From Eledone cirrhosa (lineage: Eukaryota; Mollusca; Cephalopoda; Octopoda; Eledonidae): a DNA stretch of 64,000 bases. Shown piece after piece: positions 1-64,000 of this stretch. Made by a program: the position numbers and the translations under genes. The number at the start of each line of letters is the position of its first letter. Positions within the stretch are counted from its first letter, which is position 1. The notes under the pieces are model-generated. The model made no database searches. It worked only from the letters and a program-made list of their open reading frames with translations, and was not told the origin of the DNA. Location: assembly GCA_964016885.1 (NCBI GenBank), contig OZ024743.1:172218154-172282153 (forward strand), written 5' to 3'.

Positions 1-204
1 TTCAAAGAAATTTTTTGATAATCATAAAAGTTTAAATTTTGTGTACAAGGCCCCAATCTTTTTGGGTGTCCTTTTCGGAAAACAATGTATGTGCGCTTAT
101 ATATAGTTAACAATAAAAACTTTCCATAAATGGCAATTTTTAACAAACGGAAATAACAAACCTTTGCGGAGCTCACGATGATACGATTTACTACGTAGGT
201 CGCC
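1..204 (-). mobile_element. 5' end of a further Tx1-like LINE copy, cut by window edge
   Basis: This stretch matches 5940-6143, the 5' leader of copy A, base for base in every row I compared (offset 5939). It is therefore the 5' leader of another minus-strand element whose body lies outside the window. It abuts the (ATT)n tail of copy A at 205, giving a head-to-tail junction. No coding capacity is visible here. Confidence 0.8.

Positions 205-243
<39 letters not shown>
205..243. repeat. (AAT)13 microsatellite at a LINE junction
   Basis: Thirteen uninterrupted AAT units form the 3' tail of copy A (ATT on the element strand) and the point where the next 5' leader begins. The repeat at 6144-6182 has the same unit count. 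Confidence 0.95.
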
Positions 244-245
<2 letters not shown>

Positions 246-493
246 TTTTTTATTAACCACAAGGGTTTACATAAAGTAGACATTAAGGACAGTACAGGAC
301 AATACCGGCCGGTACAAATGGGCATTTCTGTGTGTAAAAAAAACAAAAACAGGATGTAACAAAAAAATAACAATGAAAAATTCCATAATAGGGGGGAGAC
401 TGCCGAGGGACATTTGTGGAAAAAGCCCATTAAAAGGCCACAGTGACCCCGGCCACCAGAGCAAATGCCCTCTCCCAGTTTTCCACCTTTAAT

Positions 494-3400
494 TTACAGA
501 CAGATACTCAGAGTAGGCCCATTCACTCGGGCCATACTTGCTTCTCTCACCCATCTTTCAACAAAATGCTGGGAAGAGAGCATTTCCCTCTTTACTCTGA
601 TTTTCCTTTTCAAATGAAATTTGAAAAAGTTAATCAGGGCATCACCGAAAAGGTAAGTGCTCGTCTTCAGCCCTTTCAAACGTGTCCACCATACTATCTC
701 TTTCGCCATGGCCACCAGACAGATAAAAACTGCCTGCCCTTCCCGGCTAAAGGAAGAGGGCGGGGCAATCCTTACGATGGACTCAGCTGATAGCCGGATC
801 CGTTCTACACGCGACAGCAGAGGTTCGACATAAACCCACAAGTCAGCAATGCTCGGACACTGGACGATGCGTGCAGGACGGTTTCGTCACCCTGCGCGCA
901 TCTCGGACATGTTCGGCTGACCACACCTCCATGCCTGTAGAGTTTATCCCGAACTGGCAAAGCTCCTCGGTAGCAGTGCCAGGCCAGGGATTCTGGAAGC
1001 TGTCCATAGGCCCCGGCCCGAAAGCCCTTCCGAAGAGATTGGCTAGTTGATTTTCGTCGACGCCTAGAGTTTCTCCAAGTACGTCGTCGCTCTTCCCCTC
1101 CACTAATCCTCTATAGAACGCCAGTTGGAGTTTCCACCCATCAGATTGCCCGATTGGTCGAGGGCTGTGAGCGCCTGAAGACATTCCAGTCTCCAAGCGC
1201 TCCCTCTCGGTCTTCGCTTGACCCAGGACTGCAGCTCCGTCAAGGAGACGAGCTGGGGAAAGACGTGTCTAGCAAACGGCGACCACACCTGATCACCGTC
1301 GAGGAAGAGGTGGAGATGTCGTAGCCTGAGCGCGTGTCTGCGCATCATCAGCCACGGCTTGCCCAGCCTTACACGTAGCGGGTGTTGACAGCAGATGGAC
1401 CGCCTGACCATCGGAGCGCGTCCCTTCCACACGAAGCGAAAGAGCAAACGCTCCAGCGCAGTCAGGCGGGGCTTAGGACAAGGTGCGACGGTCAGGCGGT
1501 AGTAGATGACGGACGCGATGTACGAGTTAGCCACCTCCGCTCGACCTTTCAGGGATAGCTTCCTCTCGGCGCATTTCTGGGTGAGAGAAGCCACCCTGCT
1601 CGTCACCTCGTCCCAGTTTTTGTCCGTCTGGAGGTCTGGACCGAACCAGACCCCTAGCAATTTAACCGATCCGTCCGTCCAGCACCGGACGACGCTGTTG
1701 GACGGCATGGACCTGCCTCTCCAGGTTCCGAACTGCAGGCCCACTGACTTTTCCTGGTTGATCATTGCTCCTGTCACCGCTTCGTATTCTCTTAGTGTAG
1801 TGCCGATCGCCTCGATGTGTTTGACGTTCGACACCACTACGGTAACATCGTCCACATATGCTGACACGGATCTTCCGCATCTTAGTTCGCGCGGGAGCTC
1901 CCTCAACGTCTCCAGTTTGTGCAGTAATGGCTCGAGAGTCAATACGTACAATAGGGAGGAGAGGGGTCATCATTGGCGGACCGAGCGCATGATGTTCAAC
2001 GGTTCCGAAAGGTGACTGTTCACTCTCACTACAGAGCAGATGTCGCTGTGCATGGCAGCGATCCAGCCTCTGAAGACGGGCCCAAAGCCAGCCGCCCTCA
2101 GGACTGCCGCTAGGTAACGATGGTCGACCCTATCGAAGGCTTTCGATTGATCTAAATTGATCAACGACCCACCCGTGCCAGGTTCCCTAGCTACCCTCTC
2201 TACTATGTATCGCATGAGGTCGTGGAGGGATCTGTCGGGAATGGCGCATGTATGTGCTTCTCCCACCAGACCACCAACGACAAGCGCCAACCTCTTTGCT
2301 AGCACCTTGGCCAAAATCTTGAACTCTGTGTTTAGCAGAGTTTTGGGCCGGAAATTTTCTATGTTATCCCCCTTGTTCGGATCCTTTCTCAGCAGCGCCA
2401 CCGCTCCTCGGCTCACAGAGCTGGGAATTCTCCCGTTCAGTTGCCAGTTGCAGTAGACGTCCGCCAATAGGCGTTCGAACAAGTCTGGCATTTGTACGTA
2501 AAGTTCATAGGGCAGACTATCTAAACCAGGCGATTTACCCCTTGTGCAGGCAGTCATTGCCTCACGTACTTCAGCGGTTGTTATCGGCTTTTCGCAACAC
2601 TCCGCCTCAGTGGCCGAAAGCCGCGGCAGTCCGTCGAGGTAGACACTAAAGTCCATCCCTCGATCCGACCCGCCACTGCCCCCGAACAGTTGAGCGAAGT
2701 GTCGCTGAAAAGATTCACACATTTGCCCGGGATCGAGTAGCATGCGCCCGTCGTGGTCCACCAAAGACCGGATCGTGGCTTTATTGCCACGACGCTCCTC
2801 CGCCACTCGGGCCCATTGAACGGCTTTCGTCCCCTCGTGTCTGAGAGCACGCACCCTAGCTCTGACAACGCAGCCTTCGTGCTTTGCATTTAAAAATTGG
2901 TCAAGGGCCAATTTCGCCGCAAGTACGTCGGTCGCGATGCCTTTGCTAAGCGCCTCTTCTAATTTTTTAACTAATTATCCCTCTGCTCTATTTTTCTCTA
3001 TTGCTAAAGCCTTACTAAACCTAATGGACTCTATTCTAATTGCTCTTTTCAGAGCAAACCACCACTTGTTGTTGACGATGGCCCCCGACAACGCCCGCTT
3101 AACTAGTTCGCTAATCCGGTCTCTGTAGGCCTTGCGCGCTGGTAAGGACGCGTTTAGCTTCCCGTAGCCGGGTCCTCGTCTATGAGGCCTATCTAAGTCA
3201 AGGACACAGATCACGAATTTGTGGTCCATGTAGCTGACTATCTTGAATTGTGGACACCCTATGCTAGACCTATCTATTTCCCTACAAAATACTCTATCTA
3301 GATATGATCTGGATGACCCTATGCGATTTGTCCAAGTCCACATTGGCACATTCGGGAAATCCATTCGGTACCTGTCAAACAGTTCAAAACGCCTGAGCAG

Positions 3401-3901
3401 GTTGGTGAGACTCCTGCACCCTCCTTCCCTATCCACTAATCCCACACAATCCCAGCGTGCATCTAAGATCCCGTTCCAGTCGCCCACTAACACTAAAGAG
3501 CGGGACCTTCCAAGAAAGGTCTCCAGACGCCGGAAGATATCAGGCCGCCCTGCTCCTGTCGGGGCATAGACGGCCACTAACCTGAAAGCTTGCCCTTCTC
3601 CGCTGTTCACGTCCAGCACCACCAACTTACCTTCTGGGTCCAGGAAGATGGCCCGTATGGCGATATCCAAACCTCTCCGAAAAAGAACAGCAACTCCTCC
3701 CCCCGATCCCGGACAGCTGGGAGATGCGTACACATCGTAGCCGCCGAAGATCGGTGCGAAGGCCCGTGCTTCGGAGATTCTGGTCTCGCTGATGGCCACT
3801 ACATCTATGATTAGTGACCTGAGGTCGTTGAGCAGGTGGCCCTTCTTCCATGACGACCCCAAGCCACGCGCATTTATGCTGCCTATTCTGAGTGAGGTCA
3901 T
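494..3901 (-). pseudogene. ORF2 of copy A: APE endonuclease plus reverse transcriptase, broken
   Basis: The start at 3901 reads MTSLRIGSINARGLGS, a typical APE-type LINE endonuclease opening, followed by ISETR, a VGDWN block (active-site Asp/Asn) and a W-rich region with SRSYLDRVF. The RT follows: LDSLPYELY, the fingers block with LLNTEFKILAKVLAKRL, motif A in SLINLDQSKAFDRVDH, motif B region RSVRQ..PLS and motif C AYVDD. The frame is open from 3901 to 1103 except for a TAA at 2975-2977 and a double TGA at 1967-1972, which removes the Gly-Cys expected after RSVRQ. Frameshifts near 1110-1140 and 850-890 split the C-terminal zinc region (843-1196, then 494-841). About 1130 codons in the ancestral frame. 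It cannot make a functional protein as it stands. Confidence 0.85.
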
Positions 3902-3935
3902 GTTGAAAAGGAGTGGAAAAGATGGGAAAGACCAC

Positions 3936-5934
3936 TTACCTTACTTCTCGTAGGGGAAGGACGGTTTTTCCATCCTTTTCACTGCTTGTGGCCTCCTCAG
4001 GAAGGATGTCCTTATAAATCCTCCTGGAGAGTGCTTGTCGGAAGTCTCCGATGTCTTTGGGGAATTTTTGTTTTCGTGTCATGTACGTTTTCTGTGCGAT
4101 GCGAGTGATTTGTATGTGTGGAGGTGGTGTGAATTTTGGGGTTGTTGTGTAGTCTTTTTCTGTGATGCTGGTGTTGTGTTGGATGTAGTGTAATAATTGC
4201 TTGTTGTTCAAATTTAATGCTGTGTAGTGTGTATCGTTTTGGTTGTTTTGTTTTGTTTGCGTTTGTTGTGGGTTTGTTTCTGTTTCGCATTTTGGTGACT
4301 TTTGTGGTGTAGGTGATGGTGGTGTTGGGGTTAATGATGGTGATGGTGTTGGTGTTTGGGTTGATGGGGTTGGTGATGCTGGTGTGGATGGTGGCATATC
4401 TGTCCTAAATTTTTTGTTTGTTAATTTATTTGTTTCCCTCTGTATTTTGTTTTTGGAGGGGGAAGGAAGAGAATTTTTTCTTTTTTGGTTTCTTTTTTTT
4501 TTCCTGATACCGTTTCCCACTCCTCGTCGTCACAATCTGTCTCCAGTTGTGATAGGCCGGGGAGTGGAAAATTCTCCACAGGCGTTAGTTTTGGTTGTGG
4601 CGTGGTGGATGGTGTAGGCGCTGGTGCTAGTTCTGAAGCGTTGGGTGGTGGTTGTGTTGGTTTTGCTGGTGGTGGTGGTGTTGGTTTTGCTACTGTTGCT
4701 GGGGTTGTTGCTGTTATAGTTGCTTCTGTTGTTGCTGCTACAGTTGTTGCTGCCATCTCTGCTACTGGTGGTGTTGATGGTTGTGTCACTGGGGTGGGTA
4801 GGAGAGGTGGCCTCAACCTTTTAGCCTGAGGGCAGAAAGCCCTTAGGTGGGTTCCTTCACCACAAACGACACACCTAGGCCTTCTGCCCTCGACAATTAC
4901 GGTGAGGTGGCTGCCGTCAGTGAGGTCTATTACCTCTGGGATCTCCTCAATGCTTTTTTTGTCCGCTTGGATCAGGAGCTCCATCCCAGATCCGGACCAG
5001 TTCTCCTGCTTTTCTTTTGCTATTGCTATTATCTTTGTGTTGGCTTCGATGCCGGCGAGGACGGCCGCTATTAGCCAGGGAATTTCGATGGGCGGTGGAA
5101 CGTGGGTCACCCTGATCTTTACGAGTCTCTGGCCACAATAGCTTGGGACGAGTGTGAAGTCGTCACTTCTTAATGGGGCCATGGAGTGTTCTCTAGCCTC
5201 CTCTGGTGTTTCAAAGAACACGTCCACCGTTCCATACTTCTGCCCACGTCTGATGTGGGTTTTTCTTGCCCACACATGTCCCAAAGCTTTTTGGATGTGG
5301 GACTCGGATGCCCGTTCCACTCGGCGCGATTTTACATTTATTGTTCGATACGACACGGTGCATAGACGCCGATGCTCCCTTTTATTAGGTGGGGCGGGGG
5401 TGAGGCTGACCCTGTACCCATCTTTCTTTACCATTTGTTTGGCATTTTCTAAATCCTCCTGAGTTACCGTAAATGCTTCGAACTGTTTTGCTACTCTGGC
5501 AAAACTCAGGGTGTTTTTTTAATGTCATTGTTGTTGTTGTTGCTATCGTTATTTTTGTTATTATTAATTTTAGTTTCAGTTGTGGTGGTGGTGACGTCAT
5601 TGAAAGTCGGTTTGGGAGAGTCCATTTTGGTTGAAAATATTTCGACATCACGAGTTGATTTATTTTTTGCTTTTGTTTCTGTTGTTGCGGTGGTGGTGGT
5701 GGTGGTGGTGGTGGTGGTGGTGGTGGTTGTCGCGGTGGTGGTGGCGGCTTTAACACCTTCAGTCATTGGTAATGGCGGGAAATGAATGTCTGCCTGAAAC
5801 AAATTTAAAATATTGCTAGTGCTTAAATTGTTTGTGTTGGCAAACGTAGTATCATTTACAATGGTGGTGTCGGTGTGAGGTGTTAATTTGTGAGGAAGGC
5901 TTTCAGCTGCTTGGTGCAGAGGTGAATTAGCCAT
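3936..5934 (-). pseudogene. ORF1 of copy A: Thr/Pro-rich RNA-binding protein with CCHC knuckle, frameshifted
   Basis: ORF1 begins at the ATG at 5934 (MANSPLHQAAES). The N-terminal third is low complexity, with a poly-Thr tract encoded by a (GGT)n run at 5689-5727 and an Asn run. A 1-nt deletion near 5518 relative to copy B shifts the frame; the next open stretch (5434-4421) has a conserved central block (YGTVDVFFETPEEAR, then NWSGSGMELLIQAD) and one CX2CX4HX4C knuckle, CVVCGEGTHLRAFC. A further slip in a T-rich homopolymer near 4490-4505 moves the Pro/Thr-rich tail into a third frame, ending at the TAA at 3936-3938. LINE ORF1 proteins bind element RNA; the knuckle supports that role here. Total about 665 codons. 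Confidence 0.8.
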
Positions 5935-6143
5935 TTTTTTTCAAAGAAATTTTTTGATAATCATAAAAGTTTAAATTTTGTGTACAAGGCCCCAATCTTT
6001 TTGGGTGTCCTTTTCGGAAAACAATGTATGTGCGCTTATATATAGTTAACAATAAAAACTTTCCATAAATGGCAATTTTTAACAAACGGAAATAACAAAC
6101 CTTTGCGGAGCTCACGATGATACGATTTACTACGTAGGTCGCC

Positions 6144-6182
<39 letters not shown>
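6144..6182. repeat. (AAT)13 microsatellite at the A/B junction
   Basis: Thirteen AAT units form the 3' tail of copy B and directly touch the 5' end of copy A. Length and flanks are identical to 205-243. Confidence 0.95.
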
Positions 6183-6184
<2 letters not shown>

Positions 6185-6432
6185 TTTTTTATTAACCACA
6201 AGGGTTTACATAAAGTAGACATTAAGGACAGTACAGGACAATACCGGCCGGTACAAATGGGCATTTCTGTGTGTAAAAAAAACAAAAACAGGATGTAACA
6301 AAAAAATAACAATGAAAAATTCCATAATAGGGGGGAGACTGCCGAGGGACATTTGTGGAAAAAGCCCATTAAAAGGCCACAGTGACCCCGGCCACCAGAG
6401 CAAATGCCCTCTCCCAGTTTTCCACCTTTAAT

Positions 6433-9400
6433 TTACAGACAGATACTCAGAGTAGGCCCATTCACTCGGGCCATACTTGCTTCTCTCACCCATCTTTCAA
6501 CAAAATGCTGGGAAGAGAGCATTTCCCTCTTTACTCTGATTTTCCTTTTCAAATGAAATTTGAAAAAGTTAATCAGGGCATCACCGAAAAGGTAAGTGCT
6601 CGTCTTCAGCCCTTTCAAACGTGTCCACCATACTATCTCTTTCGCCATGGCCACCAGACAGATAAAAACTGCCTGCCCTTCCCGGCTAAAGGAAGAGGGC
6701 GGGGCAATCCTTACGATGGACTCAGCTGATAGCCGGATCCGTTCTACACGCGACAGCAGAGGTTCGACATAAACCCACAAGTCAGCAATGCTCGGACACT
6801 GGACGATGCGTGCAGGACGGTTTCGTCACCCTGCGCGCATCTCGGACATGTTCGGCTGACCACACCTCCATGCCTGTAGAGTTTATCCCGAACTGGCAAA
6901 GCTCCTCGGTAGCAGTGCCAGGCCAGGGATTCTGGAAGCTGTCCATAGGCCCCGGCCCGAAAGCCCTTCCGAAGAGATTGGCTAGTTGATTTTCGTCGAC
7001 GCCTAGAGTTTCTCCAAGTACGTCGTCGCTCTTCCCCTCCACTAATCCTCTATAGAACGCCAGTTGGAGTTTCCACCCATCAGATTGCCCGATTGGTCGA
7101 GGGCTGTGAGCGCCTGAAGACATTCCAGTCTCCAAGCGCTCCCTCTCGGTCTTCGCTTGACCCAGGACTGCAGCTCCGTCAAGGAGACGAGCTGGGGAAA
7201 GACGTGTCTAGCAAACGGCGACCACACCTGATCACCGTCGAGGAAGAGGTGGAGATGTCGTAGCCTGAGCGCGTGTCTGCGCATCATCAGCCACGGCATG
7301 CCCAGCCCTCCACTTAGCGAGTGTTGACAGCAGATGGACTGCCTGACCATCGGAGCGAGTCCCTTCCACAAAAATCGAAAGAGCAAACGCTCCAGCGCAG
7401 TCAGGCGGGGCTTAGGACAAGATACGACGGTCAGGCGGTGTAGATGACGGACGCGATGTACGCGTTAGTACCTCCGCTCGACCTTTCAGGGATAGCTTCC
7501 ACTCCGCCCATTTCTGGGTGAGAGAAGCCACCCTGCTCGTCACCTCGTCTCACTTTTTGTCCGTCTGGAGGTCCGGACCGAACCAGACCCCTAGCAATTT
7601 AACCGGTCCGTCCGTCCAGCGCCCGACGACGCTGTTGGACGGCATGGACCTGCCGCTCCAAGTGCCGAGCTGCAGGCCCACTGACTTTTCCTGGTTGTTC
7701 ATTGCTCCTGTCACCGCTTCGTATTCTTTTAGTGTAGTGTCGATCGCCTCGATGTGTTTGGTGTTCGATACCAATACGGTGACATCGTCCACCTATGCTG
7801 ACACGGATCTTCCGCATCCTAGTTCGCGCGAGACCCCCCTCAACGTCTCCAGTTTATGCAGTAATGGCTCGACAGTCAATACGTACAAGTGGGACGAGAG
7901 GGGACATCCGTGGCGGACCGAGCGCATGATGTTGAACGGTTCCGAAAGGTGACCGTTCACTGTCACCACAGAGCAGATATAGCCGTGCATAGCAGCGATC
8001 CAGCCTCTGAAGACGGGCCCAAAGCCATCCGCCCTCAGGACTGCCGCTAGGTAATGATGGTCGACCCTATCGAAAGCTTTCGACTGATATAAATTGATCA
8101 AGGACCCACCCGTGCCAGGTTCCCTAGCTACCCTCTCTACGATGTATCGCATAAGGTGGAGGTTGTCGTGGATGGATCTGTAGGGAATGGCGCACGTCTG
8201 CGCTTCTCCCAGCAAACCACCAACGACAAGCGCCAACCTCTTTGCTAGCACCTTGGCCAAAATCTTGAACTCTGTGTTTAGCATGGTTATGGGCCTGAAA
8301 TTATCTATGTTATTCCCCTTGTTCGGATCCTTTCTCAGCAGCGCCACAGCTCCTCGGCTCACAGAGCTGGGAATTCTCCCGTTCTGTTGCCTGTTGCAGT
8401 AGACGTCCGCCAAGAGGCCTCCGAACAAGTCTGGCATCTATACGTAAAGTTCATAGGGCAGACCATCCAAACCAGGCGATTTACCACTTGTGCAGCCAGT
8501 CATTGCCTCCCGTACTTCAGCGGCTGTTATGGGCTTTTCGCAACACTCCGCCTCAGTGGCCGAGAGCCGCGGCAGTCCGTCGAGGTAGACACTAAAGTCC
8601 ATCTGTCGCTCCGGCCCACCGCTGTCCCTTAACAGCTGTGCGAAGTGTCGCTGGAAAGCTTCACACATTTGCCTGGGATCGAGTAGCATGCGCCCGTCGT
8701 GGTTCACCAAAGACCGGATCGTGGCTTTGTTGCCACGACGCACCTCCGCCACTCGGGCCCATTGAACGGCTTTCGTCCCCTCGTGTCTGAGAGCACGCAC
8801 CCTAGCTCTGACAACGCAGCCTTCGTGCTTTGCATTGAAGAATTGTTCAAGGGCCAATTTCGCCGCAAGTACATCGGTCGCGATGCCTTTGCTAAGCGCC
8901 TCGTCTCATTTTCTAACTAGTTCACCCTCTGCTCTATTTTTCTCTATTGCTAAAGCCTTACTAAACCTAATGGACTCTATTCTAATCGCTCTTTTCAGAG
9001 CAAACCACCACTTGTTGACCATGGCCCCCGTCAACGCCCGCTTAACTAGTTCGCTAATCCGGTCTCTGCAGACCGTGCGCGCTGGTAAAGACGCGTTTAG
9101 CTTCCAGTAGCCGGGTCCTCGTCTATGAAGCCTATCTAAGTCAAGCACACAGATCACGAATTTCTGGTCCGTGTAGCTGACTATCTTGAATTGTGGACAG
9201 CCTATGCTAGACCAATCTATTTCCCTACAACATACTCTATCTAGATATGATCTGGATGACCCTATGCGATTTGTCCAAGTCCACATTGGCACATTCGGGA
9301 AATCCAATCGGTACCTGTCAGACAGTTCAAAAGGCCTGAGCTGGTTGGTGAGGCTCTTGCACCCTCCTCCCCTATCCGCTAATCCCACACAGTCCCAGCG

Positions 9401-9843
9401 TGCATCTAAGATCCCGTTCCAGTCGCCCACTAACACTAAAGAGCGGGACGTTCCAAGAAAGGTCTCCAGACGCCGGAAGAAATCAGGCCGCCCTGCTCCT
9501 GTCGGGGCATAGACGGCCACTAGCCTGAAAGCTTGCCCTTCTCCGCTGTTCACGTCCAGCACCACCAACTTACCTTCTGGGTCCAGGAAGATGGCCCGTA
9601 TGGCGATATCCAAACCTCTCCGAAAAAGAACAGCAACTCCTCTCCCGACCCGGGATGGCTGGGAGATGCGTACACATCGTAGCCGCCGAAGATCGGTGCG
9701 AAGGCCCGTGCTTCGAATATTCTGGTCTCGCTGATTGCCACTACATCTATGTTTAGTGACCCGAGGTCGTTGAGCAGGTGGCCCTGCTTCCATGGCGACC
9801 CCAAGCCATGCGCATTTATGCTGCCTATTCTGAGTGAGGTCAT
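6433..9843 (-). pseudogene. ORF2 of copy B: APE endonuclease plus reverse transcriptase, heavily mutated
   Basis: The start at 9843 (MTSLRIGSINAHGLGS) matches copy A. A frameshift near 9640 splits the endonuclease, which continues to a TGA at 8906-8908. The RT continues in frame through a TAG at 8438 (Gln codon in copy A) and a TAG at 7793, which replaces the Tyr of the catalytic YVDD motif. Another stop lies at 7550 (Trp in copy A), with frameshifts near 7440-7480, 7050-7080 and 6790-6830. Unlike copy A, the motif B region is intact here (RSVRHGCPLSSHLYVL), so A and B carry mostly different inactivating lesions. Confidence 0.85.
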
Positions 9844-10161
9844 GTTGAAATGGAGTGGAAAAGATGGGAAAAACCACTTATCTTACTTCTCGTAGAGGAA
9901 GGATGGTTTCTCCATCCCTTTTCACTGCTTGTGGCCTCCTCAGGAAGGATGTCCTTATAAATCCTCCTGGAGAGTGCTTGTCGGAAGTCTCCGATGTCTT
10001 TGGGGAATTTTTGTTTTAGTGTCGTGTACGTTTTCTGTGTGATGCGAGTGATTCGTATGTGTGGAGGTTGTGAGAACTTTTGGATTGTTGTGTAGTCTTT
10101 TTCTGTGATGATGGTGTTGTGTTGGATGTAGTGTAATAATTGTTTGTTGTTTAAATTTAAT

Positions 10162-10219
10162 TGTTTCTACTTTTGGCACAAGCCCAGCAATTTTTCCAGT
10201 GTATTACTGGTACTTTTTC
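10162..10219 (-). mobile_element. Short SINE 3'-end insertion in copy B
   Basis: This insert, absent from copy A, carries only the tail part of the cephalopod SINE ('tttctacttttggcacaag' through 'tattactggtac'). It is bracketed by 'aaatttaat' at 10153-10161 and 10220-10228, a target duplication of at least 9 bp. This indicates a severely 5'-truncated SINE insertion of under 60 bp. Confidence 0.75.
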
Positions 10220-10574
10220 AAATTTAATGCTGTATAGTGTGTATCGTTTTGGTTGTTTTGTTTTGTTTGCGTTGTCATGGGTTTGTTTCTGTTTCGCTTT
10301 TTGGTGACTTTTGTGGCGTTTGTGATGGTGGTGTTGGGGTTAATGATGGTGATGGTGTTGGTGTTTGTGGTGATGGGGTTGGTGATGCTGGTGGGGATGG
10401 TGGCATATCTGTCCTAACTTTTTTGTTTGATAGTTTATTTGTTTCCCTCTGTATTTTGTTTTTGGAGGGGGAAGGAAGAGAATTTTTTTCTTTTTTGGTT
10501 TCTTTTTTTCTTTTTTGCTGATACCGTTCCCCACTCCTCGTAGTCACAATCTGTCTCCAGTTGCGATGGGCCGG

Positions 10575-10752
10575 GGAGTGGAAAATCCTCCACAGGCGTT
10601 GGTTTTGGTTCTGGCGTGGTGGATGGTGTAGGCGCTGGTGCTAGTTCTGGCGCGTTGGGTGGTGGAGTGGAAAATCCCCCACAGGCGTTGGTTTTGGTTG
10701 TGGTCTGGTGGATGGCGTAGTCGCTGGTGCTAGTTCTGGCGTGTTGGGTGGA
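10575..10752. repeat. 89-bp tandem duplication in ORF1 of copy B
   Basis: Two adjacent copies start with 'ggagtggaaaatc' at 10575 and 10664. Copy A has a single version. The unit is not a multiple of three, so it disrupts the Pro/Thr-rich ORF1 tail. Confidence 0.8.
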
Positions 10753-12061
10753 GGTGGTGGTGTTGGTTTTGCTACTGTTGCTGGGGTTGTTGCTGTTACA
10801 GTTGCTTCTGTTGTTGCTGCTACAGTTGTTGCTGCCATCTCTGTTGCTGGTGGTGTTGATGGTTGAGTCACTGGGGTGGGTAAGAGAGGTGGCCTCAACC
10901 TTTCAGGCTGAGGGCAGAAAGCCCTTAGGTGAGTTCCTTCACCACAAAGGAAACACCTAGGCCTTCTGCCCTCGACGATTACGGTGAGGTGGCTGCCGTC
11001 AGTGAGGTCTATTACCTCTGGGAACTCCTCAATGCCTTCTTGGTCCGCTTGGATCAGGAGCTCCATCCCAGATCCGGACCAGTTCTCCTGCTTTTCTTTC
11101 GCTATTTCGATTATCTTGGTGTTGGCTTCGAAGCCGGCGAGGACGGAAGCTATTAGCCAGGGAATTTCGATGGCCGGTGGAACGTGGGTCACTCTGATCT
11201 TCACGAGTCTCTGGCCAGAATAGCTTGGGACGAGTGTAAAGTCGTCACTTCTTAATGGGGCCATGGAGTGTTCTCTGGCCTCCTATGGTGTTTCAAAGAA
11301 CACGTCCACGGTTCCATTTTATTAGGTGGGGTGAGGCTGACCCTGTACCCATCTTTCTTTACCATTTTTTTGGCTTCTTCTAATTCCTCCTGAGTTACCT
11401 GAAATGCTTCGCACTGTTTTGCTACTCTGGCAAAACTCAGGGTGGTTTTCTTAATTTCATTGTTGTTGTTATCGTTATTTTTGTTATTGTTAATTTTAGT
11501 TTCAGTTGTGGTGGTGGTGGCGTCAGTGGTGTTCGGTGTGGAAGAGTTTATTTTGGTTGAATTCATTTCGATATCACGAGTTAATTTATTTTTTTCTCTT
11601 GTTTCTCTTGTCGCTGTGGTAGTGGTGGGGGTGGCGGCTTTAACAGATGCAGTCATTGGTAATGGCGGCAAATGAATGTCTGCCTGAGACAAATTTAAAA
11701 TATTGCTACTGCTTATATTTTTAGTGTTGGCAAACGTAGTAATATTTACAATGGTGGTGTCGGTGTGAGGTGTTAGTTTGTGAGGAAGGTGTGACTTTGA
11801 GTCATTCATGATTTTTTTCAAATAGATTTTTGTTTGATAATTATAAAAGTTTAAATTTTGGGCTCAACGCCCCAATCTTTTTGGGTGTCCTTTTCAGAAA
11901 ACAGTGTATGTGCACTCATATTCAGTTAACAATAAAAATTTTCCATAAATGGCAATTTTAAACAACTTAAACAGCAAAAAAATAATTATTATTGTTGTTG
12001 TATCTCTAAACTCTCTCAAAATGTTTAGTTTACACGATGTCAAATCTAAACTATAATATAA

Positions 12062-12185
12062 TAATAATTGTTTCTACTTTTGGCACAAGGCCAGCAATTA
12101 CCCAGTGTATTACTGGTACTTTATTTTATCGACCCCATAAGCAGAAAGGCAAAGTTAACCTCGGCGGGATTTGAGCTCAATGATA
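12062..12185 (-). mobile_element. SINE fragment in D1 leader
   Basis: This is a cephalopod-type SINE in minus orientation, running from the tail ('tttctacttttggcacaag') through the conserved 'tttatcgacccc' block to 'ggcgggatttgag'. The tRNA-like head is missing. I cannot define a target duplication. Confidence 0.75.
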
Positions 12186-12643
12186 AGCAAAAGTCAAAAA
12201 ATTACAGAACAGAACACAGACAAAAACAAATGCAACAACAAAAGAAAAACAATTTCAAAAGTTTTGAACGCAACAACCCCTACTTCCCTCGTAGCTAAAA
12301 TAAAAAATAGCAGCAACAGAAGCAACAGCAGCAACAGCAGCAACAGCAGCAACAACACTAGTAACCGATGTTACTGGCCTTGAAAAACAAAAAGGAAACA
12401 AAAAACAAAAAAAACTAAGACAGACATTCAAACATTACAATGAAACTTATGTTTATTTTTTAAAGTTTTTTCTATTTGATGTTTATTTATTTATGTTCGT
12501 CTACGGCGTGATGGTGTCACGCTAAAATCACCCGGGGTGATGAAATCCCTGGGGGTAATGAAATCACCGATGGTTATGTAACCATACATTCACCGATCCT
12601 CGATATGAGTGTTTAAATGTCGAACCTAAACAGTTCGAATAAC

Positions 12644-15600
12644 GGTGTAGAGGAGACTGGAAAGTCATGTGAAAGACTCTCACCCAACAAGTGCTCCCTG
12701 GCCCAGCAGCAAAGACCTGGCTGTCATACAAATACTGCTGGTGTTGGAGGAAGAAGAAGAAGTAAAGGAACAAGAACCAACTGGACGAAAGAATTGAATA
12801 GAACTGTCATGGAAGAGTCGTTGGAAGAGTCGTTGGAAAAAGGCTATAGGAAACGGATGCATAACATCTGGAACGAGATTGGTCTATTTAAATTAGATAA
12901 ACAAAAATTGGCCGGGCAGGCTCGGGTAATAGGAACTAATGTATGGATGAGCGAGTTGGAACTGGAAGAACTGAACAGAGACGTTAAGTTGGAAATGGAG
13001 AGTGGAGCATGTCAGGCAAGCGAGCCAGTGGGAAATGAAGGTGAAGAGGTTGAGAGACCTGAGGAAGCATCCGAAGCAGACAATGATCTGAATGCTGAAA
13101 TACATAACATCGGTAACAAAGATACGGCCATTGAGGAGATGAATGCTGACGGGCTAGCACAAGATTTGGTTGATATCCTGAACTTAGTGGTAGATGAAAT
13201 GAACAATGATAGTGGAAACCCTATTAACCTAAGATTTGTATACAGGAAAAAGTTAAAAGAAACAACAGCTAAGGTAAACAAAGTCATCCCATACTTTGAG
13301 GCGAGGAACCTTCACCAATGCAACAATATCCTCAAAGCAACAGCAAATGGGGTGAGGAAATTACTTGGCATAAAACGAGAGGAAACAGCAAACAAGAAAG
13401 ATCAGAACATTGGGGGAAGAAACGACTGAATGGTCAAATCAAGGAAATGACAAAAGACATTGGAAAGCTTGAGTCCCTACTGAATGGGACATTACAAAAC
13501 ATAGACACTGAAAATAGATTGGAAATAAAGGACAAAACTAGGGGGGAAAGCTAAATATTATCATAGAGGAACTGAAGTAACGCATTGTAGCAAAGAGTGT
13601 AAAGATTAGGCGGTATGAGAGCAGAGTCAGTCAGTATAGACAGAACCGCATGTTTGAAAACAACCAAAAGATGTTGTTTGGACAACTTGAAGGGATAGAA
13701 AGAGGCAACGGCTTGATCCCTGAGGCGGAACAGACTAAGACATTCTGGAGAGGAATATGGAAGAAGGATGTTGAACATAATGGTCAGGCAGTGTGGATTG
13801 AGACAGTACAAAAGGAGATTAGTGAACAAGCACACCAACAAACTGATTTGAGTATCACAGCTGAAACTCTTAAAGGACAGGCCAAAAAACTAACCAACTG
13901 GAAATGAGGCCCAGATGGTGTGCAGGGGTATTGGATTAAAAATATAACATCCCTCTACCCGAAACTGACAACCATCTTCAATGACTGCGTAATGTCGGGT
14001 GAGGTACCAGAGTGGTTGACAAAAGATCCCACAGTTCTGGTAATGAAAGACCAAAGCAAAGGTAATGATGTTACCAACTATAGACCTATCATATGTCTGT
14101 CCGTAATGTGGAAACTGTTAACAAGCATTGTGTCTGAGGAAATCTACAATCACCTCCACATAAACGACTTGTTACCGGACGAACAGAAAGGATGCCGAAA
14201 GAAGTCCCGTGGTACAAAATACCAGTTACTTATTGATAAGATGGTAATGAGGAATTGCAAGAGGAGATACACTGGTCTTGCCATGGGATGGATAGATTAC
14301 ACAAAGGCATTCGACATGGTACCTCATTCTTGGATCACCAAAAGCCTAGAGATCTTCAAGGTGGCAGATAACATCAGACAGTTGTTGAGCAAAAGTATGA
14401 AGTCCTGGAAAACAGAGTTAACATCGGGTGGAGAATCCTTGGGAGGCGTGAAGATCAAGAGAGGTATCTTCCAGGGAGATAGTCTGTCACCTCTGTTGTT
14501 TGTCATTGCCCTGATGCCCCTGACCATTATACTGTGAAAAGTGAGAGTAGGATACAAGTTGGGAAGAGGAGAGCTTACCATCAACCACCTCCTCTTCATG
14601 GACGATCTTAAACTCTTTGGGAAGAGTGAGAAGGAGTTGGATATACTTGTTGACACTGTCCGTATTTACAGAAATGATATATGTATGGAATTTGTTAATA
14701 ATAAGTGTTGTGTCCTAGTGATGGAGAGGGGTAAATTGAGCAGAAGCAACGGAATCCAGGTACCAACAGGTGAGATGATAAAGGAAATTGACACTGAAAA
14801 GGGATACAAATATTTAGGTGTTCTGAAGCCAGATGACATCAAGAACTAACAAATGAAGGAATTGATAAGATCTGAAACATTAGGAGAATAAGGAGCGTAT
14901 TAAAATCACATCTAAATAGTAGGAATGTGAATATCCGAGCTGTGTCTATTATTAGGTACAGTGCTGGAATTCTGAGATGAAATGTTGCTGAACAAAAAGA
15001 AATGGATAGGAAGACTAGGAAGCTATTGACTATCTACATCATGTTCCACAAGACGAGTGATGTCGATAGACTCTACTTAAAGAGATCTGAAGGTGGAAGA
15101 GGTCTTATCAGCATAGAGGACTGTGTTCAGATGGAGAAAAACAACGTGCACAAATACATGACTGACAGTAGGGAGCCAATGCTCAAAATGGTACTGAAGG
15201 AGAGGACAATAGACCACGGGATGTCCAAGGAGGAAATAACAACAAGAAGGGAGAGCAACGCTCATGAAAAATCCCTTCATAGTACCTTCTTTAAGAAAAC
15301 TGAATTTAAAGATCCACAGACATGAAACTGGTTAAAAAGAGGAGACCTTAAAAAGGCTACAGAAGGAATGCTAATGGCTGCGCAAGAGCAGGCCCTCAGA
15401 ACGAAGTGGGTGAAACACAATATTTACAAGGAGGAGGCTAGTCCACTGTGTAGGATCTGTGGAGAGATAGAGGAGACTGTGGCTCACATTGTATCCGAGT
15501 GTAAACACCTAGTTCAGACTCAGTATAAAAGCTAGAGACATGATGTGATAGGCAGGGTGATCCACTGGCACCTATGCAAAGTAAATAATTTACCACATTC

Positions 15601-16022
15601 TGAGACGTGGTATGAGCATAAGCCAGAGTCGGTGATAGAAAACGATCAGGTGAAGGTGGTATGGGCTTTTAGGATACAGACGGACAAGAAATTAGAACAC
15701 AATAGGCCTGTCCTGGTGATTTTGGACAATGAAAAAAGATCGTGCCTGATTCTAGATGTAGCCTGCCCATTTGACACGAGAGTGAAAGAAAGGGAGAGGG
15801 AGAAAATTAACTGATACCAGGACTTAAAGTGACAGGTAACAAGGATTTGGAACTTCCATGAAGTCAGGGTCGTCCCGATTGTCATAGACGCTGTAGGTAC
15901 TATCTCAAAGAGTTTCCAAGGATGGTTAAAGAAAATTAGTCCAGCCCCGCTTTTTGGAACACTTCAAAAGGCATGCTTGCTGGGAACAGCAAAAACCCTC
16001 CGATACGTCCTGAATATTCATT
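12644..16022 (+). pseudogene. F1 ORF of D1: Myb-like / RT / RLE protein, degenerate
   Basis: The frame aligns along its whole length with the intact ORF at 23929-27321. The initiator context has lost its ATG. The Myb-like block (TNWTKELNRTVM) is present with a changed flank. Frameshifts or stops occur near 13428, 13553, 13580 (TAA), 13905 (TGA in the GPDG block), 14535 (TGA), 14848 (TAA), 15324 (TGA) and 15534 (TAG). RT motifs remain readable: WIDYTKAFDMVPH, IFQGDSLSPLLFV and LLFMDDLKLFG. The CCHC knuckle (CRICGEIEETVAHIVSEC) and the RLE block are also readable. This is an old relative of E1 and E4, not functional. Confidence 0.85.
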
Positions 16023-16080
16023 TCAACAAACTTTCCAGTTAAATAACATCAATGACTGAGACTCATAGAATAGCAATAAT

Positions 16081-16267
16081 TGTTTCTACATTTGGCACAA
16101 GGCCAGCAATTACTCCAGTGTATTACTGGTACTTTATTTTATCGACCCCGTAAGGATGAAAGGCAAAGTTAACCTCGGCGGGATTTGAACTCAGTCCGTA
16201 AAGGGACGTAACTGTGCTGCAAAGCATGGCGTCCGACCCTCTACCGATACTGCCAATCCACCGCCTT
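16081..16267 (-). mobile_element. Full-length tRNA-derived SINE with 16-bp target duplication
   Basis: The minus-oriented element runs from the tail to the head ending 'ctgccaatccaccgcc'. On the minus strand a B-box-like 'gagttcaaatccc' and an A-box-like 'tggcagtatcggtagag' are visible, the internal Pol III promoter of tRNA-derived SINEs. It is flanked by a perfect 16-bp duplication, 'atagaatagcaataat', at 16065-16080 and 16268-16283. Confidence 0.92.
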
Positions 16268-16283
16268 ATAGAATAGCAATAAT

Positions 16284-19200
16284 AAGAAGAAGGGAAGAAG
16301 ACGCACGTGGTAGATAGAGTGTAATGGAATCGATCCCGTAAGTTTTTGATTTTTCACATATTTAAAACAATTGTGATATAACAATTCTTAGTACAAATGG
16401 GACATAAGGCACCAGTCTGAGCTCTCAGGAAATGAGAACCCATAATATCCTCTTATATCGCTCAAATATTCAATTTTGTATTATAAATTTTATTTTCAAA
16501 AAAGAAAATGGTTATAAATGGAAGAAATCCCCCTATGTCTACACTATATAGAACAGCCAAATAACTGCAATTTCACCACCACCTATCCCCTCTATGTACA
16601 CTAAATACAACAGCCAGATAACGGCAATTTCACCACCACCACCACCAATCCCAGCATAATAATAATAATTACTTCTATTGTATCTCAATAATTACTATTA
16701 TTGTATCTCAAGTTTTCTCGAAATGTTTAATTCAAATATTAAGGAAATATGTCTACATATATATTAAACATAGGCGATAAACCGCATAGATATACAGATC
16801 AAACAAACGCATACTAGCTACAGTCTATTCAACAGAACTCGGTAGCAACAACGCCATCACCTTAGTCACCGCCGCCACGACTCCATCATTGCTACCACCA
16901 TCCCATCACCGTCGCCACCACTCCACCATTGCTACCCCACTACCTTCTGTTAACTTAAGAAAGAGGAAGGTGGCGGTATCACTAGACAAGGGAGAGACTA
17001 GCAAAATATAATACTTAGGGGCTTAGTGACCCGGTCAAACGTCAACGATTATGGCACTGCTGGCTCCCCCCTTCCCCACCAACAATAGAAAAAAACCCAC
17101 ACCACCATAGTTATAGCCAACAACAATAACAGGCAATTTCAACAAAAAGTGTATTATATTATTAATAAGAATTTCATTCTTAAGCCACACAGTGCTCACA
17201 TTAAAGAACCACTCATAATAATAACAATTTAAAAAACCCAAAAAAAGAAAACCCCGTGATCAAGAAATACCGGGATGGCGGCCGGCAGGGAATAGCCGTG
17301 TTTCTAGGGGAGGACTACCCCTCTAGTCTTTGTTGACACTCGTCCTAGGAGTGGTAACACGAAATGATTATCCCTTCGCGGTTAAGGATAAAACGCAACA
17401 AAATAAAGCCAATGTCAAATGATAAAATCTCATACCGGATTGGCCGTCATCCTCAGAGAGGAACCAGACTGGGGTCGAAAAATCAGCTAATGGTTCAAAC
17501 CTTCCCATCAATTCGGAGCTGAAGACCTCCCATAACCGGAGTACTCCTACTGTTGGCCTTCCATGCTCACCACCAAGAAATCCAAAGAAAAAGAGAGAAA
17601 AATGGTCAAGGGAAGACTATAAAGAATCCTTGAGGTTTCTTCATTGCCATGTACTACCCATCAAATATATCGAATACAGAACTGACATATATCAACTGAA
17701 AAAATAACATCCCGAAAACAGAGGCTATATTGACAGTAACAAACTAGCCAATATACGAAGAAATATTGTTAAAAAAAAGTTACTAACTGATATAGAAGTT
17801 GATCAGATCAAGCTATTAGCACAAAGTCAGCGAAGGGAAAATGAAACATGTGTCAATGAAAACGAAGTAAATTGTAACACTTCGAATCGCAGGGTTGGGG
17901 CGGAATCACTGACAGCAGAACAAATTAAAGAAAGGATCGAAAGAGTGGCGGGAGTGCATGCTCAAGATGAAACTCAAAATGAAAATAATGAGATCGTAAA
18001 TGATAAAGAAATGAATGAAAATGAACTTGCCAACTTGAAGAATGAAATTATGATCGAATGGACGAAAATGAAAGAATCTGACATGGGGGAACGAGACACA
18101 CTCTCCCTAAGATCCAGAACTCCAAACAGAACCAAAAGATAATACACAAGACTAACATAATTCTCAAAAAATTTTATCATCACAAATAAACTAAACATTA
18201 CTGATCTAAATCATGTTTATTATGCATTGGCTAAAGTCACCATTCACTTATGCGGAGTGAAAATGGAAAAACAAAGGAATTTCCACAAAAAAACCTACTT
18301 GGCAAGAGAACATCAATCGCCAAATAAACCTTCTCCGATCTGACATAGGGATTTTAACAAACTATAAAGTAGGTGAACATGTTAACCAAACTAAACTTAG
18401 AAAATTGAAAAGAAAATACAGTATAAAATCAACAAGTGACATAGACATGCTGATAGAAACAATCAAGCAAAAAGTGTCGGCCAAAGCTGCTCGTATAAGG
18501 CGCTTTGAAAAAGGATCTATATTCTATTAGGACAATAATATGTTCAAAAACAACCAAAGAAACTTCTACAGAAAATTTGGCAAGTCAACAATAACTGCTA
18601 AATCAATACCACCCAAGGAGGAAGTGCAAGAATTCTGGGAAAAGATCTGGGCCGAAGAAAAAGTTCATAATATACATGCCCCATGGATAGACACACAAAT
18701 ATTGAAAGATACAGCTCACCTTGAGGAACAAACATGGGAAAATATAACATTTGAACATCTGCGTTTAGCTCTTAGTAAATCCAGCAAATGGAAATCACCA
18801 GGGAAAGACAAAATGCCAAATCTTTGGATAAATGCCTTCACGGAGTCTCATGAGCTGAAAGCCCAACTTTACAATGAATTGGTTAAGGAGCCAGAAAAGA
18901 TACCATCATGGCTAGTTAACGGCATTACATTCCTGCTTCCGAAGAATGATGAGACAAACAATCCCAAAAATTACAGATCGATAACTTGCTCGACCACAAT
19001 GTATAACATTATAACATCAGTCGTAACTGAATATACATATGACCACCTGATAACAAATGACCTATTTCCCATTGAGCAGAAAGGGTGTAAACGAGGTTCA
19101 TATGGCTGTAAGTATCAGCTTTTTGTTAACAAAATGATACTGGAAGATTGTCATAATAGACAGAAAAATCTATCAATTCCTTGGATAGTTTGCCACACAG

Positions 19201-20918
19201 TTGGATTGAAAAGTGTTTAGAGATTTACAAAATATCTTCCGTTGTCAGGAGGTTCCTGTCATTCAGTAAGAAACATGGAAAACGACACTCCTTTTGAGTA
19301 GAGAAAAAGAATCACTGGAAGCTGGAGTAGTTAATATGTATTGTGGAATTTTTCAGGGTGACTCTTTATCACCGCTTTTATTCTGCATCGCACTTATACC
19401 ATTAAGTAAAATGCTCAATGAAACAAAACATGGATTTAAAGTCTATGACAAAACCATTAATCACTTGTTCTACATGGATGACCTGAAACTATTTGAAAAA
19501 AATGATGAGCAATTGTAAGGGCTATTATCCACTGTGAAGCAGTTCAGTGATGATGTTAAAATGGAGTTTGGACTAGACAAATGCGCCAAAGCCACGTTCA
19601 CCAGAGGAAAGCTGCTGAGAAGTTCAGACATTAATCTTGATCGGGGGAACTTGATCAAGGGGAAACTTACAAATATCTAGGTGTTTGTGAAGGAGACGGA
19701 ATCAAGCACTTGACAATGAGGGAAAGGGTCAGGAAGGAGTTTTACCGCAGAGTAAGAGCAATCTTAAGAACGGAATTGAATGCAAGGAATAGGATCGATG
19801 CCATAAATATGCTTGCCATACCAGTAGTAACCTACAGTTACAATGTCATCAACTGGTCAAGCACAGAGATCCGTAGGCTCGATACAAAATTTAGAAAATT
19901 CTTAACCATGTACAAAATGCCTCACCTTAACGCAGATACAGATAGAACATATCTCCCTAGCTAGGAAAGAAGGAGGACGTGGATTAATCCAGTTAGATAT
20001 TGCTTTGAAAACTGCAACAATTGGATTATCTACATATCTATGGGAATCACATCATTGGATGATCAAACTCGTTTTGAAACCCGAAAGCATCAAAAGATCA
20101 TACTCCACTACAAAAGATGCACAACGATAGAGTAATGAACTAGAAATTTCAGAAGTTCCATTTACTGCTGAAATTAAAAAGACAAAAAAAGCAAAGCAGG
20201 TAAAAGTAACTGCAAAGAAAGAACTGCTACAGAAACTGGCTAAGAAATGGCAAGAAAAGCCTCTGTATGGAAAATACCTAGAAAAAGCTAACAATCCTGA
20301 TGTTGACAAAACTTTAACCCATCAGTGGTTGGCATCCTCTGGACTGAAATCGGAGACTGAAAGACTGATTATATCAGCACAAGATCAGTGTCTGCCAACA
20401 TAAAATTATCAAGCCAACATAATAAAAAATGGATGCGACCCATTATGCCGTGTATGTAAAAAACAACCAGAGACCATTGATCATATAATTTCAATATGCG
20501 GTACTATAGCTCCAACCGAATACCTAAACAGGCACGAGAGAGCTGCACAATACATACATTGGATAATGTGTAAGCATTTTAACCTGCTACATCAAAAGAA
20601 TTGGTAGGAGCATCAACCACCTCCCGTACTGAAAAAGATCACATCTCATTCTTGTGGCACTTTAGCATCCAAACAGACCGAAAAATTATCACAAATCCCA
20701 GGAAACTCGCGTATAGAAGAAATACAAAAGATAGTACTAATGGGAACTGCCCATATACTAAGGAAGATTTTGTCAATATAAGTACATCACAAGTCTAAAC
20801 ACCCAAAGATGCATGTGTGTGTATGTATGCTCTTTCTTGAAGATGGCGGACCTTACTGTCTCTTGAGGTCACTGGTTGGGACTTGGTGATAACTCGTATG
20901 AACATAAAGCAAAATAAA
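16284..20918 (+). mobile_element. F2 (R4/Dong-like) LINE, degenerate copy D2
   Basis: The 5' leader starts 'gaagggaagaagacgcac' at 16290, the same leader start as F1 copies, and runs 1.1 kb to the ORF at 17412. The leader holds CCA/CAC-rich stretches (16570-16930) and a GC-rich block at 17255-17400 that is conserved in E6. The ORF ends at 20781 and the F2 3' UTR ('atggcggaccttactgtctc') follows to 20918, where SINEs replace the (AAT)n tail. Confidence 0.82.
17412..20781 (+). pseudogene. F2 ORF of D2: Myb-like / RT / RLE protein, degenerate
   Basis: The ATG at 17412 matches the start of the E6 ORF. The N-terminal Myb-like block is broken. RT is readable in 18540-19220 (TSKW-type block SSKWKSPGKDKM; FLLPKND) and 19294-19518 (YCGIFQGDSLSPLLFCIAL, LFYMDDLKLF). 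The motif A region (WIDYKKAFD in E6) is damaged here by a deletion near 19188, giving WIVCHTVG. Stops include TAG at 18528-18530, TAG at 19218-19220, TAA at 19516-19518 and TAG at 19678-19680. The C-terminal CCHC knuckle (CRVCKKQPETIDHII) and part of the RLE block follow; about 170 bp of the RLE is missing near 20695. Confidence 0.8.
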
Positions 20919-20998
20919 TGCACAAGGCCAGCAATTATCCCAGAGCATTACTGGTACTTGATTTTATCGACCTCGTAAGGATGAAAGGCAAAGTTAAT
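20919..20998 (-). mobile_element. SINE fragment at the 3' end of D2
   Basis: This is the tail half of a SINE ('cacaaggccagcaattatcc' to 'gaaaggcaaagttaa'), cut off where the next SINE begins. It replaces the (AAT)n tail expected after the F2 3' UTR. Confidence 0.75.
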
Positions 20999-21222
20999 AA
21001 TGGTTTCTTATTTAGGCACAAGGTCAGCAAGTTGGTGGCGTTGAGGGAAACGGCGATGAAATTGACCCTAGTGCGTGAGTGGTACTTTATTTTATCGACC
21101 CCGTAAGGATGAAAGGAAAAGTTAACCTCGGCAGAATTTGAACTCAGATCATAAAGGGCCGTAACTCTATGCGGCAAAGCATGGCGTTCGACCCTCTACC
21201 GATACTGCCAATCCACCGCCCT
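20999..21222 (-). mobile_element. SINE, long-tail variant
   Basis: The tail has an extra block ('gaaattgaccctagtgcgtg') compared with the SINE at 16081, followed by the same conserved middle and a tRNA-like head ending 'ctgccaatccaccgcc'. Two SINE subtypes therefore coexist here. Confidence 0.8.
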
Positions 21223-21240
21223 AATAATAATAATAATAAT

Positions 21241-21417
21241 TGTTTCTACTTTTGGACCAAGACCAGCAATTACGCAGTACATTACTGGTACTTTATTTTA
21301 TCGACCCCGTAAGGATGAAAGGCAAAGTTAACCTCGACAAGATTTGAACTCAGACCGTAATAGGACGTAACTATGATAGAAAGCATGACGTCCAACCCTC
21401 TACCGATACTGCCAAGG
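21241..21417 (-). mobile_element. SINE, short-tail variant
   Basis: This minus-oriented copy begins after an (AAT)6 run and reads 'tttctacttttggaccaag' to 'ctaccgatactgcca'. Its head end is cut by the next SINE. Confidence 0.8.
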
Positions 21418-21625
21418 CACAAGGCCAAACTTTTGGGGGAGGGGAAAGTCGATTAAATTGACCCCAGTGCGTGACTGGTACTTTATTTTATCGACCCCGT
21501 AAGGATGAAAGGCAAAGTTAACCTTGGCGGGATTTGAACTCAGATCATAAAGGTACGTAACTCTATGCTGGAAAGCATGGCGTCCGACCCTCCATCGATA
21601 CCGCCAATCCACCGCCCATAATATT
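21418..21625 (-). mobile_element. SINE, long-tail variant
   Basis: The tail block 'gattaaattgaccccagtg' marks the long-tail subtype, followed by the conserved middle and the head ending 'ccgccaatccaccgcc'. An (AAT)-rich remnant follows at 21614-21634. Confidence 0.8.
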
Positions 21626-21675
21626 AATAATAATGATGATAGACTTTACTTAAAGAGATCTGAAGGTGGAAGAGG

Positions 21676-21757
21676 TCCCTTTATGATCTGAGTTCAAATC
21701 CCGCCGAGGTTAACTTTGCCTTTCATCCTTACGGGGTCGATAAAATAAAGTACCAGT
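21676..21757 (+). mobile_element. SINE internal fragment replacing 21 bp of F1
   Basis: This plus-oriented middle of the SINE ('gagttcaaatcccgccgagg' to 'ataaaataaagtaccagt') sits inside the F1 frame. Compared with E1, about 21 bp of F1 sequence (LISIEDC codons) is lost at the same point, and I see no target duplication. Confidence 0.75.
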
Positions 21758-21872
21758 GTTCAGATGGAGAAAAACAACCTGCACAAATATGTGGCTGATA
21801 GTAGGGAACCAATGCTCAAAATTGTACTGAAGGAGAAGACAAGAGACCAGGGGATGTCCAAGGAAGAAATAA

Positions 21873-21966
21873 TTGTTTCTACTTTAGGCACAAGACCAGC
21901 AAATACCCAGTGCATTACTGGTACTTTATTTTATCGACCCCGTAAGGATGAAAGGCAAAGTCAACC
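21873..21966 (-). mobile_element. 5'-truncated SINE with 16-bp target duplication
   Basis: Only the tail and conserved middle are present. The flanks are a perfect 16-bp duplication, 'tccaaggaagaaataa', at 21857-21872 and 21967-21982. Removing the insert restores the F1 frame (MSKEEIT region). Confidence 0.9.
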
Positions 21967-22803
21967 TCCAAGGAAGAAATAACAACAAGTGGGAAGAGCA
22001 ACGCTCATGAAAAATCCCTTCATAGTACCTTCTTTAAGAAAACGGAATTCAGAGATCCACAGACATGGAACTGGTTAAAAATAGGAGACCTTAAAAAAGC
22101 TACAGCAGAAATGCTAATAATTGCGCAAGGGCAAGCCCTCAGAACGAAGTGGGTGAGACACAATATTGACAAGGAGGAGGTTAGCTCACTGTGTAGGATC
22201 TGTGGAGAGAGAGAGGAGACTGTGGGTCACATTGTATCCGAGTGTAAAGGCTGGAGACATGATATTAGAGGCAGGGTGATTTACTGGTATCTATGCAAAC
22301 TAAACAATTTACTACATTCTGAGAAGTGGTATGAGAGGTGGCCAGAGTCGGTGATAGAAAACGATCCAGTAAAGGTGCCATGGGATTTTAGGATACACAC
22401 GGACAAGAAATTAGAACACAATAGGCCTGACCTGGTGGTTTTGGACAATGAAAAAAGATCGTGCCTGATTCTAGCTGTAGCCTGCCCATTTGACACGAGA
22501 GGGAGAAAATTAACTGATACCAGGATTAAAGTGGGAGTTAAAAAGGATTTGGAACTGCCATGAAATCAAGGTCGTCCCGATTGTCATAGGTGCACTTGGT
22601 ACTATCTCAAAGAGTTTCCAAGGATGGTTAAAGAAAATTAGTCCAGCCCCGCTTTTTGGAACACTTCAAAAGGCATGCTTGCTGGGAACAGCAAAAACCC
22701 TCCGATACGTCCTGAATATCTGCGGCTGCAGGTAGCGGCTTGATATTCATTTCACCCAACTTCCCAGTTAAATAACATCAGTGACTGGGACTCAAAGAAC
22801 AAC

Positions 22804-22877
<74 letters not shown>
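22804..22877. repeat. (AAT)n between D3 and E1
   Basis: About 24 AAT units link the 3' UTR of D3 to the 5' leader of E1 with no other sequence between. Confidence 0.95.
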
Positions 22878-23928
22878 GGGAAGAAGACGCACGAGGTGAC
22901 GGAGGTCATGAAATCGCTCCCGTAAGTTTTGAATTTTTAACATATTTAAACCATTTGTGAAATAACAACTCTTAGCACAAATGCTACGTAAAGCACCCGG
23001 CTTGAGCCCCAAAAAATTCGGACCCAAAATATATTGTTATAAGGCTCAAATATTCAAATATTCAACTTTGTATTGTACACTGTATATCCAAAAAAAAAAA
23101 AATGGCTATAAATGGAAGAAGAACCCCTCCCCTCCTCTCCTCTGGCTACACTATATAGGACAGCTAAACTCACCAACACCAGAAACTAGATACACCACCC
23201 ACCCCATCATCTGTGTACACTAAACACAACAGCCAGATAACGACACATTTTCACCTTCACCGCCACCGCTCACTACGGCCATCATTACCACCACTATCCC
23301 ATCACCGCCGCCACCACCCCTTGACTCCGCTACAGCACCATCACTACAGTAATACGGTCACATCACCGCCACCACTGCCTCGGTATCGACATCACCACCA
23401 CCACTGTCTCAGTATCGCTAACGCCGCCAGTCTCCCACTTCCCTGCTGGTTGCTACTTCCACATTATAGAATTCCTACTACTACCAAAGAGGAAGGCATC
23501 AAAATATATAGATAGACCCAAAAGAAAAAAGAAAAAACAAACAACAAAACCAAAGCAGCACAACGAGAAAAACAAACAGAGAAAAACGAAAACAAAAAAA
23601 AGAAACCCCAAAAACGTAAAGAAAATAAGAATGAAGAGAGAAGCAGGCGGACGGACAGAGAAGAGGGGGGAAAAAGTAAAACTTAAAAAACTAAAACTAA
23701 GTCAGACATTCGAACACTACATTACAATGAAACTTATGCTTATTCATTTCTGGGGCCCTTTCTGCCTGTGTGTTTGTTTGTTTATGTGTGTTCGTATACA
23801 GCGTGGTGATAATGCCACACAAGGGCCAAGTGGGATGGCGGATCCACAGATGCTATGTAAACATACATTCGCCAATCCTCGATAAGAGTGTTTAAATATC
23901 GAACATAAACAGTTCGAATAACGGTGAA
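22878..23928 (+). promoter_or_regulatory. 5' leader of F1 copy E1
   Basis: This is a non-coding leader starting 'agggaagaagacgcacgagg'. It contains CCA/CAC-rich stretches at 23180-23480, A-rich stretches at 23520-23700, then a conserved block near the start codon ('catacattcgccaatcctcg', 'gttcgaataacggtgaa'). The first ~300 bp are homologous to the leader of F2. Such leaders should hold the internal promoter; I cannot identify promoter elements by eye. Confidence 0.65.
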
Positions 23929-26900
23929 ATGGAGACTAGAACGTCATGTGACAGACTCTCACCCAACAGGTGCCCCCTGGCTCAGCAGCAGGAACCTGAC
24001 TGTCAACCAAATACTGCTGATGTTGGAGGAAGGAGAAGAAGGAAAGGGGCCAGAACCAACTGGACGAAAGAATTGAATAGAACTGTTATGCAATGCTACC
24101 TGAAAAGTAACCCCAAGGAGAGGGGCTACAGGAGACGGATGCATAACATCTGGAACGAGATTGGTTTATTTAAATTAGATGAACAAAAATTGGCCGGGCA
24201 GGCTCGGGTAATAAGAACTAATGGGTGGATAAGCGAGCTGGAACTGGAGGAACTGAGCAGAGAGAATGGCTTGGAGATGGCGGGTGTAGTATGCCAGACA
24301 AGCGAGCCGGTGGGAAATGAAGGTGAGGAGGTCCTGAGAACGGAGGAACCACCCGAAGCAGACAATGATCTGAGTACTGAGATAAATAATACCTGGAACA
24401 GAGATACGGCCACTGAGGAGATGAATGCTGACGGGCTAGGACAAGATTCGGTTGACATCCTAAATTTAGTGGTAGATGAATTGAACAATGATAGTGGGAG
24501 ACCTATGAACCTAAGATTTGTAGACAGGAAAAAGTTAAAAGAAACAACAGCTAAGGTAAACAAAGTCATCCCATACCTTGAGGCGAGGAGCCTTCACCAG
24601 TGCAACAATATCCTCAGAGCAACAGCAAATACGGTGAGGAAACTACTTGGTATAAAAGCGAGAGGAAACAACAGACAAGAAAGAGCAGAGCCGTGGTGGA
24701 AGAAGCGACTGAGTGGGCAAATCGGGGAAATGAGAAATGACATAGGAAAGCTTGAGTCACTATTGAATGGGACACTAAAAAACATAGGCACTAAAAATAG
24801 ACTGGAAATAAAATACAAAACTAGGAGTAAAAAGTTAAATATTATCATAGAGGAATTGAAGCAACGCATTGTAGCAAAGAGTGCAAAAATCAGGCGATAC
24901 GAGAACAGAGTCAGTCAGTATAAACAGAACCGTATGTTCGACAACAACCAGAAGATGCTGTTTGGACAGCTTGAGGGCAAAGAAAGAGGCAACGACTTGA
25001 TCCCTGGGGCGGAGCAAACTAAAACATTCTGGAGAGGAATATGGGAGCAGGATGTTAGACACAATGCCCAGGCAGGGTGGATTGAGACAGTACAGAGGGA
25101 GATCGGTGAGCAGGCACAGCAACAGACTGATTTGAGTATCACAGTTGAAACTCTTAAGGGGCAAGCCAAAAAACTAACCAACTGGAAATCACCAGGCCCA
25201 GATGGTGTGCAGGGGTATTGGATTAAACATCTAACATCCCTCCACCCGAAGCTGACGGCCATGTTCAATGACTGCTTGGTGTCGGGTGAGGTGCCAGAGT
25301 GGTTGACAAAAGGTACCACAGTTCTGATAATGAAAGACCGAATCAAGGGTAATGATGCTACCAACTATAGACCTATCACATGTCTGCCCGTAATGTGGAA
25401 ACTGTTGACGAGCATTGTGTCTGAGGAAATCTACCATCACCTCCACACAAACAACTTGTTACCGGACGAACAGAAAGGATGCCGAAAGAAGTCACGTGGT
25501 ACAAAGGACCAGTTGCTTATTGATAAGATGGTAATGGGGAATTGCAGGAGGAGACACACTGATCTTGCCATGGGATGGATAGACTACAGAAAGGCATTTG
25601 ACATGGTGCCTCATTCCTGGATCACCAAAAGCCTGGAGATCTTCAGGGTGGCAGATAACATCAGACAGTTGCTAGGCAGGAGTATGGGGCCCTGGGAGAC
25701 AGAGTTGACATCAACTGGAGTATCCTTGGGAAGCGTGAAGATCAAGAGAGGTATCTTCCAGGGAGATAGCCTGTCCCCTCTGTTGTTTGTCCTTGCCCTG
25801 ATGCCCTTGACCATTATGCTGCGAAAAGTGAGAGCAGGATACAAGTTGGGAAGGGGAGAGCTTACCATCAATCACCTCCTCTTCATGGACGATCTTAAGC
25901 TCTTCGGGAAAAGTGAGAAGGAGTTGGATGTGCTTGTTGACACTGTCCGTATTTTCAGCAGTGATATATGTATGCAGTTTGGTATTGGTAAATGTGGAGT
26001 CATTGTGATGAAGAGGGGTAGGTTGAGCAGAAGTAACGGGATCCAGATACCAACAGGTGAGATGATAAAGGAAATTGACTCTGAGGAAGGATACAAGTAT
26101 TTGGGCGTTCTGGAGGCTGATGGCATAAAGAACAAAAAAATGAAGGAATTGTTAAGAACTGAATACATTCGGAGAGTAAGGAGCGTATTGAAGTCACATC
26201 TGAACAGCAGAAATGCCATAAGCGCAGTAAATTCCCGAGCTGTGTCTATTATTAGGTACAGTGCGGGAATTCTGAGATGGAATGTTGCTGAACAGAAAGA
26301 AATGGATAGGAAGACTAGGAAGCTATTGACTATCTACAACATGTTCCACAAGAGGAGTGATGTCGATAGACTCTACCTAAGGAGATATGAGGGTGGAAGA
26401 GGTCTTATCAGCATAGAGGACGGTGTTCAGATGGAGAAAAACAACCTATACAAATACGTGACCTATAGTAAGGAGCCAATGCTCAGAGCTGTACTGAAGG
26501 AGGGGACAGTAGGCCAGGGGATGTCCAGGGAGGAAATAACATCTAGGAGGAAGAGAAGCCTTAAGGGAAAACCCCTTCATAGTACCTTCTTTGAGAAAAC
26601 TGAATTTAGAGATCCACAGACATGGAACTGGTTGAGAAGAGGAGACCTCAAAAAGGCTACAGAAGGAATGCTAATGGCTGCGCAGGAGCAGGCCCTCAAA
26701 ACGAAGTGGTTGAAGCACCATATCTACAAGGAGGAGGCCAGCCCACTGTGCAGGATCTGTGGAGAGAGAGAGGAGACTGTGGCTCACATTGTGTCCGAGT
26801 GTAAACACCTAGCCCAGACCCACTATAAGGGCTGGAGACACGATGTGATGGGCTGGGTGATCCACTGGCACCTGTGCAAAGTAAACAATCTACCACATTC

Positions 26901-27321
26901 TGAGAAATGGTATGAGCATAGGCCAGAGGCGGTGATGGAGAACAATCAGGTGAAGGTGCTGTGGGATTTTAGGATACAGACGGACAAAAAACTGGAACAC
27001 AATAGACCTGACCTGGTGGTTGTGGACAAAGAAAAAAGATCGTGCCTGATTGTGGATGTGGCCTGCCCGTTCGACACGAGAGTGCAAGAGAAGGAGAGGG
27101 AGAAAATTAACCGATACCAGGACCTAAAGTGGGGGGTGAAAAGGATTTGGAATTGCCATGAAGTCAAAGTGATCCCGATTGTCATAGGCGCACTGGGGAC
27201 TATCTCCAAAAGTTTCCAGGGATGGTTAAAGAAAATCGGCCCCTTCACGCTTTTTGGAACGCTTCAAAAGGCATGCTTGCTTGGAACAGCAAGAACCCTC
27301 CGATACGTCCTGAATATCTGA
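23929..27321 (+). CDS. F1 LINE polyprotein: Myb-like, reverse transcriptase, CCHC, restriction-like endonuclease
   Basis: This is an intact 1130-aa ORF, the expected single ORF of an RLE-type LINE. Residues ~42-110 form a Myb/SANT-like block (TNWTKELNRTVMQCYL). The RT spans ~430-720: a KSPGPDGVQGYW block, motif A WIDYRKAFD (~549), motif B IFQGDSLSPLLF (~609) and motif C FMDD (~652). A CX2CX8HX4C knuckle, CRICGEREETVAHIVSEC, lies at ~941-958. The C-terminus has HNRPDLVV (~1023) followed 14 residues later by IVDVACPFD, matching the PD...D pattern of R2-like restriction-like endonucleases. The family copies element RNA at a nicked chromosomal target (target-primed reverse transcription). The order without an APE domain and the RT style point to the R4/Dong clade. 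The ATG at 23929 is shared by E4 and E5. I see no obvious lesion, so this copy could still be functional. Confidence 0.9.
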   Translation: METRTSCDRLSPNRCPLAQQQEPDCQPNTADVGGRRRRKGARTNWTKELNRTVMQCYLKSNPKERGYRRRMHNIWNEIGLFKLDEQKLAGQARVIRTNGWISELELEELSRENGLEMAGVVCQTSEPVGNEGEEVLRTEEPPEADNDLSTEINNTWNRDTATEEMNADGLGQDSVDILNLVVDELNNDSGRPMNLRFVDRKKLKETTAKVNKVIPYLEARSLHQCNNILRATANTVRKLLGIKARGNNRQERAEPWWKKRLSGQIGEMRNDIGKLESLLNGTLKNIGTKNRLEIKYKTRSKKLNIIIEELKQRIVAKSAKIRRYENRVSQYKQNRMFDNNQKMLFGQLEGKERGNDLIPGAEQTKTFWRGIWEQDVRHNAQAGWIETVQREIGEQAQQQTDLSITVETLKGQAKKLTNWKSPGPDGVQGYWIKHLTSLHPKLTAMFNDCLVSGEVPEWLTKGTTVLIMKDRIKGNDATNYRPITCLPVMWKLLTSIVSEEIYHHLHTNNLLPDEQKGCRKKSRGTKDQLLIDKMVMGNCRRRHTDLAMGWIDYRKAFDMVPHSWITKSLEIFRVADNIRQLLGRSMGPWETELTSTGVSLGSVKIKRGIFQGDSLSPLLFVLALMPLTIMLRKVRAGYKLGRGELTINHLLFMDDLKLFGKSEKELDVLVDTVRIFSSDICMQFGIGKCGVIVMKRGRLSRSNGIQIPTGEMIKEIDSEEGYKYLGVLEADGIKNKKMKELLRTEYIRRVRSVLKSHLNSRNAISAVNSRAVSIIRYSAGILRWNVAEQKEMDRKTRKLLTIYNMFHKRSDVDRLYLRRYEGGRGLISIEDGVQMEKNNLYKYVTYSKEPMLRAVLKEGTVGQGMSREEITSRRKRSLKGKPLHSTFFEKTEFRDPQTWNWLRRGDLKKATEGMLMAAQEQALKTKWLKHHIYKEEASPLCRICGEREETVAHIVSECKHLAQTHYKGWRHDVMGWVIHWHLCKVNNLPHSEKWYEHRPEAVMENNQVKVLWDFRIQTDKKLEHNRPDLVVVDKEKRSCLIVDVACPFDTRVQEKEREKINRYQDLKWGVKRIWNCHEVKVIPIVIGALGTISKSFQGWLKKIGPFTLFGTLQKACLLGTARTLRYVLNI

Positions 27322-27407
27322 AGCTACAGGTAGTGGCTTGATATTCAATCCAACGGACTTTCCAGTTAACCAACATCAATGACTGAGATTCAAGGAATAA
27401 CAATAAC

Positions 27408-27408
<1 letters not shown>

Positions 27409-27479
<71 letters not shown>
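27409..27479. repeat. (AAT)n between E1 and the E2 leader
   Basis: About 23 AAT units follow 'aacaataac', the usual transition from the F1 3' UTR into its tail. Confidence 0.95.
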
Positions 27480-27482
<3 letters not shown>

Positions 27483-28063
27483 GGAAGAAGACGCACGAGG
27501 TGGTAGAAGGTCATGAAATCGCTCCCGTAAATTTTGAATTTTTAACATATTTAAATCATTTGTGAAATAACAACTCTTAGTACAAATGTTACGTAAAGCA
27601 TCCGGCTTGACCCCCAAAAAAATTCGGACCCAAAATATATTGGCTCAAATATTCAAATATTCAACTACATCATTACTACAACTATCCAATCACCGCCGCC
27701 ACCACTCCTTCATTGCTACCACCGCTACAACACCATCACTACAGTAATACGATCACATCACCACCACCACTGTCTCAGTATCGCTACCGCCGCTATTGTC
27801 TCCCACTGCTTCCTGCTAGTTGCTGCTAGAACAGCACTGCCACCACATTATAGAATTCCTACTAAAAAAGAGGAAGGCATCAAAATATATAGATAGACTC
27901 AAAAGAAAAAACAAAAATCAAAACCAAAGCAGCACAGCAACAACAACAAAAAAAAAAGAAAAACAAACAGAGAAAAACAAAAACAAAAAAAAACGTAAAG
28001 AAAATAAGAATGAAGAGAGAAACAAGCGGACGGACAGAGAAGAGAAGGGAAAAACTAAGTCAG
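27480..28063 (+). mobile_element. F1 5' leader fragment E2
   Basis: The leader begins 'gagggaagaagacgcacgag' and follows the E1 leader with internal deletions (for example, about 190 bp missing near 27665). It stops at 'ctaagtcag' at 28063, where an unrelated gypsy fragment begins. The ORF that should follow is absent. Confidence 0.8.
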
Positions 28064-28375
28064 CACAACCTCTGCAGGAATTTTACCTACTTTTCAATCT
28101 CTTGGTCCATTTTGGGCCAGTATACATAACTTCTCATAAGAGCTTTTACTCTTGAAATTCCCGGATGACTAATGTGAAATCCTTTTAATATTCGCATTTG
28201 TAGTGTGACGGAAATTACTACTCTTTGTGTATACATCAGTACATTGTCAAAAATTGAGTACGAGTTCGAATCTGGGTTGTGTTGTGCAAATGACATTTTT
28301 CTATGTATTTTTTCTGCTCTCAGTAATCTTTTCATTTTCATAATAAAATCATCTTCTGCTTTTAATTTAAACGCT
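28064..28375 (-). pseudogene. Ty3/gypsy integrase zinc-binding (HHCC) fragment
   Basis: On the minus strand an open stretch (28341-28087) contains FHISHPGISRVKALMRSYV followed by YWPKMDQEIEK, the characteristic start of a retroviral-type integrase zinc domain in Ty3/gypsy LTR elements. Only ~85 codons survive, with no LTR, protease or RT nearby. It is a lone fragment between the E2 leader and a Tx1-like fragment. Integrase would insert element DNA; this piece cannot. Confidence 0.8.
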
Positions 28376-30095
28376 ACAGGGACTGGATTAGCAAATTAGT
28401 TAATCAGCAGCTGACAGGGACCATCGTCAACAACAGGTGGTGGGGCGTTCTAAAGAGAGAGATTAGAGTAGCATCCATAGCATTCAGTAAAGAAGTAGCG
28501 ATCGGAAAAAATAAAACGGAAAGGTAGTTAGTAACTATGATTAGATGAGGCGATTAGGAGTGGCATTGCAACCGACGTGCTGGATGTGAGAATGTCATTA
28601 GACCATTTATTCAATGCGAAACACGAAGCCTTCATTGCCAGGGCTAAGGCGCGTGCTCTAAGAAACGAGGGAACTAAAGCTGTTTGGTGGGTCCGCGAGA
28701 CAGAGGCGCAGCGGGGTAACAAAACCACAATTCGGTCGTTGACGGACCGAGACGGACGCGAGCAGAACGATTCTAGACAGAAGTGTCAGACCTTTCGTCA
28801 GCCATTTGCATGGCTGTTCGGGGGCAGTGGTGGGTCGGAGGTCGTGGTGGACTTCAGTCCCTACCTCAACGGCCTACCTGTTCTCTCGACGGCCGATGCT
28901 GATTGCTGTGAAAGACCAATAACTTCAGCCAAGATTCGGGAGGGCCTAGTCGGTTGTACCAGGCGCAAGTCACCCGGTTTAGATGGTCACCCCTATGAGC
29001 TTTACGTTGATATTCTAGATTTGTTCTCCGATCTCCTCGAAGCGCTAAACAGCCCATGTCAGCAGAATGGGAGTATTCCCAGAGTGATACTTTAGATAAT
29101 TTCTGGCCCATAACTCTACTGAAGACAGAGTTTCAGATTTGAGCCAAGGTGTTAGTGAAGGGGTTGGCACATATCGGCGTAGATTTGGTACGGGAGGCGC
29201 AAACTTGCGCAATCCCGACACGACAACCTCCACTTCATGCGATACATCTTAGAGAGGGTGGGGTTTAAACCTTGCTTCGGTGGGGCTCTGATCAACTTAG
29301 ATCAATTGAAAGCATTCGATAGGGTCCACCATCGGTACCTAGAGGCTGTCCTCAAGGCAGCTGGCTTCAGCCCCATCTGCAGAAGCTGGATCGCTGCAAT
29401 GCACAAAGGCATTTGCTCGGTGGTCAATCCTATGCCGTCCCTCTTAGCACATGACCAAATTGGAACGGCTGCTCTTCAACGTTTTGTGGAAGGAACAGGT
29501 TCTACTGGTGAGACGGTTCATCTTCTGCCAACACCCTTTACACGGACAGCTGATGATGCACAAACATACGCGTGGAGATTACCCCGCTGCCTTCGTTTGG
29601 CCGGGAAAAGTAGGCAGTTTTCCTCTGTCTGATAGCTGTAACAAAAGAAGTTGTGTGGTGGACTCGACTGATATGTCGGAAGACAGACACTTTTCTCTTC
29701 GAGCAAGCCCTCGTCAACTTTTTCAAATTCCAATCGGAAAGAAAGTTGAGGGTGGAGAGACAAATACTGCCCCCCAGATCATTTTTTAAAAGGTGGGTGA
29801 TTGTTGCGAGGATGACCCGCGTGAATGGGCTCACTCTGAACATGTGTCTGTAGGCTGGAAAGATTGAAGAAGAGAGGGACGTGTTCTTGGAGATGAGGTT
29901 AGCTTGGGATTTGTGGGGTGACTAACGTCACCTCTAGGTGTTATCCCCCCTACTGGGGAATTCTGTTGTTGATATTTTTCTGTTAATTGTTTTTGTTAAT
30001 CATTTTACACGCTTGTATGTAAACACCCACTGGCCCCATCTTTGAATTGTCCTCTATGTTCTGATCCTTGTGGCAATAATAAAGAAATGATAGTT
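28376..30095 (+). pseudogene. Tx1-like LINE fragment C1: RT with internal deletions and 3' end
   Basis: This fragment starts in the linker before the RT (RISELVKRAL-like residues), passes through LDGHPYELYVD (28577-29095) and motif A (ALINLDQLKAFDRVHH, 29237 onward), then jumps near 29440 to the C-terminal region (a FNVLWKEQVLLVRR block) and again near 29535-29575. Motifs B and C are lost in the first jump. The 3' UTR ends near 30090 with 'aataaagaaatga'. The sequence is clearly another subfamily than copies A and B. Orientation is opposite to A and B. Confidence 0.8.
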
Positions 30096-30111
30096 ATTAT
30101 TATGATTTGAA

Positions 30112-30301
30112 GTACGGCGGTGGATTGGCAGAATCGGTAGAGAGTCGGACGCCGTGCTTTGACGCATAGAGTTACAGCCCTTGCCATTCTGAGTTCAAAT
30201 CCCGCCGAGGTTAACTTTGCCTTTCATCCTTACGGGGTCGATAAAATAAAGTACCAGTAATGAACTGGGTAATTGCTGGCCTTGTGCCAAAAGTAGAAAC
30301 A
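30112..30301 (+). mobile_element. Full-length tRNA-derived SINE with 16-bp target duplication
   Basis: This plus-oriented copy has an A-box-like 'tggcagaatcggtagag', a B-box-like 'gagttcaaatcccgc' and a tail ending 'aagtagaaac'. Perfect 16-bp direct repeats, 'attattatgatttgaa', lie at 30096-30111 and 30302-30317. The insertion sits between the 3' end of C1 and an inverted F3 fragment. Confidence 0.93.
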
Positions 30302-30317
30302 ATTATTATGATTTGAA

Positions 30318-31340
30318 ACTTCCTTTGAGTTCTGATTCTTTCCGAATCATGTCGAGTCTCAACCTGGCACGTGAGGCAAATTTTGATAATACACACATTT
30401 TACAATCAATTGTCTCACAAATGATGCCACAAGAGCACAAACAACAGTTAATGTCCTTGCAAAGTTTTTTAATTGATAGTGCCCTTCTTAGTACATGGGC
30501 AGTACCAGTCAGCAATATTTTCTGTATCTCTTGCAGCAATGGCTTTCCAGGTAGCCTGTCAAATATTTTTCAGTAACCTTTTTTATCATTCCAAGTGTGC
30601 CGACTATCATTGGTAATGTACATGCCTTAAGATGCCACATTTTCTCAATCAATTTCAATTGATAGATCTTTATACTTACTGAGCTTTCCGACTCTTTTGA
30701 TGAGATCTTATGATCTGCTGGAATGCTCATGTCAATTAATAAGCATGTTTTCTCTTTATGGTCCTTCACAATTATATCAGGTCTGTTAGCCTTGATTGTT
30801 CTGTCAGTGTTCATAGGGGAATCCCAGAGGATTGTTGCGTTCTCGCCTCCTGTTACTGCATCTGGGTGATAATTTTACCATTTCCCTCTGTTTTCAGGCG
30901 ATAAAACCTGCACATTACATAGTGTAAGTATTGACCCACTCTATCATGCCTCGTTTTATATTCCTGATGTATCTAATACCTTGCAGCCTGACACCAGGTG
31001 GTCTATGGTCTCAATATGTTCATCACAGAATCCACACTTTTAGTCAGTTCCATTTCTGATCATATTGGCTTGAAAGTTGTGTGTTCGGAGACACTGGTCT
31101 TGTGCAGCCAAAATAAAGCTTTCACTCTCTGCATTTAGCCCAGAACTTCGTAGCCACTGATGGGGGAGTGCTTGATCTACATCAGGTTCTTTGCTATGGG
31201 AACATACTGTTCATGCAGTGGTTTTTGCTCCCATTTAGTGCACAGTCTCTGTTGGCCTTCATATTTTGCCAACACTGATATTTTTTGCGGCTTTAATTAC
31301 AGAATCGCCATTATTATTTTCAAAATGTATTCCCATTTAT
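30318..31340 (-). pseudogene. F3 (third R4/Dong-like lineage) C-terminal fragment
   Basis: On the minus strand, 30814-30509 reads TDRTIKANRPDIIVKDHKEK then CLLIDMSIPADHK, the RLE block equivalent to F1's HNRPDLVV...VDVACPFD. A shifted stretch, 30539-30306, carries the terminal LLTGTAHVLRRALSI block. The sequence is closer to F2 than F1 but distinct from both. Further upstream (30830-31340) only scattered matches to the knuckle region can be read. It is broken by a frameshift near 30515. Confidence 0.7.
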
Positions 31341-31345
31341 TCCGC

Positions 31346-32689
31346 AAACTTCCTACTTACAGAGGCCGGATAAGCGAATTAGTTAAGCGTGCCTTGACGG
31401 GTGCGATCGTCAACAACAGGTGGTGGTTCACCCTGGAAAGGGCAATTAGAGTAGTATCGATAAGGTTCAGCAAAGGAGTAAGCGTTAGAGGAAAATAGAG
31501 TAGAGGGAGAGCTAGTTAGCAAGCTAGAAAAGGCGTTTAGGACAGGCATCGCAACTGACGAGCTTGCTTGCGGCGAGAATGGCACTGAACCAATTCTTCA
31601 ACGCAAATCACGAATGCCACGTTGTCAGAGCTAGAGCGCGTGCTCTAAGACACGAGGGGATAAAAGCCATCCAATGGGCCCAGTTAGTGGATGTGCGACG
31701 TGGCAACAATTCCACAATTCGGTCTTTGCCTGACCAAAACAGGCGCATGTTACTCGAACCCGAGCAGGTGTGAGGTTCTTCAGTAACACTTTGTCAGTAA
31801 CACTTTGTCAGAGTATGGACTTCAGTGCATACCTGGACTGCCGCGACTCTCGAGGACCACAGCGCAGTATTGCGAAAAGCCGATAACAGCAGGTGAAATA
31901 CGGGAAACGATGTCTGATGCACGAGGGATAAATCGCCAGGTTTGGATGATCTGCTCTACGAGCTTTATGCGTACATGCCAGACTTATTTGGCGACCTCTT
32001 GGCAGATGTCTACTGCAACTGGCAGCAGAACGGGAGCATTCCTAGTTCTGTGAGACGGGGAGCAGTGGCGCTGTTGAGAAAAGACTCGGGGGGAGGGATT
32101 TATAGACAACTTCAGGCTAAACGCAGTGTTCAATATTTTGGACAAGGTGTTAGCAACGAGATTGGCGCTTGTCGTCGGTGGTCTGGGGGAGGGGGGGGGG
32201 GTGAAGACAGATCCATCCACGACAACCTTCACCTCATTCGATACATCGCGGTAGATAGATGGTAGCTAGGGAACCTGGCACGGGAGGGACCTTGATCAAT
32301 TTATATCAGTCGAAAGCTTTCAATAGGCTCGGTCATCGTTATCTGACGCCAGTCCTGAGGGCAGCCGGCTTGGGCCCGTCTGCAGAGACTGGATCGCTTC
32401 GATGCACAGTGACATCTGCTCTGTGGTGAGAGTGAACGATCACCTTTCGGAATCGTTCAACATCATGCTAGGTATTCCAAGGATGTCCCCTCTCGTCCCT
32501 GTTGTACGTATTGACTCTTGAGCCATTGCTGCACAAACTGGAGATATTGAACTGGGATGCGCGAGAACCGTGTCAGCATATGCCAATAACCTCACTGTAG
32601 TGGTGTCGAACGCCAAACACATCGTGGCGATCGGCACTACACTAAACTGTTACAGGAACAATGATCAACCAGGAAACGTCGGTGGGTCA
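31346..32689 (+). pseudogene. Tx1-like LINE fragment C2: RT domain, frameshifted
   Basis: This plus-strand fragment covers the RT linker (GRISELVKRALTGAIVNN), the block ALNQFFNANHECHVVRARA, the fingers (DLLYELYAYMPDLFGDLLA, then SSVRRGAVALLRKDS) and motif A (NLYQSKAFNRLGH). It stops in the region after the AYANNLT block at 32575-32600, where the catalytic VDD is mutated. Frames change near 31773, 31930, 32085 and 32265. No 5' or 3' end is present. Confidence 0.75.
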
Positions 32690-32873
32690 GGCAGCTATAA
32701 AGTAAAAGTATGAAGCCCTGGGAAACAGAACTAACAACAGGTGAAAAATCTTTGGGAAGCGTAAAGATCAAGAGATAGCTTGTTCCCTTTGTTGTTTGTC
32801 CTTACCCTCATACCCTGGTCCCTCATATCGTGAAAAGTAAAAGCAGGATACAAGCTCTTCACGGACGACCTAA
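32690..32873 (+). mobile_element. Small F1 RT fragment
   Basis: About 180 bp matches the F1 region from SMKSWETELT through KIKRG, with the FQGD motif deleted, then PLLFVLTL and the start of the FTDDLK motif. It lies between Tx1-like fragments in opposite orientations, presumably placed by rearrangement, since it has neither end of an F1 element. Confidence 0.7.
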
Positions 32874-33829
32874 AGCCACAAGCACGTCGGTCGCGGTGCC
32901 TTTACTAAGCGCCTCCTCTAATTTTCTAACTAGTTCTCCAACTGCTCTAACGCATTATTAAACCTAACGGATAGTATTCTAATCGCCCTTTTCAGGGCAA
33001 ACCACTATTTGTTATTGACGATTTCCCCCGTCAACGCCCGCTTAATTAGTTCGCTAATCCGGTCTCTGTAGGCTTTGCGCGCTGTTAACGATGCCTTTAG
33101 CTTCCAGTAGCCGGGTCCCTGTCTATGAAACCTGTCTAAGTCTACCACACAGATCACGAATTTATGGTCCGTGTAGTCGGCTATCTTGAATTGTGGACAG
33201 CCTGTACTAGACCTATCTATTTCCTTACAAAATACCCTATCAAGATACGATCTAGGTGACCCGATGCGGTTTGTACATGTCCACATTGGCACATCTGAAA
33301 ATCCAGACGGTACCTGTCAGACAGTGAAAAACGTCTGAGCAGGTTGGTTTGTGAGGCTTTTACACCCTCCTCTCCTATCCGCTAATCCCACACAGTCCCA
33401 GCGTGCATCTAAGATCACGTTCCAATCGCCCATGATCACTAAAGAGCGGGGCGTTCCAAGAAAGGTCTCCAGTCACTGGAAGCTGTCAGGTTGTCCTATC
33501 CCTCTCGGGGCATAGATGGACACTAGTCTCAAAGCTTGCCCTTCTTCGCTGGTCACGTCCCGCACCACCAACGTACATTCTGGTTCCAAGAAGACGGCCC
33601 GTATCCCGAGATCCAGACTTCTTCAGAACAACACAGCCACCACCCTTGTAGATGTGTCCACCTCGTAACCGCCGAAAATGGATGCGAATGACCGTGCCTC
33701 GGAGATTCTGGTCTTGCTGAAGGCCACCACATTTATGTTTTGAGACCTGAGATCGTTGAGCAGGTGACCCTGCTTCCAAAATGACACAAGGTCACATGCA
33801 TTTATGCTGCCTATCCTGAGAGAAGCCGT
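32874..33829 (-). pseudogene. Tx1-like LINE fragment C3: APE endonuclease region
   Basis: The minus-strand frame starts at 33829, where the ATG of copies A and B has become ACG, then SLRIGSINACDLVSFWK. Later blocks are readable at 33779-33486 and 33292-33005 (MWTCTNRIGSPRSYLDRVF). A frameshift near 33300 and others inactivate it. It ends at 32874 in the RT linker against the F1 fragment, so the RT is missing. The protein would nick target DNA in an active element. Confidence 0.75.
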
Positions 33830-33899
33830 GTTAGCTAAGATAGGAGGAAAACAAATGAGAGGAAAAAAGATTTAAAAAATAGTACTTTGGGCTTTTTTT

Positions 33900-35222
33900 T
33901 AGAAAGGGTGTGGGTGATCCATCCCTCCAACCAGTGGTGGATTTCTTCACGAGAATGTCAGAGTATATTCTTTTAGTAAGGTTCCCTCAATAGTCTTCAA
34001 TTGACACAGGGACCTTTTTCTTTACAGTTGTGTAATTGTTTCGTGAGATTTCAATTATTTTTATGTGTGTGGGAGGTGCAATTTTAGTGGTCTGTATGTA
34101 GTTTGTTTTTGTGATGTTGTTCAATGAAATTTAAAAGCATTGTGTTGTCTGTGTATTGTGTATGTTTTGGGGCTGTTCGTGCTTTTTGTGTTTGCTGTGG
34201 TGTTGCTGGAGGTGACGATGAGGTAGATCATAATGGTGGCAGTAATGGTGGTGGCGGTGCTGGTGGTGGGGTTGGTGGTGGTGATGATGTAGGTGATTGT
34301 GTGTTGGCTGTTGATGATGATTGCGCTGGACTGTTTGTGTTTTCTTCCTCCTCTTTTATTTGGGAGGGCGGCGGTAGGGGAAGCACGTACACGCCTTGGT
34401 GAGTTTGGGGCAGAAGGCCTTTCGACAGTCATTTGTAGATGGCTGCCGTCATCCAGGTCGATCACATCGGGGATGGCCTCTATCCTGTCGAGGTCTGCTT
34501 GAGTGATTATTTCCATCCCCGAGCCTGACCAGTTTTTCTGTCTTATATGCATGACGTCTAGAATTGCTGTTGACTCTTCGACGTCTGCGAGGACGGCCAC
34601 CATCAATCCCTCGCGACTCTCTGGACAGAGTATGGGGTCACCATCACTATTTCATCACTGCGGAGTGGCATATTGGAGTATGCTCTAGTTTCTTCGGGTG
34701 TAGCGAATAGAACATCAACGGTGCCATACTTCAAACCTCGAGCTATGTAGATTTTCTGTGCCCCGACAGCACGCATGGCCCTTTGGTCCAGCGACTCGGT
34801 CACCCGTTCCACCCGGTGCAATTTCTGTCCAATTGTGCGGTAGGAAACCGAAGACAAATGTCGGTTTTTCATGACATCGTGTCCGGCTTTTTTACCAACA
34901 TCTTGGCCTGCCTCCTCTCCGTGTCACTGACGTGTACACGTTTGACATTTTTGGCAGCCTTCGCGAATGATGTAGCTTGGGTTGCTCCTGTTTGCTGTGT
35001 CGGTTCGTCGTTACTCTTGCTTTTGTTGTTATTGTTGGTGGTGGTGGTGGTCTTGTTAACTTTTTCTTCCGTGTTGCTGTTGTTCTTTGGGTCTTTTGCA
35101 GCTGTTTCAACTGCTGTTATTGTTGTTAATATGGTGGTGGCGCTGGTGTTAGTGTTGTCTTTGTTTTTGATTGCTGGTGTTGATTTTTCTAACAACGGGA
35201 AATTATCGAAATCATCTGGCAC
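33900..35222 (-). pseudogene. ORF1 of Tx1-like C3, CCHC knuckle lost
   Basis: This is read in pieces: 35222-34869 (MPDDFDNFPLLEKSTPAIKN, Thr/Asn-rich middle, SFAKAAKNV block), 34872-34603 (LKYGTVDVLFATPEETRAY) and 34606-34121 (NWSGSGMEIITQADLDRIEA). The blocks align with ORF1 of copies A and B. The sequence after the DDGSHLQMTVE block, where A and B have the CCHC knuckle, is deleted or degenerate here. The leader continues from 35223 to about 35556. Confidence 0.75.
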
Positions 35223-35560
35223 TATATAGTTACTACTGCTGCTGATGATAATGTTGTTGCTTCTGCCGTGGGATATGACGAAATTAGCTGTTCCACATTC
35301 TGGTCAACCTACTGTCTGCGGTCAGTTTGTCCAGTCGACCATGTTTCTTTTGTTAAAAACAAATTAGTGGGTATGATTGTAAATAAACACAAATTCAGCC
35401 TTTAAGGGCGACATATACAGTTAAAAATCGACCTGCGCTAAAAGAGGGGTTTTTTTTAGCTACATAACAATGTATAATATTTTGTATGAAAGTTTCATTA
35501 ACATAAAAAATCAATAGACTTACTCCGTCGTAGTTACACATGTCTCAAGAGATTCAGCAC

Positions 35561-35575
35561 AATAATAATAATAAT
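35561..35575. repeat. Short (AAT)5 at the C3/C4 junction
   Basis: Five AAT units form the 3' tail of fragment C4 and touch the 5' leader of C3, the same head-to-tail arrangement as at 205 and 6144. Confidence 0.85.
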
Positions 35576-36975
35576 GATTCTTTCTTTATTGGCCACAAGA
35601 CATCAAGAAAAACATTACAGACGGCAGAGGACTGTACAGGACGGTACGATGTGGGTTTTGTGCGTGTAAAGATTTTTATTATTTATATAAGAAACGAAAA
35701 AGAAGAAAAGACATAGAAACATATATATATATAAACAATAAAAATGAAAATTCAAGCAATGAAAAATTCCCCAATAGGGGGAAACCTCCAAGGGTTTCTC
35801 GTGGCGAAATCCACACAAAAGACCACGGCCACCCTGACCACCGGGACAAGCGCCCGCTCTCAATTTTTTACCATTCCTCAAACTACAAGTGTATACAGTG
35901 TCTGTCTTTAACCCTTTCAACCTTGTCCATCACACAATCTCTTGCGCCATGGCCACCAGGCAGATGAAAACCGCCTGCCCTAACTCCTCGAAGGAAGACG
36001 GCGAGACCATCTGCACAATGGACTCAGTTGATAACCGGATCGCAACTGTTCGACATAGCTCCACAAGTCAGCAATGCTCGGGCACTGAACAAGTGCGTGC
36101 ACGACGGTTTCGTCGCTCTGTGCACATCTCGGACAGGCTCGGCTGATGGCACTTCCGTGCCTGTAGAGCTTATCTCGAACCGGCAAAGCTCCCTGGTAGC
36201 ACTGCTAGGCCAGGGATTTCTGGAAGTTATCCATAGGCCCTGGGCTGAAAGTTCTCCGGAAGAGAGCAAACAGCTGATCTTCTTCTACGCCCAGGATCTC
36301 TCCGAGAACGTCGTCGCTCTTCCCCTCAACTAGTCCTCTATAAAACGCTGAGGTGGATGTTCCAACGATACTGGTGCCCAGCTGGAAGAGGGCAGTAAGC
36401 GCCTGGAGACATTCCAGTTTCCAAGCGCTATCCCTCGGTCTTTTCCTGACCCAGCACTGCAGTTCCATCAAGGAGACGAGCTGTGGGACAACGTACCTGG
36501 CGAACGGCGACCATACCTGTTCACCGTCAAGGAAGCACCAGGGATGCCGCAGCCTCAGCGCATGTTTGCGCATCATCAACCATAGCATGCCCAGTCCTCG
36601 ACGCAACGAGTGTTGACAGCAGATGGATCTTCTGACCATGGGAGCGCGTCCCTTCTACAAAAATCGGAAGAGGAGGCGCTCTATTTTGGTGAGAGTTGGG
36701 CCGGGGCAAGGGACGACGGTGAGGCAGTAGCAGATGACGGATGCGATGTACGCATTCGCCACCTCCACTCGGCCTTTCAGGGACAGCTTCATCTCGGCCC
36801 ATTTCTGGGTAAGGGAGACCACTCTGCTCGTCACCTCGCTCCAGAATTTCTCCATCTGGAGATCCGGTCCGAACCAGACCTCAAGCAATTTAAGCGTTCC
36901 GTCCGTCCAACGCCCCACGACACTATCGGACGGCATGGACTTTGCTCTCCAGGTGCCGAGCTGTAGGCCCACCGT
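35576..36975 (-). pseudogene. Tx1-like LINE fragment C4: RT C-terminus, zinc motif and 3' UTR
   Basis: The minus strand from 36975 reads VGLQLGTWRAKSMPSDSVVG, then FLWKG-type residues and MVRRSICCQHSLRRGLGM (36639-36205). A frameshift leads to the C-terminal zinc motif CPRCAQSDETVVHALVQC (36186-35980), which is better preserved than in A or B. The 3' UTR and an (ATT)5 tail follow. The RT catalytic core is absent: the fragment is fused at 36975/36976 to an F2 fragment in the opposite orientation. Confidence 0.8.
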
Positions 36976-39343
36976 CAAAGACAAAATACAAAACTTTTGG
37001 ATAAATGCCTTCACAGAGTCTCGTGAGCTGCTAGCCCAACTTTACAATGAAATGGTTAAGGAGCCAGAAAAGATACCATCATGGCTAATTACGGCATTAC
37101 ATTCCTACTTCCGAAGAATGATGAGACAAACAATCCCAAAACTTACAAACCGATAACTTGCTTGACCACAATGTATAAAATGTTAACATCAGTCCTAACT
37201 GAATATACGTATAATCACCTGATAACAAATGATCTATTTCCCAATGAGCAGGAAGGGTGTAAACGAGGCTCATATGGCTGTAAAGATCAGCTTTTGGTTA
37301 ACAAAATGATACTGGAAGATTGCCATAATAGACACAAAAATCTATTCAATTGCTTGGATAGATTACAAAAAAGCATTCGAGAGTTTGCCACACAGTTGGA
37401 TTGAAAAATGTAAAGAGAAGATTTTCAAAATATCTCCCGTTGTCAGGAGGTTCCTGTCATTCAGTATGAAGACATGGAAAACGATACGCCTTTTGAATAG
37501 TGAAACAAAATCACTGGAAGCTGGGGAAGTTAATATTTATTGTGGAATTTTTCAGGGTGACTCTTTATCACCGCTTTTATTCTGCATCGCACTTATACCA
37601 TTAATTAAAATGCTCAATGAAACAAAACTTGGATATAAAGTCAATGACATAACCATTAATCACTTGTTCTACTTGGATGAACTGAAACTATTTGCAAAAT
37701 ATGATGAGCAATTGCAAGGGATATTATCCACTGTGGAGCAGTTCAGTGATGACATTAAAATGGAGTTTGGACTAGATAAATGCGCCGAAGCAACGTTCAC
37801 CAGAGGAAAGCTGCTGAAAAGTTCAGAGGTTAATCTTGATCGGGGGAATGTGATAAGAGAACTTGATCAAGAGGAAACTTACAAATATCTAGGTGTTTGT
37901 GAAGGAGACGGAATCAAGCTCTCGACAATGAGGGAAAGGATAAGGAAGGAATGTTACCGCAGAGAAAGAGCAATCGTAAGAACGAAATTGAATGTAAGAA
38001 ACAGTGTAGATGCCATAAACACGCTTGCCATACCAGTAGTAACCTACAGTTACAATGACATCAACTGGTCAAACGCAGAGATCCGTAGGCTCGATACAAA
38101 AATTAGAAAATTCTTAACCATGCACAGAATGCATCACCCTAAGGCAGATAGAATATATTTCCCTAGGAAAGAAGGAGGACGTGGGTTAATCGAGTTAAAT
38201 ATTGTGTTGAAAACTGCAACAATTGGATTATCTACATATCTAAGGGAATCACATGATTGGATGATCAAACTCGTTTTGAAACACGAAAGCATCAAAAGAT
38301 AATACTCCATTACAAAAGATGCACAAAGATACAGTAATGGACTACAAATTTCAGAAATTCCATTTACTGCTGAAATGAAAAACACAGAAAAAGCAAAGCA
38401 GGTAAAAGTAACTGGAAAGAAAGAACTGCTACAGAAACTGGCTAAGAAATGGCAAGAAAAGCCTCTGTATGGAAAATACCCAGAAAGAGCTAACAATCCT
38501 GATGTTGACAACACATTAACCCATCAGTGGTTGGCATCCTCTGGACTGAAATCGGAGACTGAAAGACTGATTATATCATTATATCAGCACAATATCAGTG
38601 TCTGCCAACAAAAAGATCATGAAGCCAACATAATAAAAAATGGATGCGATCCATTATGCCGTATATGTAAAAAACCAACCAGAGACTATTGATCATATAA
38701 TTCAGTCCTATAGCTCCAACCGAATACCTAAACAGGTACGACAGAATTACACAATACATACATTGGATAATGTGTAAGCATTTTGACCTGCCATATCAAA
38801 AGAATTGGTGGGAGCATCAACCACCTCCCATACTTGAAAAAGATCACATCTCAATCTTGTGGAACTTTAGCATCCAAACAGACCGAAAAATAGATGCAAA
38901 TAGACCTGATATAATACTGAAGGACTTGAGGGTATGCCTGCTAATTGATATGTCCGTTCCAATAGACAAGAATGTATCTATATAAACATTTGAAAAATAA
39001 GGACCTGGAGATAGAAATTGGAAAAATGTGGAAATTGAGAACTAAAACAATACCAGTGGTTGTAGGCGCTCTATGAATGATACCTAAGGGGTCTAATGAT
39101 TACTTATCACAAATCCCAGGAAACGCGCGTATAGGAGAAATACAAAAGATAGTACTAATGGGAACTGCCCATATACTAAGGAAGATTCTGTCAATATAAG
39201 TACATCACAAGTCTAAACACCTAAAGATGCATGTGTGTGTATTTATGTTCGTTCTTGAACATGGCGGACCTTGTTGTCTCTTGAGGTCACTGGTTGTGAC
39301 TTGGTGTTAACTCGTATGAACATAAAGCAAGATAAATGCAACT
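36976..39343 (+). pseudogene. F2 LINE fragment E3: RT to 3' end, degenerate
   Basis: The fragment begins within the RT fingers (KDKIQNFWINAFTESREL) and continues through FLLPKNDETNNPKTYKPITC. Motif A is frameshifted (near 37355-37385), followed by PHSWIEKC, YCGIFQGDSLSPLLFCIAL and motif C as LFYLDELKLF (MDD changed to LDE). A TAA at 38300-38302 and frameshifts near 38680 and 38930 follow; the knuckle (CRICKKP) and the RLE block (DANRPDIILKD, LLIDMSVPID) remain. The 3' UTR ends in (AAT)n at 39344. The altered LDE motif alone would abolish RT activity. Confidence 0.82.
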
Positions 39344-39349
39344 ATAATA

Positions 39350-39419
<70 letters not shown>
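39344..39419. repeat. (AAT)n between E3 (F2) and E4 (F1)
   Basis: About 25 AAT units with one early interruption join the 3' end of an F2 copy to the 5' leader of an F1 copy. Confidence 0.95.
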
Positions 39420-39420
<1 letters not shown>

Positions 39421-40503
39421 GGGAAGAAGACGCACGAGGTGACGGAGGTCATGAAATCGCTCCCGTAAGTTCTGAATTTTTAACATATTTAAACCATTTG
39501 TGAAATAACAACTCTTAGTACAAATGCTACGTAAAGCACCCGGCTTGAGCCCCAAAAAATTCGGACCCAAAATATATTGTTATAAGGCTCAAATATTCAA
39601 ATATTCAACTTTGTATTGTACACTGTATATCCAAAAAATAAAATGACTATAAATGGAAGAAGAAGAACCCCCCCCCCCCTCCTCTCCTCTGGCTACACTA
39701 TATAGGACAGCTAAACTCACCAACACCAGAAACTAGATACATCACCCACCCCATCATCTGTGTACACTAAACACAACAGCCAGATAACGACATTTTCACC
39801 TCACCGCCACCGCTCACTACGGCCATCATTACCACCACTATCCCATCACCGCAGCCACCACCCCTTCACTCCTTCACTACTGCCACCGCTACAGCACCAT
39901 CACTACAGTAATAAGGGCATATCACCGCCACCACTGCCTCGGTATCGACATCACCACCACCACTGTCTCAGTATCGCTAACGCCGCAGTCTCCCACTTCT
40001 CCCTGCTGGCTGCTACTCCCACATAATAGAATTCCTACTACTAACAAAGAGGAAGGCATCAAAATATATAGATAGACTCAAAAGAAAAAAGAAAAAAGAA
40101 AAAACAAAACCAAAGCAGCACAGCAACAACAGCAAAAACGAGAAAAACAAACAGAGAAAAACAAAAACAAAAAAAGAAACCCCAAAAACGTAAAGAAAAT
40201 AAGAATGAAGAGAGAGGCAGGCGGACGGACAGAGAAGAGGGGGGGAAAAGTAAAACTTAAAAAACAAAAACTAAGTCAGACATTCGAACACTACATTACA
40301 ATGAAACTTATGCTTATTCATTTTTGGGGCCCTTTCTGCCTGTGTATTTGTTTGTTTATGTGTGTTCGTATACAGCGTGGCGATAATGCCACACAAGGGC
40401 CAAGTGGGATGGCGGATCCACAGATGGCTATGTAACTATACATTCGCCAATCCTCGATAAGAGTGTTTAAATATCGAACATAAACAGTTCGAATAACGGT
40501 GAA
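39420..40503 (+). promoter_or_regulatory. 5' leader of F1 copy E4
   Basis: This leader is near identical to the E1 leader, with small indels in homopolymers and CAC-rich stretches. It holds the same conserved block before the ATG ('gttcgaataacggtgaa'). No gene is seen. Confidence 0.65.
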
Positions 40504-43500
40504 ATGGAGACTAGAACGTCATGTGACAGACTCTCACCCAACAGGTGCCCCCTGGCTCAGCAGCAGGAACCTGACTGTCAACCAAATACTGCTGATGTTG
40601 AAGGAAGAAGAAGAAGGAAAGGGGCCAGAACCAACTGGACGAAAGAATTGAATAGAACTGTTATGCAATGCTACCTGAAAAGTAACCCCAAGGAGAGGGG
40701 CTACAGGAGACGGATGCATAACATCTGGAACGAGATTGGTTTATTTAAATTAGATGAACAAAAATTGGCCGGGCAGGCTCGGGTAATAAGAACTAATGGG
40801 TGGATAAGCGAGCTGGAACTGGAGGAACTGAGCAGAGAGAATGGCTTGGAGATGGCGGGTGTAGTATGCCAGACAAGCGAGCCGGTGGGAAATGAAGGTG
40901 GGGAGGTCCTGAGAACGGAGGAACCACCCGAAGCAGACAATGATCTGAATACTGAGATAAATAATACCTGGAACAGAGATACGGCCACTGAGGAGATGAA
41001 TGCTGACGGGCTAGGACAAGATTCGGTTGACATCCTAAATTTAGTGGTAGATGAATTGAGCAATGATAGTGGGAGACCTATGAACCTAAGATTTGTAGAC
41101 AGGAAAAAGTTAAAAGAAACAACAGCTAAGGTAAACAAAGTCATCCCATACCTTGAGGCGAGGAGCCTTCACCAGTGCAACAATATCCTCAAAGCAACAG
41201 CAAATACGGTGAGGAAACTACTTGGTATAAAAGCGAGAGGAAACAACAGACAAGAAAGAGCAGAGCCGTGGTGGAAGAAGCGACTGAGTGGGCAAATCGG
41301 GGAAATGAGAAATGACATAGGAAAGCTTGAGTCACTACTGAATGGGACACTAAAAAACATAGGCACTAAAAATAGACTGGAAATAAAATACAAAACTAGG
41401 AGTAAAAAGCTAAATATTATCATAGAGGAATTGAAGCAACGCATTGTAGCAAAGAGTGCAAAAATCAGGCGATACGAGAACAGAGTCAGTCAGTATAAAC
41501 AGAACCGCATGTTCGACAACAACCAGAAGATGCTGTTTGGACAGCTTGAGGGGAAAGAAAGAGGCAACGACTTGATCCCTGGGGCGGAACAAACTAAAAC
41601 ATTCTGGAGAGGAATATGGGAGCAGGATGTTAGACACAATGCCCAGGCAGGGTGGATTGAGACAGTACAGAGGGAGATCGGTGAGCAGGCACGACAACAG
41701 ACTGATTTGAGTATCACAGTTGAAACTCTTAAGGGGCAAGCCAAAAAACTAACCAACTGGAAATCACCAGGCCCAGATGGTGTGCAGGGGTATTGGATTA
41801 AACATTTAACATCCCTCCACCCGAAGCTGACGGCCATGTTCAATGACTGCTTGGTGTCGGGTGAGGTGCCAGAGTGGTTGACAAAAGGTACCACAGTTCT
41901 GATAATGAAAGACCGAATCAAGGGTAATGATGCTACCAACTATAGACCTATCACATGTCTGCCCGTAATGTGGAAACTGTTGACGAGCATTGTGTCTGAG
42001 GAAATCTACCATCACCTCCACACAAACAACTTGTTACCGGACGAACAGAAAGGATGCCGAAAGAAGTCACGTGGTACAAAGGACCAGTTGCTTATTGATA
42101 AGATGGTAATGGGGAATTGCAGGAGGAGACACACTGATCTTGCCATGGGATGGATAGACTACAGAAAGGCATTTGACATGGTGCCTCATTCCTGGATCAC
42201 CAAAAGCCTGGAGATCTTCAGGGTGGCGGATAACATCAGACAGTTGCTAGGCAGGAGTATGGGGTCCTGGGAGACAGAGCTGACATCAACTGGAGTATCC
42301 TTGGGAAGCGTGAAGATCAAGAGAGGTATCTTCCAGGGAGATAGCCTGTCCCCTCTGTTGTTTGTCCTTGCCCTGATGCCCTTGACCATTATGCTGCGAA
42401 AAGTGAGAGCAGGATACAAGTTGGAAAGGGGAGAGCTTACCATCAATCACCTCCTCTTCATGGACGATCTTAAGCTCTTCGGGAAAAGTGAGAAGGAGTT
42501 GGATGTGCTATGTATGCAGTTTGGTATTGGTAAATGTGGAGTCATTGTGATGAAGAGAGGTAGGTTGAGCAGAAGTAACGGGATCCAGATACCAACAGGT
42601 GAGATGATAAAGGAAATTGACTCTGAGGAAGGATACAAGTATTTGGGCGTTCTGGAGGCTGATGGCATAAAGAACAAAAAAATGAAGGAATTGTTAAGAA
42701 CTGAATACATTCGGAGAGTAAGGAGCGTATTGAAGTCACATCTGAACAGCAGAAATGCCATAAGCGCAGTAAATTCCCGAGCTGTGTCTATTATTAGGTA
42801 CAGTGCGGGAATTCTGAGATGGAATGTTGCTGAACAAAAAGAAATGGATAGGAAGACTAGGAAACTATTGACTATCTACAACATGTTCCACATGAGGAGT
42901 GATGTCGATAGACTCTACCTAAGGAGATCTGAGGGTGGAAGTGGTCTTATCAGCATAGAGGACTGTGTTCGGATGGAGAAAAACAACCTATACAAATACG
43001 TGACCTATAGTAAGGAGCCAATGCTCAGAACTGTACTGAAGGAGGGGACAGTAGGCCAGGGGATGTCCAAGGAGGAAATAACATCAAGGAGGAAGAGCAG
43101 CCTTAAGGGAAACTCCCTTCATAGTACCTTCTTTGAGAAAACTGAATTTAGAGATCCACAGACATGGAACTGGTTGAGAAGAGGAGACCTCAAAAAGGCT
43201 ACAGAAGGAATGCTAATGGCTGCGCAGGAGCAGGTCCTCAAAACGAAGTGGTTGAAGCACCATATCTACAAGGAGGAGGCTAGCCCACTGTGCAGGATCT
43301 GTGGAGAGAGAGAGGAGACTGTGGCTCACATTGTGTCCGAGTGTAAACACCTAGCCCAGACCCACTATAAGGGCTGGAGACACGATGTGATGGGCAGGGT
43401 GATTCACTGGCACCTGTGTAAAGTAAACAATCTACCACATTCTGAGAAATGGTATGAGCATAGGCCAGAGGCGGTGATGGAGAACAATCAGGTGAAGGTG

Positions 43501-43863
43501 CTGTGGGATTTTAGGATACAGACGGACAAAAAACTGGAACACAATAGACCTGACCTGGTGGTTGTGGACAAAGAAAAAAGATCGTGCCTGATTGTGGATG
43601 TGGCCTGCCCGTTCGACACGAGAGTGCAAGAGAAGGAGAGGGAGAAAATTAACCGATACCAGGACCTAAAGTGGGAGGTGAAAAGGATTTGGAACTGCCA
43701 TGAAGTCAAAGTGATCCCGATTGTCATAGGCGCACTGGGGACTATCTCCAAAAGTTTCCAGGGATGGTTAAAGAAAATCGGCCCCTTCACGCTTTTTGGA
43801 ACGCTTCAAAAAGCATGCTTGCTTGGAACAGCAAGAACCCTCCGATACGTCCTGAATATCTGA
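40504..43863 (+). CDS. F1 LINE polyprotein, copy E4 (open frame, 11-codon deletion in RT)
   Basis: The open frame of 1119 aa is almost the same as the E1 protein, with Myb-like, RT, CCHC and RLE blocks in order. The catalytic motifs WIDYRKAFD, IFQGDSLSPLLF and FMDD are intact, as are the knuckle CRICGEREETVAHIVSEC and the RPDLVV...VDVACPFD endonuclease block. A 33-bp in-frame deletion just after motif C removes VDTVRIFSSDI, so KELDVL runs straight into CMQFGIGKCG. This lies in the palm next to the active site and probably disables the RT, although the frame is preserved. I annotate it as a coding frame with doubtful function. Confidence 0.8.
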   Translation: METRTSCDRLSPNRCPLAQQQEPDCQPNTADVEGRRRRKGARTNWTKELNRTVMQCYLKSNPKERGYRRRMHNIWNEIGLFKLDEQKLAGQARVIRTNGWISELELEELSRENGLEMAGVVCQTSEPVGNEGGEVLRTEEPPEADNDLNTEINNTWNRDTATEEMNADGLGQDSVDILNLVVDELSNDSGRPMNLRFVDRKKLKETTAKVNKVIPYLEARSLHQCNNILKATANTVRKLLGIKARGNNRQERAEPWWKKRLSGQIGEMRNDIGKLESLLNGTLKNIGTKNRLEIKYKTRSKKLNIIIEELKQRIVAKSAKIRRYENRVSQYKQNRMFDNNQKMLFGQLEGKERGNDLIPGAEQTKTFWRGIWEQDVRHNAQAGWIETVQREIGEQARQQTDLSITVETLKGQAKKLTNWKSPGPDGVQGYWIKHLTSLHPKLTAMFNDCLVSGEVPEWLTKGTTVLIMKDRIKGNDATNYRPITCLPVMWKLLTSIVSEEIYHHLHTNNLLPDEQKGCRKKSRGTKDQLLIDKMVMGNCRRRHTDLAMGWIDYRKAFDMVPHSWITKSLEIFRVADNIRQLLGRSMGSWETELTSTGVSLGSVKIKRGIFQGDSLSPLLFVLALMPLTIMLRKVRAGYKLERGELTINHLLFMDDLKLFGKSEKELDVLCMQFGIGKCGVIVMKRGRLSRSNGIQIPTGEMIKEIDSEEGYKYLGVLEADGIKNKKMKELLRTEYIRRVRSVLKSHLNSRNAISAVNSRAVSIIRYSAGILRWNVAEQKEMDRKTRKLLTIYNMFHMRSDVDRLYLRRSEGGSGLISIEDCVRMEKNNLYKYVTYSKEPMLRTVLKEGTVGQGMSKEEITSRRKSSLKGNSLHSTFFEKTEFRDPQTWNWLRRGDLKKATEGMLMAAQEQVLKTKWLKHHIYKEEASPLCRICGEREETVAHIVSECKHLAQTHYKGWRHDVMGRVIHWHLCKVNNLPHSEKWYEHRPEAVMENNQVKVLWDFRIQTDKKLEHNRPDLVVVDKEKRSCLIVDVACPFDTRVQEKEREKINRYQDLKWEVKRIWNCHEVKVIPIVIGALGTISKSFQGWLKKIGPFTLFGTLQKACLLGTARTLRYVLNI

Positions 43864-43947
43864 GGCTGCAGGTAGTGGCTTGATATTCAATCCAACGGAC
43901 TTTCCAGTTAACCAACATCAATGACTGAGATTCAAGGAATAACAATA

Positions 43948-43963
43948 ACAATAATAATAATAA

Positions 43964-43994
<31 letters not shown>

Positions 43995-44120
43995 AAGAAG
44001 AAGAAGAAGAAGAAGAAGAAGAAGAAGAAGAAGAAGAAGAAGAAGAAGAAGAAGAAGAAGAAGAAGAAGAAGAAGAAGAAGAAGAAGAAGAAGAAGAAGA
44101 AGAAGAAGAAGAAGAAGAAG
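43948..44120. repeat. (AAT)6 merging into (AAG)~52
   Basis: The tail of E4 starts as AAT and turns into about 156 bp of pure AAG ending at 44120, then enters the F1 ORF sequence at its Arg/Lys-rich AAG codons. This is the only AAG tract of this size in the window. Confidence 0.95.
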
Positions 44121-44385
44121 GAAAGAATTGAATAGAACTGTTATGCAATGTTACCTGAAAAGTAACCCCAAGGAGAGGGGCTATAGGAGACGGATGCATA
44201 ATATCTGGAAAGAGATTGGTCTATTTAAATTAGATGAACAAAAATTAGCCGGGCAGGCTCGGGTAATAAGAACTAATGGGTGGATAAGCGAGCTGGAACT
44301 GGAGGAACTGAGCAGAGAGATTAGCTTGGAGATGGAGGGTGGAGTATGCCAGGCAAAAGAGCCAGTGGGAAATGAAGGTGAAGAT
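44121..44385 (+). mobile_element. F1 ORF fragment (N-terminal part)
   Basis: This fragment encodes KELNRTVMQCYLKSNPKERG through KEPVGNEGED, roughly residues 47-137 of F1, more like E5 than E1 in sequence. It lacks the start and leader, and at 44385 jumps to the 5' leader of E5. Confidence 0.8.
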
Positions 44386-47300
44386 ATACGCACGAGGTAG
44401 TAGAAGGTCATGAAATCGCTCCCGTAAATTTTGAATTTTTAACATATTTAAATCATTTGTGAAATAACAACTCTTAGTACAAATGCTACGTAAAGCATCC
44501 GGCTTGAGCCCCAAAAAAATACGGATCCAAAATATATTGTTATAAGGCTCAAATATTCAAATATTCAACTTTGTATTGTACATTGTATATTCAAAAATGA
44601 AAATGGCTATAAATGGAAGAAGAAGAACCCCCCCCCCCTCCTCTGTCTACACTATATAGAACAGCCAAACAACACCAATCTCACCAACACCAGAAACTAG
44701 ATACACCACCTACCCCATCACCTCTCTGTGTACACTAAACACAACAGCCAGATGACGGCAATTTCACCACCACCACAACCAATCTCAACATAATAATGAT
44801 AATAATAAATACTATTATTATTGTCCCAAGTTTTATCAAAATGTTTAATTCAAACACATATACGCAACTAACCCCATAGATTCACCGAACGGACATCAGT
44901 AACGACAACGCCGCCCATCCATCATTACTACCACTATCCCATCACCGCCGCCACCACTCCTTCATTGCTACCACCGCTACAACACCATCGCTACAGTAAT
45001 ACGACCACATCACCACCACCACTTCCATCATTACTACCACTATCCCATCACCTCCGCCACCACTCCTTCATTGCTACCACCGCTACAACACCATCACTAC
45101 AGTAATACGATCACATCACCACCACCACTGCCTCAGTATCGACATCACCACCACCACTGTCTCAGTATCGCTACCGCCGATATTCTCTCCCATTGCTTCC
45201 TGCTAGTTGCTGCCACCACATTATAGAATTCCTACTAAAAAAGAGGAAGGCATCAAAATATATAGATAGACTCAAAAGAAAAAACAAAAAACAAGCATGA
45301 AAGCCAAAGCAGCACAGCAACAACAGCAAAAAAAGAGAAAAACAAACAGAGAAAAACAAAAATAAAAAAAAACGTAAATAAAATAAGAATGAAGAGAGAA
45401 ACAAGCGGACGGACAGAGAATAGAAGGGAAAAACTAAGTCAGACATTCGAACACTACATTACAATGAAACTTATGCTTATTCATTTTTGGGTTTTTTCTG
45501 CCTGTTTGTTTGTTTATTTGTGTTCGTCTACAGCGTGGTGATAATGCCACACAAGAGCCAAGTGGAGCGGCACAACCACCGGAGACGGTGAATCCACAGA
45601 TGGTTATGTAACCATACATTCGCCAATCCTCGATAAGAGTGTTTAAATATCGAACCTAAACAGTTCGAATAACGGTGAAATGGAGACTAGAACGTCATGT
45701 GACAGACTCTCACCCAACAGGTGCTCCATGGCTCAGCAGCAGGAACCTGGCTGTCAACCAAATACTGCTGGTGTCGGAGGAAGAAGAAGAAGGAAAGGGA
45801 CCAGAACCAACTGGACGAAAGAATTGAATAGAACTGTTATGCAATGTTACCTAAAAAGTAACCCCAAGGAGAGGGGCTATAGGAGACGGATGCATAACAT
45901 CTGGAAAGAGATTGGTCTATTTAAATTAGATGAACAAAAATTGGCCGGGCAGGCTCGGGTAATAAGAACTAATGGGTGGATCAGCGACCTGGAACTGGAG
46001 GAACTGAGCAGAGAGATTAGCTTGGAGATGGAGGGTGGAGTATGCCAGGCAAACGAGCCAGTGGGAAATGAAGGGGAAGAGGTCGAGAGAACGGAGGAAC
46101 CACCCGAAGCAGACAATGATCTGAATACTGAGATAAATAATACCTGGAACAGAGATACGGCCACTGAGGAGATGAATGCTGACGGGCTAGGACAAGATTC
46201 GGTTGACATCCTAAATTTAGTGGTAGATGAATTGAACAATGATAGTGGGAGACCTATGAACCTAAGATTTGTAGACAGGAAAAAGTTAAAAGAAACAACA
46301 GCTAAGGTAAACAAAGTCATCCTATACCTTGAGGCGAGAAGCCTTCACCAGTACAACAATATCCTCAAAGCAACAGCAAATACGGTGAGAAAACTACTTG
46401 GTATAAAAGCGAGGGGAAACAACAGACAAGAAAGAGCAGAGCCTTGGTGGAAGAAACGACTGAGTGGTCAAATCAGGGAAATGAGAAATGACATTGTAAA
46501 GCTTGAGTCACTACTGACTGGGACACTAAAAAACATAGGCACTAAAAATAGACTGGAAATAAAGTACAAAACTAGGAGGAAAAAGCTAAATATTATCATA
46601 GAGGAACTGAAGCAACACATTGTAGCAAAGAGTGCAAAAATCAGGCGATACGAGAACAGAGTCAGTCAGTATAAACAGAACCGCATGTTCGACAACAACC
46701 AGAAGATGCTGTTTGGACAGCTTGAGGGGAAAGAAAGAAGCAACGACTTGATCCCTGAGGCGGAACAAACTAAAACATTCTGGAGAGGAATATGGGAGCA
46801 GGATGTTAGACATAATGACCAGGCAGGGTGGATTGAGACAGTACAGAGGGAGATCGGTGAGCAGGCACACCAACAAACTGATTTGAGTATCACAGTTGAA
46901 ACTCTTAAGGGGCAGGCCAAAAAACTAACCAACTGGAGATCAGCAGGCCCAGATGGTGTGCAGGGGTATTGGATTAAAAATATAACATCCCTCCACCCGA
47001 AACTGACAACCATGTTCAATGACTGCTTGATGTCAGGTGAGGTACCAGAGTGGTTGACAAAAGGTACCACAGTTCTGATAATGAAAGACCTAATCAAGGG
47101 TAATGATGTTACCAACTATAGACCTATCACATGTCTGTCCGTAATGTGGAAACTGTTGACGAGCATTGTGTCTGAGGAAATCTACCATCACCTCCACACA
47201 AACAACTTGTTACCGGACGAACAGAAAGGATGCCGAAAGAAGTCACGTGGTACAAAGGACCAGTTACTTATTGATAAGATGGTAATGGGGAATTGCAGGA

Positions 47301-49150
47301 GGAGACACACTGATCTTGCCATGGGATGGATAGACTACAGAAAGGCATTTGACATGGTGCCTCATTCTTGGATCACCAAAAGCCTGGAGATCTTGAAGGT
47401 GGCAGATAACATCAGACAGTTGCTGGGCAAGAGTATGAGGTCCTGGGAAACAGAGTTGACATCAACTGGAGAATCCTTGGGAAGCGTGAAGATCAAGAGA
47501 GGTATCTTCCAGGGAGATAGTCTGTCACCTCTGTTGTTTGTCCTTGCCCTGATGCCCCTGACCAGTGTACTGCGAAAAGTGAGAGCAGGATACGGGTTGG
47601 GAAAGGGAGGGCTTACCATCAATCACCTCCTCTTCATGGACGATCATAAGCTCTTCGGGAAGAGTGAGAAGGAGTTGGATGTGCTTGTTCACACTGTCCG
47701 TATTTTTCAGCAGTGATATATGTATACAGTTTGGTATTAGTAAGTGTGGAGTCATTGTGATGAGGAGGGGTAGGTTGAGCAGAAGTAACGGAATCCAGAT
47801 ACCAACAGGTGAGATGATAAAGGAAATTGATTCTGAGGAAGGATACAAGTATTTGGGCGTTCTGGAGGCTGATGGCGTAAAGAACAAAAAAATGAAGGAA
47901 TTGTTAAGAACTGAATACATTCGGAGAGTAAGGATCGAATTGAAGTCACATCTGAACAGCAGAAATGCCATAAGCGCAGTAAATTCCCGAGCTGTGTCTA
48001 TTATTAGGTACAGTGCGGGAATTCTGAGATGGAATGTTGCTGAACAAAAAGAAATGGATAGGAAGACTAGGAAGCTATTGACTATCTACAACATGTTCCA
48101 CAAGAGGAGTGATGTCGATAGACTCTACCTAAGGAGATCTGAGGGTGGAAGAGGTCTTATCAGCATAGACGACTGTGTTCAGATGGAGAAAAACAACCTA
48201 CACAAATACGTGACTGATAGTAAGGAGCCAATGCTCAATATTGTACTTAAGGAGAGAGAGGACAATAGACCAGGGGATGTCCAACGAGGAAATAACAACA
48301 AGGAGAAAGAGCAGCCTTCATGAAAAATCCCTTCATAGTACCTTCTTTGAGAAAACTGAATTCAGATATCCACAGACATGGAACTGGTTGAAAAGAGGAG
48401 ACCTTAAAAAGGCTACAGAAGGAATGCTAATGGGTGCGCAGGAGCAGGCCCTCAAAATGAAGTGGTTGAAACACCATATTTACAAGGAGGAGGCTAGCCC
48501 ACTGTGCAGGATCTGTGGAGAGAGAGAGGAGACTGTGGCTCACATTGTATCCGAGTGTAAACACCTAGCCCAGACCCACTATAAGGGCTGGAGACATGAT
48601 GTGATGGGCAGGGTGATCCACTGGAACCTGTGCAAAGTAAACAATGTACCACATTCTGAGAAATGGCATGAACATAAGCCAGAGGCGGTGATGGAGAACG
48701 ATCAGGTGAAGGTGCTGCGGGATTTTAGGATACAGACGGACAAGAAACTGGAACACAATAGACCTGACCTTGTGGTTGTGGACGAAGAAAAAAGATCGTG
48801 TCTGATTGTGGATGTGGCCTGCCCATTCGACACGACAGTGCAAGAGAAGGAGAGGGAGAAAATTAACCGATACCAAAACTTAAAGTGGGAGGTAAAATGG
48901 ATTTGGAACTGCCATGAAGTCAAAGTGATCCCGATTATCATAGGCGCACTGGGGACTATCTCAAAAAGTTTCCAGAGATGGTTAAAGAAAATTGGCCCCT
49001 TCACGCTTTTTGGAACGCTTCAAAAGGCATGCTTGCTGGGAACAGCAAGAACCCTCCGATACGTCCTGAATATCTGAGGCTGCAGGTAGTGGCTTGATAT
49101 TCATTCCAACGGAGTTTCCAGTTAACTAACATCAATGACTGAGATTCAAG

Positions 49151-49153
<3 letters not shown>
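44386..49153 (+). mobile_element. F1 LINE, full-length but frameshifted copy E5
   Basis: The leader starts within 'tacgcacgaggtagtagaag' (first ~15 bp replaced at the junction) and runs 1.3 kb to the ATG at 45680. It contains a duplicated CCA-rich segment (44910-45180). The ORF has two frameshifts; the 3' UTR ends in (AAT)n at 49154. No gene is seen in the leader. Confidence 0.85.
45680..49077 (+). pseudogene. F1 ORF of E5: Myb-like / RT / RLE protein with two frameshifts
   Basis: The frame is open from 45680 to 47716 (678 aa: Myb-like block, GPDGVQGYW, WIDYRKAFD, IFQGDSLSPLLF, motif C LLFMDDHKLF). An extra T in the run at about 47703-47708 ('tatttttcagc' versus 'tattttcagc' in E1) shifts the frame. 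The next frame (47664-48323) carries SDICIQFGISKCG to the MEKNNLHKYV block. A second shift near 48245-48255 leads to 48241-49077 with the knuckle CRICGEREETVAHIVSEC and the RLE block HNRPDLVVVDEEKRSC. Only two lesions separate it from an intact ORF, so it is a young pseudogene. Confidence 0.88.

Positions 49154-49218
<65 letters not shown>
49154..49218. repeat. (AAT)n after E5
   Basis: About 21 AAT units, followed directly by a 5'-truncated F1 copy. Confidence 0.95.
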
Positions 49219-49408
49219 GGTTTCCAGGGATGGTTAAAGAAAATCGGCCCCTTCACGCTTTTTGGAACGCTTCAAAAGGCATGCTTGCTTGGAACAGCAA
49301 GAACCCTCCGATACGTCCTGAATATCTGAGGCTGCAGGTAGTGGCTTGATATTCAATCCAACGGACTTTCCAGTTAACCAACATCAATGACTGAGATTCA
49401 AGGAATAA
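49219..49408 (+). mobile_element. 190-bp 5'-truncated F1 copy
   Basis: The sequence 'gtttccagggatggttaaag' to 'caaggaataacaataac' equals the last ~190 bp of F1 (final 37 codons ending LRYVLNI, stop and 3' UTR) and matches E1/E4 rather than E5 at variable positions (for example 'ttccaggg'). It sits between two (AAT)n tracts. Confidence 0.88.
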
Positions 49409-49415
49409 CAATAAC

Positions 49416-49443
<28 letters not shown>
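49409..49443. repeat. (AAT)n after the truncated F1 copy
   Basis: About ten AAT units follow 'aacaataac' and lead into a truncated F2 copy. Confidence 0.92.
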
Positions 49444-49448
<5 letters not shown>

Positions 49449-50201
49449 AAATTACCAAGCCAACATAAAAAAAAATGGGTGCAGCCCATTATTCCGTGTA
49501 TGCAAAAAACAACCAGAGACCATTGACCATATAATTTCAATGTGCTGTCCTATAGCTCCAACCGAATACCTAAACAGGCATGACAGAGCTGCACAATACA
49601 TACATTGGATAATGTGTAAGCATTTTGACCTGCCCCATCAAAAGAATTGGTGGGAGCATCAGCCACCTCCCATACTTGAAAAAGATCACATCTCAATCTT
49701 GTGGAACTTTAGCATCCAAACAGACCGAAAAATAGATGCAAACAGACCTGATATAATATTGAAATACTTTCAAAAGAGGGTATGCCTGCTAATTGATATG
49801 TCTGTTCCAATAGACAAGAATGTATCTATAAAAACATTTGAAAAATTGAGCAAGTATAAGGACCTGGAGATAGAAATTGGAAAAATGTGGAAATTGAGAA
49901 CTAAAACAATACCAGAAGTTGTAGGCCCTCTGGGAATGATACCTAAGGGGTCTAACGATTACTTATCGCAAATCCCATGAAACCCGCGTATAGGAGAAAT
50001 ACAAAAGATAGTACTAATGGGAACTGCCCATATACTAAGGAAGATTCTGTCAATATAAGTACATCACAAGTCTAAACACTAAAGATGCATGTGTGAATAT
50101 GTATGTTCTTTCTTGAACATGGCGGACCTTGTTGTCTCTTGAGGTCACTGGTTGTGACTTGGTGATAACTCGTATGAACATAAATCAAGATAAATGCAAC
50201 T

Positions 50202-50203
<2 letters not shown>
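49444..50203 (+). pseudogene. 5'-truncated F2 copy: CCHC plus RLE domain
   Basis: The copy begins at the codons for KNYQANIKKNGC and is open to 49980. It includes the knuckle (CRVCKKQPETIDHII with the first Cys pair changed to LFRVC), HQKNWWEHQPPPILEKDHIS and the RLE block DANRPDIILKYF...LLIDMSVPIDKN. A TGA at 49978-49980 truncates the end (glycine codon in E6); the original end lies near 50057. The F2 3' UTR ('atggcggaccttgttgtctc') runs to (AAT)n at 50204. 5' truncation directly after (AAT)n is typical of incomplete reverse transcription. Confidence 0.85.

Positions 50204-50260
<57 letters not shown>
50204..50260. repeat. (AAT)n between the truncated F2 copy and E6
   Basis: About 19 AAT units join an F2 3' end to the F2 leader of E6 ('gaaatcgctcccgtaagc'). 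Confidence 0.95.
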
Positions 50261-50262
<2 letters not shown>

Positions 50263-51214
50263 AATCGCTCCCGTAAGCTTTTGATTTGTAACATATTTAA
50301 ATCAATTGTGAAATAACAATTCTTAGTACAAATGTTGCATAAACCACCAAATGAAGCCCCATAAAATTTTGGATCCATATTATATTGTTATATCGCTCAA
50401 ATATTCAATTTTGTATTATATATTTTGTATTCAAAAAAAGAAAATGGTTATAAATGGAAGAAAACACCCTCTGTCTACACTATATAGAACAGCCAAATAA
50501 CAGCAATTTCACCAACACCAGAAACTTGATACGCCACCTATCCCATCACACTAAATATAACAGCCAGATAACGGCAATTTCACCACCACCACCACCATCA
50601 ATCCAGGCATGATAATAATAATTACTATTATTATTGTCTCAAATTTTAACAAAATGTTTAATTCCAATTTTACGGGAATATGTCAACACAATATATATTA
50701 AACATACGAACACAAACTCATAGATACTACATATCACAAAACCCAGTAACCACAACGCCACCGCCGCCACCACCCCATCCATCATCTTGCTACAACTATC
50801 CCATCGCCGCCGCCACTACTCCTTCATTGCTACCACCACTATTCCCCTGTTAACTTGAGAGAGAAAGGGGAAGGTGGCGGTATCACTAGACAAGGAAGAG
50901 GCTAGCAAAAGATATAAATAGATTGACTTAGTGACCTGGCCACCGGCCAAACGTCAACATCAACAACTATGGGACTGCTGGCTCAGCCCTTCCTCACCAA
51001 CAATATAAAAAGCCCCGGCACCACCACCGACATAGCCAACAACAATAACAGGCAACTACAGCAAAAAGTATATTATATTATTGTAATGCACTGGGTGATT
51101 GCTGGCCTGGAATGGAGACAATTATTAATAATTTCATTCTTAAGCCACGCAATGCTCACATTAAGGAACCACTCATGATAATAACAATTTAAAAAAACAA
51201 CAAAAAGAAAACCC

Positions 51215-51371
51215 CGTGACCAAGAAATACCGGGATGGCGGCCGGCGGGGAATAGCCGTGCCTCTAGGGTAGAACGACCCCTCTAGTCTTGGTTGACACT
51301 CGTTCTAGAAGTGGTAACACGAAATGATTACCCCTTGGCGGATAAGGATAAAACGCGACAAAATAAAGTAA
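51215..51371 (+). other. GC-rich, possibly structured RNA block before the F2 ORF
   Basis: The block 'gggatggcggccggcgggg' to the ATG is far more GC-rich than the rest of the leader and is conserved in D2 (17255-17411). Both copies can form a short stem around 'ctctaggg' and 'acccctctag' despite sequence changes between them. F1 copies lack it. R2-superfamily LINEs can carry self-cleaving RNAs at their 5' ends, but I could not fit a known ribozyme core here. Confidence 0.4.
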
Positions 51372-54300
51372 ATGTCTAATGATAAAATCTCATACCGGAT
51401 CGGCCGTCACCAGGGTAAAAAAGGGCCGCGTCCCTCAGAGAGGAACCAGACTGGGGTCGAAAAATCAGCTAATGGTTCAAACCTTCCCATCACTTCGGAG
51501 CTGGAGACCTCCCATAACCGGAATACTCCTACTGTTGGCCCTCCATGCTCACCACCAAGAAATCCAAAGAAAAAGAGAGAAAAATGGTCAAGAGAAGATA
51601 ATAAAGAAGTCCTTGAGGCTTTCTACACTGCCATGTACTACCCATCAAATACATCGAATACAGAACAGACATATATCAACTGGAAAAAGAAACATCCCGA
51701 AAACAGAGGCTATATTGTCAGTAACAAACTAGCCAATATACGAAGAAATATTGTAAGAAAAAAGTTACTAACTGATATAGAAATTGATCAGATCAAGCTA
51801 TTACAAAATCAGCGAAGGGAAAATGAAACATGTGTCAGTGAAAACGAGGTAAACTGTAACAATTCGAACCCCAGGGTTGGGGCGGAATCACTGGCAACAG
51901 AACAAATTAAAGAAAGAATCGAAAAAGGAAAATAATGAGATCGTAAATGATAAAGAAATGAATGAGAATGAACTTGCCAACTTGAAGGATGAAATTATGA
52001 TCGAATGGATGAAAATGAAAGAATCTGACATGGGGCAACGAGACACACTCCCTAAGATCCAGAACTCCAAACAGAACCAAAAGATAATACACAAGACTAA
52101 CATAATTCTCAAAAACATTATCATCACAAACAAACTAAACATTACTGATTTAAATCATCTCTATTATGCATCGGCTCAAGTCACCACTCACTTATGTGGA
52201 GTGAAGATGAAAAAATAAAGGAATTCCCACAAGAAATCTACTTGGCAAGAGAACATCAATCGCCAAATAAACCTTCTCCGATCTGACATAGAAATTTTAA
52301 CAAACTATAAAGTAGGTGAACATGTTAAACAAACTAAACTTAGAAAATTGAAAAAGAAGTACAGTATAAAATCAACATGTGACATAGACATGCTGATAGA
52401 AATAATCAAGCAAAAAGTGTCAGCCAAAGCTGCTCGTATAAGGCGCTTTGAAAAACGATCTAGATTCTATAAGGACAATAATATGTTCAAAAACAACCAA
52501 AGAAACTTCTACAGAAAAATTGGTAAGTCAACAATAACTGCTAAATCAATACCACCCAAGGAGGAAGTGCAAGAATTCTGGGAAAAGATCTGGGCCGAAG
52601 AAAAAGTTCATAACATACATGCCCCATGGATAGACAGACAAATGAAAGATACAGCTCACCTTGAGGAACAAATATGGGAAAATATAACAGTTGAACAGTT
52701 GCGCTTGGCTCTAAGAAAAACCAGCAAATGGAAATCCCAGGAAGAGACAAAATACAAAACTTTTGGATAAATGCCTTCACAGAGTCTCATGAGCTGTTAG
52801 CCCACTCTTTACAATGAAATAGTTAAGGAGCCAGAAAAGATACCATCATGGCTAGTTAACGGCATTACATTCCTGCTTCCGAAGAATGATGAGACAAACA
52901 ATCCCAAAAATTACAGACCGATAACTTGCTTAACCACAATGTATAAAATTTTAACATCAGTGCTAACTGAATACACATATGACCACCTGATAACAAATGA
53001 CATATTTCCCATTGAGCAGAAAGGGTGTAAACGAGGCTCATATGGCTGTAAGGATCAGCTTCTGGTTACCAAAATGATACTGGAAGATTGTCATAATAGA
53101 CACAAAAATCTATCGATAGCTTGGATAGATTATAAAAAGGCATTCGATAGTTTGCCACACAGTTGGATTGAAAAATGTTTATAGATTTTCAAAATATCCC
53201 CCGTTGTCAGGAGGTTTTTGTCATTCAGTATGAAGACATGGAAAACGACACTCCTTTTGAATAGTGAAACAAAATCACTGGAAGCTGGAGAAGTTAATAT
53301 TAATTGTGGAATTTTTCAGGGTGACTCTTTATCACCGCTTTTATTCTGCATCGCACTTATACCATTAAGTAAAATGCTCAATGAAACAAAACATGGATAT
53401 AAAGTCTATGACAAAACCATTAATCACCTGTTCTACATGGATGACCTGAAACTATTTGCAAAAAATGATGAACAATTGCAAGGGCTATTATCCACTGTGG
53501 AGCAGTTCAGTGATGACATTAAAATGGAGTTTGGACTAGATAAATGCGCCAAAGCAACGTTCACCTGAGGAAAGCTGCTGAAGAGTTCAGACAGTAATCT
53601 TGATCGGGGGAACGTGATAAGAGAACTTGATCAAGAAAAAACTTACAAATATCTAGATGTTTGTGAAGGAGACGGAATCAAGCACTCGACAATGAGGGAA
53701 AGGATAAGGAAGGAATGTTACCGCAGAGTAAGAGCAATCTTAAGAACGGAATTGAATGCAAGGAATAGGATCGATGCCATAAACACGCTTGCCATACCAG
53801 TAGTAACCTACAGTTACAATGTCATCAACTGGTCAAGCACAGAGATCCGTAGGCTCGATACAAAAATTCGAAAATTCTTAACCATGCACAGAATGCATCA
53901 CCCTAAGGCAGATATAGATAGAATATATCTCCCTAGGAAAGAAGGAGGACGTGGGTTAATCCAGTTAGACATTGCGTTGAAAACTGCAACAATTGGATTA
54001 TCTACATATCTAAGGGAATCACATGATTGGATGATCAAACTCGTTTTGAAACACGAAAGCATCAAAAGATCATATTCCATTACAAAAGATGCACAAAGAT
54101 ACAGTAATGGACTACAAATTTCAGAAGTCCCATTTACTGCTGAAATGGAAAACACAGAAAAAGCAAAGCAGGTAAAAGTAACTGCAAAGAATGAACTGCT
54201 ACAGAAACTGGCTAAGAAATGGCAAGAAAAGCCTCTGTATGGAAAATACCCAGAGCGAGCTAACAATCCTGATGTTGACAAAACTTTAACCCATCAGTGG

Positions 54301-54994
54301 TTGGCATCCTCTGGACTGAAATCGGAGACTGAAGGACTGATTATATCAGCACAAGATCAGTGTCTGCCAACAAAAAATTACCAAGCCAACATAATAAAAA
54401 ATGGATGCAGCCCATTATGCCGTGTATGCAAAAAACAACCAGAGACCATTGACCATATAATTTCAATGTGCAGTCCTATAGCTCCAACCGAATACCTAAA
54501 CAGGCATGACAGAGCTGCACAATACATACATTGGATAATGTGTAAGCATTTTGACCTGCCCCATCAAAAGAATTGGTGGGAGCATCAACCACCTCCCATA
54601 CTTGAAAAAGATCACATCTCAATCTTGTGGAACTTTAGCATCCAAACAGACCGAAAAATAGATGCAAACAGACCTGATATAATATTGAAAGGACTTTAAA
54701 AAGAGGGTATGCCTGCTAATTGATATGTCTGTTCCAATAGACAAGAATGTATCTATAAAAACATTTGCAAAATTGAGCAAGATAGAAATTTGAAAAATGT
54801 GGAAATTGAGAACTAAAACAATACCAGTGGTTGTAGGCGCTCTGGGAATGATACCTAAGGGGTCTAATGATTACTTATCGCAGATCCCAGGAAACCCGCG
54901 TATAGGAGAAATACAAAAGATGTTACTAATGGGAACTGCCCATATACTAAGGAAGATTCTGTCAATATATGTACATCACAAGTCTAAACACTAA
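51372..54994 (+). pseudogene. F2 ORF of E6: Myb-like / RT / RLE protein with several lesions
   Basis: The ATG at 51372 opens MSNDKISYRIGRHQGKKG. A Myb-like block (REKWSREDNKEVLEAFYTAM) lies at ~75-95. A frameshift near 51930, a TAA at 52216-52218, a 1-nt deletion near 52736 (KWKSPG lost) and a shift near 52800 follow. The RT core reads AWIDYKKAFDSLPHSW, a TAG at 53182-53184, CGIFQGDSLSPLLFCIAL, LFYMDDLKLFA and a TGA at 53566-53568. From 53614 to 54699 the frame is open for 361 aa, including the knuckle CRVCKKQPETIDHIISMC and DANRPDIIL. A final shift near 54695 precedes the LLIDMSVPID block. The normal stop (TAA after KILSI) has mutated, extending the end to 54994. Confidence 0.87.
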
Positions 54995-55114
54995 AGATGC
55001 ATGTGTGAGTATGTATGTTCTTCCTTGAACATGGCGGACCTTGTTGTCTCTTGAGGTCACTGGTTGTGACTTGGTGATAACTCGTATGAACATAAAGCAA
55101 GATAATGCAACTGT

Positions 55115-55137
55115 AATAATAATAATAATAATAATAA
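55115..55137. repeat. (AAT)n after E6
   Basis: About seven AAT units link the 3' end of E6 to an F3 fragment. Confidence 0.9.
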
Positions 55138-55905
55138 AATAAGGAAATAGGCAAACAAAACACACAAAACTGGCTCTGAAGCACTGGACTAAAAGCTGAG
55201 ATGAAATGATTTATAATTGTAGCGCACGACCAGAGTCTACCTACCAGAAACTACAAGAAGTACATAATGAAACAAAACACAATAAGTAACTGTAGATATA
55301 TGGAGATAGGGAAGAAACAATCAACCACATAGTCCCTGGATGCCCAGCTGTAGCAAAATAAGAATATATCCACAGGCATGATAGAGTTGGGACCTTCATG
55401 CACAGGAAATTATGACAGCATTATTAAAGACCAACAGAAAAAAAGATAGTACAAACACACACCAGAAAATGTGTCAGAGAATGACAAAGCAACCATTCTC
55501 TGGGATATGCTAATACATATAGACAGAGAGATCAAGCTTAACCGATCAGACATTATAGTCAAAGACAAAGAAAAAATGTCTTCTAATAGATGTATTTATC
55601 CTCACAAACGACAATATATCTTCCAAGTAAATAGAGAAACTCTCCAAACATAAATATCTAGAGATTGAAATAACTCGAATGTGGAAAAGGAAAACAGAAA
55701 TAATACATATAATAATAGGTGCTCTAGTAATGATAAAAATACACACACAGACAAATACATATTACTAGACACTGCACACATATTACGAAAAGTACTATCA
55801 ATACAATAGAAACAATACCAGCAAACACTACACTGCTCATACCCAAGGCGCACAGAGTTGTGCTCGGTAAAGCAGTAATGATGCGCAATAAAAATAATAA
55901 CGGAA
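55138..55905 (+). pseudogene. F3-like fragment: knuckle and RLE region, very degenerate
   Basis: Readable pieces are a knuckle-like stretch near 55300-55350 (TINHIVPGCPAVAK), then 55471-55653 with ATILWDMLIHIDREIKLNRS and DIIVKDKEK. The end resembles the LDTAHILRKVLSIQ block near 55768-55810. It resembles the inverted fragment at 30318-31340 more than F1 or F2, so it is probably the same lineage in plus orientation. Multiple frameshifts and stops. Confidence 0.65.
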
Positions 55906-55923
55906 ATAATAATTATAATAATA

Positions 55924-56108
55924 ATTGTTTCTACTTTTGGCACAAGGCCGGCAATTACCCAGTATATTACTGGTATTTTATTTTATCGACTCCATAAGGA
56001 TGGAAGGCAAATTTGACCTCGCCGGGATTTGAACTCAGAAGGGCAAGGGCCGTAACTCTGTGCGTTAAAGTATGGCGTCTGACCCTCTACCGATACTGCC
56101 ACTCCACT
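55924..56108 (-). mobile_element. tRNA-derived SINE
   Basis: This minus-oriented full-length copy runs from 'tttctacttttggcacaag' to 'ctaccgatactgccactcca', with B-box-like 'gagttcaaatcccg' on the minus strand. It follows an AAT-rich stretch; no clear target duplication is seen. Confidence 0.88.
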
Positions 56109-56143
56109 CCAGAAAATAAGACTAAAGTATATGTGTATATGTA

Positions 56144-56150
<7 letters not shown>

Positions 56151-56191
<41 letters not shown>

Positions 56192-56253
56192 TCTCTCTCT
56201 AACTCTCTCACTCTATCTATCCTTCTCTCTATCTCTCTCTCTCTCTTTCTTTC
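56151..56253. repeat. (CT)n microsatellite
   Basis: About 100 bp of CT dinucleotides with a few interruptions. Confidence 0.95.
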
Positions 56254-57423
56254 GATATATATATTTAGAATGTTGAGAAGTGAGACACGAGTTGATATAT
56301 ATGATAGTAAAGAAGAAAAAATGTTAATGGGATTTTCTCATAGAATAACAGCAAAACATTTATTTACAAAAAAGGAGTTTACCGTACCGGTTTCAGCAAC
56401 GTGGGTTTCTTCATGCTACGGAAGTGTATAAAAACATTTATAATGGGATTTATATTAATAAGAATATATTATAAAATAACATTACACATATATATATATA
56501 TGCATATATATATGTTTGTTATAATTGGGGAGGGTCATATTGTTATAATATTGTCAGAAATAATAACAGAACATACCCACTGTTTGGTTTGTGTTGGTTT
56601 TTGCTTCTATATCTTTTATATCTCCATAGTTAATTTATTTGATAATCAATGTTTATCATTGATTGACCAACGGTAAAAAATACAGATATAAATATATATA
56701 TATAGTCTATCAAAGTTCTTTCGTCACACATCCGCGATATCATCAGTGGTACTATTATGTTTCCTCCCATTGTATTATAATGCCTACGCCATTTTTATTT
56801 TATTTATTTATGTCTTCTTGTCTCTGTTTCTGCGCATTTGCTTGTATGTATGTTTGTCGTGTGTGTTCGCGTTGAGTGTATGTATTTTTGTTTTTGTATT
56901 CTATGTGTTTGTTGTTATTGTACTTGTGTTTATATTTATTGATTTATTTATTTATATTTCCCTTAAGTCAGTATTGTTTGTTTGGGTATGGTTGTTGTTG
57001 TTATTCCATTCATTCTTTCTGTTCAACTTCGGACTTCTTAGTTCTATTACTTCTCTGATTTGCCTACTTGTTGAGTCATTTCTATGCTTAAGATATTATT
57101 TTAATTTCTATGTTGTCTATATTACTGTCATGTCTGGCGTGTTCATGTTTTTGTCCTTATTGCCGCCTTTGTTGGTCTATTCTTTCTCCTATGCTTCGAG
57201 CTCTCTCACCTATGTATGTCGTTGTTATGTTTCTGCAAGTACCTTCTGTACATCTTATGCTATAGACTACATTTCTACTTTTACAATTTAACAGCTAGCG
57301 TGTTCTGTTATTATTTCTGGCAATATTATAATAATATGACCCTCCCCACGTATAACAATATTTCTTTGACACACGATTTCATATCAGAAACCTTGCAAAA
57401 CAGATATATATATATATATATAT
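56254..57423. other. AT-rich region without recognisable gene
   Basis: The stretch is T-rich on the plus strand with TA-rich spacers at 56490-56515 and 57404-57426. Open frames here (for example 56746-57291) are strings of Phe, Leu, Val and Tyr from T-rich low-complexity DNA with no domain. A short block at 56380-56420 ('ccgtaccggtttcagcaacg') is GC-richer and can pair with itself, which may be a relic of a Penelope-like or other structured repeat. I assign no function. Confidence 0.6.
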
Positions 57424-57540
57424 ATAGGAAAAAGTATGACCCCGACGGCAGAGCTCAAGCCGTTTCGACGGCTATTTCTGGACCAGAAATAGCCGTCGAA
57501 ACGGTTTGAACTCTGCCGTCGGGGTCATACTTTTTCCTAT
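57424..57540. repeat. Near-perfect 117-bp hairpin (58-bp arms)
   Basis: The arms run from 57424 and back from 57540 with a single central base at 57482. I find only two imperfect pairs (57459/57505 and 57454/57510). The sequence 'aaaaagtatgaccccgacgg' is the outer part. It caps the left end of the palindrome and recurs, with a spacer, at the right end (59138-59293). Confidence 0.93.
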
Positions 57541-57813
57541 TTACCACTCTACTATCCTAAGTATTGAGTACTCTGGTGCGTTATGGTCCATCTGGTTCCT
57601 TACCACAATTCCTTTGTTATATATATATATATATATATATATAAGTATGTATACGTACATACATATATTTACATACATGCACATATACATATAAATGTAC
57701 GTATGGATTTACCGAACATTTATTATAATGCTCAGTTTGTTTCTAAACAAACATCCCGAATTAAGCTGTACAGTGTTTAGCAACCATCGTTGCCCTTTTG
57801 TTCAACACTGACA

Positions 57814-57868
57814 AAGGAACGATGTACAAGTTTCAAGCTTATTAGCTATCGTCAGCACCGTATACCTT
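57814..57868 (-). ncRNA. Hammerhead-ribozyme-like motif, copy 1
   Basis: On the minus strand the order is AAGG, TAT, ACGGTG (stem I), CTGACGA core, T, AGCT-AATA-AGCT (stem II), T, GAAAC, TT, GTA, CATCGT (stem I partner), T, CCTT. All invariant core bases (CUGANGA, GAAA, and U16.1 before the cleavage base) are present. Stem III is minimal: the A-U and C-G pairs close a 2-nt loop. Cleavage is predicted between 57825 and 57824. The base pair normally next to the core in stem II is a U/U mismatch, the main weakness. Confidence 0.7.
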
Positions 57869-58247
57869 CCTGCCAGATGATTGAACGTCTGAAAGTATAT
57901 ACTTTCCTTATGCATATTAACGGCTGAGCAGCCTAATTTGCATATCGAGTGAGTTAATCGGCCGGGCGCACCGAAAACGATAAATGGAAAAAATGAAACG
58001 AAATTTCTTTTCTCACTCTCAGTACGGCTGTTACTTAAATATAAGTATGTATACATACATACATATAAGTATACAGGCGCACAGTAGTATGTATATATAT
58101 ATATACATACATGCACACATATATATATATGTACGTATGGATTTACCGAACATTTATTATAATGCTCGGTTTGTTTGTAAACAAACATCCCGAATTAAGC
58201 CGCACCGTGTTTAGCAACCATCGTTGCCCTTTTGTTCAACACTGACA

Positions 58248-58302
58248 AAGGAACGATGTACTAGTTTCAAGCTTATTAGCTATCGTCAGCACCGTATACC
58301 TT
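58248..58302 (-). ncRNA. Hammerhead-ribozyme-like motif, copy 2
   Basis: The elements are the same as copy 1, with TA in place of TT before the GTA. Stem I (ACGGTG with CATCGT, plus AAGG with CCTT) and stem II (AGCT-AATA-AGCT) are intact. It lies one monomer, 434 nt, from copy 1 in the same orientation. Predicted cleavage lies between 58259 and 58258. Confidence 0.7.
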
Positions 58303-58698
58303 CCTGTCAGAGTTCATCGTTCCTTTATCAGTGTTGAACAAAAGAGCAACGATGGTTGCTAAACAATGTACGGCTTAATTCGGGATGTTTGTTTACAAAC
58401 AAACCAGGCATTATAATAAATGTTCGGTAAATCTATACGTACATATATATATGTGTGCATGTATGTATATATATACATACTACTGTGAGTCTGTATACAT
58501 ATATGTATGTACGTATACATACTTATATTTAAGTAACAGCCGTACTGAGAAGGAGAAATGAAATTTCGTTTCATTTTTTCCGTTTATCGTTTTCGGTGCG
58601 CCCGGCCGATTAACTCACTCGATATGCAAATTAGGCTGCTCAGCCGTTAATATGCATAAGGAAAGTATATACTTTCAGACGTTCAATCACCTAGCAGG

Positions 58699-58753
58699 AA
58701 GGTATACGGTGCTGACGATAGCTAATAAGCCTGAAACTAGTACATCGTTCCTT
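58699..58753 (+). ncRNA. Hammerhead-ribozyme-like motif, copy 3
   Basis: In plus orientation: AAGG-TAT-ACGGTG, CTGACGA, T-AGCT-AATA-AGCC-T, GAAAC, TA, GTA, CATCGT-T-CCTT. One stem II pair is lost (AGCC instead of AGCT). Predicted cleavage is after 58742. It lies at the boundary of the complete plus-strand monomer and the next partial one. Confidence 0.65.
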
Positions 58754-59137
58754 TGTCAGTGTTGAACAAAAGGGCAACGGTGGTTGCTAAACACTGTACG
58801 GCTTAATTCGGGATGTTTGTTTACAAACAAACCGAGCATTATAATAAATGTTCGGTAAATCTATACGTACATATATATGTGTGTGCATATATGTATATAT
58901 ATACATACTACTGTGCGTCTGTATACATATATGTATGTACGTATAGATACTTATATTTAAGTAACAGCCGTACTGAGAGGGAGAAATGAAATTTCTTATC
59001 ATTTTTTCCGTTTATATATATATATACGTACATACATGTGTATATATATATATATATATAACAAAGGAATTGTGGTAAGGAATGGACCATAACGCACCAG
59101 AGTATTCAATAATTAGGGTAGTAGAGTGGGAATAGGA

Positions 59138-59293
59138 AAAAGTATGACCCCAGAGGCAGAGCTCAAGCCGTTTCGACGGCTATTTCTGGACTAAATTAGA
59201 ATATTTTTTCTTTATACACCAGGCTAAAAATTCTAATTTAGTCCAGAAATAGCCGTTGAAACGGCTTGAGCTCTGCTGTCGGGGTCATACTTT
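59138..59293. repeat. Hairpin with ~30-bp loop at the right end of the palindrome
   Basis: The arms (about 59138-59201 and 59231-59293) contain the same motif as the left hairpin ('gctcaagccgtttcgacggc') but extend through 'actaaattagaat' and its complement before a loop. The left hairpin lacks this extension and loop. Confidence 0.85.
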
Positions 59294-59298
59294 ATATA

Positions 59299-59822
59299 TA
59301 ACAAAATAAGATGCTGAGGTTACATATATAGTTTAATCATAATAATTATTTCCACGGTTCTCCATGCAATAGAGATGTCCTTCATGCATTTGCTGTTGAT
59401 TATGAGAACGGTATCCTCAGAAGAAAATCGTTATGTTTGATATGTCACTGGCAGGAAAAAACACACATCCTATTGCTTGTGTGCGCAGCATACATATGAG
59501 TTCATTGAAGGGCTTGCCAGCCGTCGTGTTTTCTAGAGAAAGCTATCAACGAAAAGAGACGAAAACAACGAAGAACTATGTGCCGCCAAAACCCAGTAGA
59601 CAGTGAAAGCAATAAATGGAGCTCTGGGGGGGGGGGTTATATATTTTGTTGACAACCACCTATAGACAACAATTACAACAACAACAACAACAAAAACGAC
59701 GACGACGACGACAACGACAACAACGATAATAACATCAAACCGCCGACCAATGTCTTCCACACTGGTCGCAATAGTCGTGGTGATACTACCACCCTATTGA
59801 CAACAACAACTAAAACAACAGC
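59299..59822 (-). repeat. Direct repeat at the 3' side of the Penelope-like element
   Basis: It matches 63458-63967 in the same orientation (start 'taacaaaataagatgctgag' at 59299 and 63458, end 'acaacaacaactaa'). Copies differ at scattered positions, including CAA-repeat length. Direct repeats of this kind flanking a Penelope-like element are usually called pseudo-LTRs. Confidence 0.8.
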
Positions 59823-60775
59823 TACAATAAACACAACGACAACGACAGCAACAAACGACAACAAGAGACCAGCGTCGTGTACACAGGACGCAGTCGTCGC
59901 AGTGACGGTACTGCCCTGTCGACAATAAACAGCGTTAACGCCAAAGTAATAAAAAGGAGGTCAGAGGTAGGTGGGTACACAGAGTTGGTGGTATCAATGA
60001 CCATGACCATAAATAGCAACAACAACAATGGTAACGGCAACAAGCACCAACACCACCCATCACCCACCCCGTTCGTCGTAGTATTGGTGGTATCATCTAT
60101 GTTAGTATTAAGCCATTGGTAACACCACCACCAACAACAACAACAACACCAGTGATGACCCCACCACAGCGACGGCGGGAACACGAAAAAGCCACGCTTC
60201 CATGAAAAATAAACTAACCACAATAGTAGTCCGTTGAAAACAAGGAAGTGAAAATGGGATAGAAACATAGATGGGTATTTTTTATATATAAACAAATACA
60301 TTTACAGTTAATACAATCCTCTCTATCATTGTAAGGCCCAATTCAGTCCCAACTACAGTGGCAACAATACTATTAAAGGGGCTGTTAGGCTATGGAAGAG
60401 AGTTACGGGAAGCGAAAGTAGGGACAGGAACAAGCAAATAAGAAACGAGAACACATATAGAGAACACAATAATAAAAGAACGGGACAAAAATACATAAAA
60501 AACAGCAGTAGGTATATAAACAGAGGAATAAGGAAGAAAGGACAAGAAACATGTACACATAGAGACTCCAGGTGTGCAAACAAGATATCCAAGGTTCGTC
60601 TGACGCTGGGGTTGCTGCGTGCCGTGCCCGGCTTCCACGGACAAGTTTGCAATAGTCTTCAACTAGTACAACTACGTTGTTAGTCTGTACAGTTTGAAAA
60701 ACGTTCCAGATGACCTGTGTAGGCAGGTACTGAAGAGGTTACTCCTTTTATTGATAACTTGAGCTCCCCTCTCGA
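59823..60775 (-). other. 3' region of the Penelope-like element, no gene
   Basis: This holds CAA- and CCA-rich low-complexity DNA (59823-60160) including a diverged second version of the 59700-59790 block, then A-rich sequence to 60560 and a more complex stretch to 60775 that follows the end of the endonuclease frame. Open frames in the region are low complexity and I do not call them. Confidence 0.6.
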
Positions 60776-63310
60776 TTATTTCCATAATCTCGGTGACACA
60801 CAAATCGCACGAGTCATGTACACCCCTTCGTAGGGTTGGGCCGAGGCTACCTTGGACCACGACAAGGTGAATTCTACGTTATCATGTTTGAGATGCCACA
60901 CTAGTTCTGAGAGGGCGGTACTGTGTTTCTTATCAACCCTCTTAAAGGTGTGGCAGTGATTGTACCAGCGTTCCTTAAATTTAGTAGCTGTGGCTCCGGT
61001 ATAGGTGGAGGTATGGTTGTTGGTATTCACCCTACATTCATATACCAAGCCACTGCCGAGGCACCTACCCTCCAGGAGGCAGTTACTGGGGTTTCTACAA
61101 TTACGGCCCGGAGAGGTGTTGCCGCCTTGAGCTCCGGATCGCGTTGTATGATTTCCCGGTCTTTCACGGTCCAAGATGTTACCAATAGAGGAAGAGGTAT
61201 GTGCGTGGTGCGTCTCCTCACGGTTGCTGTTTCCCCTGGAGTTGCGGACGTTTTTATAATCTACTGCGGTTCAAGGCTTATATATTTTGTGCTAGGTATC
61301 TAGTTGTGGAGTAGGACAATTTAATCGTGTGCCTGTTGAAGATGGCGTGGTACCGGTGTTGTTTATGGAAGTGCTTATCCAAAGCCCTGAAGAAAGAGGC
61401 CACTATGTTGTTGCGTAAACCGGCGCAGAGGGTGGGGGGGTAAACCAAATGACATTACGGGAACGGGTTCGCTTCTTGTTGTAGTCATCAGGCTCCGCAC
61501 CTGTTCCGTCAGAGTATGTGTTGCGTATTCACTGTGGACGTCTGGAAGAGCCATGCCCCCCAATTCGTCGCTGCCCATTGGGTTGGTTAAGCCGATCGGA
61601 GCACCCCGAACTGAGTGGTCTCCATTCATAACGAGGGAGGCTGTTTGTACCTTCTACACTCACTCCCGGGCCCACACATGTCCCCCGCGGCTCCACTGCG
61701 TGGGCTTCCCTGCTTTCCAATGTAGCCGAGGTCTGGTCCCTTCCTAATAAGCCATGGTTAGCAGTTCCTCCAGGATTACTCTATAGTGTGGTATCAGGGA
61801 TGAGTAATGAAGTCCTAGTCGTGTTGGTCCCGTCGTTGTTTCCTTCCGATGTGTTACTGTCAGCGGTATTCATTAGACTGGGTATAAACTTAATTCCTTC
61901 CTTGTAACCTGCATTACTAAGGGTATTATTATAATAGCTAGCTACGCTATTGAAGTTTTCCTGGCTAGGTGACAAAGAAGAAATCCTACGGGATATGTTA
62001 TTAACTATGGCACTCCTGATTGACCCGGGATGGTTGGAGTTGGCATTTAAGTACTTGAGGCACTCGTTCGGCTTGTGGTGCGGGTAGTAGAGGCAGGTTT
62101 CTATATTGATGGTAACATCCAGAAAGTTGACTATATTTCTATTATTTTCTATGTCTATACTGAGGCCTAGGTTTTTGAAAAATGTAATTAAGCTCTTTCT
62201 AGTCCTTGTTATCACGCTGTTGCTGTGGTCGAGTAGCATAAACAACGCATCGTCGCGGTATATTCCACCGCCTAACGATGGGATCTCGCTTTTCAGGTTC
62301 CTGAGGATGTAGAGGCCGACCAGGTCAGTAACCTGCGCCAAGGTGCTCGGTCCCGTCGTTATGTCAAAATTGTCCGGCCACTCTCTCCTTGTCCAGAGCT
62401 CCCCGTCGAAATCTATCAGTGATTTCCTGGCAGTATGAATGATGTTAATTTCATCCGTCAGTATACCTGCGTGCAAACATAAGTGCCTTGTTAAGCACCA
62501 CCGGGGAGATTGATGCATAATTATTACATATATCTAGCTGTATAAAATGTGTCCTACCTTTGCACTGCAGTCCGTTAAACCACTCAATTACTTCCCCCGT
62601 TCTGGACCATTGCTGTAATTGGATCTTCTTTCTAAGGGTTGGTATGATTCTGTCCAGTATTTTCTTGCTAATACACCCGATGTTAGACTTTGATGGTACT
62701 ATAAGTCTGGCTGGGAGTTCCGTTCCGAAGTTCAGTTTGTGATCCTTTAGCAAGATACGGGGTACTTTGAGTTGGTAAGGTCCGGTCCTATCCGCAATGC
62801 TGAGTATTTTCACTATTCTATTAGTCCGCTCGTTAATGTCGTCAAGGTTAGCCTGTGTAGTTTTTCTGTAATTCTCTTAAGTTCCTTAAGTGTTAGTTTT
62901 CTATAAGTTGCTGCATCCAAGTTGTAGAGGTCACCCGTTTTATCCGCATCAACGAGAATTCCGCCTGAGCATTTTAGTGCAGAGATCCTATTCGCTAGTT
63001 TCCTGAGGTGAGGCTGCTCTTTAGATGGGAACCTATTGAATTTGACGCCTGAAATAATATTGGCCATCTCTTTCTCAAAGCTCTCCATAAGTTTCTTTTG
63101 CGGTGGGTTTTTTCTAGATTTAAAACCGAACGCAGAGTCCGGGTTGCCAGTGTTCACATCATTCGTAGGGGTTTTCCTATCAAAGTGGAAGGCCTTCCAC
63201 CGCATTCTGCTTACAAACGAATCTGTTTTAAAGATTAGCTGTCTGGTGTACTCCTTTTTGCTGGGTAAGCGAATGTCCTTCAGCGACTCGGAGATGTTAG
63301 AAGATTGCAT
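60776..63310 (-). pseudogene. Penelope-like RT / GIY-YIG protein, broken frame
   Basis: The N-terminal part (63310-62813) has FNRFPSKEQPHLRKLAN and VDADKTGDLYNLDAATYRKL, the DKT block typical of Penelope RTs. After a frameshift, 62813-62451 reads PRILLKDHKLNFGTELPARL, IVPSKSNIGCISKKILDRI and the motif A region HFIQLDICNNYASISP. A second shift gives 62518-61781 with the catalytic GGGIYRDDALFMLL (YRDD) and IVNFLDVTINIETCLYY, then LNANSNHPGSI. The linker to 61174 is degenerate. The endonuclease (61174-60776) has a Cys-rich start (CRNPSNCLLEGRC), GLVYECRV, TYTGATATKFKERW and ALSELVWHLK, matching GIY-YIG blocks in order. Such proteins copy RNA at a nicked or exposed DNA end. At least three lesions make it inactive. 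Confidence 0.87.
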
Positions 63311-63457
63311 CCTATTTTCAGCTGCTTATTCTCAAAGGGCTCAACAGTGCTGGAGCTGTATGTGTTCGGTAAAGATTGTTTTGGTAAAAACAGGAGTAAG
63401 CAGGAGAAAGTTCTCAACAATCGTTGTTTTTAGTTACGATGGAGAATTTTATAAAAA
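63311..63457 (-). other. Leader between direct repeat and Penelope frame
   Basis: A 147-bp stretch with no obvious signal; the plus-strand open frame through it is an antisense shadow of the element. Confidence 0.5.
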
Positions 63458-63967
63458 TAACAAAATAAGATGCTGAGGTTACATAAATCGTTTAATCAGT
63501 ATAATTATTTCCACGATTCTCCATGCAATAGAGATGTCCTTCATGCATTTGCTGTTGATTATGAGAACGGTATCCTCAGAAGAAAATCGATATGTTTGAT
63601 ATGTCGCTGACAGGAAAACACACGTCCTAATGCCTGTGTGCGCAGCATACATATGAGTTCATTGAAGGGTTTGCCAGCCGTCGTGTTTGCTAGAGAAAGC
63701 TATCAGCGAAAAAAGACGAAAAGAACGAAGAACTGTGTGCCGCCAAAACCAAGTATACAGTGGAAGCAATAAATGGAGCTCTGAGGGGAGGGGGGTTATA
63801 TATTTTGTTGACAACCACCTATAGACAACAACTACAATAACAACAACAACAACGACAACAACAATAACGACAATAACATCAAACCGCCGACCAATGTTGT
63901 CCACACTGGTCGCAATAGTTGTGGTGATACCATCACCCTATTGACAACAACAACTAAAGCAACAGCT
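63458..63967 (-). repeat. Direct repeat at the 5' side of the Penelope-like element
   Basis: This is the partner of 59299-59822. I looked for a hammerhead core (CTGANGA with a nearby GAAA) in this repeat and did not find one, unlike in the adjacent palindrome. Confidence 0.8.
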
Positions 63968-64000
63968 TTATATATATGTATGTATGTATATATATATATA
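63968..64000. repeat. TA/TATG simple repeat at window end
   Basis: An AT-rich simple repeat follows the direct repeat and runs to the edge; the window ends inside it. Confidence 0.9.

Follow-up and report, generated by a model that had tools for sequence, protein, structure and literature searches.

The window analysed here is a 64,000-nucleotide (64-kb) stretch of the Eledone cirrhosa genome (C4:172218154-172282153) with a GC content of 0.43. Near one end it holds three hammerhead ribozyme motifs on two strands, and both strands belong to one head-to-head insertion of a short repeat (57643-59015; Table 1). The monomer is 428 nt long in the plus arm and reaches 434 nt, with 36% G+C. The arms of such insertions tend to stop at one of two internal monomer positions, A (about 217) or B (about 273). 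The window pair is A/B by eye: the automatic rule gives x for the minus-arm end, where the alignment stops early, and A was assigned by inspection. The insertion sits in the (TA)n centre of an older inverted-repeat element, and look-alike flanks of this host element were recognised by eye at two further loci (L022 and L049). The predicted hairpin between A and B has a z-score of -1.65 (13 of 200 shuffles are equally stable), and a second family of the repeat has a stronger one at the same place (z -3.03); the alignment of this segment, 57 rows, was inspected by eye. Both families also conserve ATGCAAAT at monomer position ~305-320 (window ~58620-58635), which we take to be the octamer of small-RNA promoters.

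Alongside lies a putative Penelope-like element (PLE) spanning 59298-63967, with direct repeats of about 525 bp. Its identity is read from motifs in the window, LDICNNYASI and YRDD, which we take to be RT-like, and a presumably GIY-YIG-like end, together with its relatives. Pfam gave no match to it at E<=0.001 and nothing relevant at E<=5. The model of one relative (P0006) is poor (mean pLDDT 60.5); its best Foldseek match is HIV RT at E 0.024, with none at E<=0.001. A PDB sequence search was dropped as support for the assignment. Elsewhere in the window are long retrotransposon-like ORFs that are nearly identical to each other (1141 and 1130 aa), as well as LINE-like ORFs in a block that is duplicated; all were named by eye (23896-27321, 40471-43863, 434-5940 and 6373-11863).

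Table 1. Features of the insertion and its surroundings (window coordinates)
Feature	Position	Strand	Remark
Older inverted-repeat element, left arm	57421..57616		insertion lies in the (TA)n centre of this element
(TA)n flank, minus-arm outer end	57617..57642		presumed target
Minus arm, ~1.5 monomers	57643..58306	-	outer 3' end type A (..CATACTTATAT followed by (TA)n) at ~57643, by eye
Hammerhead 1	57819..57861	-	predicted cleavage between 57825 and 57824
Hammerhead 2	58253..58295	-	predicted cleavage between 58259 and 58258
Head-to-head arm junction	58306..58315		
Plus arm, ~1.65 monomers	58311..59015	+	outer 3' end type B (..TTTTTTCCGTTTAT followed by (AT)n) at 59015
Full monomer, 428 nt	58315-58742	+	inside the plus arm
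Internal copy of end/start site A	58527..58531	+	monomer position about 213-217
A-B segment with predicted hairpin	58532..58587	+	comparable to the optional PLE 'tail'
Hammerhead 3	58706..58748	+	predicted cleavage between 58742 and 58743
TA-rich flank, plus-arm outer end	59016..59062		presumed target
Older inverted-repeat host element, right arm	59063..59293		
3' pLTR-like direct repeat of window PLE	59298..59823	-	91% identical to 63457-63967
Broken PLE coding pieces	60776..63325	-	motifs LDICNNYASI, YRDD; GIY-YIG-like end
5' pLTR-like direct repeat of window PLE	63457..63967	-	

Hammerhead motifs and their covariation

A preliminary description of this DNA had reported three hammerhead-like motifs, and we confirm that all three are real. 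They lie where they had been placed, two on the minus strand and one on the plus strand, and each has the core order ACGGTG, CTGACGA, stem II, GAAAC, GTA, CATCGT. The outer AAGG/CCTT helix is present, as had been written, and the cores of the same-strand pair are indeed 434 nt apart. The AGCT pairing given for stem II holds in hammerheads 1 and 2, but in hammerhead 3 it has one extra mismatch (AGCC for AGCT). A distal GTTCAA/TTGAAC helix that the description lacked is also present. Stem III of hammerhead 1 reads ACTTGT, and the base of stem II is a U.U mismatch in all three motifs. The structure is that of a type I hammerhead: a CUGANGA..GAAA..UH core with stems I, II and III, of which stem I is open.

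Taken alone, the bare pattern CTGANGA-N8-38-GAAAC is weak evidence beyond chance in the window, where it occurs four times against 1.39 expected and 3 of 100 shuffles reach four. A scan that also required stems I-III, run on the window without shuffles, returned exactly the three motifs; over 38 loci, most retrieved by homology and some overlapping, it found 67 motifs against 0 in the reversed sequences. The genome counts, rather than the pattern count in the window, decide that the motif exceeds chance: in 2.98 Gb on 1582 contigs, the 43-nt motif is matched 20,081 times with no more than three mismatches, and its reversed pattern 0 times.

The looser pattern CTGANGA-N8-30-GAAAC occurs 133,382 times genome-wide, and its reverse 29,588 times. 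The genome seems to hold several hammerhead families, because 55 of the first 100 listed places have a stem II of at least three pairs, against 8.7% when the inner bases are shuffled. These first 100 places include other hammerhead-like families with stem II of, for example, AGGACTAGCGTCC, GTTGTAACAACAAC or TTTCTAAAGAAT, and the U.U at the base of stem II recurs in 10 distinct stem-II-bearing strings. One further hammerhead-like motif recurs in unrelated loci, with a long stem II, stem I of TATTTTAT/ATAAAATA and a palindromic-like stem III, ATATGTAT; it lies at L017:3381(-), L019:36(+), L025:847(-) and 1053(+), and in L063 (near window-scale 65888).

The stems co-vary. In an alignment of 84 copies (77 distinct), the proposed structure is paired in 92.6% of cells, and the hammerhead stems contain 40 cells with two-sided changes, against 7.7 in shuffles. 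Sliding the partner strand leaves at most 47% of cells paired; a slide of +2 columns also yields 12 pairs in which both sides changed, though with only 16 such cells and 40% pairing. The alignment comprises 78 of 101 copies, one further window copy, four copies of the second family (family 2) and L001; the 23 copies left out have indels or come from L044 or L043. At stem I pair columns 34/70 we find G.U, U.G, A-U or U-A. Of the 77 distinct copies, 72 lack a pair at the base of stem II, mainly having U.U there, and the remainder have G-C, C-G or U-A. The core is intact in 70 of the 84.

The covariance-model check suggested for a type I hammerhead came out the other way. No Rfam hammerhead was found in the window or in 11 loci at the gathering score, nor over 57000-59500 at E<=10, and we infer that the Rfam models miss the motif owing to its minimal stem III. 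MicroRNA-precursor models matched inverted and TA repeats at E<=10 and were taken as chance. Unconstrained folding did not return the hammerhead fold.

Stem III would consist of an A-U and a C-G pair closed by a 2-nt loop. Its hexamer, ACUAGU, is self-complementary and is found in 74 of the 84 copies, among them those of family 2 and L001, in which the other stems are different. The predicted ribozyme probably acts as a dimer, two copies sharing a 6-bp stem III, because a palindromic stem III with a 2-nt loop would hardly form within a single RNA. PLEs have small dimeric hammerhead variants (Lunse et al. 2017; Cervera & de la Pena 2014; cited in PMC7761336) whose stem III is likewise very short and which are expected to dimerise. 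Newt and axolotl ribozymes also work better in dimers (PMC7229834). The U.U mismatch at the base of stem II had been raised as a caveat; it is not a strong one, since axolotl HHR_Amex2 has a U.U in the same position and is active (22% of the monomer cleaved in 1 h, and much better cleavage by the dimer; PMC7229834).

In L048 (three aligned copies, both arms) and L028, core position C3 is changed to A (ATGACGA/ATGACAA) within a full head-to-head insertion. As judged from these source copies with a dead core, a cis-active ribozyme may be dispensable for insertion.

Arrangement of retrozyme copies in the genome

The repeat had been read as a non-autonomous hammerhead retrozyme. That reading is supported by its copy number, its period of about 430 nt, its 36% G+C, the covariation and arms that run through the cleavage site. 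The hammerhead occurs once per short tandem repeat of low G+C. Metazoan non-LTR retrozymes (Cervera & de la Pena 2020, PMC7229834) share a type I hammerhead per short low-G+C repeat, tandem copies and a weak stem III. At 428 nt the retrozyme exceeds the published RNAs (170-400 nt) and falls inside the published repeats (150-450 bp; PMC7229834). Published metazoan retrozymes are described there as tandem repeats; ours, known from genomic sequence, form head-to-head pairs with two fixed ends.

Forty of the 45 loci compared are best matches to the window monomer (L009-L043 and L045-L048; the best 40 of 3,486 candidates were scored) and not a random sample. Two duplicates and the long array L044 were left out, L049-L052 came from the loose-pattern list, and L059-L062 were picked for adjacent minus and plus motifs; 45 loci remained after deduplication. 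Junctions in this set are head-to-head in 32 cases, four of them picked as such, and tail-to-tail in one (L015). Among the 100 listed places with an exact motif, neighbours within 1 kb are minus-plus 5 times, plus-minus 0 times and on the same strand 14 times; 12 of the 14 same-strand spacings measure 424-476 nt.

The outer 3' ends of the arms cluster. Among the 72 arms with a readable flank, 58 stop at A or B, and the two ends of a junction tend to differ: where both were classed automatically (n=17), 16 junctions are A/B, one is B/B and none is A/A (one-sided p=1.4e-4). The lone B/B pair (L023) has a minus end adjoining non-TA DNA. At 15 of the 32 junctions at least one end lies at neither site. 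Ten nucleotides of TA alternation adjoin 43 of the 58 ends at A or B, against 2 of 14 other ends, and flanks of at least 90% A+T are found at 39 of those 58, against 48 of 518 random flank 20-mers from the same loci. The flanks being mostly (TA)n, a target site duplication (longer than 4 bp when present in retrozymes) is not readable.

Could the repeat be satellite DNA that spread at the DNA level by duplication, tandem or inverted, and by (TA)n tracts recombining with each other, with the hammerhead as a relic? Long direct tandem arrays do exist, namely L044 (14 motif copies in 6 kb) and six same-strand motifs at C1:94398411-94400759, and a TA-rich stretch in the monomer could recombine with (TA)n and mimic end A. 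Inverted duplication, however, predicts symmetric ends and palindromic junctions, in place of which we see 16 of 17 pairs ending A/B and arms whose 5' ends mostly differ. The sole A end of family 2 adjoins (CAT)n, not (TA)n, and spread across many contigs requires transposition. We regard a satellite origin as highly improbable.

The 5' ends of the arms, by contrast with an expected pile-up at the cleavage site, are scattered. An eight-bin chi-square test gives p 0.11, the fullest bin (18) being the last one, 374-428, and only 1 of 73 arms starts within 5 nt of the predicted cleavage site, which rules out the cleaved linear monomer as template. Moreover, 51 of 73 arms are longer than one monomer, the longest measuring 2,552 nt. 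Because the 5' ends are scattered and most arms exceed a monomer, the template is, as judged from the inserted copies, circular or multimeric RNA.

Both arms come from one RNA source, because opposite arms share variants as units of one arm do: 98/681 for opposite arms, 146/1,129 for units of one arm and 2,681/91,923 for different loci. The value for opposite arms (0.144) exceeds the largest of 1,000 permutations (0.080). The sharing is uneven: L043 accounts for 19 of the 98, and several loci contribute nothing. At the 32 junctions the arms overlap by 1-6 nt in 16 cases and by more in two, are blunt in four and carry extra bases in 10.

Self-priming on an antisense template would also make head-to-head copies. 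It was proposed for Adineta Penelope and is the mechanism that Arkhipova et al. prefer (PMC3846280). Three of our junctions are near-symmetric, as it predicts: L034 (381/381), L033 (227/228) and L039 (193/199). At most junctions, however, the monomer positions that meet are unrelated (420/103, 290/8 and 59/380 are examples), and a single snap-back cDNA cannot give asymmetric junctions without later deletion. The pairing of A with B would also go unexplained, and we consider self-priming unlikely here.

Family 2 has a 466-nt monomer, found in L053 and L057, that is 66% identical to the first over 307 nt. Its hammerhead stems are AAATATTG/CAATGTT and GTTGT/ACAAC. In L053 alone, one arm end lies at the B-homologous site and one at the A-homologous site, the latter being the end that adjoins the (CAT)n repeat.

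Penelope-like elements of the same genome

The preliminary description had tied the retrozyme to its Penelope-like neighbour. For the neighbour itself the tie is the weaker one: the scan with stems I-III found no hammerhead in the window PLE, which was therefore rejected as the source of the motif. No inverted pLTR was seen among the matches listed for it, where short pieces could be missed. PLE pieces occur in 6 of 58 loci, which by itself says that both elements are common and nothing more. The Penelope link is better founded on an insertion architecture common to the retrozyme and another PLE of this genome.

Searching with the window PLE piece, with 150 of 34,212 candidates scored, we retrieved many members of a young family that is about 56% identical to it. 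At one locus (L070/L071), two segments in opposite orientation share 99.8% identity over 1,828 bases, and a hammerhead-like motif lies in the pLTR. The 35-nt 3' part of this hammerhead has 4,932 matches in the genome, against 0 for the control. Among the 100 places listed, neighbours within 5 kb are minus-plus 24 times, plus-minus 0 times, plus-plus once and minus-minus once.

We read four PLE loci, chosen as head-to-head. The outer ends are A and B at all three loci with both ends readable (L070/L071, A + B; L072/L073, B + A; L076/L077, A + B), and the fourth is N + A. Site A lies at about 291-295 and site B at about 395-398 of the pLTR, and the flanks are TA-rich. End A itself lies within TTTAACTTTAT, not in a TA tract, which again counts against a DNA-level origin by recombination with (TA)n. 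Resemblance in cis sequence between retrozyme and PLE is confined to short look-alikes at site A, found by eye (ACTTATAT, AACTTAAT and AACTTTAT).

Two further observations concern the junctions of this PLE. L070 is internally complex: a unit in which an inverted pLTR adjoins the beginning of the PLE ORF is present twice in direct orientation (1570-2318 and 4340-5089), which looks like copying of the head-to-head junction itself. Six of the 24 head-to-head motif pairs are exactly 321 nt apart (C1), which suggests that one junction was copied repeatedly or that there is a preferred junction.

The retrozyme is no PLE itself. Unlike PLEs, its 428-nt monomer is too short for an RT/endonuclease ORF, and there is no detectable homology, with no BLAST match at E<=0.1 between the retrozyme and the hammerhead-bearing PLE. 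Presumably it also differs from the small dimeric PLE hammerheads, in that its stems I and II are long and it is a separate small element. The distance from A to B is about 56 nt in the retrozyme and about 104 nt in the PLE here, and the tail in Adineta is 31 bp (PMC3846280).

What the retrozyme does share with PLEs is the way in which it is inserted: head-to-head copies, a tail at one of two inverted ends and an AT-rich target. Published accounts of endonuclease-containing PLEs (PMC3846280, PMC11167929) describe the same head-to-head copies, optional tail at one end and AT-rich targets, with a hammerhead near the RT starts. In most Penelope copies the arrangement is head-to-head, and one inverted pLTR may carry a tail (PMC3846280). 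The mirror-image arrangement common to the retrozyme and a Penelope of the same animal suggests, by analogy, that a Penelope enzyme copies the retrozyme.

Mobilisation by a LINE has to be weighed against this. Ordinary target-primed reverse transcription with twin priming yields head-to-head inversions with short overlaps, such as those found here, and LINE-like ORFs, named by eye, are plentiful in the window. LINEs, however, are not known to leave fixed internal 3' ends at two positions, one per arm, without poly(A), and that is what we see, with no poly(A) at either end. The two-end pattern is instead that of the PLE, here and in print (PMC3846280), and LINE mobilisation seems to us very unlikely.

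Proposed mechanism and implications

The explanation that we favour, and consider probable, is that a high-copy non-autonomous retrozyme has its RNA taken in trans by a PLE RT/endonuclease, which starts at two sites, and that the cDNAs are joined head-to-head. Trans-mobilisation by a PLE is proposed because the retrozyme and the PLE of the same genome both show the published PLE signature. A multimeric transcript would fold into type I hammerheads, probably dimeric through the palindromic stem III ACUAGU. Cleavage would release retrozyme monomers, which would then circularise, and the RNA would be taken up in trans by the Penelope-like RT/endonuclease. The enzyme would cut both strands at a TA-rich site, and reverse transcription would start on each cut strand at an internal RNA site, with A (~217) usually serving one strand and B (~273) the other. 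More than one monomer would be copied from both sides, and the two cDNAs would be joined head-to-head, often at short overlaps. Cleavage, circles and PLE protein acting in trans are the inferred parts of this scheme.

Biochemistry bears on these steps. PLE protein has been shown to cut AT-rich DNA on both strands, to extend both, and to begin copying at two neighbouring sites inside the RNA (PMC11167929). In vitro, however, the start site is alike on both strands (Frangieh et al., PMC11167929), and this lowers our confidence in the explanation as a whole. It also weighs on a further proposal, which we hold tentatively and with some doubt: that circles are copied by a two-headed PLE complex with a distinct start site for each cut strand, giving head-to-head, A/B-ended, rolling-circle multimers. 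The same in-vitro finding of no strand difference is why we rate that proposal lower.

The enzyme that moves retrozymes has been a matter of candidates. For Cervera & de la Pena (2020), PLEs are a strong candidate and no more (PMC7229834), and a December 2024 review names LINEs or PLEs as the possible movers (PMC11722881). In a search mostly of openly available papers, we found no publication on retrozymes with inverted head-to-head copies or on Penelope hammerheads with a head-to-head arrangement. The head-to-head insertion signature of the retrozyme is the new part, and the preliminary description had missed it.

A retrozyme with a PLE insertion signature, in a genome whose own PLEs bear that signature, means that the question of the mover can be put to the test with a single purified protein and one short RNA. 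PLE integration is constrained as well: the paired A/B ends favour separate extensions, one from each target strand, over one snap-back cDNA. If a two-headed complex does use a distinct start site on each strand, thousands of retrozyme and PLE loci would record, in fossil form, target-primed reverse transcription running in both directions in vivo, and would supply the missing link between retrozymes and their enzyme.
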